A program made the translations under genes and the position numbers. Below, one piece after another: positions 1-63,332 of a DNA stretch of 63,332 nt; the first letter of the stretch is position 1, and each line of letters opens with the position of its first letter. The notes under the pieces were generated by a model. That model had not been told where the DNA came from, made no database searches, and worked only from the letters and a program-made list of their open reading frames with translations. Source of the DNA: an uncultured Opitutia bacterium (GTDB lineage Bacteria; Verrucomicrobiota; Verrucomicrobiia; Opitutales; CAJWYM01); contig CAJWYM010000008.1 of NCBI GenBank assembly GCA_913049555.1, positions 1 through 63,332 of the forward strand, in the 5' to 3' direction.

Positions 1-1328
1 GGCCAAATATAGGCTCTATCGTGAGATTTATAAAATCGCATTTGACTCCCTAGATTGTTTTTATTTGTAGGGGATAAAGCTGCATAACCCGATGACAAAG
101 TGTTGTTGGTAGCTTGAAGACCGATGATTTTCGAGGTGAATTGAACGGTAAAAACAGTCACAAGAGTACCTGTTTTAGAAAATAACTCGGTTCTGAAAAG
201 ATAAGAGTTTACAGTCTTTCCTGCTGGAATTGTCCCTGCATCCATAAGATTCCCTCCTGAAAATAGGGCACTGGATCCATTATGATCTACTGGGAGATTT
301 TCTTCTAAAGTATGTTTGAAGGCTTCTTCGAGAAGAAATCCCTTCTGATCATTTTTAAAATCGCTTATTCTGTATCTAAGCTCACTGCTTTCAGTCAATT
401 TGCCAGTTTCAATATTACCAAAGGGACCCGACGCAACTCCGGGAAGCTTGTGAGTCACAGGATTCAATTCTTGAAGGATTTGATATTCCATGTTTTTGGT
501 TAATTTTTTTAATTGTCCTTCAATCGAACTCATTCCTTCGCCCGTATTGAGTAAGGTTCGGTTCTGTCCTTGAATAAAGGCTACTTGACCATCTAAAACC
601 TGAACCTCTGAACTTCCATTTTTGCCAACGGACATACCAAACTTAGTTCCTAAGTCCTCCACAGAATAATCATGAGTGTGGATTGTAAAACCATGCCCAA
701 CATCGGGAACATCGGCTATCAGTTTTCCGAAGTGTAAACGAGCATTCATTTCGTCAAGAATTTCAAATTTAGCGGGACCCTCAATGGTAACATCTACTCC
801 TACACCAAATAATAGAGAAATGGTTCCCTCTTTTATGTTAAGAATATTGATTCCAATATCATTTCCAGGATGCAACCACTGGCTCTCGTATCCCTCCATG
901 GAGACTTCCCCTTTTATATCATAAATAGAAGCAATAAATCCAGTTTCTGGTAGATTCTCTTGGGAATCTAAATTGGATTGGGTTTCATTTGGAAGAAAAA
1001 ATTCTTTGTTATCAAAAAGAAACAGAGCAAGTAGAATGCTTGCTGCAATCGCCCCCCATGAGGCAAATTTGAGAATTTTATTTTTTTGCGGCTCAATGCT
1101 TTTCCAAGCAATTTCAGCCGGAACGAGAATCATCTCCTCGGATTCAGAATGATTTTTGGTTTCAAGTTCACTCAATGCACAGTGAAGAGACATCGCATCG
1201 CGATAGATTGCTCGGGCACTTTTGTTGTTCAGAAGGATCTCTTCTAATTCCTCTTTTTCATCATTGCTTAGGTTTTTATCCAGCAATCCAGAGAGTAAAT
1301 AGTCCAGTCTTTTTTCGTCAGGTTTCAT
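1..1328 (-). CDS. FecR-like anti-sigma/membrane sensor protein, partial (3' end outside window)
   Basis: An open frame starts at the ATG at 1328 and reads without a stop for 442 codons to the left edge. Its N-terminal ~80 residues are acidic and helical (start MKPDEKRLDYLLSGLL), like the cytoplasmic anti-sigma part of planctomycete/verrucomicrobial FecR proteins. A membrane segment follows at about residues 85-105, then a FecR-type beta domain at about 129-235 with the typical late motif EDLGTKFGMSV. The remainder looks like the start of a secreted beta-rich domain. It lies 4 bases after the ECF sigma gene and is surely co-transcribed. By family knowledge it would hold or activate that sigma factor in response to an envelope signal. 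The signal is unknown. Confidence 0.85.
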   Translation of the reverse strand, partial: MKPDEKRLDYLLSGLLDKNLSNDEKEELEEILLNNKSARAIYRDAMSLHCALSELETKNHSESEEMILVPAEIAWKSIEPQKNKILKFASWGAIAASILLALFLFDNKEFFLPNETQSNLDSQENLPETGFIASIYDIKGEVSMEGYESQWLHPGNDIGINILNIKEGTISLLFGVGVDVTIEGPAKFEILDEMNARLHFGKLIADVPDVGHGFTIHTHDYSVEDLGTKFGMSVGKNGSSEVQVLDGQVAFIQGQNRTLLNTGEGMSSIEGQLKKLTKNMEYQILQELNPVTHKLPGVASGPFGNIETGKLTESSELRYRISDFKNDQKGFLLEEAFKHTLEENLPVDHNGSSALFSGGNLMDAGTIPAGKTVNSYLFRTELFSKTGTLVTVFTVQFTSKIIGLQATNNTLSSGYAALSPTNKNNLGSQMRFYKSHDRAYIW

Positions 1329-1332
1329 TTTT

Positions 1333-1863
1333 TTAAGGGGTGGACGTTTTTGTGTTCGATTCAACACATTTTCTCAAGCTAGAGCGAACTCTCTCAAGAA
1401 CTTTATAAACTTGCTTGGCTGTCATCTTCAGTTGATGAGCAGCCTCTGAGACTTTGTTACCACTTTCATAGCGAAGTTCCACTACTTTTCTATCTCTTTC
1501 TTTTAATTTTAAGATACAGTGTTTTAGGGCAGCGCGTTTGTCCTCCCAAATGTCCTCTTGAGGCCACTCGGCAGCTATGAGTTCCAAAACCGTGTCCCCA
1601 AGATATTTTTCTCGAATTTTTTTCTTTTGTCTAAAATTCATGGTTTCGAAATATGCAAAACGACAGGCCCAACTAAAGAAGGGCCTTGACGGATCGTAAT
1701 CGTTGAATTTTTTCCAAACCAAGACCGCTGTTGTTTGTAATATATCTGCAGCATCTTGTTCATTGTGAACAAGACTGTAAATATAATGTTTCAGGTGAAG
1801 TTGTTCTTTTATGAAAAGTTTCATAAAGAGTCCTTCATCTTTCTTTGTTGGATCTACACTCAT
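1333..1863 (-). CDS. ECF-family RNA polymerase sigma factor (verrucomicrobial/planctomycete type)
   Basis: The product of 176 residues has sigma region 2 (around DAADILQTTAVLVWKKF and the aromatic stretch PFFSWACRFAYFE) and a region 4 helix-turn-helix near the C-terminus (VSEAAHQLKMTAKQVYKVLERV). I chose the ATG at 1863; a longer reading would need TTG at 1899 and adds 12 unremarkable residues. It precedes the FecR-like gene by 4 bases, the usual sigma/anti-sigma order in this phylum. It likely directs transcription of a small envelope or glycan-use regulon. No target promoter could be identified here. Confidence 0.88.
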   Translation of the reverse strand: MSVDPTKKDEGLFMKLFIKEQLHLKHYIYSLVHNEQDAADILQTTAVLVWKKFNDYDPSRPFFSWACRFAYFETMNFRQKKKIREKYLGDTVLELIAAEWPQEDIWEDKRAALKHCILKLKERDRKVVELRYESGNKVSEAAHQLKMTAKQVYKVLERVRSSLRKCVESNTKTSTP

Positions 1864-2181
1864 AGAGACAGTATAATTAGTTGTGGAGTTGAGGTACAAT
1901 TCCCCTAAAAAATTACAGGTTCTTAGATTTAGGGTTTTGGAATAGGATCAATTTAGAATTTAAAAAGGGTTTGTCAAGTGGCTCCTTTCAAATCAATTGT
2001 AATTATTCTTTTAGAGTTGTGTAAGAAACGTTTTTTAAGTTTGAAAATTTTATGGGAATTTTCATTTTCAAAGACAAATAGCTGTTGAACGTGGATTTCT
2101 TTGATTTATATTAAGATTCCCCACTTAAAATCACTCTCAAATTGAGTCTTATTGAATTGAGAAAGAACCCTCTATATATTT
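1864..2181. other. Intergenic region between divergent sigma factor and sulfatase genes
   Basis: These 318 AT-rich bases separate the minus-strand sigma gene from the plus-strand sulfatase and must hold the promoters of both. I see no convincing -35/-10 pair, hairpin or repeat. The sulfatase ATG at 2182 has only a weak, distant purine stretch (GAGAAAG, near 2158) as a possible ribosome binding site. Confidence 0.4.
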
Positions 2182-3834
2182 ATGAAAAATTCAGGACGAT
2201 TTATTTTTTTATTTTTATTTTTTTCAGTTATCCATGCTCAGGAGAGGCCAAATATTCTGCTTATGATGACAGACGATGTGGGAATGGAGTGGTTCGGTTG
2301 TTATGGAAATGCCAAAAAATTGACTCCTCACTTAGATCAATTAGCAGAAACAGGTGTCAGGTTTGAACATTGCTATTCTCAGCCTATCTGCACTCCCTCA
2401 AGGGTGAAAATTATGACGGGAAGATATGGATTTAGAAACTATCGTGGTTTCGGGCACTTACCGAAATCAGAAATCACTTTTGCCAATCTTTTACAAGATG
2501 TGGGCTACAAAACTTGTGTTGTTGGCAAGTGGCAACTGGCTGAATATCCGTCGAAAAATGTGAAGGGTGGCAAAGGAATGATTCCGCTTGAGGCAGGTTT
2601 CGAGGAGCATAGTTGTTGGTCTCTCAATGACCGCGGAAACCGATATTGGGATCCTTTGATTGAAACCAATGGTGAAATCAAGAAACACAACGGAGCCTAC
2701 GGTCCCGATGTCGTCTCTGACTTTGCCATGGATTTTATGACGCGCAACAAAGACGTTCCTTTTTTTTGTTATTATCCAATGATACTTACGCACTCTCCTC
2801 ATGTTCCAACTCCAGACAGTATTGATCCAAATAGTAAAGATGAACAGCAGAATTTAGAAGATATGGTTCAGTATACCGACAAAATAGTGGGTAAGCTTGT
2901 GACTCATCTCAAAAACTTGGGTATTTACGAAAATACATTGATCCTGTTTACAAGCGACAACGGGACTTCTCAATCGATAGAAGCTGAGATGATAGATGGC
3001 AGGGTTCTCAAAGGGGGCAAGGGAAGTATGCAAGATAAGGGAACTCATGTTCCTTTGATTGCTCATTGGAATCAAGCAGTTCAAGAAAATGCAGTTGTTC
3101 AAGATTTAGTAGATTTTAGCGATTTTCTACCCACTTTTGTGGAGGTTGCTGGTGCAAAAATACCAGCAGATAGAGTGATAGATGGTTACTCTTTTGCCCC
3201 TCAACTTAAAGGTCTAGAGGGGAAAGTCAGAGATTGGGCTTATTGCAACTACTGGTATGCCGGAAGAACGAAGAAAGGGGAAAGACATTGGGTTCGAAAT
3301 CATCGCTATAAATTGTATGAAAACGGGGACTTTTTTAATGTTCTTGAGGATAGAGATGAAAATTCTCCGATTGAGGAAGGATCCTCCGTTGAATTTGTTC
3401 AAACTCAATTTAATAAGCTTCAAAAAGTATTTGAAAATTTTGATCACAAGATTGATCTTACAATTGATTACTCAAAACAAAAGTTGTACAGAAATCAGTG
3501 GAAAAAAAGTAGAAATCAAATTTTGAGTCAGATGCCTGAAAATAAGAGGATCCAAGAATTGATTGCAAGGGTCCAAGAACTAAACAAGCAAAAGCTTGAG
3601 TTGGCAAAGAGAAATTCAAAATTATCAGGGGACAATGAGAAAAAGTTATTGAAGTTCATTCAATCCAAAAAGTTTAATAAAAATACTGAGGTTGAAGAAC
3701 TCAATGCGAGGATAGATGCAGCCAATGATGAGATTGATTCTGTCTGTATAGAAAAGAGTCCAGAATTTAAAAAATTACATGACCTATTGAAAAACTTCTC
3801 AGGACTTGGTAAAGAGGGAGTTGGGGATGCTTAG
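2182..3834 (+). CDS. Secreted sulfatase (S1 family) with C-terminal coiled coil
   Basis: A signal peptide (residues 1-19) is followed by an alkaline-phosphatase-fold sulfatase. The formylglycine signature CTPSR begins at Cys70, metal-binding Asp residues sit in MMTDDVG, and a second set lies in FTSDNGT. The usual GKWHL motif reads GKWQL, so the active-site His is Gln at position 118. After the sulfatase fold (to about residue 400), residues 440-545 are charged, Leu/Lys/Glu-rich and predicted coiled coil, which is unusual for the family. By family it removes sulfate esters from a glycan in the periplasm or outside the cell. The gene stands alone upstream of a convergent AraC regulator. Confidence 0.88.
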   Translation: MKNSGRFIFLFLFFSVIHAQERPNILLMMTDDVGMEWFGCYGNAKKLTPHLDQLAETGVRFEHCYSQPICTPSRVKIMTGRYGFRNYRGFGHLPKSEITFANLLQDVGYKTCVVGKWQLAEYPSKNVKGGKGMIPLEAGFEEHSCWSLNDRGNRYWDPLIETNGEIKKHNGAYGPDVVSDFAMDFMTRNKDVPFFCYYPMILTHSPHVPTPDSIDPNSKDEQQNLEDMVQYTDKIVGKLVTHLKNLGIYENTLILFTSDNGTSQSIEAEMIDGRVLKGGKGSMQDKGTHVPLIAHWNQAVQENAVVQDLVDFSDFLPTFVEVAGAKIPADRVIDGYSFAPQLKGLEGKVRDWAYCNYWYAGRTKKGERHWVRNHRYKLYENGDFFNVLEDRDENSPIEEGSSVEFVQTQFNKLQKVFENFDHKIDLTIDYSKQKLYRNQWKKSRNQILSQMPENKRIQELIARVQELNKQKLELAKRNSKLSGDNEKKLLKFIQSKKFNKNTEVEELNARIDAANDEIDSVCIEKSPEFKKLHDLLKNFSGLGKEGVGDA

Positions 3835-4017
3835 ATTCGCCCCCTTAGTTGTTGTGCTTTTTCTGATGTTGGCCAAGTTGTTTGAAATTACTCAAAGATC
3901 AACACGAGGATTCAAAAATCGTTTCATTTTCGACTGAGGTGTAATCAAAATCTGGGAACCAACCGTTAATGGCTCATTTATTTAAAAGAGTTACAGCAAT
4001 TCTAGCAGTAATATTTT

Positions 4018-4923
4018 TCAATTCAAAAAAAGACCTCGGTTTTCCAATCTATATTTTGACGGGGACATTTTTGTAAGCTTTTTAAATGCTCTTGAGAAAT
4101 AAAAGGAATCTTGATAGCCCACTTGACGGGCGATTTCTTGGATATTTAAATCTTTCTTAATGAGTAAGCGTTTTGCTTTGTCCATTTTTAATTGGGTAAA
4201 GTAGTCGATGGGACTCATGGTCGTTACTTTTTTAAACAAAGAACGGTAATAGTTAGGAGACATATCGACTTTTTCAGCCAATGCTTTTACTTTGTGGTTT
4301 TCTCTTAAATGAGTCCTCATAAAAATCATGGAATTTCGAATTTTTGCATGATTGGAATCTTTTGGTTTAGAAGTTCTATTCTTGAGGATAAATAATTTAC
4401 CAAGAAACTGAGAACAATAGAGAGAAGTTACTAAAAGATTTTCATATTTAAGACCGTCGTCGATACAATCAAAAACTTTTTCCCAAATTTCATCGATGCA
4501 TTCTAGATCTGGAACCTGGAAAATTGGATTGGAGAGATGGATGCCTAATGCGTTGCAATAGGATTCCGATTGCTTTCCTATAAAGTGCATCCAGCATCTT
4601 ACCCAAGGATCTTGCTTATTTGCCCAGTAGCTGTGTGGAACATTGGGAGGAATTATAAAAAGATCCCCGACCGTTAAAATGTATCGTTTATCATAGACTT
4701 TTAGTACCCCTTTACCCTTCAAACATATATGTAGGGTGAATTCACTCAAACCTTTGGGAACCTCAGTAATCTGATCCGCGGTCGAGGACTGCTTTCCAAT
4801 TCGAATCAAGAACAAATCTTGTAACAAGTCTTTGTGTTTGTTTTCATAAACAACGGATTCTGGAAAAATGGCACCCGTTGTTTTATCATTTTTAACAATA
4901 AAATTTGTCCTATCTTTTTTCAT
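4018..4923 (-). CDS. AraC-family transcriptional regulator (cupin sensor + HTH)
   Basis: The N-terminal half contains a cupin-type sugar-sensing fold (LTVGDLFIIPPNVPHSYW, about residues 85-105). The C-terminal 100 residues carry the double helix-turn-helix of AraC/XylS proteins, ending in the signature GYQDSFYFSRAFKKLTKMSP. It is divergent from the DUF1080 gene at 5199 and convergent with the sulfatase at 2182. It probably senses a sugar released from the target glycan and activates neighbouring genes. The specific ligand cannot be read from the sequence. Confidence 0.9.
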   Translation of the reverse strand: MKKDRTNFIVKNDKTTGAIFPESVVYENKHKDLLQDLFLIRIGKQSSTADQITEVPKGLSEFTLHICLKGKGVLKVYDKRYILTVGDLFIIPPNVPHSYWANKQDPWVRCWMHFIGKQSESYCNALGIHLSNPIFQVPDLECIDEIWEKVFDCIDDGLKYENLLVTSLYCSQFLGKLFILKNRTSKPKDSNHAKIRNSMIFMRTHLRENHKVKALAEKVDMSPNYYRSLFKKVTTMSPIDYFTQLKMDKAKRLLIKKDLNIQEIARQVGYQDSFYFSRAFKKLTKMSPSKYRLENRGLFLN

Positions 4924-5198
4924 AATAAAATGTCTGAATTAAGAATTTTTGAAAGGTTATGACTTTTTGTCCACGTAGACTAAGTTTCAACATTAAACTA
5001 GGGTGGGAGTTATTTCCATAGATTATTCAGATTAGAACATGGATAATTTGCTCAACTATGCTGGCGGAAATACAAAGTTGCAATTTCATCTGCAAATCGA
5101 TCTAGCAAACACGTTGAAGTGATTTTTTGGATCAAATAATCCACGGAATAGTTAGAATAGTCCATGTTTAATTGTGGATTCCTCTATTAACTTTTATT
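4924..5198. promoter_or_regulatory. Divergent control region between AraC regulator and DUF1080 gene
   Basis: These 275 bases must contain both divergent promoters. An imperfect dyad is visible, with arms TTATTTCCAT at 5010-5019 and ATGGATAA at 5039-5046, separated by one to two helical turns as AraC-type half-sites often are. The TCCATG element recurs at 5161-5166. I infer that the adjacent AraC protein binds here; the exact sites are uncertain. Confidence 0.3.
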
Positions 5199-6140
5199 AT
5201 GAGAAAGCTTAGTCTTATAATCCTTTTTATTTCATTCACCAATGGATTGTCTGGAGTGATTTGGACAAGCCCTTCCATTGCCCAAAAAGAGCGAGATGAT
5301 TTTTTAATTCAAGGGGAATACGTCTCTAAGGACAACTCTTATGCTGCTCAGGTCATTGCTTTGGATCAGGAAAAATTTGAAGCTTTCATATTGGATGGAG
5401 GCTTGCCCGGACAAGGATGGAATCAAAAATTAGGTCGACAAAAACTAACAGGTAGAAGCAAAGAAGGTGGAATTTATTTTACAGGGGATACTTTGAATGC
5501 AGTGATTCAATCGGGCAAGATGGAATTGTCATTTGAGGAAGGAAATAAAATTGTGCTTTCAAAAATATTTCGAGTCAGTCCTACCTATGGTCTTGAAGCT
5601 CCTGAGGGGGCAATTGTTTTATTCGATGGGACGAATGTCGATTCCTGGACGGATACAGAACTGCAAAATGGATTGTTAAAATTTGGCGCTAAAAGTAAGG
5701 AGACTTTTAAAAATTATAGGCTTCATCTTGAATTTCGTTTGCCTTATAAGCCAAAGGCTAAAGGCCAAGCTCGGGGAAATAGTGGTTTTTTCCATGGTTT
5801 CGGACCTCAAAAAAGGCTGGAGCTACAAATTCTGGATTCTTTCGGTTTGAGTGAGACAATGAATCACTGCGGAGCTATATACAAAGTAGCGTCGCCGCTT
5901 TTAAATATGAGTTATCCCCCTTTACAATGGCAAACCTATGATATCGAGTATATGGATGCTGTATTTAAAGATGGAAAGTTGATTTCTTCCGGGATAATTA
6001 CCGTCCGTCATAATGGGGTTGTAATTCATGAAAAACTTAAAATTCCTGCCAAAAGAAAAGAACAGAAATCTGGGATTTTTTACCTACAGGATCATAAAAA
6101 TCCAGTTTTTTTTAAAAACATTTGGGTGGTTGAAAAATAA
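5199..6140 (+). CDS. DUF1080 (3-keto-disaccharide hydrolase/LamG-like) secreted protein
   Basis: I start at ATG 5199, which gives a clean signal peptide (MRKLSLIILFISFTNGLS); a TTG at 5172 would add nine residues in front. An N-terminal half of about 135 residues precedes a DUF1080 domain with its hallmarks: LFDGTNVDSW near residue 150, GNSGFFHG near residue 195, LQILDS, and the terminal FKNIWV. DUF1080 proteins have a concanavalin-like fold and are abundant in Planctomycetes and Verrucomicrobia. Some hydrolyse 3-keto-glycosides. Divergent from an AraC regulator and 25 bases from the convergent PAS-AraC gene. Confidence 0.85.
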   Translation: MRKLSLIILFISFTNGLSGVIWTSPSIAQKERDDFLIQGEYVSKDNSYAAQVIALDQEKFEAFILDGGLPGQGWNQKLGRQKLTGRSKEGGIYFTGDTLNAVIQSGKMELSFEEGNKIVLSKIFRVSPTYGLEAPEGAIVLFDGTNVDSWTDTELQNGLLKFGAKSKETFKNYRLHLEFRLPYKPKAKGQARGNSGFFHGFGPQKRLELQILDSFGLSETMNHCGAIYKVASPLLNMSYPPLQWQTYDIEYMDAVFKDGKLISSGIITVRHNGVVIHEKLKIPAKRKEQKSGIFYLQDHKNPVFFKNIWVVEK

Positions 6141-6165
6141 TTTGTGCCTCTGACCAAATCTCAGT

Positions 6166-6879
6166 TTAAACTAAAGATAGATACTTTTTTGGAGTGACCC
6201 CAAATTGTTTTTTAAATTCTTTACTCATATAGCTCTGATCACAGTATCCACAACTATGTGCGATTTCACCCAGACTCATCGTGGAACTTTTAAGGAGTTC
6301 AAACACGGCTTGTGCTCGAACATTTCTGATATACCCAGCGATGGTTCTGTTGAATGTTTTTTTAAACAAGCGTTCTAAGGTTCTTTGTGACAAGAAGCTC
6401 AAGTTGGCCAATTGTTGAATTTGTATTTTTTCAGAATAATTTTCCGCTATATATTCTAATACTTTAGATAGGGACTCTGGGAAGATTGTTCTTAGGTACT
6501 TCCCTTCTTTTTTTTGACAAATGCCAGTGATTCCAATGCAGGTTCCATTTTCATCAACGACCGGATATTTGTGGGTGACATACCAAAACATCTGACCGAT
6601 TTCATTTGGAATCAATTCTAAGATGTTGAGTTTGGGATTCTTAGATTCCATCACTTCTTGGTCATCTTCCCAATACCTTTCGGCATTGTGTTTAGGGAAA
6701 AAATCAAAGTCATTTTTACCAAAAATTTCATCTCTTAGGTTCAATCGTAAAATTCGAATCAATTCTTGATTGCAAGTTACAAATTTTCCATCTCGATCTT
6801 TTGCAAAAAAAGTAGTTTCGGAAACATGATCGAACAAAGAGGAAACAATCGAAGTCGGTAAATAATTATTTATATCCAT
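6166..6879 (-). CDS. PAS-domain AraC-type transcriptional regulator
   Basis: The 237 residues comprise a PAS sensor (about 10-130, with the typical FGKNDFDFFP and EIGQMFWYVTHKYPV stretches) and an AraC helix-turn-helix (about 135-237, ending GYCDQSYMSKEFKKQFGVTP). This PAS-AraC architecture is common in planctomycete and verrucomicrobial glycan islands. It is divergent from the TIM-barrel epimerase and PVC-type cytochrome genes at 7047 and 7886, the likely targets. What the PAS pocket senses is unknown. Confidence 0.88.
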   Translation of the reverse strand: MDINNYLPTSIVSSLFDHVSETTFFAKDRDGKFVTCNQELIRILRLNLRDEIFGKNDFDFFPKHNAERYWEDDQEVMESKNPKLNILELIPNEIGQMFWYVTHKYPVVDENGTCIGITGICQKKEGKYLRTIFPESLSKVLEYIAENYSEKIQIQQLANLSFLSQRTLERLFKKTFNRTIAGYIRNVRAQAVFELLKSSTMSLGEIAHSCGYCDQSYMSKEFKKQFGVTPKKYLSLV

Positions 6880-7046
6880 ATGTCAAAAAATAACTAAACT
6901 TAGTTTTTGATTATTGCAAGCAGTCCTTTTGCTGAGTTGCTTTTGAAGGCATTTGTATGATTTATTCATTTCTTATTTGTCGAAATTATTATAACAATAG
7001 CCTTTATTTTTATAGTAAAAAGTCAGTTTTGAAGTATATTTCGATT

Positions 7047-7889
7047 ATGAAATTTGGGATCAATCTACTCTTGTGGGATTATTTTATAGATGAAAAATAT
7101 TATTCTATTTTTTCTGAAATAAAAAAAATGGGATATCATGGAGTTGAGATTCCACTGGGTATCGGAGATGACAAGCATTATAAAGAATTAGCCCATGTGA
7201 TTTCGAATGAGGGCTTGGACTGTACCTGCACTATAAACGGGAATTCTGAGCACAATCTTTTGTCTGGAGACAAAAAGATTCAAAGCAGAGGTGTGGATTT
7301 GATTAGAAATGGATTGGAAATGGCTCAACTTTTAGGGAGCAGAATTCTTGGAGGTCCTTTTTATTGCTCTCCCTCAAATTTTTCAGGTTATAAACCTTCC
7401 TTTGATGAATTGAATCGTTCTGCTCAAATCACAAACCAATTAGCCGAATATGCCTCTCTATGTGATGTTAGGATATGCGCTGAGTTCTTGAATCATTTTG
7501 AGTGTTATTTGTTAAATACTGTCAAGCAAACCAGAGATTGGGTAGACTTAGTGGATCATCCGAATGTGGGCATTCACTATGATACGCATCATGTTCATTA
7601 CGAAGAAAAGAGTATTGAGGAAGCGATCATTTGTGGAGGTGATAAAATTTACCATATTCATTTTTCTGAAAATCATAGAGGTGCGATTGGTCAGGGTTTG
7701 GTGGATTGGAAAGAGACGGTCCGTTGTCTTAAAGAAATTGGATACGATGATTGGATTGTTTTTGAAGCTTTTAGTTCTAAAAATTCAGAATTGAGGAGGG
7801 CTTTGAAAATTTGGAGAGATCTCTTTAAAGATGAATTAAAATTGTCATCTGAGGGTCTAAAATTTATGAGAAAGGTTTGGTGTGTATGA
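7047..7889 (+). CDS. Sugar phosphate isomerase/epimerase family TIM barrel (ketose 3-epimerase-like)
   Basis: I start at ATG 7047 (MKFGINLLLW), since a barrel strand normally opens this family; the frame could extend 30 codons upstream, but that part is low-complexity and Tyr/Asn-rich. Predicted metal ligands of the D-tagatose/D-psicose 3-epimerase type are Glu146, Asp179, His205 and Glu240. It would interconvert ketoses or act on a related sugar in the cytoplasm. Its stop overlaps the next ATG (ATGA at 7886-7889), so it is translationally coupled to the PVC-type haem protein. The substrate is not determinable. Confidence 0.85.
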   Translation: MKFGINLLLWDYFIDEKYYSIFSEIKKMGYHGVEIPLGIGDDKHYKELAHVISNEGLDCTCTINGNSEHNLLSGDKKIQSRGVDLIRNGLEMAQLLGSRILGGPFYCSPSNFSGYKPSFDELNRSAQITNQLAEYASLCDVRICAEFLNHFECYLLNTVKQTRDWVDLVDHPNVGIHYDTHHVHYEEKSIEEAIICGGDKIYHIHFSENHRGAIGQGLVDWKETVRCLKEIGYDDWIVFEAFSSKNSELRRALKIWRDLFKDELKLSSEGLKFMRKVWCV

Positions 7890-10800
7890 ATGTTACTAAA
7901 TATTTTATGTACCTACTGAGTTTTTTTTCCGGATGGGCCTCTATTCTTTTGGCGGATGAAGTAAAAGCACCCGTGGGTTTTGAAGTCAGTTTATTTGCAA
8001 GCCGTCCAGAAATCAATTCACCCACTTGTGTCACTGCATCTCCAGATGGGAAAGTTTTCGTTGGAGTGGGTCCCAATAGCTCTCTAGGGAAGGAAAAGGA
8101 TGTTGGTAAGATTGTTTGTTGTGAAGATAAGGATCAAGATGGGAAGGCTGACAAGTTTACAGTATTTGCTCGAGTGGATAGACCTCGTGGTTTGTTTTAC
8201 AACCAAGGAAAGCTTTGGGTGTTGCATCCTCCAACTCTAAGTTTGTTCACAGATACGGATGGAGACAATATTGCGGATAAATCTGAAGTGCTGGTCTCAA
8301 ATATCAGCACCGATATGACCTTTAAAAGAGGTGCAGATCACACTACAAACGGTTTCGCAGTCGGTATCGATGGGTGGTTGTATGTTGCGGTCGGGGATTT
8401 TGGATTTTATAAAGCTAAAGGAACGGACGGAAAGCGATTGTCCAATCAAGGTGGAGGGGTACTGCGAGTTAGACCCGATGGGTCCGAAATGGAAATGTAT
8501 TCTTCTGGACTCAGAAATATCTATGATGTTGCGGTGGATCCTTGCTTGAATATTTTTAGCAGAGACAATACGAATGATGGGGGTGGGTGGAATGTTCGTT
8601 TTTCTCACATAATTGGGGGAAAGGCTGAATATGGATATCCAAAGTATTATAATAATTTTCCTGAAGACATGGTTCCTTGTTTGGAAGATTATGGAGGAGG
8701 ATCCGGAGTGGGTTCTCTCGCAGTTTATGAACCAGACACCTTTCCCGGTAAGTTTGGTCATACCATTTATACAGCGGATTGGGGGACCTCAAAAGTTTAT
8801 TGGCATGATTTACAATCCAATGGACCCTCTTTTAAACCTAAGCAGTCTGAATTTGTTGGTGTTGGAAAAGTAAGTGATCTGGCGATCGATGGCTTAGGTT
8901 CTATGTTTGTGACCGCTTTTGGATCTGACTATCAATATGGAGAGGACCGAGGCGATGTCTATCAGTTGAAATCAAATCAATCTGTAAGCTCTATCGGGTT
9001 GGACAATATACATGAGCTTGCTCCTAAGGCATTGATTGAATTGTTTAAAACCAAAAGTCATACCGTTCATCAAAATCTACAATTCGAAATTCTTCGAAGA
9101 GGACAATCCGATGAATTGGTGGTTGGGTTACAATCGATTGTAAAGGACGCAAAGCTGGAGCTTATCCATAGGATTGCTGCCCTGTTTACCTTGAAACAAT
9201 TGACGGGTGTGGAAAGTCATCTTTTTTTAGGATCATTGTTAGAGGATAATTTGTTGCGAGAATATGCGATCAAAGCTTTGGCAGATAGGAAAACTCAATT
9301 AAAAAATATTCCAGAGTTGGATATGATTACTTTTGCTGAAGACCCAAATCCAAGAGTTCGTATGCAGGTTGCCATTGCACTCGGGCGCATTGGAGGGTTA
9401 AATTCAGTGGAAGCTTTGCTCGGAATGACAAATGATAATGAGCCATTGGTTCAGCATCTAGCCAATAAATCTTTAGAACACCTGAGACCTATAGAAGTTT
9501 GTTTGAATTATGTGGAAAATCAGAAAGTGGACCGGATTCAAGGAGCATTAAAAGTTTTATACAGGATTCATGGGATGAAAGTGGTGCAAGGGTTGAAGGC
9601 AATTCTTGAAAACAGCTCAATCGAGCAAAAGAAGATTGCTGTGATCAAAACTCTTTTTCGTTTGTATCATAAGGAAATGGATTGGAAAGGGGGTTGGTGG
9701 GGAACTCGTCCTTTTAGTCAGGGTCCTTATGTGAATGCAGTAAAATGGGAGGCCTCCAAGGAGATAGAGCAAATACTTATAAAGCATATAGCTCTCCTTT
9801 CTCAAGAAACTCAGTTGAATTTAGCAGGAGATGTTCTCAGGAATCGAATCGATGCTAAGAAATTGAAATTAAATTTACCATCTGAATTAATGATCCATTA
9901 TATACCAAAAAAAATTGCATCTGTTCCGGCACTTAAATCCATGGCAACCGATCCGAAGGAGGGAATCGAGATTCGAATCAAAGCTTTTAAAATACTTCAA
10001 GAAATAACAGGAATCGATTCATTGAAGGCCCAAATTGAAATTCTCGGGGATTGCTTGGGAGAAAATTTAGGAGATTTTGAGCAATTAGAAAGTGAGTTTA
10101 TTTACTCTACACCCATTGCGGATGTTAAAATGATCAATATTATTTTTAAGGCTTACATAATGGCTAAAAAAAGTGGTCAATGGCAATTGAAAGAAACTAA
10201 ACATTCTGAAACCGCACTGCGACTCTTGATGGTCGTTTGGAACTCTTCCCTCAGCGATGCATCCACCAAGGCTAAAATTAAAAGTTTTTTTAAATATATG
10301 AAAGATTCGGAGACTTTCTATAAAGTGATCGGAGACTTAAATATAGAATCTATGCGTAGTTATGTAATTGCTGCAAAAAAGAGGGAAAAGGTCTCTAATA
10401 TCGCAATTTCGGCCTTAAATAAGTTGAATGAAAATCGGAACACAGATGACAGGAAAGTAGTTGATTTTGACTATTCTGAATTGGAAGAAGAGTTGTTAAA
10501 TACAAAAGGCGAAGTTGCCTTAGGGGAGCATTTATTTATACGCCAATCTTGTATCGTTTGCCATTCTGTAAATACAGACCAGCCTAATAAGGGTCCTTAT
10601 TTAGGAGCTTCTGGAGCTATGTTTACTCGGAAAGATCTGATTGAATCTATTGTGAAACCCAATGCAAATTTATCTCAAGGCTTTCAGACCGTTCATATCA
10701 CTTTAAAGAATAATGAAACAAAAGTGGGTTTTGTCACTAAAGAAGTGGATGGCGAAGTCCATCTGAGAGATATTATGGGAGGCACACATTACTTACTGGA

Positions 10801-10924
10801 AAAGGAGATAAAATCAAGAGTTCAATCGCCTGTATCAATGATGCCTGCTGGCCTGACCAACAATCTTAACCTGCCTGAAATGGCATCCCTTCTGGACTAT
10901 TTAGCCTCTTTAAACAACTACTAA
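7886..10924 (+). CDS. PVC-type haem-binding CxxCH protein with dehydrogenase-like propeller and HEAT repeats
   Basis: About 1,012 residues. I chose ATG 7886, which gives a signal peptide (MNVTKYFMYLLSFFSGW), has an AAAGG ribosome binding site about 10 bases upstream and overlaps the preceding stop. The N-terminal ~370 residues are a soluble-glucose-dehydrogenase-like beta-propeller (repeated DTDGDN and DGWLYVAVGDFG-type blades). A middle part with HEAT-like helices includes NPRVRMQVAIALGRIGG, and a C-terminal cytochrome domain has the haem motif Cys889-x-x-Cys892-His893. This architecture is hallmark for Planctomycetes/Verrucomicrobia. It is presumed to oxidise a sugar or polyol in the periplasm and pass electrons on; the substrate is unproven. 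Confidence 0.9.
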   Translation: MNVTKYFMYLLSFFSGWASILLADEVKAPVGFEVSLFASRPEINSPTCVTASPDGKVFVGVGPNSSLGKEKDVGKIVCCEDKDQDGKADKFTVFARVDRPRGLFYNQGKLWVLHPPTLSLFTDTDGDNIADKSEVLVSNISTDMTFKRGADHTTNGFAVGIDGWLYVAVGDFGFYKAKGTDGKRLSNQGGGVLRVRPDGSEMEMYSSGLRNIYDVAVDPCLNIFSRDNTNDGGGWNVRFSHIIGGKAEYGYPKYYNNFPEDMVPCLEDYGGGSGVGSLAVYEPDTFPGKFGHTIYTADWGTSKVYWHDLQSNGPSFKPKQSEFVGVGKVSDLAIDGLGSMFVTAFGSDYQYGEDRGDVYQLKSNQSVSSIGLDNIHELAPKALIELFKTKSHTVHQNLQFEILRRGQSDELVVGLQSIVKDAKLELIHRIAALFTLKQLTGVESHLFLGSLLEDNLLREYAIKALADRKTQLKNIPELDMITFAEDPNPRVRMQVAIALGRIGGLNSVEALLGMTNDNEPLVQHLANKSLEHLRPIEVCLNYVENQKVDRIQGALKVLYRIHGMKVVQGLKAILENSSIEQKKIAVIKTLFRLYHKEMDWKGGWWGTRPFSQGPYVNAVKWEASKEIEQILIKHIALLSQETQLNLAGDVLRNRIDAKKLKLNLPSELMIHYIPKKIASVPALKSMATDPKEGIEIRIKAFKILQEITGIDSLKAQIEILGDCLGENLGDFEQLESEFIYSTPIADVKMINIIFKAYIMAKKSGQWQLKETKHSETALRLLMVVWNSSLSDASTKAKIKSFFKYMKDSETFYKVIGDLNIESMRSYVIAAKKREKVSNIAISALNKLNENRNTDDRKVVDFDYSELEEELLNTKGEVALGEHLFIRQSCIVCHSVNTDQPNKGPYLGASGAMFTRKDLIESIVKPNANLSQGFQTVHITLKNNETKVGFVTKEVDGEVHLRDIMGGTHYLLEKEIKSRVQSPVSMMPAGLTNNLNLPEMASLLDYLASLNNY

Positions 10925-10993
10925 TTTAGAAGGTGGCAATTGCCTTTAAGTTAGGAGATACAAATTTAAATTACAAAAATTATAAAATAAAAA

Positions 10994-11824
10994 ATGAAGA
11001 AAATAAAAATAATAACAATCGCAATGATTCTTTTGGCATGTAAGGCATATTGTATGAATGAAAATGAGAAACACAAAATCCTCTATGTTACCCACGAACC
11101 TGGAAAATATCACAAATATACTCCGCAAAAAACGATTTTTGAGTCGATTGCAATGGATGCTAATTGGGAGGTTACCTATTGGACCGGTGAACATGAGGCT
11201 CAAATAAAGCGTTTGCGAACCAAAGATTTTGGATTGGGCTTTGATGCCATTGTTTATAATTTTTGCTTTGCTAAATCCACGGATCTTGAAGCCGCTTATA
11301 ATTTGATGGAACAAACCAGGACGCATGGAATTCCAGCTTTGCTGATCCATTGTTCTATGCATAGTTGGTGGGGAACTTACAAGAATCTCTCAAAATGGAA
11401 TGGAAAAGCTCATCCAAAGAAAAATTTAGTAGAAGATTGGGAAATGAAATTCCCAGAAAAGGATTTTCCTGTTTGGGGAGATTTTACCGGTGTGGCCAGT
11501 GTTAAGCATGACCATAAAAAGCCTATTGAGGTAACCAATGTAAATAGAGAGCACCCAGCGACTCAAAATATAGGAGTTGGTTTTACAACGGTGAGTACTG
11601 AATTGTATGACAACTATTATATCTTGGATTCTGTGATTCCTTTGGCAAAAGGAAAGCAGGTAAATCGCGAGGGTGTAGAGAAAGAAATGGTAGTATTTTG
11701 GGAATGCCCTCAAGGAAAGTCTAAAATTCTAGGTCTGAGTCTTGGCCATGGGATCGGTGAGTGGGGTTCTAAAGAATTTCAAAATATGGTTCGCGATGGA
11801 GTGAATTATTTAGCGAATGATTGA
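10994..11824 (+). CDS. ThuA-like (trehalose-utilisation) domain secreted protein
   Basis: 276 residues with an N-terminal export signal whose end (MILLACKAYC) could be a lipoprotein signal (LLAC) or an ordinary cleavage site. The rest matches the ThuA fold, a class I glutamine-amidotransferase-like fold, with landmarks ILYVTHEPGKYHKYTPQ, FDAIVYNFCF, HSWWGTY and the late LSLGHGIGEW. ThuA-like proteins recur next to sulfatases, GH2 and DUF1080 genes in marine Verrucomicrobiota. The function is mostly uncharacterised, with a proposed role in keto-sugar or disaccharide metabolism. It lies 69 bases after the haem protein and is probably in one operon. Confidence 0.8.
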   Translation: MKKIKIITIAMILLACKAYCMNENEKHKILYVTHEPGKYHKYTPQKTIFESIAMDANWEVTYWTGEHEAQIKRLRTKDFGLGFDAIVYNFCFAKSTDLEAAYNLMEQTRTHGIPALLIHCSMHSWWGTYKNLSKWNGKAHPKKNLVEDWEMKFPEKDFPVWGDFTGVASVKHDHKKPIEVTNVNREHPATQNIGVGFTTVSTELYDNYYILDSVIPLAKGKQVNREGVEKEMVVFWECPQGKSKILGLSLGHGIGEWGSKEFQNMVRDGVNYLAND

Positions 11825-11955
11825 ATAAAATTATTCGCCTTAAATCTTTGCCAATAAGAGAGAATTTGTTTCCTCAATGGATAGATAAATCGCTGTTTAA
11901 ATTTTTAATAAGAAGAAAGCTTTGGCTTGAAAAATCGGAAAAAGAGAGATGTGAG

Positions 11956-14409
11956 ATGTGGAAAAAAAGGATATTTAAAAAAACAATCATCCAATTTTTA
12001 TGGATGATAGTACTTGGATTGATTGTGAATGGTGAAACGAAGAAAATGAATAATACAGGACGATTGGTTCTCGACGCTAATTTTGATTGGAAATTTTATC
12101 TTGGGGTGGGCGAACCTCAAAATTTTACCAAAATCGATTATGAGGACGACGAGTGGCGATCATTAGATCTACCGCATGATTATCAAATTGAGCAACCTTG
12201 GGCTGAACCTTCCAAGGAAGAGAAGCGGATGGACAAAAAAAAGCAACCTTTTGTGTCCCGCGGCTTTAAGGAATTGAATATCGGTTGGTATCGTAAGGAG
12301 TTACAGTTTGACCCCTCTTGGAAGGGGAAACGAGTCCTGCTTGATATTGGAGGGATCATGTATGTTGGAGATGTCTGGTTCAATGGGGTTCCTTTGGGGA
12401 CCAATGAATATGGATACTTGGGGACGGAGCATGATTTGACAGATCATATTGATTGGGAAGGCAAGAATGTGGTTGCTGTGCGAGCAGACAATACCTTGAG
12501 ATCTCGCTGGTATACTGGGGGTGGATTGTATCGTAAGGTTCATTTAGTGGTCAAAGATCCTCTTTCTATAGCCCGTCATGGGGTATTCATAAAAACTCCT
12601 GAAATTTCACAAAAGCAGGCATTGGTGCAAGTTCAAGTTGAGTTGGACAATTTTTCTGCGAAAAGTCATGAAGCGCAGATCGAAATACTGCTTAAATCCC
12701 CAAATGGAGAAACGGTAGCCAGGGGCAATAAGAGTTTGGAAATCACTAAAAAAAGGGAGGTTACAAAGATGGATTTTACCCTCTTGCAACCCAATCTTTG
12801 GTCGTCGGAAAACCCTTATCTTTATCATGCTGAAGTAAGTGTCCATTCAAAGTCTAAAATCTTAGATCAAGTATCGGAGTCTTTTGGAATTCGTTCGATT
12901 GAGTGGAAACCGGATCAAGGAATGTTGGTCAATGGTAAAAAAGTGAAATTTCATGGTGTGAATGTGCACCATTCCTTTGGCGCTCTTGGAGCTGCAAATT
13001 ACGAGGCAGCAATTGTAAAAAGGTTCAAAGTTTTGAAAGAGATGGGAGTAAACGGTATTCGTCTGGCCCATAATCCTTATGCAGATTCTTTTTATGAATT
13101 GGCGGATAAGCATGGGATCTTGTTGGTCGATGAGTTGTTTGATCAATGGGAGGGGACGAACAAAAATTATCGTTTGGATTTCTTCGACTCGATTGTTCCA
13201 TGGGCTACCAAGGAATGGATTATGCGCTCTCGCAATCATCCTTCTGTAATCTTATACAGTATTGGCAACGAGATTTGGACGCATCAAATTGCCAACAATG
13301 GAAAATTCAAAGATTGGGGCGTGCCTGTTTACAATATTCTCAAAGAACAGTGTATTCAATATGATGATACTCGAAAATTCACCGTAGGATTGTACCCAGC
13401 TCGAGAAAGGGGTATGGTCAAACAGGATAAGAATTATACAAAAAGTAAGCCCCCAGAAATGGCATTTGTATCGGATATTGTGAGTCAAAATTATTTGTAT
13501 AGTGGGTTTGCTAAGGATCGTAAAACTTATCCGGATTGGCTATTTTTTCAAAGCGAAGCGACGACTGTCGGAATGGGTAAAAATTATTTTGGAATGCCCG
13601 AGGAAGCAGTAGGTCTGGCTTATTGGGGAGCTATCATGTATATCGGAGAGAGCTTTGGGTGGCCCCAGAAAGGATGGGTAAATTCTGTGATCGACCTTTC
13701 TTTGGAAAAACGTCCCCAGTTCTATTATATTCGGAGTTACTTCAGCAATGAACCCATAGTTCATATTGGGATCTATGAAAAAGAGGCAAAATTGGTTCTC
13801 TGGAATGATGTTAAATTAGGAATGGCTCAAATGGACGAGAACTGGAACAGACCTTTGAATAGCACTGCTAAAATTGATGTTTGGACCAATGCTGAAGAAG
13901 TGGAATTGTTTCTTAATGAACGATCATTAGGTATCCAAAAGAATCGCCTAAATTCTCCTGAAAATAGAAATAAAACTTCATGGAAAGTTAAATATGAGCC
14001 CGGGGTTTTACAAGCGGTTGCCAGAACGGATGGAAAAATTGTTGCGAAACACCTTATTGAGACTGTTGGAAAACCAGTTTCATTAAAATTGGAAATAGAC
14101 AATTTGAACTGGAACGCGGATGGGTTTGACCTCCAGCATATTCGTGTGATCGCAGTGGATGAAAAAGGACGAACTGTTTTTGACGCCAAGCATAAGGTTA
14201 CTTTCAATGTCCAAGGACCCGCAAAATTGATTGCAGTGGACAATGGTGACATGATGAGTGATGAACTCCATAATGGAAGGCAACGAAGTTTGCACCGTGG
14301 AACCGCCTTGGCAATTCTCAGAGCGGATCGGAAATCCGGAATCGTAACTTTCTCAGCAGAATCTGAAGGTCTTAAACCTGTAAAAATCAATTTAGAACTC
14401 TATGAATAA
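11956..14409 (+). CDS. Glycoside hydrolase family 2 (beta-galactosidase-like), secreted
   Basis: 817 residues from ATG 11956, which has an AAAGAGAG ribosome site and gives a hydrophobic export signal; the longer frame needs TTG at 11821 and adds a basic, unconserved leader. Domains run in order: sugar-binding jelly roll (~40-220), immunoglobulin-like (~220-330), TIM barrel (~330-610), then two C-terminal beta domains typical of DUF4982/GH2_C. Catalytic residues by family are the acid/base Glu439 in SIGNE and the nucleophile Glu534 in FFQSEATT. Likely action is exo-cleavage of beta-galactosyl or related residues from a sulfated glycan. The 3' end overlaps the next sulfatase by 8 bases. Confidence 0.88.
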   Translation: MWKKRIFKKTIIQFLWMIVLGLIVNGETKKMNNTGRLVLDANFDWKFYLGVGEPQNFTKIDYEDDEWRSLDLPHDYQIEQPWAEPSKEEKRMDKKKQPFVSRGFKELNIGWYRKELQFDPSWKGKRVLLDIGGIMYVGDVWFNGVPLGTNEYGYLGTEHDLTDHIDWEGKNVVAVRADNTLRSRWYTGGGLYRKVHLVVKDPLSIARHGVFIKTPEISQKQALVQVQVELDNFSAKSHEAQIEILLKSPNGETVARGNKSLEITKKREVTKMDFTLLQPNLWSSENPYLYHAEVSVHSKSKILDQVSESFGIRSIEWKPDQGMLVNGKKVKFHGVNVHHSFGALGAANYEAAIVKRFKVLKEMGVNGIRLAHNPYADSFYELADKHGILLVDELFDQWEGTNKNYRLDFFDSIVPWATKEWIMRSRNHPSVILYSIGNEIWTHQIANNGKFKDWGVPVYNILKEQCIQYDDTRKFTVGLYPARERGMVKQDKNYTKSKPPEMAFVSDIVSQNYLYSGFAKDRKTYPDWLFFQSEATTVGMGKNYFGMPEEAVGLAYWGAIMYIGESFGWPQKGWVNSVIDLSLEKRPQFYYIRSYFSNEPIVHIGIYEKEAKLVLWNDVKLGMAQMDENWNRPLNSTAKIDVWTNAEEVELFLNERSLGIQKNRLNSPENRNKTSWKVKYEPGVLQAVARTDGKIVAKHLIETVGKPVSLKLEIDNLNWNADGFDLQHIRVIAVDEKGRTVFDAKHKVTFNVQGPAKLIAVDNGDMMSDELHNGRQRSLHRGTALAILRADRKSGIVTFSAESEGLKPVKINLELYE

Positions 14410-16006
14410 AAAGACCTTATTTAAAATTTTGCTACTGAATCTTTTCTGGATTATTCCATCTGTATTCTGTCAAAACAAAAAGCCCAATATCGTTTTAATC
14501 ATGTGTGATGATATGGGATACTCCGATTTGGGATGTTATGGCAGTGAGATAGAAACGCCGAACATCGATGCGTTGGCTGAGAAAGGAGTGCGATTCAGTA
14601 ACTTCAGAAATACGGGTCGCTGCTGTCCAAGTAGAGCTTCCCTGTTAACAGGTCGCCATCAGCACGCTGTTGGCTTAGGTTGGATGACTGCCGTGGATGA
14701 ACATCGTCCTGGTTACAGAGGACAAATTAGCAGTAAGATTCCAACGATTGCAGAGATCTTGAAAAAGAATGGTTATTCAACCTATATGACAGGCAAGTGG
14801 CACCTGACTGTTGATGGTGCTTGGAAGCCTAAGAATAGTCAGGTAAATGGGAGCTATCCCATAAAGAGAGGTTTTGACAAATTTTATGGTACCCTCTCGG
14901 GTGCGGGTAACTTTTATAGGCCTAAATCTCTTTATTTGAATGAAAATAGGGTGTCTGAGTATTCCAAAGATTATTACTACACCCATGCAATCAATCATTA
15001 TTCAGTCCAGTTCATTCGAAACCATGAGGGCAGCAATCCGTTTTTTCTTTATGTAGCCCATTATGCTCCGCATCGCCCTTTGCAAGCTCCTCAAGAGAGA
15101 ATTGAATCTTGCCGAGAAAGGTATATTAAGGGGTATGACTTTCTTAGAGATCAGCGTTTCAATCGAATGAAATCGCTTGGATTAATAGAAGCTGAAGCCC
15201 AGCTTCCTGTTCATGAACGTGAATACAAAAAACAACCTCGACCTTCTTGGGATTCTCTTGATTCCGAAATGCAGAATGATTGGATCGAAGAAATGGCAAA
15301 ATACGCAGCTATGATTGAGATTGTAGACGACGGTATAGGTGAATTGGTGGAAGAAATAAAAAAGAGAGGGGATTTTGAAAACACAGTATTCCTATTTTTG
15401 AGTGACAATGGAGCTACGAGTGAAGGAGGTTTGATTTCACAACTTGCAGCGGATTTAAGCAATACACCTTACAGATCGTACAAATCAAAAACCTATTTAG
15501 GCGGAACGAACTCTCCATTTCTGATTCATTATACAAAAATTATAAATGAGAAAACAAATTCGGTGGAATCAGATCCGGCCCATATTGTGGATGTTTTGCC
15601 GACTTGCCTAGACTTGATTGGGGTTGATTATCCCAGTAATTTCAAGGATGAAAAAATAGATTCTTTGGATGGAATCAGCTTGGTTCCAGCTTTTAAAAAT
15701 GAAGGGTTGATGGAACGAGATTTTTTCTTTGAACACCAAACTGCAAGTTCTGTTATTTCGGGTGATTGGAAGCTGGTCCGTTTGAGTAGTGGTGCTTCTT
15801 GGGAATTAATAAATTTAAAAGAGGACCCATTTGAGCAGGAAGATCTCTCTAGGTCTTATCCAGAGAAAGTAACTGAATTAGAGAAAAAATGGATTTTGTG
15901 GGGTGAAAAAAACAATGTTTTGCCCTTGAATACCAAAGGGCTATCCTGGAACGACCGTATAAAAAAGTATACGGAGCTTTACCCTGATCAGGATGGTCAA
16001 GAGTAA
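14402..16006 (+). CDS. Secreted sulfatase (S1 family, arylsulfatase A-like)
   Basis: 534 residues with a signal peptide (to about residue 22). The formylglycine motif is CCPSR starting at Cys74. Metal-binding MCDDMGYSD, intact GKWHL, YVAHYAPHRP and FLSDNGATSEGG are all present, so the active site looks complete. The start ATG lies inside the 3' end of the GH2 gene (ATGAATAA), arguing for coupled translation and joint action on the same glycan. Exact S1 subfamily and linkage cannot be told by eye. Formylglycine maturation must come from an enzyme encoded outside this window. Confidence 0.92.
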   Translation: MNKKTLFKILLLNLFWIIPSVFCQNKKPNIVLIMCDDMGYSDLGCYGSEIETPNIDALAEKGVRFSNFRNTGRCCPSRASLLTGRHQHAVGLGWMTAVDEHRPGYRGQISSKIPTIAEILKKNGYSTYMTGKWHLTVDGAWKPKNSQVNGSYPIKRGFDKFYGTLSGAGNFYRPKSLYLNENRVSEYSKDYYYTHAINHYSVQFIRNHEGSNPFFLYVAHYAPHRPLQAPQERIESCRERYIKGYDFLRDQRFNRMKSLGLIEAEAQLPVHEREYKKQPRPSWDSLDSEMQNDWIEEMAKYAAMIEIVDDGIGELVEEIKKRGDFENTVFLFLSDNGATSEGGLISQLAADLSNTPYRSYKSKTYLGGTNSPFLIHYTKIINEKTNSVESDPAHIVDVLPTCLDLIGVDYPSNFKDEKIDSLDGISLVPAFKNEGLMERDFFFEHQTASSVISGDWKLVRLSSGASWELINLKEDPFEQEDLSRSYPEKVTELEKKWILWGEKNNVLPLNTKGLSWNDRIKKYTELYPDQDGQE

Positions 16007-16050
16007 ATCTTAAGAAAAAAGCGTAGGAACCCTTTCCTGTAAAAGATAAA

Positions 16051-17457
16051 ATGAATATGAAAAAAATAGAGTATATAGTAGGGGTCCTTTTGTTAGGATT
16101 GAATTTTGTTGGTTTTTCAATGGAAAAGCCGAATGTGGTATTCTTTTTGGTAGATGATTTTAGCTGGGGAGCTTTGTCGAGTCATGGAAGTAATTTTCAC
16201 GAGACGCCAAATATTGATAAGCTTGCGAGGAGTGGCATGACTTTTACCAATGGATATGCTGCTTGCACAGTATGTTCACCAAGTCGAGCGGCAATTCTTA
16301 CCGGATGTTATCCAGCGAGAACGCATCTTACGGACTGGATTGCGGGTCATCGAAAACCATTTGAAAAATTAAAAGTGCCCGATTGGAATATGAAAATAGA
16401 CCATGAGCGAGTTGTACTTCCTGAGGCGTTAAAAGAACTGGGATATTCGACAAGTTTTATTGGTAAGTGGCATCTTTTGCCCCATAGAGACAAAGATTTG
16501 ATGAAAGATCATTTTCCTGAGTCCCATGGATTTGATCAAAATATAGGGGGGCGTGAATGGGGACAACCTAAAGGGCGGGGAAAGTATATGCATCCTTTTG
16601 ATATGCCGAATGTAACCAGCAAAGAAGGGGATTATTTGACAGACCGTTTGACAGACTACGCGGTTGAATTTATCGATCAGCAAGAAAACAATCCATTTTT
16701 TCTTTATTTTTCTTATTACACAGTTCATGGACCGCTCATGGCTAAGCCAGAATTGATTGCTAAATACAAAGCAAAGTCAAAGACGGGAAAATTCAAGCAC
16801 ACTAATCCAGTGTATGCAGCGATGGTTCAGAGCCTAGATGAGAGCGTTGGACGAGTTCTCGATAAGTTGGAAGAGGTAGGCAAAGCAAACAATACCATAG
16901 TCATATTTACTGGAGACAACGGAGCGGTTGGCAACAATTACTGCGCGGGTCTAAGAGGTGCGAAAGGTTACTCCTTTGAAGGGGGAGTTCGGGAACCTTT
17001 TTTTATTAGAGGACCAGGGATTCCAGTGGACTCTTTCTCTGAGGTTCCTGTGATCGCAATGGACTTTTATCCAACGATCTTGGATTTGATTGGAGTTCCG
17101 CTCAAGCCGGATCAACACAAAGATGGTTTGAGTTTAAAACCACTGCTTCAGCAGACTGGTGGAATTGAGCATCGCTCCTTGTTTTGGCATTACCCGCATT
17201 ATCATAAAACAATGCCTTATGGGGCAATTCGACAAGGAAATTATAAGTTGATTGAATTCTTTGAAAACGGAGCTTTGGAGTTGTATGATTTGGAAAAAGA
17301 CCCAAGCGAAAAAAATAATTTAACAAAAAAGATGCCTGAGAAGTCGGATGAGTTGTTGGGAAATCTTGAGAAATGGCGTTTGACTGTCGGTGCACAAAAA
17401 ATGAGTGAGAATCCAAATTACGATCCTAGCAAAGCTGGAAAAGGTTTGAAATGGTAA
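16051..17457 (+). CDS. Secreted sulfatase (S1 family)
   Basis: 468 residues with a signal peptide (to about residue 24). The formylglycine motif is CSPSR at Cys75; FLVDDFSWG, GKWHL, YTVHGPL and FTGDNGAVGN mark the metal and sulfate site. The early ACTVCSPSRAAILTGCYPAR block is typical of the large S1_16-like group. ATG codons at 16051 and 16057 are both possible starts. It follows the previous sulfatase by 44 bases and is likely in the same transcript. A third sulfatase in the island suggests a glycan sulfated at several positions. Confidence 0.92.
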   Translation: MNMKKIEYIVGVLLLGLNFVGFSMEKPNVVFFLVDDFSWGALSSHGSNFHETPNIDKLARSGMTFTNGYAACTVCSPSRAAILTGCYPARTHLTDWIAGHRKPFEKLKVPDWNMKIDHERVVLPEALKELGYSTSFIGKWHLLPHRDKDLMKDHFPESHGFDQNIGGREWGQPKGRGKYMHPFDMPNVTSKEGDYLTDRLTDYAVEFIDQQENNPFFLYFSYYTVHGPLMAKPELIAKYKAKSKTGKFKHTNPVYAAMVQSLDESVGRVLDKLEEVGKANNTIVIFTGDNGAVGNNYCAGLRGAKGYSFEGGVREPFFIRGPGIPVDSFSEVPVIAMDFYPTILDLIGVPLKPDQHKDGLSLKPLLQQTGGIEHRSLFWHYPHYHKTMPYGAIRQGNYKLIEFFENGALELYDLEKDPSEKNNLTKKMPEKSDELLGNLEKWRLTVGAQKMSENPNYDPSKAGKGLKW

Positions 17458-17574
17458 TAGGTCTGATTGAGGGCCTTATAGAATTGTAGAAGTGAAATCT
17501 TATTAAAAATGGAGATTAAAAAGTGGAATCTTTAAATTTGAGAACAAGTACCTACATATTACTGAATTATAATT

Positions 17575-19134
17575 ATGAACGATAAAGAAAAAAATCTGTT
17601 ATTTTGGGCCTCCTTTATATCTCTGTTTGCAGCTGCTGTTGGGTTTGTATTTAGATCCATGGTCCCAAGTTTATGGGCAACCCATTTCGAGGTGAACAAC
17701 GATATGGTGGGTGCATTGTTTGGTGCAAGTCTTTGGCCTATAGCGGTAACCATGATCTTATTTAGCTTACTTGTAGATAAGATTGGATACAAAATTTCTA
17801 TGTTTTGTGCATTTTCTTGCCAAGCGGTTTCAGTAGTCCTGACAATGACTGCGAGTTCTTATGATGCTATGTGGTGGGCCTGTATCATTGCAGGTTTGGG
17901 CCATGGTATTGTTGAGGCTGTAATCAACCCTCTTTGCGCTAGCATTTATCGAGAAGAGAAGAGTAAGTGGTTGAATATCCTGCATGCTTCTTGGCCCGCT
18001 GGTATTATGGTGGGTGGAATCGTTTATTTGACGATGTATCAGGGATCTGAAAATTGGTTAGATGCGAAATCTTCTTTTATTTTCATGCTACTTCCTGTCA
18101 TTGCCTATGGAGTGATGTTTCTTCTCTGTAAACAATTCCCTGTCGATGAAAGAGTGGAAAACAATGTATCTGTAATGGAGATGTTGAAAGAATTTGGAGG
18201 TTTGGGTTCTTTTCTTGCAATCACATTTCTTGTTTATGAGTTGTCCAATCAATTGGGAGGTGGTTTTTTTGCGGAAGATAAGTTACTCAAGTGTCTTGGA
18301 GTTGGAATTCTAGGGGGTGCTTTGATTGGAGTTCTTCTAAAATCTTTAGGGAAGTGGTTGTTCTTTATATTGTGTGTTGTGATGATTCCTCTGGCGACTG
18401 CTGAGATTGCTACCGATGGTTGGATCAAAAAGTTAATGGAACCCACTATGGGAGATTATGCGGGATGGGCTTTGGTATTTTCTGCGAGTATCATGATGGT
18501 TTTAAGATTTTTTGCAGGGGTTCCTTTAAAGTTCATGTCCCCTCCAGGTCTATTATTATTTAGTTCTGCCTTCTCAATCGCTGGACTTTTTCTGCTTTCT
18601 TACGTAAATGGGCCTTTGGTCTTTTTTGCCTTTATTTTTTATGCAGTGGGTCAAACCTTTTATTGGCCAACTGTTCTGGGTTTAGTGTCCGAACAATTTC
18701 CAAAAGGCGGAGCTATGACTTTAAATACTGTTTCTGCTATGGGTTTATTGACTGTTGGAATTTTTGGATTCCCATTTTTGGGTGCCGTTCAAGACAATTA
18801 CAATTCAAAAACAATCGAAGAACAGCAACCAGCATTGGTTCAAAAAATAAAATCTGAGAATAGAACCTTTGGTAAAGAAAATTCTCCTATCTATTCAGAG
18901 AATGAGCTTTTCAGCGTTGGCTATAAAAGTATCAATATTGATGGGGTTTTGGCCCAAGTTGAGATTACGGATGAAGCGAAGGATTTATTGAAGGGGAAGC
19001 TTGTAAATACTGGGCGTAGCACCTTGAGAGTGGCCGCTGCATTGCCGATATCTATGGCGATCGTTTTTGGATTGATTGCCCTGTGGTTTCGATCTAAAGG
19101 TGGGTATAAACCAGTTGTGCTTGGTTCTGATTAA
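17575..19134 (+). CDS. Major facilitator superfamily transporter (sugar permease-like)
   Basis: 519 residues with about 12 hydrophobic segments. The first (FWASFISLFAAAVGFVFRSM) and the Gly-rich helices around IIAGLGHGIVEAVINPLCAS are typical of sugar-type MFS permeases. A longer hydrophilic loop at about residues 410-460 precedes the last helix. Position after GH2 and sulfatases suggests it imports the mono- or oligosaccharide they release across the inner membrane. The 117-base gap to the preceding sulfatase shows no terminator, so it may belong to the same transcript. Confidence 0.85.
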   Translation: MNDKEKNLLFWASFISLFAAAVGFVFRSMVPSLWATHFEVNNDMVGALFGASLWPIAVTMILFSLLVDKIGYKISMFCAFSCQAVSVVLTMTASSYDAMWWACIIAGLGHGIVEAVINPLCASIYREEKSKWLNILHASWPAGIMVGGIVYLTMYQGSENWLDAKSSFIFMLLPVIAYGVMFLLCKQFPVDERVENNVSVMEMLKEFGGLGSFLAITFLVYELSNQLGGGFFAEDKLLKCLGVGILGGALIGVLLKSLGKWLFFILCVVMIPLATAEIATDGWIKKLMEPTMGDYAGWALVFSASIMMVLRFFAGVPLKFMSPPGLLLFSSAFSIAGLFLLSYVNGPLVFFAFIFYAVGQTFYWPTVLGLVSEQFPKGGAMTLNTVSAMGLLTVGIFGFPFLGAVQDNYNSKTIEEQQPALVQKIKSENRTFGKENSPIYSENELFSVGYKSINIDGVLAQVEITDEAKDLLKGKLVNTGRSTLRVAAALPISMAIVFGLIALWFRSKGGYKPVVLGSD

Positions 19135-19462
19135 AATCCGTTACAGTTTGAGTCTTATCGATTTTTCACTTTAATTTTTTTTTCAGTCCGATGGCTTTAA
19201 AATTTATCAATTCTTCTGATAATTTTATGATTTTGACTGCAATATCCTGAATTAATTAGGATTCGAAGTATAGAACTTTCAAGAGGCTCGATTGGAATGC
19301 TTAAAAACAGGACTTTAGATCAAATTTTTTGGGAGTTATGAAAAAATAAAATATTAAAATTTGACTAATCATTGCAATTGTTTACCATTTAAAATGTGAA
19401 ACATTATTATCAATACATTCCCTACATCCCCCATTGTGTTCTAGCGCTTATGGGGTTTGTGA
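19135..19462. other. Intergenic region before the modular secreted-protein cassette
   Basis: 328 AT-rich bases that must hold the promoter of the four-gene cassette. A short inverted repeat (CCCCAT at 19429-19434, ATGGGG at 19450-19455) encloses TGTGTTCTAGCGCTT and ends 7 bases before the ATG at 19463, so it could mask or shape the start site. No clear terminator for the preceding MFS gene is visible. Confidence 0.35.
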
Positions 19463-20638
19463 ATGAAGTGGTTTTTTAGTTTACTCAACAAATTTGCTTG
19501 TTATTTTTGGGTTCCTTTTGCTATCTCTCCTGTTTTTGGGATTAGTCATGAAAATTTTGAAACTTCCTCAGGTCGCCTTGCCGAGAACAGTTTAGAACTC
19601 ATAGAAGGTTGGCATGTTCCTGTTGGCAAAGCTTTTTTCAGTGCTGAAGATTCTCATAGAGGTTCCCAATCTCTTAAATTAGGTTTAAACGCTCCATTAG
19701 TTTCTCAAATAGTAAGAGACCTTCCTGGTGACAAATCCGTTCTTTATACGGATTTTTATATGAAGCCTATGGTTCACCCTTCAATGATCTCTGAAACTAT
19801 TAACTTAGAGGGAGCCGTGATTGCTTTCAATTCTGCTGGAAATCAACAAGCAGAGGTGTTTCTCTTGGATGAAGAGTCTTCCCAGGACCTTAATTTCATT
19901 CCTACCGGTGTTTTGTTTCCTTTGAATACTGAAAATCAATCTTCAGATTTTATAAGAATAACAGTCCGAAAGGATTTCACTTCCGAGGGTCGTTGGTCCG
20001 TCTGGCTCAATGAAAAACTTGTTGCTATCAACCTAAAATTTGAGAAATCATCTCATTCTTCCCGCCAAGCAGTCCTATTTGGAAACGAGCTTGGCGGAAG
20101 TTATATCGATGATTTTACGATAAGCGCTATGCCCATTTATAAATCCGATTGGGACGGTGATTCATATGATGATGTTTTAGAAATTGAACAAGGATCCGAT
20201 CCATTCGACATGAGTTCAACTCCGTTAAAAAATATTCAGCCTTTCTTTGATACGGATTTAGATGGCATGGGTGATTCTTGGGAAGTGCAGTATTTTGGTA
20301 ATTTGAACCAATCTTCTACTAGTGATTTTGATGGTGACGGATTATTAGATGCTCAAGAATTTGAAATGGGACGAATTCCGACTACAGTAGATTATGGGAA
20401 CCATTTTTTATATGTGGATAATTTGTATGGTAAGGATTCAAATGATGGTAAATCTAGTCGTCATTTGGACTCTTCAATTGGCCCTGTTAAAAGTTTCAAA
20501 GAAGCGGTTTCGAAGGCAAATGAAGGAGATACTCTTATCGTATTATTGGGGCGTGGAGATTATCCGCATTTCCCCAAGTTTACAGAAAAATCATTACGAA
20601 TTCGTTTTATCAAAACAGTAAGAATCAGAACCCAATAA
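19463..20638 (+). CDS. Secreted protein with calcium-loop (TSP3-like) repeats and a truncated beta-helix-type end
   Basis: 391 residues with an export signal (to about 27). Residues 30-225 form an unrecognised, probably beta-sandwich, LamG-like region. Residues ~225-310 carry Asp-rich calcium loops (DWDGDSYDD, DTDLDGMGDSWE, DFDGDGLLDAQE). The end (YVDNLYGKDSNDGKS, GPVKSFKEAV, GDTLIVLLG) resembles the opening of DUF1565/pectate-lyase-like parallel beta-helix domains but stops after the first turns. The stop is followed 2 bases later by the next ATG, so no lost continuation remains downstream. The MxDSWExxxFGN block is shared with the fourth cassette gene. Function unknown; surface display or glycan binding is plausible. 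Confidence 0.75.
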   Translation: MKWFFSLLNKFACYFWVPFAISPVFGISHENFETSSGRLAENSLELIEGWHVPVGKAFFSAEDSHRGSQSLKLGLNAPLVSQIVRDLPGDKSVLYTDFYMKPMVHPSMISETINLEGAVIAFNSAGNQQAEVFLLDEESSQDLNFIPTGVLFPLNTENQSSDFIRITVRKDFTSEGRWSVWLNEKLVAINLKFEKSSHSSRQAVLFGNELGGSYIDDFTISAMPIYKSDWDGDSYDDVLEIEQGSDPFDMSSTPLKNIQPFFDTDLDGMGDSWEVQYFGNLNQSSTSDFDGDGLLDAQEFEMGRIPTTVDYGNHFLYVDNLYGKDSNDGKSSRHLDSSIGPVKSFKEAVSKANEGDTLIVLLGRGDYPHFPKFTEKSLRIRFIKTVRIRTQ

Positions 20639-20640
20639 GT

Positions 20641-21651
20641 ATGAAAAGTCTCGCAATCGCAGTTCTCGTTTTCCTCCTCTTTCAATCTTCTATTTTGGCA
20701 TCTTCAATTATTTATGAAAATGACCAAGTCTTTGAAGGAAGTGTTACTTTCAAGAAAGGGCTTATTTTAGAAACTCCTGCAATCAAAAACTATGCTTTGG
20801 AATTATCAGAGCAGGAAGTTTTTTTAAAAAGCACTTCCGAGATTTTTTCTTTTCAGGGGGATACTCAAGACAACTCATTCACATTTGTTGGTTGGTTGCA
20901 GTTAGCAAATACCAATGAAGTGACCCTCTTTCAGGCAACAAACCATTTAGATCAATCCGCATACAGTTTAAGAGTCCTCTCTGATGGTGCCCTCGAATTT
21001 CAACTAAACACACTCTCCGGTCCAAATATTGTTGCAAGGAGTTTGGAAGTTGCTTGCATTCCTAGAGAGTGGAGTTTTTTAACCATTAGCTATGATGGTC
21101 TCAGAAATACAGGTAGTATAGTGATCTCTTTAAATGCAGTGAATCTTAGTTTAAAAACTGACATTCATGACAACGTCAAGGGCGAAATCAGTTCCGATAT
21201 TGTATTTGAGATTCGTGGAAATTCTCAAAACATATTTCAGTTAGACCATCTTTCTTTATTCGATAAAGTTTTATCAGAGGATGAGATAAGTAAATTGTTT
21301 AACAACGGTTACGGAGTCAATTTTCACAATTTGACTGGATCTGAATCTTTTTTGTCAAACATTTCTGCGTGGTATGATTTCAACGACCTTTCCAATTTAG
21401 GTTTGGATAGTATGGGACTTAATTCTTTCGCATCTTCCACAAAAAGCGACAGTTATGTTTCTGGTTTTATTTTAAACAATGTGTCCCAAATCTCTTTGAG
21501 TCTGACTGAAGTTCTCAAATGGAGAGCTGCTTTTTTTAAATCCAATATTAACCCTTATGAGGGAGAACCATTGAAGAATGGGACTCTTCATACATCTGCA
21601 TGGACCATTGAACCGCAAGGGGGAATTTCAATGGGTATTTTTACTGATTAA
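20641..21651 (+). CDS. Secreted LamG/concanavalin-like protein
   Basis: 336 residues with a clear signal peptide (ending SSILAS at about 20). Residues ~45-230 read as a LamG-type jelly roll (FTFVGWLQLAN, REWSFLTISYDG, then the hallmark end FQLDHLSLFDKVLSEDEISKLFNNG). A short C-terminal tail follows. Such domains bind glycans or cell-surface partners. The gene begins 2 bases after the preceding stop and lies 22 bases before the next start, so the cassette is one transcript. No catalytic residues recognised. Confidence 0.75.
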   Translation: MKSLAIAVLVFLLFQSSILASSIIYENDQVFEGSVTFKKGLILETPAIKNYALELSEQEVFLKSTSEIFSFQGDTQDNSFTFVGWLQLANTNEVTLFQATNHLDQSAYSLRVLSDGALEFQLNTLSGPNIVARSLEVACIPREWSFLTISYDGLRNTGSIVISLNAVNLSLKTDIHDNVKGEISSDIVFEIRGNSQNIFQLDHLSLFDKVLSEDEISKLFNNGYGVNFHNLTGSESFLSNISAWYDFNDLSNLGLDSMGLNSFASSTKSDSYVSGFILNNVSQISLSLTEVLKWRAAFFKSNINPYEGEPLKNGTLHTSAWTIEPQGGISMGIFTD

Positions 21652-21673
21652 TAGAACGAACCCACATCGCATC

Positions 21674-22900
21674 ATGAAAACAAATCGCTTAAACCTGAGT
21701 GCATTATTTACTTTTTTTGTTTTTTTATTATTCGCTTCGAAGTTTTCATTGACCGCTGAACCTCGTGTAGCCAATGTCATCGCTTCTCAAGTAGGGGATA
21801 AGCTTGAAATACAATATGATATTCTTTCTCTACCAGAGGGAGTCGAGTCCACCAATATTGATGTCTTTTTTTCTGAGGATGGAACGGAAGAATCTTATTC
21901 TCAGGTATATGCGATTTCTGGGGATATTCATCCGGGGATAGCCAATGGTCACACCATCATTTGGGATATTACTAAAGATTGGTTGGGTGAATTTACCAGC
22001 TCTGGTAGAATCCGAGTGGTCGTTGAAAATTGTGGCAATTCCTTTCCAACGGATGACGTGGATGCTGAGGCATATATAACTCAAATCGAAAGCCTTGGTG
22101 GAGCATTAACAAATGGAGAAAAAGAGGGTATAAGGCGATTTTATCTTTCCGTAAAGTTGACTGAGAATGAAGCGGGTTCTAAAATATGGGATCAAATGCA
22201 TGCGATTTACTTACCAATATGGGGGAGTAGAGTAAGTGGAGTAGAGGCCCAAGAGATTATGAATGGGATCAATCTTAAAAAACCAGGAGTTTCCTTTCCA
22301 GAACCTTCAGACAATTATTTGGAGTTTCATGGATCTGTAAATCATCTTGATGGATATATCCAAGGAGATGGAGAAACGGGTTATGCAAACATTCCTAGTA
22401 TCACTCCCGATCAATTAACTTCCGAAAAACCTTACATCAGTTACTCTGTTTTTATTAAAGATTTTGATAGCACTAAAATGGGTCAATTTATTGGTGCAGG
22501 GGATGGAACTCGGGGTATTTTTTATGGAAGTAGCAGTTATTCAACAGGACAACCTTACACTGGTCGTCCTATGAGAGATTTAGAACTTGAGGACAATTCC
22601 TTGGTAATTGCCTATAGCACCCCAAATTTTGATTTGTCATACGAACGGATAAGTTTGATGTTTCACTTTGGGAGGCTTAACCAGTTTTTATTTGGAGAAA
22701 ATACAAACTGGATTGAAGGCAGCCAATTCGATAATTCAAATTATACAAATACCTTTTATTTGATGGCTAATAATACAGGTTCTGGAGCGAGTGATTTCAG
22801 CAATGCAAAAATAAGATTTGCTCACATTGGGGTAGATCTGACAATCAACCAAGTATCGATTTTTACCGATGCGGTGCATGAGTTACTTAGTAATTTTTAG
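21674..22900 (+). CDS. Secreted protein joining a FGE-associated beta-sandwich to a tail-fibre-like domain
   Basis: I start at ATG 21674 (408 residues), which places a signal peptide first (MKTNRLNLSALFTFFVFLLF); an upstream in-frame ATG at 21578 would overlap the LamG gene and bury the signal. Residues ~27-130 (ANVIASQVGDKLEIQYDI and HTIIWDITKDWLGEF) resemble the beta-sandwich often placed before formylglycine-generating-enzyme-type domains in this phylum. Residues ~135-408 (ITQIESLGGALTNGEKEGI, IWDQMHAIYLPIWG, GSVNHLDGYIQGDGETGYAN) resemble a module I know from phage or algal-virus tail-fibre-like proteins. This reading rests on memory of the pattern. Function unknown. Confidence 0.65.
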   Translation: MKTNRLNLSALFTFFVFLLFASKFSLTAEPRVANVIASQVGDKLEIQYDILSLPEGVESTNIDVFFSEDGTEESYSQVYAISGDIHPGIANGHTIIWDITKDWLGEFTSSGRIRVVVENCGNSFPTDDVDAEAYITQIESLGGALTNGEKEGIRRFYLSVKLTENEAGSKIWDQMHAIYLPIWGSRVSGVEAQEIMNGINLKKPGVSFPEPSDNYLEFHGSVNHLDGYIQGDGETGYANIPSITPDQLTSEKPYISYSVFIKDFDSTKMGQFIGAGDGTRGIFYGSSSYSTGQPYTGRPMRDLELEDNSLVIAYSTPNFDLSYERISLMFHFGRLNQFLFGENTNWIEGSQFDNSNYTNTFYLMANNTGSGASDFSNAKIRFAHIGVDLTINQVSIFTDAVHELLSNF

Positions 22901-22927
22901 TGCAACGATTGCTTTTGTTTTATTCAA

Positions 22928-25588
22928 GTGAAGAAGCGATTCAGTACTTTTACTATGCGACCTGATTGTAAAAAAAAGGGGTTAAGATTTTTTTTTATTT
23001 TAGCATTCAGTCTATATTTCTTTGTAAATTCGATTTTTGCTTCTGCTCCTTCATGGTGGTCCCATCCATCCAATGGGATTTTTATGGAGGAATATTCAGG
23101 GTCTGAGGACCATTATGCCCCTGTAAATGTAGGTCAGCTGAAGCACGTGTACAATCAAAGCCTGCAATATTTAGTTTCCAAAGGCGTAGATATCACTGAA
23201 TTAAATTCATTTACATCGCTTCAGTCTGACAATTATAAAGCGGTGAATATTGGCCAATTAAAGGCTTTGGCTACTTTGGTTTATGATAAATTAAATCTTA
23301 TTACGGAATACGATTTAAAAAATGATTTAATTTCTAAAGGGATTCCTGTAAACCTCTGGTATGACGATGCTCCCTACTATCCATGGGATCCTTCCATTCG
23401 GGGCGAGAATTATAAATTAGTCAATTTGGGTCAACTCAAAGCTGTTTTTAGTTTTGAAATCATTGGATTAAAAACGTCAAAAGTTTCTTATTATTCTCTA
23501 ATTTCCCAGTCGCTTCTGGAGGTTCCTGAATCTTGTAAAAGTGAGAGTGTTCACTTCACGATCGGTTTTTTTAAGGACACCGATTCAGATGGTATTTCTG
23601 ACAATGATGAGGAAAACATTCTTTATGCAAATGGATTTAGTAAAAAGAACAATATAGATTCGGATGGGGACCATTACCCGGATGGATATGAAGTTGCTAT
23701 CAACCAAGATCCAACGGTTTTTATCTCCTCGGATTGCATCGCAGAGTCCGCTTTGATTGCAGTTTATCTAGATGGGTCTTTTGACAGTGATGGCGATGGT
23801 CTTACAGATCAAGAAGAACTCACTTTAGGGCTAGAGATCGAGAATGTAGATAGTGATCAAGACGGATTTGAGGATGGTTTGGAAGTAATTGCTGAAACGG
23901 ATCCATTGAATTTCTTTGATTATCCTCGAAGTAATTGCCAAGGAGAAAGCTCTATATTTGTGGTGCGTTCCATTCTAGACGAAGACAGTGATGGTCTTAC
24001 CGATCTAACAGAAGAAAATAAGCTTTTTGCTAATGGAAAAAGTAGCAAAGAGAACATAGATAGCGATGGGGATTTCTATTATGATGGTTTTGAAGTCTCA
24101 AGAGGAACGGATCCAACAAGTTTTACACCTTCAGTTTGTCGCTCTAATTCAGAACCTTTTGTAATCATTCTAGCTGACGGAGATTATGATGAAGATGGTA
24201 TGATGGATTCTTGGGAGATGGAACATTTTGGAAATATATCTAGAGACGGGACTGAGGATTATGATAAGGATGGATTGTGGGATTTAAATGAATTTCTTGG
24301 GAGAACAAATCCGCTAGTTTTAGAAAGCAATCAAGATGAGATTCCTGATGTATTGAATCTTTTAAAAGAAACCTGGATGCCTCTGATGGATTCTCGATCT
24401 ATGGTTTTTTATGATTTTAAGGCTTCAAAAAATGGGTCTATGGATTTTTATTCAAATAACCATTTGAATTTGTTTGGATTTTTTAACGGTTCCCCTTTTG
24501 AAAGTTTTATGGATTATTCTGGCAGTGCATCCATAATTGGAAACAAACACAAAAAAGTGTTTTCCGCTTCAGGGTTACATTTCATAGGCATTGCTTTGAA
24601 AGGACCTTTTGGTGAGGGCTCTTCTCGGGGCGATGAAGTGGATGCATTGACTTCATTTATCATGAAGAAATTGTATCAATCTTATGATCTCGATAGGGAT
24701 CAGGATCCGCTTAAAGAGATCTATTTATGCAATACGGATTGGAAATTCCACTTATTAAATAACGATAATTTAAGGGTTCTCATGAATAATAAGTTGAATC
24801 CGATTAACTCGTTGTCTGATGTTTCGGATGAAAAGTGGATGCTTTTTGGCCTCTGTTTTGATTCCAGTTCCTCCTGTGAAAATCTAAAGTTTTATTATGG
24901 CAACAGGGCTAAGGGAATAAAATTAGTTAAAAAAGCAACTTTAGATCCCAGACCAAATCGTTCACGTTCAATGAAAAGGCTGCTTCAAAAGAATTTGATG
25001 AGTGAACTTTTTGATCGCAGGGCTCTAATTGGAAGGACAAAGACAGGCTCAGTAGGTGAGGATTTAGCCTTTTCTTATTATAAGAAAAACTTAGAACAGC
25101 AGCCCCCTCCTTCATTTTTAAAAATGGAGCACATTGTGGTCTCAGGAAAAAATCATTCTCAAGCAAATAGAAAAGCCATTAAAATTCTAAAGAGTCCCCT
25201 CATTGATAAAAAGGGTGGTTTTCAAAAATTAGTAAAAAAACATACTTCTAGCAAAAATGTAAAAGTATTGTTTGAGAATCTTGGATATTTACCTATTGAC
25301 CAAAACTCTAGCACCAAACCTATTAAGAATTGGAAGCTTCCTCTGATTGAAAAAGGAGTGAGCCTTGAAGTAGGAGAAGTGTATGAGGAATTGATCAAAA
25401 CAAAGGAAGGCTTTCATATTGTCAAATTGACTGGTAGAAAAACCGCAAAGATTCCCATTTTTGATCAGGTGAAACAAAAATTGATTCGGAAACTTTTGCT
25501 TAAATCTTATGAAAAGAGATACCCTAGTTGTTTTGATAAACCAGACGACGAATATTTAATTTTTGATCGACTCCATTTCCTTTTTTAA
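22928..25588 (+). CDS. Secreted protein: NxGQLK repeats, 67-residue calcium-loop repeats and a C-terminal parvulin-like domain
   Basis: 886 residues from GTG 22928; ATG 22955 gives an equally good export signal. Three copies of a [NH]YxxVNxGQLK motif (residues 62-72, 102-112, 161-171) form the N-terminal module seen in many verrucomicrobial surface proteins. Residues 203-403 are three exact 67-residue units, each opened by Cys and holding Asp-rich calcium loops, with a diverged fourth from 404. An unrecognised region follows. Residues ~733-870 (MEHIVVSG, LGYLPID, VYEELIKTKEGFHIVKLTGR) look like a parvulin (PpiC/SurA-type) prolyl isomerase. Last gene of the cassette; it may help fold or anchor the other three products. 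Confidence 0.72.
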   Translation: MKKRFSTFTMRPDCKKKGLRFFFILAFSLYFFVNSIFASAPSWWSHPSNGIFMEEYSGSEDHYAPVNVGQLKHVYNQSLQYLVSKGVDITELNSFTSLQSDNYKAVNIGQLKALATLVYDKLNLITEYDLKNDLISKGIPVNLWYDDAPYYPWDPSIRGENYKLVNLGQLKAVFSFEIIGLKTSKVSYYSLISQSLLEVPESCKSESVHFTIGFFKDTDSDGISDNDEENILYANGFSKKNNIDSDGDHYPDGYEVAINQDPTVFISSDCIAESALIAVYLDGSFDSDGDGLTDQEELTLGLEIENVDSDQDGFEDGLEVIAETDPLNFFDYPRSNCQGESSIFVVRSILDEDSDGLTDLTEENKLFANGKSSKENIDSDGDFYYDGFEVSRGTDPTSFTPSVCRSNSEPFVIILADGDYDEDGMMDSWEMEHFGNISRDGTEDYDKDGLWDLNEFLGRTNPLVLESNQDEIPDVLNLLKETWMPLMDSRSMVFYDFKASKNGSMDFYSNNHLNLFGFFNGSPFESFMDYSGSASIIGNKHKKVFSASGLHFIGIALKGPFGEGSSRGDEVDALTSFIMKKLYQSYDLDRDQDPLKEIYLCNTDWKFHLLNNDNLRVLMNNKLNPINSLSDVSDEKWMLFGLCFDSSSSCENLKFYYGNRAKGIKLVKKATLDPRPNRSRSMKRLLQKNLMSELFDRRALIGRTKTGSVGEDLAFSYYKKNLEQQPPPSFLKMEHIVVSGKNHSQANRKAIKILKSPLIDKKGGFQKLVKKHTSSKNVKVLFENLGYLPIDQNSSTKPIKNWKLPLIEKGVSLEVGEVYEELIKTKEGFHIVKLTGRKTAKIPIFDQVKQKLIRKLLLKSYEKRYPSCFDKPDDEYLIFDRLHFLF
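23534..24136 (+). repeat. Three tandem 201-bp (67-codon) coding repeats
   Basis: Within the fourth cassette gene, Cys codons at 23534, 23735, 23936 and 24137 are exactly 201 bases apart. Each unit follows the same order: Cys, a short beta stretch, a first calcium loop (DSDG type), a second DSDxD loop, then a turn such as TDP. DNA identity is low, so the copies are old, but no insertion or deletion has accumulated in three full units. A fourth unit begins at 24137 and diverges. Confidence 0.85.
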
Positions 25589-25876
25589 AGTGGTAGAAAA
25601 ATTCAATTTATCTTTTAAGGCAGATGCTGCTGTAAAAAGTATTTGAATGAATTTTATATTCAGTTACAGCAAAAACTATAATTTGAGAAGTCATTTCTTG
25701 ATCAGAAATGTGGGTTCAATTAAGAGAGTATGGATCCATTTACCTCTAAATGAAGCTACTTTTTAATCTTGTATATGAAAATTTCTTCCACTTTGAAATT
25801 GAAAATAGAGTTATATAAAAGATCTTGTGTATAAAGATTTGAAAAGAATTTAGAGATCCCGTATTCATAGTTATTT

Positions 25877-26926
25877 ATGAAAATTCTCTTAATTGCTCCT
25901 TGCTTTGGTGCCTATGGTGGTATCGAGACCTTTGTGCTTCGATTAGCACAACAGATCCATCAAAAGGACCATGAAGTTGTCGTTGTATTTAAGAAAGTGA
26001 AGGGTTTTGAGCTTAAAAAATCTTTGGTTGAAAAAAGCCAAGAAAATCCAGCTGAGATAATTTTTATGAATCGATTTTCATTGAAAATGGTCCGATTGCT
26101 TCGTCAACAGGATCTAGTTCATACTCACAATCCATTGATCGAAGCAATTTTTATTTGCAGGATTTTTCAGATTCCAGTTGTCACTACAATTTACAATTGG
26201 TGTCGGAGGGATTTTTCTGTTCGTCCAGTTTTATGGAGAATTGCCAATCATTTTACCCTCAGATCTTGGTATATATCAGAATTCGTCTGGGATTCTTGGG
26301 AGCCTCGTAATCGATGTAAAACGAGTGATCGTTTGCCAATTATTTCTGAATTACCAGATGGTTTTACCCCACTTTCTGAAAGGAAAGGTTTTGTTTTTGT
26401 CAGCCGATGGATAGAGAATAAAGGATTGAGGCTATTGATTCAGGCCTATAGAACTGCTGAGATCAATCCAAGAGATTGGCCATTGACATTGATCGGTGAC
26501 GGTCCATTGAAAGAAGAGGTTCTTGAAGACTTAGAGAAAAATCCTTGTAAATCCATTGAGATTACTGGCTTCATAAGTAGTGAAGAGCGGAATATGAGAA
26601 TTAGAAATGCTAAGTGGATGGTAACTCCTCCTAATACAAAAGAAGATTTAGGGCTGACTCCTTTGGAGGCTAGAAATGTCTCTGTCCCATGCATTGTTTC
26701 CAAAGATGGGGGTTTGATAGAAACTGGAGGCAAGGGTTCGATATGGTGTGAACCGGGGAAAGTAGAGTCTCTCCGAGATGCTCTGGAACAAGCTGCTTCA
26801 CTGTCCGAAAATGCATACAGGGCTTTTGCAAAACAAACACAAGAAGGTTTAGGCTTCTATATCAGTAGTCTTGATATTTATATTTCAGAGTATAGAAAAG
26901 TAGTCAGCGAGAGAATGCCCAAATAA
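25877..26926 (+). CDS. Glycosyltransferase, GT4-like (GT-B fold)
   Basis: 349 residues. The start MKILLIAPCFGAYGGIETFV carries the Gly-rich loop of GT4 enzymes, and the C-terminal half has the nucleotide-sugar site (LTLIGDGPLKEE, then TPLEARNVSVPCIVSKDGGLIE). No signal or membrane segment is seen, so it acts in the cytoplasm or at the inner membrane face, adding a sugar to a surface glycan or lipid-linked precursor. It lies 288 bases after the cassette and 38 bases before a second glycosyltransferase. Acceptor and donor are unknown. Confidence 0.88.
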   Translation: MKILLIAPCFGAYGGIETFVLRLAQQIHQKDHEVVVVFKKVKGFELKKSLVEKSQENPAEIIFMNRFSLKMVRLLRQQDLVHTHNPLIEAIFICRIFQIPVVTTIYNWCRRDFSVRPVLWRIANHFTLRSWYISEFVWDSWEPRNRCKTSDRLPIISELPDGFTPLSERKGFVFVSRWIENKGLRLLIQAYRTAEINPRDWPLTLIGDGPLKEEVLEDLEKNPCKSIEITGFISSEERNMRIRNAKWMVTPPNTKEDLGLTPLEARNVSVPCIVSKDGGLIETGGKGSIWCEPGKVESLRDALEQAASLSENAYRAFAKQTQEGLGFYISSLDIYISEYRKVVSERMPK

Positions 26927-26964
26927 TATTTAAAGACATGGAAATTGATTTTTTTGTAAGATAA

Positions 26965-28107
26965 ATGCATATCATATTAATTAGTAATTATAGGTCCGAC
27001 GAGCAGTATAGCATGCTGCAATTTTCAAGGATCGTATATACTGGTTTGGTAAAAAGAGGAATCCATGTTACAGAGGTCTATCCTCGAGAAATTATGGGTA
27101 AATGGATCCGAAAAAGTTCCAGATGGTTTAAATGGTTCGCTTATGTGGATAAATATGTAATTTTCCCTAGAACATTAAAAACGTTGCGGAAGAAGTTAGA
27201 GGGCGGGAATGAACCTATTGTTTTTCATATTTGTGATCATTCTAATTCGATTTACCAGAAATCATTGGGGAATTTTGCAACGATCATTACTTGTCACGAT
27301 TTGATTGCAATTCGATCTGCTAGGGGAGAGTTTGAAGAACAGAATTTGTCAATTTCAGGTTTTATTTTGCAAAAATGGATTCAACGAAATATTTCAAAAG
27401 TAAACAAAGTAATCTGTGATTCGGAGGCTACGGAAAAAGACCTAAACCGCATCTTACCCAAAACAATGGGTCGTTCTGGAACGAGTCATTTAAGCTTTAA
27501 AAATCCAATGAAGCGCTTGAATCGGACCGTAGCAGCAAAGAAACTCCCTGAAGCCTTTCACCCCCAAAATGGAAAGAAACATATCTTACATGTTGGAAAC
27601 AATGCTTGGTATAAGAATCGGTGGTTTGTATTGAAAACTTTCTTGGAATTAGAAACAAAGAATCCGAATCTATATCATCTGAGCCTTGCTGGAGCTGAGT
27701 TGGATTCCTCTCAAATTCAATGGATTCAGGAAAACAATTTAACTGGAAAAATCACGAATCCCACCCATTTAGATGCCAAACAATTGGAGGCACTTTATTC
27801 ACTCTCCGATGTTTTTGTATTTCCATCTCTATGCGAGGGGTTTGGTTGGCCTCCTTTGGAGGCTCAATGCTGTGAAGTCCCGGTAATTTCTACTGAAAAT
27901 GGTTCTTTGAAAGAAGTGTTGAATAAAAGTTCTTTTGTTCCCAGTGACTTTACCCCCATTGCGTGGGCAACTTCTATTTATTCTTGTTTGGCAAATCCTG
28001 AAGTCAAAAATCGATTGATTGGAAAGGGCAAAGAAAACATTCTAAGATTTTCTGAGGAAAAGCTTTTAGAGGATTATTTACGAACTTACAAGAGTTTGAT
28101 AGAATAA
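26965..28107 (+). CDS. Glycosyltransferase family 1/4 protein
   Basis: 380 residues. The C-terminal donor-binding half is clear: ILHVGNNAWYKNR, LSDVFVFPSLCEGFGWPPLEA (Glu of the EX7E motif) and VISTENGSLKEV. The N-terminal half reads as a GT-B acceptor domain (HICDHSNSIYQ, ITCHDLIAIR). It follows the previous glycosyltransferase by 38 bases and the two very probably work in sequence on one glycan. Nothing in the window ties them to capsule, LPS or glycoprotein synthesis. Confidence 0.88.
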   Translation: MHIILISNYRSDEQYSMLQFSRIVYTGLVKRGIHVTEVYPREIMGKWIRKSSRWFKWFAYVDKYVIFPRTLKTLRKKLEGGNEPIVFHICDHSNSIYQKSLGNFATIITCHDLIAIRSARGEFEEQNLSISGFILQKWIQRNISKVNKVICDSEATEKDLNRILPKTMGRSGTSHLSFKNPMKRLNRTVAAKKLPEAFHPQNGKKHILHVGNNAWYKNRWFVLKTFLELETKNPNLYHLSLAGAELDSSQIQWIQENNLTGKITNPTHLDAKQLEALYSLSDVFVFPSLCEGFGWPPLEAQCCEVPVISTENGSLKEVLNKSSFVPSDFTPIAWATSIYSCLANPEVKNRLIGKGKENILRFSEEKLLEDYLRTYKSLIE

Positions 28108-28529
28108 GAAATCATTTTAAATATTGGGTTTAAACTCAGATTTCTGATTAAAAATTGGATTTCAAGCTTCACAGATTCGGCTTCAAGGATAAATGAAAAC
28201 CTTCACGGAACCAAAAGGCTCTATTTCAGGATTTAATAAGCCATCTCACCCTAAAATTTTTGCTTGAATCACAATCTCTATGCGAACATTCGGGTGAATA
28301 ATAAAATTTTGAACTTTCATTGCTATGGTTTTTAGAATTCACACCGAATCTTTTATTGTATTCTGTTCGAGGTTCTCTTTTATTCAAATAAAATGCCTTG
28401 AAATTCTAATTCCTACAGCATAGGACGAAAGGATTCTTAGGTTTTAATGGAAATTTAGAGGGTTCGGGTGTGTTTTAAGGAATTTAGATTCTAGTCACAC
28501 CTTTAGGAGGTTGTAATATAAAAAACCCT
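28108..28529. other. Intergenic region between convergent glycosyltransferase and nasA genes
   Basis: 422 bases between the 3' ends of convergent transcripts. It lacks a recognisable gene. I found no strong GC-rich hairpin followed by a T tract for either strand, so termination here is either Rho-dependent or uses a weak structure I cannot identify. Confidence 0.4.
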
Positions 28530-30737
28530 TTAATTGATTTTCCGAAGGTTGACCGCACAAGCTTTGTAGGAGGGTTGATGAGAGTAGGGGTCATAAGAGG
28601 GGTGAGTCAGCTTATTCACATGAGGGTAGTGCATAGGCATAAAGATTTGTCCTGACTTAACAATGTAGGTGTAAAAAGCGCGGGCTTTTATAGTGGCTCT
28701 TTTTGAATTTACTTCAACCCATTCGTTGTTTTTAATTTCGAGTTTTTTTGCGTCTTCTGGATTGATTTCGAAATAGACGTCTTTGGGATAGAGTTTTTTA
28801 AGAATTTCCGATTTGCTTGTTCGAGTTTGAGTGTGCCACTGAGAAGAAGTGCCTCGTCCGGTCAGCATTTGGAATGGAAAATTGTTTATAATTGCTTCAG
28901 CAAGAGGTTTGGGTTTTTCAAAAATAAATTTTGCTTTTTGATCTGAATGAAAAAATTTCCCATCTTCAAAAAGTCTTCTTTGCGGATCATCGTGTGGTGT
29001 GTTCTTGTTGTATGGCCATTGAATGCCTCCAAGGGAATCGATTTGTTTGTAGTCTTTTATGGAGGTTATATCACAAGGTTGATCTTTAGTTAATTGAGTG
29101 AGGATTTTAAATGTATCTTCAGGGCTTTTCCATTTTTTAAATAATTCGGAACAACCCCAGTATTCTGAAATTAATTTAAAGATGCGAAAATCAGAAAGTG
29201 CTTGGCCTGGAGCTTTTTTGACTTGTTTGATACAAGCGATGCGCCGTTCAGAATTAATAAAAGTGCCCTCTTTTTCCCCCCAACCGGCCGCTGGTAAAAC
29301 AAGGTCGGCAATTCTCGCAGTCTCAGTATTCGGGTACATATCTTGAACCACCAAAAAATCTAGTTTCTTTCTTAGATCGGTAAATTGATTTTGGTGGATC
29401 CAAGAATGAGCTGTGTTTGTTGCCAGAATCCAAAGACCTTTGATTTTCCCAGATTCAATCCCTTCGATAATTTTATGATAAGGCCAACTTGGTTTATGGG
29501 GTATCAATGAAGGGTCTATTTCTAGTATGCTGGCTACTTTTTTCCGATGTTCTGGATTTTCAAAAGAATGGCCTCCAAGTAAACTGGTAGTGTTGCTAAA
29601 CAATCGAGATCCCATCGCATTGCATTGGCCTGTGATTGAGTTGGCACCCGTTCCAGGTCTACCTATATTTCCTGTCATTAAAGCGAGGTTGATGATCGCT
29701 TGCGCGGTCCGAACCCCTTCATAGCTTTGATTGACTCCCATTGTCCACCATAGAGACACATTCTTTCCTTTGTGGATTGTTTTGGCTAAATGGTAGATAT
29801 TTTTAACAGTTATACCGCAATCATGGCTCACAGATTCAGGACTGTAATTCTTTAAAAAGGCTTTGAATTCCTGAAATCCTACTGTTGAATTTTTGATAAA
29901 TTCAGGATCAATCCAATTTTTTTCAATAAGTGCATGAGCGATTGCATATAGAAATTTTAAATCGGATTTTGGGGTGATTGCATAATGTTGCGTGGATGCC
30001 ATTGCGGTTTCTGTCCTTCTAGGATCCACCACAATAATTTCAGGATTGTTTTTATTACGCATAACTCTTTGCCACATAATTGGGTGAGCAATACATAAAT
30101 TGGAACCGATAAGAACAACCGTATCCGACTCTTCAAAATCTTGATAAGTGTAGGGGGGAGAATCGAAACCAAAACTTTCTTTATAAGCAACTACAGAGGT
30201 TGCCATGCATTGACGAGTGTTTCCATCCCCATGAGTGAGACCCATTCCAAATTTTGCCAATGCACCTAGGTATGCCATTTCTTCAGTTGGAATTTGTCCC
30301 GTGCTTATAAAAGCAACGGATTCCATTCCGTGCTTTCGTTGGACGGCTTTAAAGTTTTGAGTAAATTCAGAAAGGGCTTTGTGCCAGCTAATGGGAGCAA
30401 GCTCACCACTTTTATTGATTAATAAGGGTTGGGTTGCGCGATCCTCAGAGTAAAGGGGAGTCAGGGCTTCCCAACCTTTTGGGCAAGCCATCCCTAAATT
30501 GACCGGATATTTAGAAGTTGGAGTTAAGTTGACCGCCTCCCCATTTTTGATATGAACTTTCAATGAACAACCCGTGCTACAAAAACCACAAATCATGTTG
30601 GTTGTGCGGTCCGGTTTCTTTTTCTTGGGAACAATGCCGAGACCAAAATGCCCAGGTCGTAGTATCAGTTCAGACGAAAGCTTACCTTTCTTTTCGTGCA
30701 AAGTCATTTGCGGTAGCTTAGGTACGGATTGTAGCAT
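28530..30737 (-). CDS. nasA: Assimilatory nitrate reductase, molybdopterin catalytic subunit
   Basis: 735 residues. An N-terminal 4Fe-4S site (Cys50, Cys53, Cys57, Cys85) is followed by the bis-MGD molybdenum-binding fold, with probable Mo ligand Cys177 in NTRQCMATS. The C-terminal molybdopterin dinucleotide domain includes [16 protein letters not shown]. No twin-arginine signal is present, so the enzyme is cytoplasmic, as expected for NasA/NarB. It reduces nitrate to nitrite. Its ATG overlaps the stop of the iron-sulfur/anchor gene by one base (TAATG), indicating coupling. It is the last gene of a four-gene nitrate-assimilation unit. Confidence 0.9.
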
Positions 30738-32326
30738 TATATGTTTCCAGGCATTTTAGGTGCAGATACAGTGGTGAAAAACAAGTAGCGTTCAACCAGT
30801 TCTCCAATCACTAAAAAGAACGTGCTCATTAAAATAATAGTCAAGTATGCATCCATATTAATGAGAGCAAAAGCAGGGAGCATAATTCCTCCTAATAATA
30901 GAAATCCGAATCGCGCGAGGGATGTCTTAGGAAAAATCCTTTGGCTAATCAATGCCGTTTTTTTCAGTGGGTTTGTATCATGATCCTTCAAGTGTTTGAA
31001 AAGACTTGCCTCTAGTCCAAATTTTATCGTTGCCGTAATGATCAAGCAGATGGGACCTATTGGGCTTGTCGGATCGATGAAAAAACTGTAAGCCACAAAA
31101 GCAAAGAGAGATGTTGTTCCAAAGAAGCGTAGACCCGAGAATTTTATGTTCCAAAAGATTCTTTTGGTATCATGGTAAATCATAACCGAGCAAAACACAG
31201 AAATAAGACCTGTAACAGAAGTTGCTATGGAGAGAAATAATAAGTTTCTTTCATTCACAAAATCCAATCTACTCTCATAGTGTAAAGCCAAAACAAGACT
31301 TAACATTGAGGGTATAAATAGATTAAAAGCCAGTATTTCGCGACTCAGCCATGATCTTTTAAGACCCAAGAAAAATCTCCATGCTTTTAGAGGTTGTCCT
31401 AAATGAATGAAGCTGGCACCCAAGCCAATAAAACCAATGATTGTTGAAAGGATGATTAAAAGATTTGAAGAAGCCTTATCAGTCAACCTCAGAATGGTAT
31501 CTCCAACAAAAAGGCCTACGCATATTTGAGTTAAAGTAAGCATAATGACTAGAGGCATGTGAGAATTTTCTGCTTTCAAATGATTGAAATCTGCTGCTTT
31601 CAAATTATCGGGTAATCTATTCTTAGATTTATATTGGGTTGAGGGAATTGTATATGATGGATCTGGAGTGCCTGGTAAAAAGTCTCCATTTTCCTTCAAT
31701 TCGCTCGTAATTTGATCCACATCTACAAGAGTGATTTGAATGGCCTCATTGGGGCATGCTTGAACGCAAGCAGGAGCCTCTCCAATCGCCAATCGGTTTT
31801 GGCATAGGTCGCACTTTCTAACGATGCCTTTTGATTGATTGTATTTTGGAACATCATAGGGGCATTTAAGAACACAGTATTGACACCCTATGCACTGATC
31901 ATCTAAGTGGGCAACAATTCCGGTAATTGGATCTTTCTCGTAGGCCTCGACGGGACAACCATTCAAACACCCAGGGTCTATGCAATGATGACAAGCAGTC
32001 GTGACCGTTTGTATATGTGGAGCTTCTTTATCCCCGCCATAAAGCATTCCAACATCTCTCCATGCCTCCTCCTTGTCTAAACCATTTAAACTGTGACAAG
32101 CAGTGACACACCCTTTGCATCCAGTGCATTGATCGATGTTTACTTGAAAGGCGTATTGTTCATTTTTAGAAGGTTTAGACAGAGGGATTAATTCGCGATA
32201 TTGCTCGGTATTCCCGAGAATTTCATCTTCATGCATTTGAGCAAATTTTTCTGCTGGAGCCACCGTTTGTTGCTCTTCCAAAAGTTGGTCCAGCAAGGTT
32301 TTATCGGCAACAAGAAGTGAAGACAT
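30737..32326 (-). CDS. Fused DmsB-like four-cluster ferredoxin and DmsC-like membrane anchor
   Basis: 529 residues. Residues 60-200 carry four ferredoxin-type Cys clusters (67/70/73/77, 112/115/120/124, 145/148/151/155, 172/175/187/191), as in DmsB. From about residue 258 to the end there are eight or so hydrophobic helices resembling the DmsC quinol-oxidising anchor. The two parts are one polypeptide. Position between flavoprotein and NasA suggests it takes electrons from membrane quinol and passes them to NasA, so nitrate reduction would be membrane-tethered on the cytoplasmic side. That role is inferred, not shown. Confidence 0.85.
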
Positions 32327-32412
32327 AATCGTTTAACTTATAGAGGCGTCTGAAAGTTGTCAAAAAATAGAGTTTTATCTTTTTTGTAAAAGCTTGTTGA
32401 AATTTGAGAGGT

Positions 32413-34146
32413 TTAGTAAACGTCGCGAACGTATCTTTTATTTGATTTTAATTCTTTTATATATTGGAGTGCTTCCTCGTCATTGCAATTTCCATGAATC
32501 TTGATCACTTTTTGGAGCGTTTTATCCACATCTTTTGCCATTCTACTAGCATCTCCACAAACAAAAAAATAGGAGCCTTCCTCTAGCCAGCGATATAATT
32601 CTTCACCATTCTCTAACATTTTGTCTTGAACATAGATTTTGTCAGCTTGATCTCTTGAAAATGCGAGGTCTAATTTTTGCAAGAAACCCAGTTTTTGATA
32701 CTCAGTGATTTCATCTTCATAGATAAAGTCAGTAGCTGCATGCTGGTCTCCAAAGAAAAGCCAGTTTTTCCCGGTAGCTTTGGATTCATACCTCTCTTGT
32801 AAAAATGCCCTAAAAGGGGCGATCCCAGTTCCTGGACCCACCATAATCATAGGTTTTTTTGGGTCCTCAGGAACTTTAAAACTTTTATTTGGATGAATGA
32901 AAACTCCCAATTTCTGATTTTCTGCTCTGTCTGCGAGGTAAGTTGAGCAGACTCCTTTGCGGTTTCTATTGTGTGAATTGTATCGAACAATTCCTACCGT
33001 CAATTGAACCTTATCAGGATGTTTTAAAGCGCTGGATGCAATCGAGTATAATCGAGGGTTTATTTTTTTGAACAGACCTGTTAATTCAGCAGGATTAGAA
33101 AAAGTTGTAGGAAATTGAACGAAAAGATCGATGGGTTCTCTTCCTAGCAAGAAATCAGACAGCGCTTCTTTTTGTTTTAGTAGGGTTACAAGTTCTTTGC
33201 TGTTGGCAGATTCGTTGTAATTTTCAATAAATTTTTTGTTTAAAGATGTTATATCACAATCCTCAATGAGAATCTCTAAAAGAGTCTTTGTTTCGCCATT
33301 GTTACTTTTAAGTTCCTCCGTGCCTTTGAAACCATTTACGGAAACAATCTCTTGAGCTAAATCAGGACAATTCTTGGAAAATATTCCAATAGCATCTCCG
33401 GCATCGTAATGAAGATCGGATCCAGAAATATCGATTTCGATGTGACGGGTTTCTTTCTTGGAGCCTAGAAGATTTAAATCGTAATTGTCTGATATGGAAG
33501 CTGAGAATGGATTTTTTTTGCTGTAAACAAGATCTTCCATTCCAACTTTAGAATCTTTAATCTCATCATTCATTTCAGTCTTGCTTATACTGGACAACAC
33601 TGATTGTGACCAATTCTCAAAAGGTTCTTCAAAATCAACATCACAATCTACTCTGGGTTTGATTTGTTTGGCTCCTAATTCTTGGAACCTCTTATCCAAT
33701 TGAATTCCAAATTCACAAAAATCAGGATAATTAGAGTCCCCAAGTGCTAAAATTGCATAATTGGTATTTTCTAGTTTAGGAGCATTGGAATCGGTCAAAT
33801 TTTCCCAAAAGGGTACCGCTGTGTCTGGGGGTTCCCCTTCGCCATAGGTAGAAGCAATCAAAAGCACGTCTTCGTCTTGTTTGAGCTCCTCTATGGAATA
33901 ATCACTCATATCTAAGACTTTTGGATCCAGTTGCATTGTTTTGGCCCGTTTACTCATCTGCTTTGCTAAGCCCTCAGAATTTCCAGTTTGGGAGGCAAAA
34001 ACGATCTTAACAGGTTTTAAGGGAGATGCATTTTTTGCAACGCCCTCAATTCCTCCTGGAAACATACCGGCTAAAAATCCATTCAACCAAGCACGTTGTT
34101 CTTGAGAAAAGGGGGCATTGTCAGGAATATTTGGAATTTGATTCAT
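32413..34146 (-). CDS. CysJ-like diflavin reductase (FMN + FAD + NADPH domains)
   Basis: 577 residues. The flavodoxin domain (~45-190, IVFASQTGNSEGLAKQM, STYGEGEPPD) is followed by a CysJ/P450-reductase-like FAD domain (RLYSIASSA near 375) and an NADPH domain (MVGPGTGIAPFRAFLQER, ending in an aromatic residue, RDVY). Residues ~14-30 (FSQEQRAWLNGFLAGMF) match a stretch at the start of the neighbouring nitrite reductase. It sits 5 bases after nirA, which makes it the likely NADPH-to-nitrite-reductase donor. Sulfite reductase flavoprotein is the family name, but no cysI is nearby. Cytoplasmic. Confidence 0.88.
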   Translation of the reverse strand: MNQIPNIPDNAPFSQEQRAWLNGFLAGMFPGGIEGVAKNASPLKPVKIVFASQTGNSEGLAKQMSKRAKTMQLDPKVLDMSDYSIEELKQDEDVLLIASTYGEGEPPDTAVPFWENLTDSNAPKLENTNYAILALGDSNYPDFCEFGIQLDKRFQELGAKQIKPRVDCDVDFEEPFENWSQSVLSSISKTEMNDEIKDSKVGMEDLVYSKKNPFSASISDNYDLNLLGSKKETRHIEIDISGSDLHYDAGDAIGIFSKNCPDLAQEIVSVNGFKGTEELKSNNGETKTLLEILIEDCDITSLNKKFIENYNESANSKELVTLLKQKEALSDFLLGREPIDLFVQFPTTFSNPAELTGLFKKINPRLYSIASSALKHPDKVQLTVGIVRYNSHNRNRKGVCSTYLADRAENQKLGVFIHPNKSFKVPEDPKKPMIMVGPGTGIAPFRAFLQERYESKATGKNWLFFGDQHAATDFIYEDEITEYQKLGFLQKLDLAFSRDQADKIYVQDKMLENGEELYRWLEEGSYFFVCGDASRMAKDVDKTLQKVIKIHGNCNDEEALQYIKELKSNKRYVRDVY

Positions 34147-34151
34147 AATTT

Positions 34152-35900
34152 TTAAGCTGGAATATTTGAAGAGGCTTCAATGTAGGACCGAATTTGTGCT
34201 GTTTCGTTGCGCCGGCTGAATTCAACAAAGGTTTCCCCTTGGATACGATTGTCCTGATAAATTTTGTAAGCTTTCGTTACGAGCGCAGGGGCATCCTCTG
34301 CAGGAATGTTGGTATACAATTCCCTGCCCAGTCCTTGTTCATCATCTACGCCACCCCCAATAAATACATTGTAACCCTCAATGTTTTGACCTTTAACTTG
34401 TACTTTTGTAGCAATCAATCCAAGATCCCCACAATAATGTTGAGCACAGGAGTGATGACAACCAGTTACATGAATATTGATTGGGGAATCCATCTGGGTA
34501 TTTTTCTTAAGGTGGATTCCGATTTTCTTTGCATGATACTTCGTGTTGGCTGCTGCAAACTTGCAACCCGTATTGCCTGTGCAAGCAACTAGTCCTGCAT
34601 TCGGTGAAGTCATTCTGTAGTCCAAACCCATATTCAGAACTATTTTTTGAACACTTGGCATTTGATCGTTTGGAATATGAGGGATTAAAAGATTCTGCCA
34701 AACAGTCAGTCTGACCTCACCGGCACCAAATTTTAATGAAAGATCAGCAATTTCTTTGCATTGGTCAGCTGTTAGACGACCTACTTCAGCCGTGATTCCA
34801 ATATAACTTAAAGTTGGATTTTTCTGTGGATGCACGCCAATGTGACTGCTTTTTTTGTAGTGCGGACGATTCAAACACTTTTCTATTGGGAATCGAACGA
34901 GGGGTCCTCCAAACTCATTTTCTGTTTCAGACAAAAACTTTTCTAATCCCCATTCATCGATCAAATATTTGAGGCGTGCTTTTTTTCGATTTGTCCGGTT
35001 CCCATTTTTCAAAAAAACACGAAGCATTGCATCGGCAACTAAAGTACATTCGTTCTTTTTGATCATTATGCCCGTATCCGAGGCAAATTGTTTGTGACCT
35101 GTAATTCCTCCAAGTAAAACTCTAAATCTTACATCGTTTCCAAACCCATTTTCCTTAGGAATCTCGACCGCATAAAAAGCAATGTCATTGGTATCTGCAC
35201 AGGCACTTATGCTCCCCCCTCCATCATAGGAGATATTAAACTTTCTTGGCATGCCATAGAGATCCCGATTGCCTAATATGTGGTGATGCATTTCTTTAGC
35301 AAGTGGCATCGTATCAATAATTTCCTGTGGGTCGAATCCTGAAGTCGGGCTAGTAGTTATATTTCTTACATTGTCAGCTCCTGAACCTTTTGAAGTCAAA
35401 CCGAGGTCGTACAGAGTGACTAAAATATTAACAATGTTTTCAGGTGGAATTTCTCTGATTTGGATATTATTTCTAGTAGTCAAATCTAGATTTCCAGAGG
35501 CATATTTTAAACTCATTTCAGCGAGGCCTTGAAGCTGATGTGCTTTCAGAGCACCTCCAGGAATTCTGCATCGCAACATAAATGAATCCTGAGCAGGTCC
35601 GACAAAAAAGAGACCATGGAATTTAAATCGAAAAATATCTGCACCCAAGGGTAATTTTTTTTCCTTAGCGTGAGCCACCATATCTTGCCAACAATCTAAA
35701 CCATTTTTTTCATATTTAAATTTTTCTTCTTTGCATAGATCCTCAATAGCGGTTCCATATACATTTGCTTCTATTACATTCTGGCTTGTATCAGAATCAA
35801 CGGATTTCCTAACAATTCCTGATTCTTGGATACCTGAGAAAAATCCTTTGAGGTATTCTTTTTGCTCGGTAGTAAATTCCATCTCTTTAGTCTGTATCAT
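34152..35900 (-). CDS. nirA: Nitrite/sulfite reductase, NirA type (sirohaem, 4Fe-4S)
   Basis: 582 residues with two nitrite/sulfite reductase half-domains. The sirohaem/4Fe-4S ligands are Cys440, Cys446, Cys481 and Cys485 (CTGNTGC, then CHHSC). Sirohaem-contact stretches TRNNIQIREIP and GSGADNVRNIT are present. Context with NasA argues for nitrite rather than sulfite, giving ammonium. It begins with FTTEQKEYLKGFFSGIQ, resembling the start of the flavoprotein. First gene of the minus-strand nitrate operon. No nitrate transporter or sirohaem synthase is visible here. Confidence 0.88.
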   Translation of the reverse strand: MIQTKEMEFTTEQKEYLKGFFSGIQESGIVRKSVDSDTSQNVIEANVYGTAIEDLCKEEKFKYEKNGLDCWQDMVAHAKEKKLPLGADIFRFKFHGLFFVGPAQDSFMLRCRIPGGALKAHQLQGLAEMSLKYASGNLDLTTRNNIQIREIPPENIVNILVTLYDLGLTSKGSGADNVRNITTSPTSGFDPQEIIDTMPLAKEMHHHILGNRDLYGMPRKFNISYDGGGSISACADTNDIAFYAVEIPKENGFGNDVRFRVLLGGITGHKQFASDTGIMIKKNECTLVADAMLRVFLKNGNRTNRKKARLKYLIDEWGLEKFLSETENEFGGPLVRFPIEKCLNRPHYKKSSHIGVHPQKNPTLSYIGITAEVGRLTADQCKEIADLSLKFGAGEVRLTVWQNLLIPHIPNDQMPSVQKIVLNMGLDYRMTSPNAGLVACTGNTGCKFAAANTKYHAKKIGIHLKKNTQMDSPINIHVTGCHHSCAQHYCGDLGLIATKVQVKGQNIEGYNVFIGGGVDDEQGLGRELYTNIPAEDAPALVTKAYKIYQDNRIQGETFVEFSRRNETAQIRSYIEASSNIPA

Positions 35901-36514
35901 CGATTTGAATAATTAAAAAATATTTTGCTAGAAATGTGCCAATTTCTTTTTCTAGATTAAATTATCAAAAAGTTGTTTTAAATCAGAGATGCATGAATTT
36001 TTTTTATGATAAAGGGTTATTTGACTCATTTTATAGGTAAAAATTAAGAGTTTAGTTTCTTATTTCTTTATTTGTATGAATTTAATTCATAAATTATTGA
36101 ATCACACTGCTTCATGTTTGAATCTATTTGGAATTATAGAGAACCGTTCACCAGAAATCCTCATTAGAACCTTGTTTTTAAATTTCAATTGTTAGGCTAG
36201 AGTGAGTTACGAAAATTTATAGGAACCAAAAATTCCATTTCCGTATTTAATAACTCAATTTCCCTTAATCTCTTTTGCTGGATGCACTATTGGGAGTTAA
36301 CAATTAAGAATCGATGAAACGTAATGATTGAAACTATATTCTTTTAGAGAGAAGTTTCTACTTTTTACAAAGTGGACTAAAATCTGTAAACACTCTTTTC
36401 ATTTTTGTTGCAGAGCAGGATACAAAGTTAAGATTTAGAAATTGTTAAATCTGTAAAAAGTCTACCCAGTAAAATATGAGTAGACTTTTGAAGAGTTTTC
36501 GATGTGATTTTTTA
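35901..36514. other. Intergenic region upstream of the nitrate-assimilation operon
   Basis: 614 AT-rich bases. The left part must contain the nirA promoter (minus strand). I see no recognisable gene, NtrC-type sigma-54 site or riboswitch. The right end holds the hairpin at 36456-36489 described separately. Confidence 0.4.
36456..36489 (-). terminator. Probable intrinsic terminator of the DUF3108 gene
   Basis: Arms AAAAGTCTAC (36456-36465) and GTAGACTTTT (36480-36489) are a perfect 10-bp inverted repeat with a 14-base loop. Read on the minus strand, the right arm runs into TTTTTAC. It lies 25 bases beyond the stop of the DUF3108 gene. Confidence 0.65.
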
Positions 36515-37315
36515 TTAGAGATTGGAACTGTAAGATTTCAAAGTAGCTTTAAAGTTTCCTACTAAAACTTTACTTTTCATCATCAAGGGAAACTGGTTTG
36601 AATCATGACTAAACCACAATTCTATACTGGATCCTTTACTTTTTTTAAAAACTCCTCTTATGCCCTCAATTAGAGGAATTACCTTTAATGACTCAAACTT
36701 TCCAGCTTCTATTTGCAATGACTTTTTGTTTTTGATGGAAATTGTGGAACGTATCTGGTTTTTTCCGTCCGTTATTGGCACTTCAAACTGTTCGTTTTCA
36801 CTTCTTTTCTTGGATCTGTAAACATACAAAATAGACAATGGATCGAAACTGTTTTCTTGGATAGAGGTCCAGAATTCTGCCTTCCCATAATTGTAGTAAG
36901 TTGCTTGCATTTGAACCCAATCGAATTTTACTTGAATTTCTCTATGAGTATTTCCTTCATGCTGGTTCTTGGTATAGAACAGCGTTCTTTTAAAATCTTT
37001 CGAAACATAACTTTCGCTGATTGTTCTGATTTTATAAATTTTGTCTGCAAATCGATTTGTTTCGATTGAGAAAACAAGGTGCCAACATGGAATTCCATTC
37101 CATTCTTGGGTATCTTTTACTTCAAGAATTGCACGGCCGACATTAAAAACACCCCACTCTAGATCGTATTCTAGTCTTTCACCGCTTTGAAATGGAAATT
37201 TGTGAGGCATATTTGCGTAAACAGTGGAATTTAGGAAAGCAATCAAAACGAAGATAGGACAAAAAAGGATCCATTCCTTGATCCTCGGTTTCAACGATTC
37301 AATGCAAGAAAGCAT
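36515..37315 (-). CDS. DUF3108 domain exported protein
   Basis: 266 residues from ATG 37315, which gives a signal peptide (WILFCPIFVLIAFLNSTVYA). A longer frame reaches ATG 37423, but that start lies inside the terminator of glgP, so I reject it. The mature part shows DUF3108 landmarks: FPFQSGERLEYDLEWG with NVGRAILEV, then WHLVFSIETN, and the late LWFSHDSNQFPLMM. DUF3108 proteins are periplasmic or outer-membrane-associated with no firm function. Flanked by terminators on both sides, so it is monocistronic. Confidence 0.8.
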   Translation of the reverse strand: MLSCIESLKPRIKEWILFCPIFVLIAFLNSTVYANMPHKFPFQSGERLEYDLEWGVFNVGRAILEVKDTQEWNGIPCWHLVFSIETNRFADKIYKIRTISESYVSKDFKRTLFYTKNQHEGNTHREIQVKFDWVQMQATYYNYGKAEFWTSIQENSFDPLSILYVYRSKKRSENEQFEVPITDGKNQIRSTISIKNKKSLQIEAGKFESLKVIPLIEGIRGVFKKSKGSSIELWFSHDSNQFPLMMKSKVLVGNFKATLKSYSSNL

Positions 37316-37405
37316 AATTTTGATCCTAGTTATTAAATTATTTTTATCCAGAAAAAAATAAGATAACAAAAGTTTAAAATCCATTTTTATTAAGTAAGAT
37401 ACAAA

Positions 37406-37433
37406 AAAGCCCGTAACTTTCATTACGGGCTTT
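37406..37433 (-). terminator. Intrinsic terminator of glgP
   Basis: Arms AAAGCCCGTAA (37406-37416) and TTACGGGCTTT (37423-37433) pair perfectly over 11 bp with a 6-base loop. On the minus strand the stem is followed by a T tract (CGGGCTTTTTTGT). It begins 24 bases after the glgP stop, the strongest terminator in the window. Confidence 0.92.
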
Positions 37434-37456
37434 AATAAATGTATACATCTATAAAT

Positions 37457-39970
37457 CTAATTTACAGGGACGGATTCAAGTTTCCAAATTTCATCTGCAT
37501 ATTCACGGATCGTTCTATCGGAAGAGAATTTACCGACACGAGCTGTATTAATAATAGCCATTTTTGCCCAATTTTTTTTGTTTTTGTAAGCTTCACTTAC
37601 TTTCTCTTGAGCTTCAATATACATTTCATAGTCAGCCATTACCATGAACGGATCTCCCCAATCTAAAATTGAGTGAACCACATCCTGGAATGCATTGTGT
37701 TCTCCGGGAGTGAAGTAATCTGATGAAAGCCATCCAATGATTGCTTTGAGTTCTTCGTTCTTCTCCATGTACTCATAAGGATTGTAATCCCCAGACTTTA
37801 ATGCTTCTACTTCCTCTACCGTATGACCAAAGATGAAAATATTGTCTCGACCCACTTCTTCATCGATTTCAACGTTTGCTCCATCTAAAGTCCCGATGGT
37901 TAAAGCACCATTGAGAGCGAACTTCATATTGCCTGTTCCAGAGGCTTCTTTTCCAGCCGTTGAAATTTGCTCTGAAAGGTCCGTAGCTGGGATAATTCTT
38001 TCAGCTACGGATATGTTGTAATTAGGAATGAATACAACTTTTAGCTTTCCTTGGATACGTTCATCCTTGTTGATAGTTTCACCGACTTTATTAATCGCAC
38101 GTATAATCGATTTGGCTAAATCATATCCAGGAGCTGCTTTGGCTCCAAAGATGAAAACTCGAGGGGAGATATCAAGATCTGGATTGTGGAGCAATCTTCG
38201 ATAGATCGTTAATATGTGTAAGAGATTTAAATGTTGTCTTTTATATTCATGGAGGCGTTTGATCTGAGAATCAAATAGAGCTTCCGGATCGATCTCAATA
38301 TCCATCGTTTCTTTAACAAATTCAGCCAATTTTACTTTGTTGTTTCGTTTGATTGCCATGAACTCCTTTTGGAAAGAAGAGTTGTCAGCTAATTTGTCTA
38401 AACTTTTTAAATCATCTAAGTTTTTACTCCAATCTGTTTTTATTTTTGTTGAAATAAGAGTGGAAAGTTCTGGATTACAAGCAAGCAACCAGCGACGAGG
38501 TGTAATTCCATTCGTCTTATTTTGAAGTTTGTTAGGATAGAGTTGGTGGAAGCTATTAAAAAGATGCTTTTTAAGAAGTTCGGTATGGAGAGCTGCAACT
38601 CCATTGACTGAATGACTGCCCACTACAGATAGGTAAGCCATACGAATCATTTTTTCGTCGCCTTCCTCAATGATTGAGAGTTCAGAAATTTTACTATCAT
38701 CTCCAGGCCACTTAGCAGCAACTTCAGTTTCTAAATAAATACGATTGATTTCATAGACAATTTCTAGGTGTCTGGGTAAAACTCTCTCGAATAGGGCAAC
38801 GCTCCATTTTTCTAAGGCTTCCGGAAGTAAAGTATGATTCGTGTAAGACATGGTCTTGCGGACTATATTCCATGAGTACTCCCAATCAAGTTTGTACTCA
38901 TCCAACATGATTCGCATAAGTTCAATAACAGCAACTGCAGGGTGAGTGTCGTTGAGTTGAATGGACACTTTTTCAGGAAATTGACCCCAATCATCATTGT
39001 TTTGGAAGAACCTGCGAATGATATCTTTCAAAGAACAGGTTACAAAAAAGTATTGTTGGACAAGGCGGAGTTCTTTTCCGCTTTCTGTTGAATCATTTGG
39101 ATAAAGAACTTTTGAGATCGTTTCCCCTTCCGCTTTTTCGCGAACGGCTTCAACATATCCACCGTCATTGAAGATTTTAAGATCGAAATCATCGGATGCT
39201 TGAGAATTCCACAAACGTAGAAAATTCACTGTAGTTGTATTATAACCAGGGATAGGGATGTCGTAAGGCACTCCTTGGATTGTCTTATAGTCACACCAAA
39301 CGGGTGTGTAATTTCCCTTGTCATCAAAGTCTTTTCGCAAATAACCATATAATTTGACTTCTTGAGAGAAGTCAGGACGACGAATTTCCCAAGGACAACC
39401 TTTGTTCATCCAGTCGTCTGGGTGTTCAATTTGATAACCATTTACAAATTCTTGTTTGAAAAGGCCGAATTGGTAATGAATTCCATAACCGATTGCAGGT
39501 AAATCTAAGGTAGCCATAGAGTCTAGAAAACAAGCTGCCAGTCTTCCAAGGCCTCCATTGCCAAGCCCCATATCATTTTCGTTGTCAACCAAGTCCTCAA
39601 GCTTTACCCCTAAATCGACCAATGCCTTCTCCATGGCACTGTGTAGATTGCTGCTGTAAAGACTGTTGTTCAACAGTTGTCCCATTAAATATTCAAGACT
39701 TAGGTAGTAAACACGCTTAACATTCTTCGTTTTGTGGGTATCTAGGGTTTCGATATAACGGTCCATAATGCGATCTCGGACCGTAAGAGAAGTAGCAGTC
39801 CACCAATCATTGACGTTTGCATTTTTTAAATCTCTTCCCAGTGTTCTTTGAACGTGATTTACGATCGATTCTTTAAGTTCATGAACCAAGGCTTTGTCAA
39901 TAGATTGAGAAGCATTTCCATGGGTAGTTTTTTTCTTAACTGCTTTTTTAGTTTGTTTTTTTGCACTCAT
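37457..39970 (-). CDS. glgP: Glycogen/maltodextrin phosphorylase
   Basis: 837 residues, usual length for the family. Landmarks are [13 protein letters not shown] and [14 protein letters not shown], and the pyridoxal phosphate Lys683 lies in [12 protein letters not shown]. It releases glucose 1-phosphate from glycogen or maltodextrin in the cytoplasm. The first 20 residues are Lys-rich ([16 protein letters not shown]), an extension not needed for catalysis. Followed by a strong terminator; no other glycogen gene lies beside it. Confidence 0.95.
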
Positions 39971-40299
39971 TAATTACTCGTTTACGATTTAATAATTGAA
40001 TAGAATTTAAAATCTAAATTTATTGGGGTGAATTGGGATTTAAAGAAGCTTCAACTTCAATCATGAAGATGTCTAAAGGTTTTTGGCTTTTGTTTGAAAT
40101 CGAACTGCTTGAGGTAAAATATGGGGTAGGGTAAAATGGTAAAGGATATAAACTGGCATCTTTTTTTTAATTTTCAATTAAAATATTATATTTAATAAAC
40201 CGAGATTCTTGGTGAATCTAGAAAGTCTAATTGAAATGGGGTCTTGGTATGCTTTCATAAGATTTATTAAAGTTCCTGTTTTAGAGCTTAACTATCCAT
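39971..40299. other. Intergenic region between glgP and xthA
   Basis: 329 bases between the glgP start and the xthA stop, both on the minus strand, so it holds the glgP promoter. I see nothing else: no hairpin with a T tract after xthA and no open frame with a credible start. A run of eight T follows AACTGGCATC near 40150, but it has no stem. Confidence 0.4.
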
Positions 40300-41076
40300 T
40301 TAACAATTTAACAAGAGTTCTATCGGACAGTGATCTGAACCGAGAATCCGATCTAAAATATTACTTTCTTGTATTTTTTCCAGTAAAGGGGATTCACTGA
40401 CTAAAAAATAATCAATTCTCCATCCTACATTTCTTTCTCTAGCTCCAGCTCTATAAGACCACCATGTATAATGGTCTGTTTTGTCAGGATGTAATTTTCT
40501 GAAGGTATCTATGAACCCTGATTGAATATACGCATCCATGCCAGCTCTTTCTTCGTTTGTAAAACCTGCACTTTTATGATTGCTTTTAGGTCTTGCAAGA
40601 TCGATCTCTTGATGAGCCACGTTGAAGTCTCCACAACAAATAACAGGCTTTTTGATTGATAATTCAGATAGATAGGATCTGAAGTCAGGGTCCCATTCTT
40701 TAGAACGATATTCTAGTCTGCTGAGATCATTTTTAGAATTTGGCACATAAACGTTTACCAGAAAGAAATCTTTAAATTCTGCTCGGATAATACGACCTTC
40801 TCCTTGATGTCCAAGGGTTTTTTTTTCAAGATCAAACTGAACATCTATGGGCTTCTCATTACAAAGCAATGCAGTTCCAGAATAACCATTTTTGTCAGCC
40901 AAGTGATAGAAGTGATGCTTGAAACCAAAGGTCTCTGTGGGAATCGCTTTCGGATTGAGTTTTACCTCTTGTAGGCATAAAAAGTCAGGATTAGTATTCA
41001 CAACAAATTCCGCAAAGCCTTTTTTTTGACAAGCACGAATCCCGTTTACATTCCAAGAAATAAATTTTTTAGGCAT
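40300..41076 (-). CDS. xthA: Exodeoxyribonuclease III (AP endonuclease)
   Basis: 258 residues, typical length. ISWNVNGIRA opens the endonuclease/exonuclease/phosphatase fold; the catalytic Glu is in LQEVKL, and GDFNVAHQEIDLA and GSDHCPI complete the metal and phosphate sites. It repairs abasic sites and removes 3' blocks in DNA. Lies 56 bases after ilvB on the same strand; the two could share a transcript though their roles are unrelated. Confidence 0.93.
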   Translation of the reverse strand: MPKKFISWNVNGIRACQKKGFAEFVVNTNPDFLCLQEVKLNPKAIPTETFGFKHHFYHLADKNGYSGTALLCNEKPIDVQFDLEKKTLGHQGEGRIIRAEFKDFFLVNVYVPNSKNDLSRLEYRSKEWDPDFRSYLSELSIKKPVICCGDFNVAHQEIDLARPKSNHKSAGFTNEERAGMDAYIQSGFIDTFRKLHPDKTDHYTWWSYRAGARERNVGWRIDYFLVSESPLLEKIQESNILDRILGSDHCPIELLLNC

Positions 41077-41132
41077 TTAGGAATTCAACAATAAGGGCTG
41101 ATTGAATAAATTTGAAATAGAATGAATTTCAA

Positions 41133-42911
41133 TTATTTAACAAGAATTTCTTTGGCTGATTTCCCTTGGGGGATCATCGGCATGACGTGATCGGTGTGAG
41201 GAACGACCACTTCGAGTAAGAAAGGGCCCTCGGTGTTTAACATCTCTTGTATGCCTTCTCTTAAATCTTCTCGCTTAATCACTCTTCTTGCCGGAACGCC
41301 AAAACCTCTAGCAATTTCAATAAAGTTTGGATAGATGGCTTCTTCATTGTCAGGACTTCCCATATTTTCAGGATCGCAGAGAATTGTGTGTCCTCGAACG
41401 CCTTCATAAAATTTGTCTTCCCACTGAACAACCATTCCGAGGTGCTGGTTGTTGAGCAAAAGAATCTTAGCCCCAATTTTTTCAATCTTTGCGGTTGCCA
41501 GTTCTTGAACATTCATTAAGAAAGACCCGTCCCCATCTATGTCAATGACCTGTTTTTCTGGAAATGCAACCTTTGCTCCAATTGCAGCAGGATAGCCAAA
41601 TCCCATAGTCCCTAAACCGAGTGAGCTGATGTAGGTTCTCGGTTTTTTAAATTTATAAAATTGGGCTGCCCACATTTGGTGTTGTCCGACACCAGTGGTT
41701 ATGATGGCATCCCCTTGGGTTTCTTGGTAAAGAACATCTATCGCTTCTTGTTGCGTTAGATGTTTACCCTTTTCGTAATGAAATGGATACTCCTCTTTCC
41801 AATCCTTAATTTGGCCGATCCATTCAGTCAAATCAGGTTTTTTAAAGGAATCTTTTTTCGCTAACTCAGTCATTCGCTTTAGAGCGTACTTAACATCTGA
41901 ATGAACTGGATAATGGGCTTTCTTGTTTTTACCATGCTCGGACCGATCAATGTCTATATGAACAATGGTCGCATTGGGTGCAAATTTTTTAACAAGTCCA
42001 GTGATGCGGTCATCAAATCGAGCTCCAGCGCAAATTAAAAGATCACTGTCGCAAACAGCCCAGTTGCCAGCAACACTGCCATGCATTCCAAACCAATACA
42101 AACCTTGGGGATGATCAGGATCAACAGTTCCAAGACCCATTAAAGTGGAAGCTGCTGGAATCCCAGTAGTTTCGGCAAATTCTTTAACCTCCTCTTCAGC
42201 GTGAGAAGATAAAATTCCCCCCCCAGTATACAAAACAGGCTGTTTAGATTTTTCAAGAAGTTCTAGGACAGCACTAAGTTCATGATCCTTAGCTAAAGGG
42301 ATCTCCGGAAGTCCCGGAATCTCGACCTCATCTGGCCAATCAGGTTCATATTGGGCAATTTGGACGTCTTTTGGGATGTCTATAACGACCGGTCCGGGCC
42401 TCCCTGATTGCGCAATTATGAAGGCCTTTTTAACAATCATTGGAAGTTCTTCCTTGTTGAGAACCAAAAATGAGTGCTTTACAATTGGAAGGGTCATGCC
42501 AAAAAAGTCTGTTTCTTGGAAGGCGCTTTTACCAATGAACTCCTGGTAGACTTGGCCTGTTATTGCGATCAATGGAATACTATCCATAAAAGCATCTGCA
42601 ATGCAGGTTACAAGATTTGTAGCACCTGGCCCACTGGTTGCCATGCAAACACCAGGTCTGCCAGTGGCTCGGGAATAGCCGTGAGCCATAAAACCACCGC
42701 CTTGTTCAAATCTAGGAAGAATCGTTCGAATTTTATTGGTTCGAGTGAGTGCCTGATGAAGCTCCATGGAAGCCCCTCCTGGATAAGCAAAGACCACATC
42801 TACACCTTCACGCTCTAAGGCTTTGACCAAAATGTCGCAACCTTTCATTGGCTCTGCCTTAGCACCGGCATCAGTGATTGAAGTTGAATTTGTAGCTGTA
42901 TCCATTTTCAT
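41133..42911 (-). CDS. ilvB: Acetolactate synthase, large subunit
   Basis: 592 residues with three thiamine-diphosphate enzyme domains: the N-terminal activating Glu in PRFEQGGGF (family usually has PRHEQ), the central domain, and the cofactor/Mg site DGDGSFLMN with NN about 27 residues on. The start ATG at 42911 is preceded by a strong AAAGGAG site. It condenses pyruvate in branched-chain amino acid synthesis. No small regulatory subunit gene (ilvN) adjoins it. A 924-base upstream region may carry regulation. Confidence 0.93.
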
Positions 42912-43458
42912 GACTCCTTTAGATATACTTTCTAGTTTATAGATAAAAACAGATCAGTACATATGCAAGAGAAGATCATGGCAAGCCTTATTGAATCTAT
43001 ACGTATGAGTTCCTAGTAGGTTCTATTTATATTTGAAAATTTTTTGGTTTCGGAACCTGTTACCAAAAAAGAATCCCCATCAAAAATGATGGATCTTTAA
43101 ATTCATTGTCCTGAAACAATTTCAAATAATTGATTTTATGTTCTAAAGAAACCTAATGAAAATTGAAAGAAACTTTATGAACTCGCCTACATCATTCATT
43201 TTTCAACTAGGGATCTTAAAATAGGTCACAAAAATACAGCTAAAGATTAGACTCAAAATGCAACCGTGAGGTCTCTATTTTTATTTTTTTAATTGGGTGA
43301 AACACGCATAATGTTATTAGGTGTTGAGAAACTTTTTGTGAGATTTACTTAGAAAATCAGCTAAGTTATACCTTAACACATGTGTAATTTCTGCATGTTT
43401 ATACCAAAAATTGTATAAATCAAAAATATACAAGTAGTAAATGACTGAAAAAATCAAA

Positions 43459-43490
43459 TTATTAACCAGCTACTTAAAGCTGATTAATAA
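43459..43490. repeat. Near-perfect inverted repeat in the ilvB/ferredoxin intergenic region
   Basis: Arms TTATTAACCAGCT (43459-43471) and AGCTGATTAATAA (43478-43490) pair over 13 positions with one mismatch and a 6-base loop. On the minus strand the stem is followed by TTTGATTTTTT, so it could terminate a short minus-strand transcript; otherwise it may be a protein-binding dyad. No gene ends at this point. Confidence 0.5.
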
Positions 43491-43752
43491 TTGTGAAAGT
43501 AGGATTCCAAAAAAGTGAAGTCAACAAAATGCAAACAAACAAAATTAAGGATTGCTAACCTTAAATTAAGTAAACTTTAAATAAGTGGAAAACTAACAAA
43601 AAATAACACAAACGAATTTTAAAATTCTCCCCATTAAGGAATATTAATTACCCCTTCAAGGATAAATAAAGCGGCTATGGCTCTAGAATATAATTTTTGC
43701 TAACGAGTCTCAATATCATTGATTATTTCATAACTCATTGCTTTTTATTAAG

Positions 43753-43766
43753 TTAGGCTAGACTAA
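43753..43766 (+). promoter_or_regulatory. Candidate DtxR-family operator upstream of ferredoxin
   Basis: TTAGGCTAGACTAA is a near-palindrome (TTAG/CTAA outer arms) resembling the DtxR/IdeR box TTAGGTTAGGCTAACCTAA. It is 69 bases before the ferredoxin ATG. A DtxR-type repressor gene lies about 1 kb away, which makes this a natural target by inference. Confidence 0.45.
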
Positions 43767-43835
43767 TAAGGAAAATGATGTATTATTATCTTATCACTTC
43801 GCAATTAAATTATTAAATGTTCACCCGAGGATATT

Positions 43836-44033
43836 ATGCACCTTATTAAACCTGACCTTTGTACTTTGTGTGACGCTTGCCGTGTTGTTTGTCCTAGAAA
43901 TGCAATCAGTGTTCATCAAACTGAAAACACTTACATCATCAATGAGGATGAATGCAACGATTGTAACAACATGTCAGCTGTTCGTTGTGTACCTCAGTGT
44001 CCAACAGACGCCATCTTTAAAGCAAACACTTAG
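43836..44033 (+). CDS. 2[4Fe-4S] ferredoxin (Alvin-like)
   Basis: 65 residues with two cluster motifs: CxxCxxCxxxCP at the N-terminus ([12 protein letters not shown]), and a second with a longer insert ([17 protein letters not shown]), as in Allochromatium-type ferredoxins with CxxCx7-9CxxxCP. A ribosome site (CCGAGG) lies about 8 bases before the ATG. A soluble low-potential electron carrier. It is transcribed away from ilvB, convergent with the DUF3793 gene, and preceded by a DtxR-like dyad, so its expression may follow iron status. Confidence 0.88.
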
Positions 44034-44079
44034 AATCTACTAATAGTTAAAAAATCAGCTGGAAGTTTTTAAGAACCCC

Positions 44080-44700
44080 TCAAAACTCATTAATAGCTTC
44101 TAAGAAATCTTCGGCTGCTTTTTTTGCGTTTTTGTAAGACGAACTCAAAAATTGAGCATTTTGTTTGCATCCATAAATTTGCCAACCACAAGCACCTTTG
44201 CAAGGTAGAGACAAAATTCCTAAGTATCCGAGCACATCCTCCAACTGATAACCGAGCGCAAATCCGATCTCATGAGGAATTTCTCCTGAACTCTCCCATT
44301 TGTTTGCAATATACTCTAGGAAGCTCTCAGCGTTCAACCCATCAAGATGTTTCAAATCTTGCTTCAAAAGGCAATCTGGGATCTTTTGCAAAGCTTCGTT
44401 GACTGATTCTGATAAATAGACAACAAATTTCAATGAGTATTCATTGCGGCTCACTATTTTGAATGAAATCCCCCATTCTGCAGTTTTAGTTTCTAACAAC
44501 TGAACTGCCTCTTCCGACCGAATTTTAAATTCGGAAAATAAGAGGTTTAACAATTCTCCAGATTTTGTTGACAACAAGACACTAGAAATATTCAGGAATA
44601 ACCATTTTTCTAACTTCCTATCAATATTTTCATTGTGTTTCAATGATGTCCTCCAACCATCGAAAGCCCCAAGTTTATGATGACTTTCAATTGTGTGCAT
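44080..44700 (-). CDS. DUF3793 family protein
   Basis: 206 residues without signal peptide or membrane segment. The family signature is the C-terminal HEIGFALGYQLEDVLGYLG, followed by Cys/Lys-rich GACGWQIYG and a final helix. DUF3793 is known mostly from Firmicutes, often near iron, flavodoxin or metal-regulator genes; its biochemical role is unknown. The gene begins inside the 3' end of the DtxR-type regulator gene (14-base overlap), so the two proteins are produced together. Assignment rests on the signature; the N-terminal half is divergent. Confidence 0.7.
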   Translation of the reverse strand: MHTIESHHKLGAFDGWRTSLKHNENIDRKLEKWLFLNISSVLLSTKSGELLNLLFSEFKIRSEEAVQLLETKTAEWGISFKIVSRNEYSLKFVVYLSESVNEALQKIPDCLLKQDLKHLDGLNAESFLEYIANKWESSGEIPHEIGFALGYQLEDVLGYLGILSLPCKGACGWQIYGCKQNAQFLSSSYKNAKKAAEDFLEAINEF

Positions 44701-45379
44701 TTTTAAAATTTGTGGTTGAGCTTACTATTATTCCTGAGGCAATTTTTGAAGTACATTGAAAATTAGAACTACGAATTTTGAAATGAACATTATTTTCAAG
44801 ATTAGAAGTTTTCATTTTTATGATTTTACCGGGAAGAATTGAGTGTTTCTGGCAAAATTTCAAAGTCTCCTCGTTCAATTCATCCAATCTTATAACGTGT
44901 GCATTGCCCTCAGATTTAATTTCACTCAATGGATATCCTTCCTTCAGTTTTTCTTGAAGATTGTTTTGAGGAATTGGAAGACCATGGGGGTCGAGTTGGG
45001 GAATTTTCAAAATTGTAGATAAACTGTCCGCGAGACGATCAGATATTGCATGCTGTAATCTAGATGCTTCTATGAAAATCTCATCCAATTTATAACCTGC
45101 TTTCTTATATAAAAAGGTCTTTGCCAATCGATGTTTACGAATAAGATTCAATGCAATTAAGTGTCCAATTTTTGTTAAACTAGCACCTTCCCTCCATGCA
45201 TAATTTAAAAGACCTTTTTTAGAAGAAAGTTTTTTCAACTGAGCGGTTACACTGGGTAAACTTACATTCATTAAATCAGCAATTTGGCGAGTGCTCGCAA
45301 CAGAGGAATGGAGCGTGATTCTATAAATACTTAACAGATACTGTTCGATGGATGCTGAAATAAAATGAATGTCACTCAT
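44687..45379 (-). CDS. DtxR/MntR-family metal-dependent transcriptional repressor
   Basis: 230 residues: N-terminal winged helix (STRQIADLMNVSLPSVTAQLKKL), a dimerisation and metal-binding domain with the hallmark DPHGLPIP, and a C-terminal FeoA/SH3-like domain (~150-230). His and Glu residues around EASRLQHAIS and RKHRL are the usual metal ligands. With Fe(II) or Mn(II) bound it would repress iron- or manganese-uptake genes. It is coupled to the DUF3793 gene and sits among ferredoxin, flavodoxin and a HemS-like gene, which fits iron rather than manganese. Confidence 0.88.
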   Translation of the reverse strand: MSDIHFISASIEQYLLSIYRITLHSSVASTRQIADLMNVSLPSVTAQLKKLSSKKGLLNYAWREGASLTKIGHLIALNLIRKHRLAKTFLYKKAGYKLDEIFIEASRLQHAISDRLADSLSTILKIPQLDPHGLPIPQNNLQEKLKEGYPLSEIKSEGNAHVIRLDELNEETLKFCQKHSILPGKIIKMKTSNLENNVHFKIRSSNFQCTSKIASGIIVSSTTNFKNAHN

Positions 45380-45486
45380 AAAACTTTCATTTTAAACAAT
45401 TCAATTGGCAAAAATCAGCTCCTAGAGGTATTTTATATACTCCAAAAGAAATCATTTGACTAGAACGAAAAAAAGTAAAAAGTTAA

Positions 45487-45516
45487 GTCTCTGCCTCTAA
45501 TTAAAGAAGCAGAGAC
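45487..45516 (-). terminator. Probable terminator downstream of the flavodoxin transcript
   Basis: Arms GTCTCTGC (45487-45494) and GCAGAGAC (45509-45516) pair perfectly; after one mismatch the stem continues with TCT/AGA, leaving an AATTAA loop. On the minus strand it is followed by a T-rich stretch (AACTTTTTACTTTTTTTC). It would end the HemS-like/flavodoxin transcript before the DtxR-type gene, leaving a 360-base 3' untranslated stretch or a small RNA. Confidence 0.5.
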
Positions 45517-45784
45517 AAGCAGTAGCACTATGAAACCAATTAAAATAAGAACTACTCAAACAGAAACACTGGAACATCTATAGAGATAATAGTGTATGTA
45601 ATTGTAATTAGAATATGAATCTGTAAAAATAATTCTCATCAATTGATTAAATCTGTAAGCTAATAAATCGATTACTTTCCCTAATTAATTTAAAACTGCC
45701 TTTAGTTTGAGAAATCAATTCTATGAGATCTCAAAAAGTGGTTTGTATGTTTCACAGAGTGTAAAACAAATTATAAATTTAGCG

Positions 45785-45868
45785 CACTGGTTAGTCATTT
45801 TGAATTGGTTATCACCCGCAATTCTGTGTTCTTATTATTTTTTTATGCAATGAGTCGACTAACCAGTG
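45785..45868. repeat. Perfect 12-bp inverted repeat, arms 60 bases apart
   Basis: CACTGGTTAGTC (45785-45796) and GACTAACCAGTG (45857-45868) are exact reverse complements. The inner TTAGTC/GACTAA element also appears in the DtxR-like dyad before the ferredoxin. It lies directly after the flavodoxin stop, so it could be a long-loop mRNA structure, paired repressor half-sites, or both. Confidence 0.7.
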
Positions 45869-45876
45869 GCTAAAAT

Positions 45877-46329
45877 TCAGATTGCTACTGCAAAAAAATC
45901 GTCTTTCCAGCTTTCAAATGAAGACTCATCTCCATCATCAGCATCCAACTCAACACGCGGTAAAAATGCTTTTGCACCCGCTTTCTCAAAAAATTCCTGC
46001 ATTTTTCTACCACACCCACAAAACTCTTCATAAGCTGAATCACCAAGAGCAATGATTGAAAAAGATAAAGAAGACAACTCACCCTCCTCTAAATCTTCTA
46101 GATCACAGTAAAAATCTTCAATATCTCCAGGAGGATCTCCTTCACCCCAAGTAGAGACAAAAACTACAAGATTTTTCCATGACTTCAAATGGTCTATTGA
46201 ATATTCGGATAAATCTACCAGTTCTGAATCGATAGATCTTTGCTTGCAAAGCTCGTGAAAGTCACTTGCCATGCTTTCTGAGGTGCCAGTTTCAGTTCCA
46301 AAAGCGATTTTTAATTCTTCGTATTTCAT
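45877..46329 (-). CDS. Flavodoxin
   Basis: 150 residues, single flavodoxin domain with FMN-binding FGTETGTSESMA, STWGEGDPPG and ALGDSAYEEFCG. Unlike long-chain photosynthetic flavodoxins it resembles the FMN domain of diflavin reductases, such as the one at 32413. Low-potential electron carrier in the cytoplasm, often used in place of ferredoxin when iron is short. It follows the HemS-like gene by 13 bases; as its partner it could deliver electrons for haem breakdown. Confidence 0.9.
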   Translation of the reverse strand: MKYEELKIAFGTETGTSESMASDFHELCKQRSIDSELVDLSEYSIDHLKSWKNLVVFVSTWGEGDPPGDIEDFYCDLEDLEEGELSSLSFSIIALGDSAYEEFCGCGRKMQEFFEKAGAKAFLPRVELDADDGDESSFESWKDDFFAVAI

Positions 46330-46342
46330 AATAATATAGTTT

Positions 46343-47227
46343 CTATTTTATACAAATTTTCTCCCACATCTCTAAAAGTTCCAGCTCAGAACTCTTAATT
46401 GTGAAGACTTCTTGACCCATAAGATCAGTCAAAGTAAAAGATACGTAATTTTCTATTATTGATTTGCCTAGCCAACAAAATTGTTGGTTTTTCAATCTGA
46501 AATGCATTCTGCTGTATCTAGATTCTAGAGAGACCCATTGTCCAATGGACTCAATCGAGGTAGGATTAAAGTTTAAGGACACAGAACCAAAATGACCCAA
46601 AACGTAAGACTGCACTTCTTTATCAATAATGCTACTCAATAGTTTAAAGTACTCATCAGACCCAATATCGTAGCCCGCTGTAAAACAATCATCGTCTGTG
46701 GCAGAAAAAATTGGATACTGCCTCATTTCTTTGGGTTGAGACTTGCCTCGACTCTTTAGGTTATACTTGCCTGAATCAAGATGGTTTGAGGAGGTAAGAA
46801 GAGATTCATAGTTGACTGGGGTTCCGTGTTTTGTTTTCAGAAGTAAACTAAAATAATCAGACTTTTCAGCATTCAGCACATAAAGTTTTAAACAGCCGCG
46901 TAGCAGATAATCGTAAAATTCTAAATACCACTGCAATTCACCATCCATATATTCTTGAACAAGATGGACTTCCTTTATGGAATCAAAGCAAAAATGACTG
47001 CTGTTAATTGGGGTTGTAACCATTCTATGATCGTTGTTACAATCCACTTTTTGTCCGAAAAGCAAATCACCTAGAATACAGTCGCTAGATCTGTATATGG
47101 CAAATAGCTTTTCATTATTTAGTAAGTCCTCAAGTAAATCATAAGTCTTGCAATCTAATTTCTGACGAAACAGAGTCTTCGGACATGTTTTACTGCAAGA
47201 TTTTGTTGAAGGACTTGCTTTGCTCAT
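46343..47227 (-). CDS. Divergent HemS/ChuX-like haem-utilisation protein (tentative)
   Basis: 294 residues, no signal or membrane segment. Two halves each look like the HemS/HutX fold. The first has LQWYLEFYDYLLRGCLKLYV (family: QFFDxxGxxVHKVYL), the second WVSLESRYSRMHFRLKN followed by FTLTDLMGQEVFTI and LEMWEKI (family: WxxVLDPxFNLHLR, LELFDAEGE, AWRxL). The order and spacing fit but identity is low. It begins with a Cys-rich leader (CSKTCPKTLF). HemS-type proteins bind or degrade haem to release iron. The following flavodoxin and nearby DtxR-type repressor support this. If wrong, it is an unknown iron-cluster protein. Confidence 0.5.
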   Translation of the reverse strand: MSKASPSTKSCSKTCPKTLFRQKLDCKTYDLLEDLLNNEKLFAIYRSSDCILGDLLFGQKVDCNNDHRMVTTPINSSHFCFDSIKEVHLVQEYMDGELQWYLEFYDYLLRGCLKLYVLNAEKSDYFSLLLKTKHGTPVNYESLLTSSNHLDSGKYNLKSRGKSQPKEMRQYPIFSATDDDCFTAGYDIGSDEYFKLLSSIIDKEVQSYVLGHFGSVSLNFNPTSIESIGQWVSLESRYSRMHFRLKNQQFCWLGKSIIENYVSFTLTDLMGQEVFTIKSSELELLEMWEKICIK

Positions 47228-47598
47228 AATGTTGTTAATAGAAATTGTTAGTGGTAAGAATTATTTGAAGTAAATCATTCTTTTCGATTAAAATATTAAC
47301 ATATACAACTTGGATTATCCGCTCGTTTAAGAATAAAGAATCCCCACTGGAGTATATATTTTTATCCCATGAAGGATGAAATTCGTTGTTTCAACCAGAA
47401 AAATGCTACCTGCATGATCCAACATTTGTTATAGCTTTAAGAATCACTCACTTCATGAAGATTTGTACTCTTATCTTTAAATTCAATCTCTTATAAAGTG
47501 TTTTTAATTTAATTTTTGTTTTTATGCAATAGATCTAAGATTCAAACAGAATCTGTTCTCGCTACAAAAAGTAGTATGGTTTATATATACAAAATATT
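47228..47598. other. Divergent intergenic region between HemS-like and SNF2 genes
   Basis: 371 AT-rich bases carrying both divergent promoters. No convincing operator, hairpin or small gene is visible. The SNF2 ATG at 47599 has no Shine-Dalgarno-like purine stretch nearby. Confidence 0.4.
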
Positions 47599-50376
47599 AT
47601 GAACCTCTTTTCTGCTTTAAAAAATACTCGTCCTAAAAATGGGGTTTCTAATGAACTTTTCCACTTTTGTTTGATTCAAGAAGAGGATCATTATTTTTTG
47701 ACTATTTTGGATGAAAAGGGAGAAAGAATTAAAGTTCAAGCAGGCCTTCATGGAGGCTATGAGGGAGAAGTAATTTCTTTTTTGCAAAGAATGCAAAACA
47801 GATCTACCTCAGGATGGGATTTAGAGGGTCCTCAAGTTTCTCTTATGGATCATCCTGAAATCTTTACGAAGCTAAAAAATTGTAAAAATGTTTTCTGGGA
47901 AGATGGAAGTTCAGTCGATTTCAAAAAAGAGGATTATTCAATGTCCGTCGATATCTTGGAACCCAAAGAGGAAATGCATAAACTACAAGTTTGCCTTACT
48001 TATCCTTCGAAACCAAGTGTATTAATAGATAGCGACTATGAATGGCTTGCTGATGGATATTTGAAGCATGGTTCCTCTATTTACTCTTACTTGATGGTTG
48101 GAAACCATTTTAATCAATTGGGGCAACTCTCTTCTCTGGTTTCAATCAAAGAGATTCCCCAAATTCTTTCTTTGTTATTTTCTTATTTTAGAAATTTAAA
48201 CTTATCTTTTTGCGATTATCAGATTGAAGAAAATCAAATTGTAAATTCAGTCCCTACGGTCGCATTGGAGGAGGTCGAAGAAGATCAAAATTTAATTTTC
48301 AAGGTAATTGAGACCTTGCCATCCGTTGAGAATATTTCCATCTTAACCGATTTTAATTTACATTATTGGGTTCAATTGAATCATGCAGAGAAAAAAGTGC
48401 AGCGGTCTGCAATCGATCATGTAGATATCTTAAAAGTTAAGAAAGATTTGCTAAAGAAATTAAGGGCTTCATGCCGAAGAATTAAAGAGGCAGATTTTGA
48501 CGAAATCGATTCGCTTTTTGTATTGAACAATATTGCTTCTCAACTATTCGTAACAGAAATCTTACCAAAATTGCTTGAAGACTATCGAGTCGTTGGGGCG
48601 GAATATTTATCTTCATTTAAAGTTCGCCGTGTTCAACCAAATTTGCGTTTGAATCTCAATTCAGGGATTCAGTATATCGATGGGAGTGCAAGTTTAGAAG
48701 TTGAGGGAGAGGAGTTTTCATTGTACGAATTTATTAAGAAAGCGGACCAACAATCTTACATTGTTCTTAAGGATGGTTCAAAAGGATTGATCAATACTAG
48801 TTATATAGATCGCTTGAAACGTTTGCTTCACAAAGTGGATAAAAATGGGAAAGTAAGTATTTCATTTTTTGACCTACCATTCATCGAAGATTTAATTGAA
48901 GAGCGAGGAAATGGCAATGGGTGGGAATTGAGTCAAAGTTTTTATCAGGGTTTCAATGATTATACGAAGTTGAAAATCCCCAAAGTATTAGCTAATTTAA
49001 GAGATTATCAGAAAAGCGGTATTCGCTGGTTGCTCTATTTGAAGAAATTTGGATTCGGGGGTTGTTTGGCGGATGATATGGGACTTGGAAAAACTTTGCA
49101 GGCAATTGCATTGCTTCTTTCCTCCTATCCAAATGAAAAAAAATCCAGTTTAGTTGTGATGCCCAGAAGTTTACTCTTTAATTGGGCTAATGAATTAGAA
49201 AAATTTGCTCCTACACTTACTTATTATAGGTTGCATGGTCAAAATAAGAATTTAACCCAGGCAATGAATAAAAATTTAATTCTGACTACTTACGGAACTT
49301 GTCGTGGAATGATTGAAGAATTAAAAGAAGTTGATTTTCATTATTTAGTTTTAGATGAATCTCAAAATATAAAAAATGTTCAGTCTCAAACGAGTAAAGC
49401 TGCTATGCTATTGAAGTCGGATCATCGAATTGCTCTTAGTGGGACACCCGTTGAAAATAATTTAGGTGAGCTTTATGCACTCTTTCGTTTTTTAAATCCA
49501 GGAATGTTTGGAAGTTTAAAAGACTTCCAGCAGAATTATCTGCTGCCCATTCAACAATTTGGAGATCCAGAGGTTACAGATGAATTGAAGACAAAGATTT
49601 CTCCATTTATTATGAGGCGTTTAAAGCAGGAGGTTCTAAAAGATTTACCGGAGAAAGTGGAACAACATTTATATGTGGAAATGAGTGAAGAGCAGGACAA
49701 AATTTATAAAGAGCGTCAGAGTTATTTTCACAAATTGATCCAGGGATCAATTGCTAAAGATGGATTGTCGCAATCACAGTTTGTTCTTTTTCAGGCGCTC
49801 TCAGAGCTTCGCCAATTAGCCTCTATTCCTGAGGCAAAGGTAAACTTAAAAAAGCCGTCTGCCAAACGAGAGCTTCTTAAAGAGCAAATAAACGAAGCCA
49901 TAGCCAACGGTCACAAGGTGCTAGTCTTTGTCAATTTTTTATCTGCGATGGAGTATTTGGTCAGCGACTTTGAGCAGCAGAAAATTTCTTGTTTAACCAT
50001 GAGTGGCCAAACCCGAGATCGCCAAGGAGTAGTCGATCGCTTTCAAAATGACCCAAGCGTTCAGGTTTTGGTGATGACCCTTAAGACAGGGGGTGTCGGT
50101 CTGAATCTAACCAGTGCTGATATGGTTTATATTTTTGATCCATGGTGGAATGTTGCTGCTGAGAATCAAGCCATTGATAGGACTCACAGAATGGGGCAAA
50201 AAAAGACCGTTTTCTGTTACCGTATGATAACCAAAAACACAATAGAAGACAAAATATTACAGCTACAAAATCAAAAAAAAGAGTTGTTGGACAATTTGTT
50301 ATCAGGGGATGAGGGAATAACCAAGAAACTAAGCGAAGAAGATATTGACTTTATTCTTGAAGGGGGGCGTGGGTGA
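47599..50376 (+). CDS. SNF2-family DNA-dependent ATPase/helicase
   Basis: 925 residues. The N-terminal ~470 residues are unrecognised, possibly SNF2-associated. From ~470 the two RecA-like lobes are complete: Walker A DMGLGKT with Lys498, motif II DESQ near 586, motif III SGTPVENN, and the C-terminal lobe with MTLKTGGVGLNLTSAD and the arginine fingers of AIDRTHRMGQKK. Such proteins translocate on DNA to remodel protein-DNA or stalled transcription complexes (as RapA/HepA does). Its stop overlaps the next GTG (GTGA), so the partner is translated with it. Confidence 0.9.
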   Translation: MNLFSALKNTRPKNGVSNELFHFCLIQEEDHYFLTILDEKGERIKVQAGLHGGYEGEVISFLQRMQNRSTSGWDLEGPQVSLMDHPEIFTKLKNCKNVFWEDGSSVDFKKEDYSMSVDILEPKEEMHKLQVCLTYPSKPSVLIDSDYEWLADGYLKHGSSIYSYLMVGNHFNQLGQLSSLVSIKEIPQILSLLFSYFRNLNLSFCDYQIEENQIVNSVPTVALEEVEEDQNLIFKVIETLPSVENISILTDFNLHYWVQLNHAEKKVQRSAIDHVDILKVKKDLLKKLRASCRRIKEADFDEIDSLFVLNNIASQLFVTEILPKLLEDYRVVGAEYLSSFKVRRVQPNLRLNLNSGIQYIDGSASLEVEGEEFSLYEFIKKADQQSYIVLKDGSKGLINTSYIDRLKRLLHKVDKNGKVSISFFDLPFIEDLIEERGNGNGWELSQSFYQGFNDYTKLKIPKVLANLRDYQKSGIRWLLYLKKFGFGGCLADDMGLGKTLQAIALLLSSYPNEKKSSLVVMPRSLLFNWANELEKFAPTLTYYRLHGQNKNLTQAMNKNLILTTYGTCRGMIEELKEVDFHYLVLDESQNIKNVQSQTSKAAMLLKSDHRIALSGTPVENNLGELYALFRFLNPGMFGSLKDFQQNYLLPIQQFGDPEVTDELKTKISPFIMRRLKQEVLKDLPEKVEQHLYVEMSEEQDKIYKERQSYFHKLIQGSIAKDGLSQSQFVLFQALSELRQLASIPEAKVNLKKPSAKRELLKEQINEAIANGHKVLVFVNFLSAMEYLVSDFEQQKISCLTMSGQTRDRQGVVDRFQNDPSVQVLVMTLKTGGVGLNLTSADMVYIFDPWWNVAAENQAIDRTHRMGQKKTVFCYRMITKNTIEDKILQLQNQKKELLDNLLSGDEGITKKLSEEDIDFILEGGRG

Positions 50377-52196
50377 TCTATCAGGGTTATGGAACTGAAG
50401 ATGTTTTAGAGCTATCTTTTGATAAATATCTGGCTAAAATAAAAAAAAGAGATTTTGAATCCATTTTACCGCTCTTATCTAATTTATTTGGTGCAAATGG
50501 TTCTAATTTAAATTTGTCTGAAATCCAGCAAATGTTTTCTAGAATGATTCATCAGCAGGAGTTGTTGTTAAAGTTTTATGAAGCTTTGGATGATTATCAC
50601 AAGAAACTGATTCATTTAATCATATGGGAAAAACTCCATAATATCGAGGATCTAGAGAAAGTCATGTCTCAAACGATTTTAGATAAAAAGAAAAAAAACA
50701 ATCATGGCTACAATTCTTTAGGGTCCCCGATCGGTCACGAATCTATTCTTATATTCAAACTCAATTACTGGAATAGTATTCAGTCAGAAGTTTTCATTCA
50801 TCCTAGTATTGAAGATCGTTTGAAGAAAATTTTGCCTCATCCGATCGGATATGAAATTGTTTGTTCGAGTGAGGAAGAAATCAAAGCAAAATATCATTAT
50901 AAAAATGACGATCAAATTATTAAGCAGCTTTATGGTTTAGAAGCTTTTTGTGACAACGCAGCTTTTAAAGTTAGGACCGACGGGGTGATGTATGCTCAAG
51001 AATTTAAAAAGTTGAATAAACTTCTACTTGCGAAACCTTTTTGGATGAGGGAGACCTTGTCAGATTTTACTGCTAAGGAGTTTTCACAACTTGAAACTTG
51101 GCAGGGATGTTTATGGATGCCGTTTATAGAATTTATTAATAAAACCGGAAACTACACTTATTTAGATTTAAAAAAGAACGGTAAAGAACTAGGTTTATTT
51201 AGAAATTTAGTTTCCGATTTAGAAAAAGAGAAACTCAACTGGGTTCGTTATGTCTGTGGATTTATTGAGGGAAAAAGGCAAGATTTTGATGAGTTGAATT
51301 GCCAAAACCTTTTGTCCACTTTTTTTAATGTGTTGAGTCTTGTTGAGAGCAAAAAGTGGTACCGATCCGATGATATTAACAATTATATTCGATATCGTTC
51401 GATTGATTTTGCCCCTTCCCAGAGTAATAAAAATTTAGAAAATCTTCAATTACAAGTCGAATACAGTGGATTTCAATCACGAGAATCACTCAGGTACTTG
51501 GGAGCTGATGGATTGCTTCGGTCTCAATTAGTTTCAGGGATGTTGTTTTTTTTGGCCCAAATTGGACTCGTTGAAATTAAATACAACGATCCTTTGTTTT
51601 TCAATTTTGAAGGAAATTGGCGGTCAGGAAAAGCGCTTATACCAACCAGTGGGCTAGTTGCTTTTCGATTCACCTCTATGGGAGAATACGTTTTAGGAAT
51701 GGTTGCGGAAAATGAGGTAGATCCTGATATTCTTGACATTTCTAGAGGTGAAAAAGTGTTTTTTAACAAACAGCATTTACTTATAAGGTACAAGGGAACG
51801 GATCCATTTGTATTGCAGACACTGAATCAGTTATCCAAACCATTAAAAGGGAATCATTACAAAGTTTCTCAAGAACGTATGTTTAAGGATTGTCTAGACG
51901 AGACAGAGTTAGATGATAGGATCTGTCGATTGGAAAAATTGTCCGATTCAGCACTGCCACCATTGTGGGAGGATTTTATTGATGATCTTTGGGAGAGAAC
52001 TTGCAGTGTAGAGGTAGAAGATGACTATTATATAATAGTGAAGTTCAATGATAGGCCTGAGCTGATTGAGGAGCTAGGGCAGATAAAATGGATCCGTGAA
52101 CACACCAAAAGACTAGAAAAAAATCAATTACTTGTGAACAGTAAGAAACAATCCAAACTTTTTAGAGAAATTAGGAAATTAGGCTACTTGACTTAA
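50373..52196 (+). CDS. Helicase-associated (XPB/Helicase_C_3-like) partner of SNF2 protein (tentative)
   Basis: 607 residues; GTG start at 50373 within a strong GGGGGGCGTG ribosome site, overlapping the SNF2 stop. No ATPase motifs. The order of short motifs fits proteins with the helicase-associated domain of XPB-like helicases: FRFTSMGEYVLG, then FFNKQHLLIRYKG, VSQERMFKDCLDE, SALPPLWEDFIDDLWER, and the final LLVNSKKQSKLFREIRKLGYL. Such proteins are thought to bind DNA or a helicase. Translational coupling argues for a complex with the SNF2 motor. No biological role is known to me; repair, transcription recovery and defence are all open. Confidence 0.6.
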   Translation: MIYQGYGTEDVLELSFDKYLAKIKKRDFESILPLLSNLFGANGSNLNLSEIQQMFSRMIHQQELLLKFYEALDDYHKKLIHLIIWEKLHNIEDLEKVMSQTILDKKKKNNHGYNSLGSPIGHESILIFKLNYWNSIQSEVFIHPSIEDRLKKILPHPIGYEIVCSSEEEIKAKYHYKNDDQIIKQLYGLEAFCDNAAFKVRTDGVMYAQEFKKLNKLLLAKPFWMRETLSDFTAKEFSQLETWQGCLWMPFIEFINKTGNYTYLDLKKNGKELGLFRNLVSDLEKEKLNWVRYVCGFIEGKRQDFDELNCQNLLSTFFNVLSLVESKKWYRSDDINNYIRYRSIDFAPSQSNKNLENLQLQVEYSGFQSRESLRYLGADGLLRSQLVSGMLFFLAQIGLVEIKYNDPLFFNFEGNWRSGKALIPTSGLVAFRFTSMGEYVLGMVAENEVDPDILDISRGEKVFFNKQHLLIRYKGTDPFVLQTLNQLSKPLKGNHYKVSQERMFKDCLDETELDDRICRLEKLSDSALPPLWEDFIDDLWERTCSVEVEDDYYIIVKFNDRPELIEELGQIKWIREHTKRLEKNQLLVNSKKQSKLFREIRKLGYLT

Positions 52197-52350
52197 CATG
52201 ATCCCAAAAAAGTCCATCAGTAAATACGAGATGGGTCTTAAGCAGTCCAGTTCTTGACCAATAAGAAATAGAATTAGGGTTCAGTTTATATAATGAGAAA
52301 GAATTCAATTGAATGCCTTTATAATCTAGATTTAAGGGCAATTAAAAGAT

Positions 52351-52370
52351 CCATAAAGATCCATAAAGAT
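52351..52370. repeat. Short tandem repeat next to a gene end
   Basis: CCATAAAGAT occurs twice in tandem, with a partial copy (AAAGAT) before it. It abuts the stop of the minus-strand 136-codon gene. Too short to name; may reflect slippage. Confidence 0.6.
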
Positions 52371-52781
52371 TCAATTTTTTCCTCCAGTTTTTTTCGAAGC
52401 TCCAGGCTTTTTGGAGCTTTTTGTCAGTCCAGATTTTAATCGGGCTTTTTTATCTGTAGCAATTGAAGCTTTTTTTAAGATTCCTTTTTGCTTGGCACCT
52501 ATTTCTTTGGGTGTTTTTTTAATAAGAATGCCCTTAGGATTTATGGATTCTTTGCGATTTTTAATTTTTTCTATAAAAACTTTTTTTGATTCCTTGGATG
52601 AGTTTAAAGCATTTGTATCTAGAATCGATTTTTTAGTAGGTGGGGAAATTTTGGAGTCCACCAAATCACTCTCATTGAATTTTTTAAGGAATGATTCTTT
52701 GTTAGAAGTGGTTTCATCCCCAACTAATATAGAATTAGATAAAATAGATGCCATTAAAATGGAATAGAGTAAATTTTTCAT
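52371..52781 (-). CDS. Small Lys-rich exported protein, function unknown
   Basis: 136 residues: a signal peptide (MKNLLYSILMASILSNSILV) followed by a highly basic, Lys/Ser-rich, probably disordered tail ending KKPGASKKTGGKN. No domain recognised. The plus-strand frame opposite (52411-52767) is a hydrophobic mirror of the Lys codons and is rejected. The C-terminal codons overlap a plus-strand terminator hairpin for the SNF2 unit. Could bind acidic surface polymers or nucleic acid; this is only a guess from charge. Confidence 0.55.
   Translation of the reverse strand: MKNLLYSILMASILSNSILVGDETTSNKESFLKKFNESDLVDSKISPPTKKSILDTNALNSSKESKKVFIEKIKNRKESINPKGILIKKTPKEIGAKQKGILKKASIATDKKARLKSGLTKSSKKPGASKKTGGKN
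52397..52422 (+). terminator. Intrinsic terminator for the SNF2 operon, inside the convergent gene
   Basis: Arms AAGCTCCA (52397-52404) and TGGAGCTT (52412-52419) pair perfectly with a 7-base loop and run into TTT on the plus strand only. It lies about 200 bases after the stop of the SNF2 partner gene and within the last codons of the minus-strand Lys-rich gene. Confidence 0.65.
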
Positions 52782-52875
52782 TTTGAATAAAATTATGGAG
52801 AATGTATATGAAAACGAAAGGATTGAAATTTTGTTACAAAATTTCAGAAAAAAAGAAAATATTAAGGATAGTGGA

Positions 52876-53781
52876 TCAAATCATTTCTTTAATTGTGCTG
52901 GCAATTCTTTCCTTGCTCATAGATAGCGCAAGCAGAGCTTCGTTTTGATCTTCTTCTGACATATGACCAAATAAAAGCATAAACCCATCTAAATTTTGAA
53001 ATTCCTCCGCTATTGGAGCTGCAGTGCTTTCTATACCAAGAATATCGGCAGATCTCGCTAAGTGATCTGCTAATTGGATCGCGGCTGCAAGTTCAGGCTT
53101 TTTTAGGGACTTGTAGGGGGAATTGTGATTCTGAACGGCTTCGATGATGTCGGCAGCAAGATGATTTTTCCAAAGAAAATAGGCTCCGATTTTGGCATGG
53201 TCCCATTCAATTGCTTTTTTTTCCTCTTCACAAAATTCTAACGTGTCTTTGCTATTAAGGTTTAGCATTTTACTAAATTCTTCAGGAAATACAGTCGCTA
53301 TAACTACTTTTCCTACATTGTGAAGTAATCCTGCTATATAGTCGCTTTCATCATCCCAATCAATCTCAGCTAAGGACAATACTTCTCTTGTTAAGATTGC
53401 TGTGGCGACGGAGTGTGTCCAAAAATCAACCCAATTAATTTTGTTGTTGAGGTATTGTAAGTCTAGTAAATCTTCGACTACAGGAGTTGTAATTATAATG
53501 TGTTTGAGCTGAGTCAATCCTACATAAAATGCAGCCTCCTCGATACTTTTGATGGGCTGAGATTCAGCAAATCCAAAAAAAATTGAATTTGCCAAATTAA
53601 GAAGTTTCGTGGTGATGGCAGGGTCTCTTCCAATTACCTCAGCAATTTGGGACATGAAACTAGTGTCCGAATCTATTAAAGAGAGGAGGGTTGTGTTCAA
53701 GCTTCTTAGAACCGGCAACTGTTTACATTCATTGAGACGGTCTATAATAATAAAGTCAGAACTGGATTTAATCGTATCCAT
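52876..53781 (-). CDS. HDOD-domain signalling protein
   Basis: 301 residues, almost wholly an HDOD domain: LPVLRSLNTTLLSLI, then the hallmark IGRDPAITTKLLNLANSIFFG and GLTQLKHIIITTPVV, and a degenerate HD stretch near LLHNVGKVVIATVFPEEF. HDOD proteins act in signalling linked to motility, chemotaxis or cyclic di-GMP without being clear phosphodiesterases. Placed downstream of the kinase and Ser-rich gene beside the flagellar operon, a regulatory role in motility is likely. Confidence 0.88.
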   Translation of the reverse strand: MDTIKSSSDFIIIDRLNECKQLPVLRSLNTTLLSLIDSDTSFMSQIAEVIGRDPAITTKLLNLANSIFFGFAESQPIKSIEEAAFYVGLTQLKHIIITTPVVEDLLDLQYLNNKINWVDFWTHSVATAILTREVLSLAEIDWDDESDYIAGLLHNVGKVVIATVFPEEFSKMLNLNSKDTLEFCEEEKKAIEWDHAKIGAYFLWKNHLAADIIEAVQNHNSPYKSLKKPELAAAIQLADHLARSADILGIESTAAPIAEEFQNLDGFMLLFGHMSEEDQNEALLALSMSKERIASTIKEMI

Positions 53782-53839
53782 AACTGAAATTAAAAAGGGA
53801 GTTTTTTAGCTACAATGAAACAGAGATTCAATTTAATGG

Positions 53840-54358
53840 TCAATAAATTGTAGCCCCAGTCATGTGTAGCGAAGAAGTTTTAACAACTCCTTTGTGTTGG
53901 TTGATTTGGTTCTTTAATTGAAACAAATTTTCGGCGAGTTGATAAGATTCTCCACCCTTTGAAAGTTCCATCTTTTGTCCAGCTTGGTTGGTAATAAAAA
54001 TTTTATCCCCTTTTTCTAAACTTACAGTAACCATATCACCCTTAGATTGGGGACGGAAGCTAGAAGGGATTTCCTTCAGGTCTAAAAAATTTCCGTATTG
54101 AGATTTGAGTTGAGACTGCAAACTTGAAAGCTGACTGGATGTAATGGAGGAGGTGTTTGAGGAGGGAGAGGAAATGCTTTGAATGGTAGAATTGAGAACA
54201 TTTGAGAAATCAATTTTTCCGGTAGTCAAACTTCCTATTGGCGAAATATTTGAGGAAATTTGAGAGGAGATTTGGGAGGATAAAGGAGATAAAGGTGTCA
54301 TGCGTTCGACAAATGCTTTGCCGACTGTGAAAAGTCCTGATGCTATAATTGGATCCAT
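53840..54358 (-). CDS. Ser-rich protein beside the flagellar operon, function unknown
   Basis: 172 residues, no signal or membrane segment. Residues ~20-110 are rich in Ser, Gln and Ile with short repeats (SSQISSQISSNISPIGS); residues ~105-150 look like a small beta domain (GDMVTVSLEKGDKIFITNQAGQKMELSKGG). I do not recognise the family. It is 46 bases after the histidine kinase and 58 before the HDOD gene. The Ser/Gln-rich composition resembles flagellar rod, hook-length or scaffold proteins, so an accessory flagellar role is possible. Confidence 0.55.
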   Translation of the reverse strand: MDPIIASGLFTVGKAFVERMTPLSPLSSQISSQISSNISPIGSLTTGKIDFSNVLNSTIQSISSPSSNTSSITSSQLSSLQSQLKSQYGNFLDLKEIPSSFRPQSKGDMVTVSLEKGDKIFITNQAGQKMELSKGGESYQLAENLFQLKNQINQHKGVVKTSSLHMTGATIY

Positions 54359-54404
54359 AACTGTATGATTGTTTTTTCAAGTATACAGCATTCATTATGC
54401 CATT

Positions 54405-55907
54405 TTAATAAACGGTTGGAAAGTATATGAAAAAATGTGTTCCTTTATTTTTTTCTGATGAGACTCCTAGTCTTCCATTGTTATCTTTTACAAATAGTTG
54501 GGCGTTGTACAAGCCAAAACCAGAGCCCTCTTTTTTTCCTTTTGTCGAATAAAAAGGTTTGAAAATTTGAGAAAAATGTTCTTCGGCAATACCGCATCCA
54601 TTGTCTTTGATAGAGAGAACGACTGAGTTGTGCTCTAGTTTTGATTCTTTGGAGATCGTTCCGTTAAAATATAAATCTCCCTTTTTTACCTCAGCCAAAC
54701 AAATATCAATTGTTCCGTCTTTTAAATTGGCATCTCTGGCGTTCAATAGTAAATTTAAGAGAGTTTGTCTGTAGATCACTTCATCTAAATATACCGGTAT
54801 CGTTTTTTCGGGCAATTCAAGCGTTAATTTCATTTGCTTTGGAATGACTACTTGAACGAGTTCTATTTGGTCTTTTGTAACTGCAGCTATATCTATTAGG
54901 GATCTTTGGTTCTCGGATTCTTTGTGCAGGTCTATTATTCTTCGCACTAATTTTTGTGCCTGCATGGTGTTTTTCTTGATATTTGTCAATCCTTGGTGCA
55001 TGGATGATTTTTCCTCTACCTCAGTCAAGTATAGCTCACTAAGAGAGAAAATACCGCCCATGAGATTGCTAAAATCATGAACCAGTCCATTGGTTACTTG
55101 AACAAGACTATCTTTCCAAACAGATTTAGAAAGTCTTTGCTCTGCGAGCGCTTGACGAGTCACATCCATTAAGACTCCTTCATACCCAATCAAAATGCCA
55201 CCAGGAGTCTTAAGAGGAGTCCTTACATCCAAAATATAGCGGATATCCGAGCTTTTAAGGAGTTTTATTCTGTAGGTAAAACTGAATGAGTCTTTGACTT
55301 GTTGTTCTTGTTCAAGTCTTTGTAGAAAAAAATCACGATCGCTCTCATGGATAAGTTTAAGAAACAAACTTCCAGTTTTATGCAATTGATTTTCAGAGAT
55401 TCCTAAAAACTCCTCAGCTTTTTGATCAATAAAGCTGAAAGACAGATCTGGGCGTTGATTGAAAAATATACCTGGAAAATTTTGTAAATAATTTTGAAGT
55501 TTGCTCTCTGCTGATTGAAGACGCAAAAACATTTCTGTAATGATTTTAGGTTGTGATGGAATATCTCCCAAGAAAGAATTTTTCAGCAAATTATGGGGAG
55601 CTAGTGTTGAGAGAATTGTAATGAAAATCTGGTTTTTGTGCTTGAGGATTTCAACAGAGATACCGGTAGCCAGTTGTTTGTCATTATCAAATAAAGGTAA
55701 AAATAAATTTCCAGCACAGTCGCTTAAGGTGGAGGGTAAAATATTCTTCCACCTAGGATGTAAGTTTTCCATCAATTCAATAAAACAGGTTCCTGAAATA
55801 TTTTCCATTTCGAGCCCTATCCACTGACAGAAATTCGATGAGCAACTCTCAATAGCTCCTAATTTTGAGGTAATTACTTGGCTAGATTTAAACTGTGGAA
55901 ATATCAT
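54405..55907 (-). CDS. PAS-domain sensor histidine kinase
   Basis: 500 residues, no membrane segment, so cytoplasmic. An N-terminal PAS-like region (~1-110), a second PAS (~135-255), the phosphoacceptor His277 in GLVHDFSN, and an ATPase domain with N-box NLLLNARDAN, G1 DNGCGI and G2 GSGFGL. This H-box class often pairs with NtrC-type regulators. It is divergent from flgB, whose promoter is sigma-54 dependent, so it could be the FlgS/FleS-like kinase for a flagellar activator. No response regulator gene is present in the window to confirm this. Confidence 0.85.
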   Translation of the reverse strand: MIFPQFKSSQVITSKLGAIESCSSNFCQWIGLEMENISGTCFIELMENLHPRWKNILPSTLSDCAGNLFLPLFDNDKQLATGISVEILKHKNQIFITILSTLAPHNLLKNSFLGDIPSQPKIITEMFLRLQSAESKLQNYLQNFPGIFFNQRPDLSFSFIDQKAEEFLGISENQLHKTGSLFLKLIHESDRDFFLQRLEQEQQVKDSFSFTYRIKLLKSSDIRYILDVRTPLKTPGGILIGYEGVLMDVTRQALAEQRLSKSVWKDSLVQVTNGLVHDFSNLMGGIFSLSELYLTEVEEKSSMHQGLTNIKKNTMQAQKLVRRIIDLHKESENQRSLIDIAAVTKDQIELVQVVIPKQMKLTLELPEKTIPVYLDEVIYRQTLLNLLLNARDANLKDGTIDICLAEVKKGDLYFNGTISKESKLEHNSVVLSIKDNGCGIAEEHFSQIFKPFYSTKGKKEGSGFGLYNAQLFVKDNNGRLGVSSEKNKGTHFFIYFPTVY

Positions 55908-56050
55908 AAATAGTTTAAAATCTCATAATAGAGACTTTTGTATTTTTTACTAGGAATAAAATGCTACTCTAGGTTGCAGTTTTAGATAGGAATTGCCACA
56001 GATCCCTGATTCATAATGCGAAAGAACGAGATATTAAATGCAATACTTCT

Positions 56051-56067
56051 TTGGCATGGAATTTGCA
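56051..56067 (+). promoter_or_regulatory. Sigma-54 (-24/-12) promoter of the flagellar operon
   Basis: TTGGCATGGAATTTGCA matches the sigma-54 consensus YTGGCACGRNNNTTGCW at all but one defined position. The GG (56053-56054) and GC (56065-56066) elements are exactly 12 bases apart. The start of transcription would fall near 56078, one base before the flgB ATG at 56079. Confidence 0.8.
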
Positions 56068-56078
56068 GTGATTTCTCC

Positions 56079-56465
56079 ATGGAAATGTTAGGAAAACTCT
56101 ACTCGTTGCAAAATTATGTAATTTCTAATAAATTGTTAGATAAAGCGCACCTCAATCATGAAGTGCTTTCTCACAATCTTGCCAACATTGAAACCCCTGG
56201 TTATAAGCGTAGTAAGGTTGAGGAGACTTTCGATGCAAAGCTTCAATCTTTGGTAGATGCCAAGAAGGTTTCTCAAATCAAAAACCTAAACCCGAAGGCG
56301 GTTGTTGATTTTGACAGTAAGCCCATTCGTGTTGATGGAAACAACGTCGAATTGGATAAAGAGCTCATGCACATCAATCAAAATGCTCTAAACTATGAGT
56401 TTCTTACTCAATCTGTTTCTGGAACGATTAAGCATCTCAACACTGCTATCCGGGGTCGTATTTAA
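56079..56465 (+). CDS. flgB: Flagellar proximal rod protein FlgB
   Basis: 128 residues from ATG 56079; ATG 56085 is the alternative. A frame to 56016 exists but that extension spans the sigma-54 promoter and would make FlgB too long. Landmarks are the rod-protein N-terminal HNLANIETPGYKRSK and a C-terminal amphipathic helix. FlgB with FlgC builds the proximal rod of the flagellar basal body. First gene of the operon; with the mapped promoter its mRNA would be nearly leaderless. Confidence 0.9.
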   Translation: MEMLGKLYSLQNYVISNKLLDKAHLNHEVLSHNLANIETPGYKRSKVEETFDAKLQSLVDAKKVSQIKNLNPKAVVDFDSKPIRVDGNNVELDKELMHINQNALNYEFLTQSVSGTIKHLNTAIRGRI

Positions 56466-56489
56466 TTTATAAAATTTGGAGAATTTATT

Positions 56490-56909
56490 ATGAGTATGAA
56501 TTTAATACCAGGCATCCAGTCTACTTCAAGCGCTTTAACAGCTGAGAAACTTCGACTAGATATGGTGGCTCAAAACATTGCTAACGCGAATACCACTCAA
56601 GATTTGAATGGAGAGGTTTACAAAAGAAAAGAAGTCATCTTCGAGTCTAGTTTAAAAAGAGCCGAAAATGGAAACGTTTACAAAGGTGTGAATGTGGTCG
56701 AAATCCGCGATGACAATTCTCCAGGAAAGAAAGTGTACCGCCCTGGACATCCACATGCTGATGAAAGAGGCATGGTTCAAATGCCTAATGTGGAGGTTAC
56801 CAAGGAAATGGTGGATCTTATTACGGCATCTAGGTCTTACGAAGCAAACTTAACGGTAGTAAGAACTGCTCGACAAATGGCTCAGCAGGCTTTAAGAATT
56901 GGAAGATAA
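56490..56909 (+). CDS. flgC: Flagellar proximal rod protein FlgC
   Basis: 139 residues, usual length. The N-terminal rod motif (MVAQNIANANTTQDLNGEVYKRK) and C-terminal VTKEMVDLITASRSYEANL are hallmarks of FlgC. A GGAG site lies about 10 bases before the ATG. 24 bases after flgB. Periplasmic rod component exported by the flagellar type III apparatus. Confidence 0.95.
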   Translation: MSMNLIPGIQSTSSALTAEKLRLDMVAQNIANANTTQDLNGEVYKRKEVIFESSLKRAENGNVYKGVNVVEIRDDNSPGKKVYRPGHPHADERGMVQMPNVEVTKEMVDLITASRSYEANLTVVRTARQMAQQALRIGR

Positions 56910-56925
56910 TTTAAAATAAAAACTC

Positions 56926-57453
56926 ATGTCTGATATGAATGCAATCCCTTCTCTAAGTGACCTCCTAAGCCAAAATGGAAATGGGGGGATCGCTGGTAAT
57001 TCTCTTCTAAGACCCCAATCATCCAACAGTGAGCAATCTTCGGGAGTATCTGCTGCCAATGCTGCTTTTCTATCTGGGACTGGTGGAACCGGCAATGTTT
57101 CTCCGATTTCTCAGGATATGGCAAAAGCAGGTTTAACTTCATCAAATCCAGCCCAAGCGAATCCTAGTCTTTCTAACAATGCCACCTCTAATGCGGGTGT
57201 CAACATGATCGCAGGCAGTCAGAAAGTCGATGCTCCAGGTTTTCGTGACATGTTTGAAGGACTGATCAAAGGGGTTCACCAGAAGCAACTGGATGCTGCA
57301 GGTAAAAAGCGAGATATTTTACTAGGAAAAAGTGACAATATTCACGAGGCTATGGTGTCTGCACAAGAAGCCGGAGTCGCATTCAATCTAATGATTCAAG
57401 TCCGAAATAAGCTTGTTGACTCCTACAAAGAATTACTCAGAATGCGTGTTTAA
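56926..57453 (+). CDS. fliE: Flagellar hook-basal body protein FliE, with long N-terminal extension
   Basis: 175 residues. The FliE domain is the C-terminal ~85 (FRDMFEGLIKGVHQKQLDAA to VRNKLVDSYKELLRM). The preceding ~90 residues are Ser/Asn/Gly/Ala-rich and unstructured in appearance, making it almost twice the usual ~100 residues. FliE joins the MS ring to the rod. 16 bases after flgC. Confidence 0.92.
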   Translation: MSDMNAIPSLSDLLSQNGNGGIAGNSLLRPQSSNSEQSSGVSAANAAFLSGTGGTGNVSPISQDMAKAGLTSSNPAQANPSLSNNATSNAGVNMIAGSQKVDAPGFRDMFEGLIKGVHQKQLDAAGKKRDILLGKSDNIHEAMVSAQEAGVAFNLMIQVRNKLVDSYKELLRMRV

Positions 57454-57469
57454 TTTTCTGTAGAAGTTT

Positions 57470-59044
57470 ATGAACTCCATTTTAAAGAACGTCCAAGACT
57501 TTTGGTCTAAACTAGCACTGAACCAAAGAATTTCTTTGGTGGCAGCACTCCTATTAGTTTTGGGTGTTGTTATCTTCCTTTACAACTGGGCATCTGAGCC
57601 CAAAATGAACTTTTTGCTAGGGGGTATTGGCCAGAGTGATATGGCTGAAATTGCAGCAAAATTAGATGAAAAGGGGATAGACTACAAAACTGGCGGTTCT
57701 ATGGGATCCGGCTCAATTTATATCAATGCGGACAAAGATATGACCGCCAGAATTCGTCTCGATCTTTTTGGTCAAGGGTTGCCGAGCGGTGATTCTGTTG
57801 GCTTTGAAATTTTTGATCAAAACAACTTTGGCATCAGTGATTTTGCTCAACGAACCAATCTTGTACGAGCGATACAAGGAGAATTAGCTAGAACAATTTC
57901 TCAAATTAAAGGGATAAAAAGTGCACGTGTGCAAGCGGTAGTTCCAGAAAACAAACTTCTGATAACGGATCCATCCTCCAGAGCGAAAGCTTCTGTATTT
58001 ATTGATACCGGTAATGGGAGAATTACTGAATCTCAAGTGAATTCTATTCGATCTTTAGTATCCAATGCGATTGAGGGCGTTGCCGTCGAAGACGTTGCTG
58101 TTATAGACAATCATGGAAACAATTTAACGGAGTCTTTAGGGGAAAGTTCTATGGGTGGACAAAATGCCTTAAAAGTCCAAGAAAATATTGAGAAATATTA
58201 TTCTCGCAAAATTGTAGCCATGCTTACACCGATTGTTGGTCCAGGCAATGTGGTTGCCGAAGTTTCAGTTGAGATCGATACAACCGCTCAAACTTTTTTA
58301 GAAGAAAAGTTTGATCCAGATGTCCAAGTAGTGCGTTCTCAAACTACGGATGAAGATAAATTAAATACCACTGAAGGAAAAAGTCAGGAGGGGGGCGTAG
58401 GCGCTGCTGCCAACATTCCCGCTGCTGCAGATGCCGGTGGAAATGAACCTACAATTGTCAGTCAGACAGACGAGACGCGAAAAACTAAAAACACTCAATA
58501 CGAGATCAACCGATCCTTAAGAGAACAAGTTCAAAACCCAGGAAGTGTCAAAAGTAAAAGAGCCACTGTTTACCTAAACAAGCGACAAGAGGAAGGGGCA
58601 CAAGCGAGAACTGCTGAGGAACTTGAAGATTTTAGAATCACTGTTGCCAATGCATTGGGTGTAGATTTGAGTATTGCAGATGGCAATTTGGACCAAATTG
58701 AAAACCTTGTCGCTGTTAAAGAGATCGCTTTTTCTCAACCTGCAGGGAACGTATCTGGCCAAACTACAGAAAGTTTTGTTATAAAATACGGCGACTTAGT
58801 AAAAAAGTTCATTGCTGGAGCAATCATATTGGGTATTTTATTTTACATGATGAAAGTTCTTAAAGGATTTAAACCGCAGGCAAATGATGTTGAAATTTTA
58901 TCGGACCTTGACTCTAACAATATTGCTCCCAATCAATTAGATACCAACCTTACCCCAGAGTTATTGAATGATTTAATACAAGAAAAGCCAGAAAATGTCA
59001 GCACAGCTCTTAAGAGTTGGGTTCAAGACAACCCTAACAATTAA
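57470..59044 (+). CDS. fliF: Flagellar MS-ring protein FliF
   Basis: 524 residues. Membrane segments at about 25-44 (VAALLLVLGVVIFLYNWA) and 447-463 (AGAIILGILFYMMKVLK) flank a large periplasmic part with two ring-building motifs, including the YscJ/FliF region (GDSVGFEIFDQNNFGISDF, then INSIRSLVSNAIEGV-like). The C-terminal tail after 463 would bind FliG. 16 bases after fliE, 42 before fliG. Confidence 0.95.
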   Translation: MNSILKNVQDFWSKLALNQRISLVAALLLVLGVVIFLYNWASEPKMNFLLGGIGQSDMAEIAAKLDEKGIDYKTGGSMGSGSIYINADKDMTARIRLDLFGQGLPSGDSVGFEIFDQNNFGISDFAQRTNLVRAIQGELARTISQIKGIKSARVQAVVPENKLLITDPSSRAKASVFIDTGNGRITESQVNSIRSLVSNAIEGVAVEDVAVIDNHGNNLTESLGESSMGGQNALKVQENIEKYYSRKIVAMLTPIVGPGNVVAEVSVEIDTTAQTFLEEKFDPDVQVVRSQTTDEDKLNTTEGKSQEGGVGAAANIPAAADAGGNEPTIVSQTDETRKTKNTQYEINRSLREQVQNPGSVKSKRATVYLNKRQEEGAQARTAEELEDFRITVANALGVDLSIADGNLDQIENLVAVKEIAFSQPAGNVSGQTTESFVIKYGDLVKKFIAGAIILGILFYMMKVLKGFKPQANDVEILSDLDSNNIAPNQLDTNLTPELLNDLIQEKPENVSTALKSWVQDNPNN

Positions 59045-59086
59045 CAAACTGTTTGCTAATAAACTTATCCCCAAAAAGATTGAATT

Positions 59087-60112
59087 GTGACTGAAGAAAA
59101 CGCCGCCGAAGAATATTCGAAATTTACCAAAGTTCAGAAGTTAGCTCACTTAATGGTTGTAGTAGGACCTGACTCTGCAGCATTGCTCATGAAGAATTTT
59201 GACGATGATTTGGTTGAAGAAATTTGTAAAGAAGTCACCACGATTCCGATTGTTGAAAAACCGTTGCAGAAGAAAGTAATCGAAGATTTTTCCGAAGTGA
59301 TTGGTGAAAGCTTGAGTGCCTCATTAGGGGGATATTCTTTTGCCGAAAAAGCCTTGTCCATTTCAAAGGGCTCTTTTAGAGCTAGCACTCTTCTAAACCG
59401 GATTGCACCCGTATCTGAAACACTGGATGTAATGAAGGATATTAAGGAGATGGATCCGCAAAAGATCTACAGCATCATTCGCGGGGAGCAATCCCAAACG
59501 ATTGCTTTTGTGATCGCTAACTTACCCCCACAAAAAGGTGCTAATGTGTTGTCAATGTTACCGACTGATTCACAAAATAAAGTGGTGGAGAGGATCGGTG
59601 TAATGGAATCTGCAACTCTTGAGCAAGTAAATATGGTGGTGGATTCTCTTCGTAAACGGTTGATCCAAAATCAAGAATCCCCACGGATTAGAACTGGAGG
59701 AATCCAAGCTGCTGCAGACATTCTTAAAGGAGTTTCAAACAAAGAAGACCGACAAAATTTACTTGAAAAGATTGAAAAAACAAACCCCGAAGTTGGAGCA
59801 GGGATCAGAAAAAGAATGTTCGAATTTGACGACCTCTTGGCACTTTCTGCTCAAGATTTGCAACTAGTAGTTAAGGATGTTGATAAAGATGTTTTAGTTT
59901 TAGCTCTCAAAACTGCGAGTAAAGAGCTCACAGATTCCGTGATGGGTGCGGTTTCAAAAAGGGCTGCTGAGACTTTAAAAGAAGATCTCGAATTTTTAGG
60001 TGCTAAAAGAAAAGTGGATGTTGAAAATGCTCAAGCAGAAATAATCCAATTAGTTAAGGAAATGGAAGAAGAAGGATCCATTGTTTTAGCGGAGGGAGAT
60101 GACGTTGTCTAA
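59087..60112 (+). CDS. fliG: Flagellar motor switch protein FliG
   Basis: 341 residues from GTG 59087. FliG-N, middle and C domains are present: SIIRGEQSQTIAFVIANLPPQ (the EHPQ-like middle motif reads EQSQ), IRKRMFEFDDL and LALKTASKELTDSVMGAVSKR with the charged torque helix. It links the MS ring to the C ring and contacts the stator. Its stop overlaps the next gene by 14 bases. Confidence 0.95.
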   Translation: MTEENAAEEYSKFTKVQKLAHLMVVVGPDSAALLMKNFDDDLVEEICKEVTTIPIVEKPLQKKVIEDFSEVIGESLSASLGGYSFAEKALSISKGSFRASTLLNRIAPVSETLDVMKDIKEMDPQKIYSIIRGEQSQTIAFVIANLPPQKGANVLSMLPTDSQNKVVERIGVMESATLEQVNMVVDSLRKRLIQNQESPRIRTGGIQAAADILKGVSNKEDRQNLLEKIEKTNPEVGAGIRKRMFEFDDLLALSAQDLQLVVKDVDKDVLVLALKTASKELTDSVMGAVSKRAAETLKEDLEFLGAKRKVDVENAQAEIIQLVKEMEEEGSIVLAEGDDVV

Positions 60113-60785
60113 CAGAGTCATTCAGTTCAATAGACCTGTAAAGAATATAAAAATTTCGTACTATGGAGACCCAGATGTTTCTGTAGAGAAGGTTTCCGAG
60201 ATAGAAAAAAACGCATCTTCGCAAGGTTATGCAAAAGCAGAGGCTTTTTACAAAGATCAGATTTTACAACTCCAAGAAAAAGTCGCTGAAAAGCAACAAA
60301 ATTTCCTTAATATTCTTCAGGATGAGTTTAAAAATTTCATAAATACAATCAACAATGATTTACCCTCCTTAGTTCTAGCGGTCGCAGAGAGAGTCTTTGC
60401 CGGAGTATCTATTGACAAAGAGATCGTCACTAAGGTCTTGCAAGAGCTTACCAGTGAATTTAGCGATTCAAACGAGGAATTGATTGTTCATTTATGCGAA
60501 TCGGATTTTAAATTAATGAAATCTGCAGATGGAGACAAAGCCGATCAAGAACTTCCTCAAGAGAGTGAGGAACAAGACTTCTCTGCTGCATTGGCTGGAA
60601 TTTTTGATAGTTTCGATGGACCCAATGATGAAGAGCAGACTCTTGAGGGTTTCAGTCATGTAAAATTTGTAATCGACGAAAGTTTGTCCTCTGGAGACTG
60701 TGTAGTCAAAAGTCGTTTTGGTATTCTAGACGGCCGAATTGAGACGAAATTGAAAAGAATCAAAAAAGAACTGGAGTTGACGTGA
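60099..60785 (+). CDS. fliH: Flagellar assembly protein FliH-like
   Basis: 228 residues; ATG 60099 lies inside the fliG end, after a strong GGAGGGAG site. A long coiled-coil stretch (~50-85) precedes a FliH/HrpE-like domain (VLAVAERVFAGVSIDKEIVTKVL) and an acidic linker. The C-terminus (SSGDCVVKSRFGILDGRIETKL) is the typical vacuolar-ATPase-E-like ending. It regulates the FliI ATPase. Assigned as much by position between fliG and fliI as by sequence. Confidence 0.85.
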   Translation: MTLSNRVIQFNRPVKNIKISYYGDPDVSVEKVSEIEKNASSQGYAKAEAFYKDQILQLQEKVAEKQQNFLNILQDEFKNFINTINNDLPSLVLAVAERVFAGVSIDKEIVTKVLQELTSEFSDSNEELIVHLCESDFKLMKSADGDKADQELPQESEEQDFSAALAGIFDSFDGPNDEEQTLEGFSHVKFVIDESLSSGDCVVKSRFGILDGRIETKLKRIKKELELT

Positions 60786-62107
60786 TTGAAGATCTGAAAT
60801 CTAACTTAAGTTGGATGGAGACAAAAATCAAAGCCATTCATGCCTCTGAAAAAGTCGGTTCAGTGGTTCGGGTTACTGGTCTCATTATTGAATCTGAGGG
60901 ACCTGAAGTTTCCATTGGTCAGGTGTGTGAGATTGTTTCCCCAGATCGTTTAAAAATTATAAAAGCCCAAGTAGTGGCTTTCGAGGGGAATCGTGTTTTA
61001 TTGATGAGACTCAGCGGTGATTCTGAGATTCATCCGGGATCTAAAACAGTTGCCAAAGGAGGCGGAACGGATTTTCCCGTTGGAGAAGGATTGATTGGAA
61101 GAGTCATTGATGGAATGGGTCGTCCTATAGATGGCAAAGGTCCTCTGCGTGTGGAACACAAAAAAGGTCTGGATCGGGATCCTCCAAACCCAATGGAGAG
61201 AAGGGTTATCCGAAAGCCATTTCAGACTGGAATTAAATCGATCGATACGTTTACGCCTTTGGGAGAAGGGCAAAGAGTAGGAATTTTTGCAAGCAGTGGG
61301 GTCGGTAAGTCTGTTTTATTGGGCATGGTTGCTCGAGGCTCTCAAGCAGATGTGAATGTAATTGCTCTCGTTGGAGAGCGGGGTAGGGAATTAAAAGAAT
61401 TTATCGACAATGATCTAGGGATAGAAGGAATGGATCGTTCGATCGTAGTTGTCGCAACTTCTGACCAGCCTGCACCTATGAGAATAAGAGCTGCATTATT
61501 GGCGACCTCTATTGCCGAGTATTTCCGAGATCAAGAAAAGGCTGTTTTGTTTTTGATGGATTCAGTAACTCGATTTGCAATGGCCCAAAGAGAAATTGGT
61601 TTGGCTGTAGGTGAACCCCCTGCAACTAGAGGTTACACACCCTCAGTATTCTCTGTTTTACCAAGACTGCTCGAGAGGACAGGAATGGGACCTCAAAACA
61701 GTGGATTTATTACAGCTATTTACACAGTTTTGGTGGAAGGGGACGATATGGATGAACCGGTTGCAGATGCGGTCCGAGGATTTTTAGATGGCCATATCGT
61801 CTTGAGTCGTGCTTTGGCAAATGCAAATCATTTTCCTGCCGTAGATGTTCTCGATAGTATCAGCCGATTGGATCGTATTGTGACCTCATCAGAGGAGAGA
61901 GGAACAACCTCTTTAGCCAGAAACTTATTGGCTTTGTATCGTGACAACGAAGACCTAATCAATGTGGGGGCTTACGTTAAAAACACAAACCCTGAGATTG
62001 ATAAAGCCATTGAAAAGCATTCCTTACTGAAAGAGTTTTTGAAACAAGATTTTGACAAGCTTTACGATCGAGAGAAAAGTGTCAAAATGTTACAAGATCT
62101 GCTCTGA
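60782..62107 (+). CDS. fliI: Flagellum-specific ATPase FliI
   Basis: 441 residues from GTG 60782, overlapping the fliH stop (GTGA). F1-beta-like ATPase with Walker A GVGKS (Lys176), VGERGRELKEFIDNDLG, Walker B VLFLMDSVTRFAMAQREIGLAVGEPPA region and Q-rich exit. It powers export of flagellar subunits with FliH and FliJ. Its stop overlaps the fliJ start (TGATG). Confidence 0.95.
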   Translation: MIEDLKSNLSWMETKIKAIHASEKVGSVVRVTGLIIESEGPEVSIGQVCEIVSPDRLKIIKAQVVAFEGNRVLLMRLSGDSEIHPGSKTVAKGGGTDFPVGEGLIGRVIDGMGRPIDGKGPLRVEHKKGLDRDPPNPMERRVIRKPFQTGIKSIDTFTPLGEGQRVGIFASSGVGKSVLLGMVARGSQADVNVIALVGERGRELKEFIDNDLGIEGMDRSIVVVATSDQPAPMRIRAALLATSIAEYFRDQEKAVLFLMDSVTRFAMAQREIGLAVGEPPATRGYTPSVFSVLPRLLERTGMGPQNSGFITAIYTVLVEGDDMDEPVADAVRGFLDGHIVLSRALANANHFPAVDVLDSISRLDRIVTSSEERGTTSLARNLLALYRDNEDLINVGAYVKNTNPEIDKAIEKHSLLKEFLKQDFDKLYDREKSVKMLQDLL

Positions 62108-62550
62108 TGAAAAAATTTAAATACAACTTAGAAAGTTTGCTTCATTTAAGAGGTAAGAAGGAAGTGGATTTATTACAATTGTATGCTTCCCAGATAAGAG
62201 TTCGTGTAGAATCTGAAAATAAGTATAAAAAAGAATTAAATCGGTTAGAAATTGTAAAAGATTCCATAAATAATATGAGATCCGGCCAATTTAAGCCCGC
62301 GGATCAATCCTATTACTTATCAGAAATCTTAAGGCTTCAAAAATTGATTGATAATCTTTTAGAGGATTTAAATAAAAAAGAAAAAAATGAAGAGATTGCT
62401 CGCAAAAATTATCTGAATGCAAGAGCAGAAAAAGGGATTTTGGAAAAACTTAAAGAGCGTAAGCGCATCCATCACTTTAAGGAACAAACTAAACTGGAAC
62501 AGAAGTTGCTTGATGATATTGTTTCATCAAGTATGACCCATAAAATGTAG
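62107..62550 (+). CDS. fliJ: Flagellar export protein FliJ-like
   Basis: 147 residues, almost all charged coiled coil, starting MKKFKYNLESLLHLRGKKE, a typical FliJ opening. FliJ is a soluble stalk and chaperone-escort component of the export ATPase. One-base overlap with fliI and 12 bases before the MotE-like gene. FliJ proteins diverge fast, so position is part of the evidence. Confidence 0.85.
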   Translation: MKKFKYNLESLLHLRGKKEVDLLQLYASQIRVRVESENKYKKELNRLEIVKDSINNMRSGQFKPADQSYYLSEILRLQKLIDNLLEDLNKKEKNEEIARKNYLNARAEKGILEKLKERKRIHHFKEQTKLEQKLLDDIVSSSMTHKM

Positions 62551-62562
62551 GAGAAACTATCG

Positions 62563-63180
62563 GTGCCTAAGTCGTTATTAATTGCAGCAATTATATCAAC
62601 TCTCATAACTATGGGACTTTCGTATTTTATGATTAAGAATAAATCGGATGCATTGGCAAATGCTAAGCCTCCTAAAGAGGAAGCATCGAATCCAGATGAT
62701 AAGTTTGATACACTGAACCCAATTACTTTTGAGAGCATACAGACTCCTAATTTTAATAAATTCATTGCTGAAGTTCAGAATAAAGAAAAACTTCTTAAGG
62801 ATAAAGAAACTCAACTGAAGCTTCAAGAGGAGAGGATAAAGGCCGAAAAACAAAGCCTAGAGGTTCTTAAAAAGAACATCATTCGTTTGCAAAAGGAATT
62901 TGATCAAAAAGCTAAAAAGTTTGAAACCACTCGTATTGCCATAGATGGGGAGCAAAGCAAAAATATCAAAGAGCTGGCTACTACCTATGCGACCCTATCC
63001 CCACAGGCAGCGGTATCTATAATGGACGAGTTGGCCGAAGAGTTTGCTGTTCAAATTTTGTCGCGTATGAAACCAGAGGAGATCGGGCCTATCTTTGAAG
63101 AAATGACTGTTGGGGGTGAAAATATGACCAAAAAAGCCAGTCGTTTGTCCAACATGCTTCGCTTACTTAGTCCTAATTAA
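62563..63180 (+). CDS. MotE-like (MgtE-N-related) flagellar accessory protein
   Basis: 205 residues from GTG 62563, with a good GGAGAAA site. A membrane anchor (~1-25), a coiled coil (~70-135) and a C-terminal helical domain ATLSPQAAVSIMDELAEEFAVQILSRMKPEEIG, which is the MgtE-N-like module of MotE chaperones. Such proteins stabilise MotC or other periplasmic motor parts in some bacteria; that function is inferred. Directly downstream of fliJ, as in many flagellar operons. Confidence 0.75.
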   Translation: MPKSLLIAAIISTLITMGLSYFMIKNKSDALANAKPPKEEASNPDDKFDTLNPITFESIQTPNFNKFIAEVQNKEKLLKDKETQLKLQEERIKAEKQSLEVLKKNIIRLQKEFDQKAKKFETTRIAIDGEQSKNIKELATTYATLSPQAAVSIMDELAEEFAVQILSRMKPEEIGPIFEEMTVGGENMTKKASRLSNMLRLLSPN

Positions 63181-63189
63181 TAATTTCTT

Positions 63190-63332
63190 ATGAACTACTC
63201 CACGCATCCATCAAGCGGAATTCAACCTTTGAAACCGATTGGTTTTAAACAACCGACCCAATCCAATCTGTTGGCTGCTAAAAAAGGGGCTTATTGGATC
63301 CCTGACAATAATAAAGATTTTTCAGATCAACC
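63190..63332 (+). CDS. Start of an open frame, possibly fliK (partial, 3' end outside window)
   Basis: From ATG 63190 the frame stays open to the right edge (47 codons). The visible part (MNYSTHPSSGIQPLKPIG) is polar, rich in Ser, Pro, Gln and Asn, and unstructured. In flagellar operons the hook-length protein FliK commonly follows here and has such a start. Too little sequence to decide. Confidence 0.5.
   Translation, partial: MNYSTHPSSGIQPLKPIGFKQPTQSNLLAAKKGAYWIPDNNKDFSDQ

What the first reader, a model, noticed from the sequence alone, without database searches (positions are those of the whole stretch)
19463..25588. Four-gene cassette of modular secreted proteins with no assigned function
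Four exported proteins are encoded with gaps of 2, 22 and 27 bases: calcium-loop plus beta-helix start, LamG-like, tail-fibre-like fusion, and a repeat protein ending in a parvulin-like domain. The first and last share the MxDSWExxxFGN block. Tight packing suggests a joint assembly, perhaps a surface adhesin or glycan-capture complex with its own foldase. This is the best candidate for an undescribed system here.
Basis: partly seen in the sequence, partly recalled or inferred. Interest (0 to 1): 0.62.

Follow-up and report, generated by a model that had tools for sequence, protein, structure and literature searches.

The report
RHS-less split trimeric-adhesin cassette
Three of these four secreted-protein genes belong to an apparently undescribed gene cassette of Verrucomicrobia and their relatives that seems to split a trimeric surface fibre into separate proteins, usually to carry giant RHS (toxin-type) proteins, while this copy carries sugar-binding-type domains and a protein-folding domain instead.

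Summary
In detail: four intact ORFs with Sec-type N-termini, gaps of 2, 22 and 27 bases. P1, P2 and P4 are members of a co-conserved cassette found almost only in Verrucomicrobiota, Kiritimatiellae and Lentisphaerae. Three signatures define it: (i) a P1 C-terminal domain ending ...GxVxIR; (ii) a P2 C-terminal tail ...PQGDIxMGxF; (iii) a P4 N-terminal module with three NxGQLK repeats. A P2-type tail lies within 3 kb upstream of the module in 65 of 79 loci, against 0 of 71 downstream. In relatives, P2-type proteins are homologues of trimeric-autotransporter heads, and the GQLK repeat matches the trimeric-autotransporter neck. Copy number is three in 77 of 85 proteins and never more. I infer a split adhesin: a homotrimeric P2 head capped by a single-chain triple neck that carries one payload. 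The payload is RHS in about 45 of 65 determinable loci; in one it is Hint plus an HNH toxin with a SUKH immunity gene. In the window no RHS, toxin or immunity gene follows. P4 ends in a LamG-like stretch and a parvulin domain, and P3 is an extra gene. Cassette membership is strong; the adapter mechanism is inferred; the function of this copy (perhaps a glycan adhesin) is a guess.

The parts
19463..20638 (+). P1: secreted; N-terminal domain shared with other P1-type proteins, TSP3-type block, C-terminal domain of the cassette
   Evidence: The N-terminal 225 aa match P1-type proteins L055, L060, L089 and L044 (2e-5 to 9e-13).
20147..20377 (+). TSP3-type block (DxWExxYFGN) shared with P4
   Evidence: 47% identity, E 1.6e-11; generic in the order.
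20354..20629 (+). P1 C-terminal domain (YV...G.D..G...GP...G.Y...(R)..V.IR), single beta-helix-like turn, 2 aa from the C-terminus
   Evidence: E 2.3e-8 to a model built without the window; alignment A3.
20641..21651 (+). P2: secreted LamG protein with the cassette's C-terminal tail
   Evidence: The same LamG-plus-tail build is seen in L151.
20863..21291 (+). LamG / concanavalin-like domain of P2 (PF13385)
   Evidence: 28.8 bits, cut-off 27.6.
21610..21648 (+). P2 C-terminal tail EPQGGISMGIFTD (cassette signature PQGDIxMGxF)
21674..22900 (+). P3: secreted protein specific to this copy, not found in other cassettes
   Evidence: only residues ~12-133 have relatives elsewhere.
22928..25588 (+). 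P4: triple-GQLK module, TSP3 region, LamG-like stretch, parvulin domain (GTG start; alternative ATG 22955)
23048..23458 (+). GQLK module: three N-x-GQLK repeats, cassette signature, matches TAA neck/stalk
   Evidence: E 1.3e-43, member of the model; PF05662 4.6e-5, under its cut-off; 18 of 40 relatives match; model pLDDT 80.6.
23102..23179 (+). GQLK repeat 1
23222..23299 (+). GQLK repeat 2
23399..23476 (+). GQLK repeat 3
23573..24367 (+). TSP3 repeat region of P4
   Evidence: PF18884 2.6e-12, 3 stretches.
24395..25042 (+). LamG-like stretch of P4
   Evidence: Inference by eye from the sequence; no database match.
25043..25522 (+). Parvulin (PPIC-type) domain of P4

Best explanation
The locus is one copy of a secreted, multi-protein cassette of the PVC superphylum that looks like a trimeric autotransporter adhesin (TAA) taken apart. 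The P2-type protein would be the trimeric head. The P4-type protein begins with three TAA-neck-like repeats in one chain, which would form a pseudo-threefold neck that caps the P2 trimer, with the three P2 C-terminal tails (GDIxMGxF) as the likely contact, and so joins a homotrimeric fibre to a single-copy payload. The P1-type protein, with its own conserved C-terminal end, would be a further fibre or cap component. In most relatives the payload is a giant RHS protein or a polymorphic toxin. In this copy it is replaced by TSP3, a LamG-like stretch and a parvulin domain, P2 has a LamG domain instead of a YadA-type head, and an extra secreted protein (P3) is inserted. This copy most likely works as a surface or secreted adhesin, possibly for glycans, rather than a toxin. 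Shown: the ORFs, the cassette signatures, their co-conservation, TAA-head homology of P2-type proteins in relatives, the neck match of the repeats in nearly half of the members tested, the fixed number three, RHS/toxin payloads elsewhere and their absence here. Inferred: trimerisation, docking, pseudo-threefold adapter role, and function.
For: Co-conservation: P2 tail within 3 kb upstream of GQLK in 65/79 loci, downstream 0/71, opposite strand 1/79; ORF-based 62/79 vs 16/757 control ORFs. P1 domain: 22 of 26 genomes with a strong hit are also GQLK-positive, 40 of 388 overall. Window P1 hits a model built without it, E 2.3e-8. P1-type followed by P2-tail also in genomes without detected GQLK (L186, L189). 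P2-type proteins: YadA_head in 16/43, best 8.8e-41; their profile matches TAA heads in the PDB, BpaC 7e-18 and YadA 3.5e-10. GQLK: YadA_stalk in 18/40, best 2.7e-10; sub-significant PDB alignments fall on TAA neck motifs DAVNVGQLK. Three repeats in 77/85, never more. Predicted fold pLDDT 80.6 with three helix-strand-helix repeats. Payloads: RHS fused or adjacent in 45 of 65 determinable loci, RHS_repeat in 20 of 32 downstream proteins; L085 PT-HINT + Tox-SHH followed by SUKH-1. The TAA neck connects the wide head to the narrower stalk (PMC2483945).
Against: The window's own YadA_stalk match is under the curated cut-off (24.1 vs 28.4 bits) and its P2 has no YadA head. A one-repeat profile finds nothing in the PDB, and Foldseek's best, non-significant matches to the model are triple SLH domains, not TAA necks (E 0.55). 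No TAA membrane anchor was found. The window's P1 tail lacks the conserved glycine (FIKTVRIR). 14 of 79 loci lack a recognisable P2 tail. No complex was modelled.
Confidence: 0.55

Rival explanations
1. The triple GQLK module is an SLH-like envelope anchor: three repeats fold into a spindle that binds a cell-wall or envelope polymer and holds P4 and the RHS proteins at the cell surface. The P2-type fibre is simply co-expressed.
For: Triple SLH domains are the top Foldseek matches to the predicted model (3pyw E 0.55, prob 0.54, and several others). SLH domains also use three repeats (established knowledge).
Against: None of the matches is significant. No SLH match in Pfam among 40 members, while YadA_stalk matches 18. 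It does not explain the tight link to a TAA-head-like gene.
Confidence: 0.2
2. The window copy is a decaying remnant of an RHS/toxin cassette that lost its payload, with no present function as a unit.
For: No RHS, toxin or immunity gene after P4. Only an orphan 240-aa RHS tip elsewhere in the assembly, C17:759-1481. Window P1 tail and P2 head are atypical.
Against: All four ORFs are intact and tightly packed. P4 gained a parvulin domain and P3 was added. About 20 other loci also lack RHS, many with long intact GQLK proteins.
Confidence: 0.2
3. The four proteins are a glycan-capture complex serving the neighbouring sulfatase/glycosidase cluster.
For: Two sulfatases, an MFS transporter and a GH2-like enzyme lie directly upstream. 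P2 has a LamG domain; P4 has a LamG-like stretch.
Against: In the other genomes the family follows RHS/toxin payloads. The sulfatase genes lie about 2 kb upstream behind a transporter gene and a 328-base gap. LamG domains are common in secreted proteins.
Confidence: 0.25
4. Four unrelated modular secreted proteins side by side by chance; shared motifs are only generic TSP3 repeats.
For: The P1/P4 shared block is a generic TSP3 element. P3 has no cassette relatives.
Against: Three independent cassette signatures in the conserved order P1-P2-P4.
Confidence: 0.03

Closest known systems
Trimeric autotransporter adhesins (type Vc; YadA, BpaC, BadA, AtaA)
   Same: P2-type proteins share the YadA-type head. 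GQLK repeats match the neck/stalk family PF05662 in 18/40 members.
   Different: Head and neck are on separate proteins, the neck is triplicated in one chain, there is no YadA anchor, and the payload is RHS, a toxin or other domains. The window's P2 has LamG instead of the head.
RHS / YD-repeat polymorphic toxins (PMC3482391)
   Same: Relatives carry RHS repeats and, in L085, Hint + Tox-SHH with a SUKH immunity gene.
   Different: The window copy has no RHS, toxin or immunity gene. The carrier (GQLK + P2-type + P1-type) was not named in the passages of that paper that I read; I read only search extracts, not the whole text.
SLH (S-layer homology) triple domains
   Same: Three repeats per chain; weak resemblance of the predicted fold.
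   Different: No sequence match; non-significant fold match.
Parvulin foldases (PrsA/SurA type)
   Same: P4 C-terminal domain matches.
   Different: Fused to a GQLK/TSP3 protein; not seen in other cassettes.
MtsD / CglD TSP3 cohesion and gliding proteins of Myxococcota
   Same: TSP3 region matches.
   Different: Only the repeats match; far below family cut-offs.

Membership tests
PVC GQLK cassette (defined here) | P4-type module with three NxGQLK repeats | tested here: met
   (the window sequence is part of the alignment).
PVC GQLK cassette (defined here) | Upstream gene ending in the PQG(D/G)IxMGxF tail | tested here: met
   P2 tail EPQGGISMGIFTD, two genes upstream of P4.
PVC GQLK cassette (defined here) | Further upstream gene ending in the P1-type domain | tested here: met
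   E 2.3e-8 at the C-terminus; terminal G of GxVxIR missing.
PVC GQLK cassette (defined here) | RHS or toxin payload fused or downstream | tested here: not met
   the payload is not universal (20 of 65 loci lack RHS), so it is typical rather than defining.
Trimeric autotransporter adhesin (type Vc) | YadA-type head | tested here: not met
   Window P2 has LamG only; met in 16/43 relatives.
Trimeric autotransporter adhesin (type Vc) | Neck/stalk sequence PF05662 | tested here: inconclusive
   Window 4.6e-5 but below cut-off; 18/40 relatives match.
Trimeric autotransporter adhesin (type Vc) | C-terminal YadA membrane anchor on the same chain | tested here: not met
   No anchor in P1-P4 nor among the families found in 43 P2-type relatives.
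Trimeric autotransporter adhesin (type Vc) | Homotrimeric assembly | not testable with these tools
   No complex prediction available.
RHS polymorphic toxin | RHS/YD repeats | tested here: not met
   None in P1-P4 or the next ORFs.
RHS polymorphic toxin | C-terminal toxin domain with downstream immunity gene | tested here: not met
   P4 ends in parvulin; no ORF of 80 aa or more between 25589 and 25876.
Parvulin PPIase | PPIC-type domain | tested here: met
   Rotamase_2 1e-5, 26.8 bits against a cut-off of 27; NCBIfam PRK00059 4.7e-8, below its cut-off; PDB parvulins 3.7e-4 and 0.003.
Parvulin PPIase | Catalytic activity | not testable with these tools
   Needs an assay.
SLH domain | SLH sequence motif | tested here: not met
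   No PF00395 match at E 0.1 in 40 members.

The most novel reading that the evidence does not exclude
A PVC-specific surface display or delivery system in which a trimeric-autotransporter head and neck are split onto separate secreted proteins, and a single-chain triple neck acts as a symmetry adapter that mounts one interchangeable payload (RHS cage, toxin, lectin-like or foldase domains) on a homotrimeric fibre.
Probability: 0.4. Interest if true: 0.8.

Novelty: new variant of a known kind. Interest (0 to 1): 0.6.

Why it matters
Many PVC bacteria encode giant RHS and polymorphic-toxin-like proteins, and their delivery route does not appear to be described. A recurrent cassette that places such proteins next to a trimeric-adhesin-like fibre gives concrete candidate parts and a testable assembly rule (three tails, three neck repeats, one payload). 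The module could also serve to find payload and immunity genes in uncultured Verrucomicrobiota. For the window itself, it turns four unassigned genes into an RHS-less variant of a recognisable family.

Tried and rejected
Family-level search was useless because the family holds one genome. The plasmid protein search gave only two TSP3-region matches. P3 against phages: none. The first RHS detector (a home-made YD model) was too insensitive and was replaced by phmmer and Pfam. One Pfam batch failed on a wrong frame. Structure of the P1 C-terminal domain from five sequences: pLDDT 57, not used. BFVD fold search of the GQLK model: nothing. One-repeat profile against the PDB: nothing. Promoter/terminator scan: no excess over shuffles. 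Literature: no paper found that describes the motif or links Verrucomicrobia, RHS and trimeric adhesins, within an open-access library only. Rejected: P1 as a truncated beta-helix gene (its end is conserved); the shared WE..FGN block as proof of joint assembly (generic TSP3).
Full report
Observation. The four ORFs are present as described. With P3 started at 21674 the gaps are 2, 22 and 27 bases, and all four N-termini look like Sec signals. Domain assignments by Pfam and NCBIfam are LamG in P2, TSP3 and a parvulin domain in P4, and only a sub-threshold TSP3 match in P1. The parvulin is supported by two solved foldases. The block shared by P1 and P4 is real but is a generic TSP3 element that matches many proteins of the order.

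Finding the family. A search of the order with P4 showed that its residues 25-180 recur, mostly in short ORFs of 220-300 aa. In the neighbourhoods, the preceding gene nearly always ended in PPQGGIxMGxF, like P2 (EPQGGISMGIF), a gene further upstream often ended in a short beta-helix-like turn closing with GxVxIR, like P1, and a giant RHS protein often followed.

Statistics. A GQLK model (alignment A1) found 48 loci in the GTDB collection; 44 record titles name Verrucomicrobia, Kiritimatiellae or Lentisphaerae lineages, two are 'uncultured bacterium', two are other-phylum MAGs. It is in 40 of 388 sampled genomes of the phylum. Over 85 non-redundant loci, a P2-type tail plus stop lies within 3 kb upstream on the same strand in 65 of 79, downstream in 0 of 71, on the opposite strand in 1 of 79; by ORFs 62 of 79 against 16 of 757 controls, some of which are cassette genes in overlapping loci. 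The tail motif was derived from the first loci; in the later loci L143-L177, chosen by GQLK alone, I count 19 of 29. The P1-domain model built without the window hits window P1 at 2.3e-8, two residues from its C-terminus; in most other hits the domain also lies within five residues of the C-terminus. Of 26 genomes with a strong P1-domain hit, 22 are GQLK-positive (Fisher p about 3e-21). Many were seeds of the model, and among non-seed genomes it is 5 of 9 (p about 8e-4). Two genomes without detected GQLK still have a P1-type gene followed by a P2-type end (L186, L189).

What the parts are. Of 43 P2-type proteins, 16 match YadA_head (best 8.8e-41), and their profile matches trimeric-autotransporter heads in the PDB, BpaC 7e-18 and YadA 3.5e-10. 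Of 40 GQLK modules, 18 match YadA_stalk (best 2.7e-10; window 4.6e-5, below cut-off), and the sub-significant PDB alignments fall on neck motifs such as DAVNVGQLK. The neck is the conserved connector between head and stalk (PMC2483945). The repeat occurs three times in 77 of 85 proteins and never more. The predicted model of the module (pLDDT 80.6) has three helix-strand-helix repeats; the best, non-significant, fold matches are triple SLH domains, a rival I keep.

Payloads. RHS is fused to GQLK in 11 loci and lies just downstream in 34, of 65 that could be judged; Pfam finds RHS_repeat in 20 of 32 downstream proteins and one TcdB middle region. L085 is a GQLK protein ending in a pretoxin Hint and an HNH toxin (Tox-SHH), followed by a SUKH-1 immunity-type gene. 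So the cassette commonly carries polymorphic-toxin-like proteins.

The window copy. It keeps the P1, P2 and GQLK signatures but has no RHS, toxin or immunity gene. The assembly has only an orphan 240-aa RHS tip on another contig. P2 has LamG in place of a YadA head, a build also seen in L151. P4 continues with TSP3, a stretch that I read by eye as LamG-like, and a parvulin domain that no other cassette has. P3 is extra: only its first ~130 residues have relatives, elsewhere.

Mechanism. Most likely: P2 trimer, three C-terminal tails, one single-chain triple neck, one payload; P1 an accessory fibre or cap part. Trimerisation, docking and display are inferred. For this copy I favour an adhesin, perhaps glycan-binding, next to the sulfatase cluster; that is weakly supported.

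Novelty. The ingredients are known, and I found no description of the arrangement; the library is open-access only, so this is not proof of novelty.

Noticed in passing
G000 contig C14, L041 9581-14907: A >1775-aa secreted protein that runs off the contig end, with a P1-like N-terminal domain (28% identity), several TSP3 blocks and PA14-like repeats by eye; no cassette signature seen.
   Followed up: partly
G000 contig C17, L112 759-1481 (-): Orphan 240-aa RHS C-terminal tip next to a galactokinase-like gene; the only RHS match above cut-off in the assembly.
   Followed up: partly
L045, L049, L052, L053, L055, L058: A short secreted, charged, helical-looking protein (about 150-290 aa) often sits just upstream of the P2-type gene; absent from the window.
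   Followed up: no
L078 and L090: GQLK proteins without RHS that end in HExxH-type motifs (HEIGH, HEQGH), each followed by a secreted ORF overlapping by 4 bases: possible metallopeptidase payloads with partner genes.
   Followed up: no
L092 and L094: A MAG labelled Microthrixaceae (Actinobacteria) holds a cassette closely resembling that of a Verrucomicrobiia MAG of the same SJ series; possibly mis-binned.
   Followed up: no
window 7877-19134: Cluster of GH2-like enzyme, ThuA-domain protein, two sulfatases and an MFS transporter directly upstream of the cassette.
   Followed up: no
window 25589-25876: 288-base AT-rich gap after P4 without an ORF of 80 aa or more, where relatives often have the payload or a partner gene.
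   Followed up: partly
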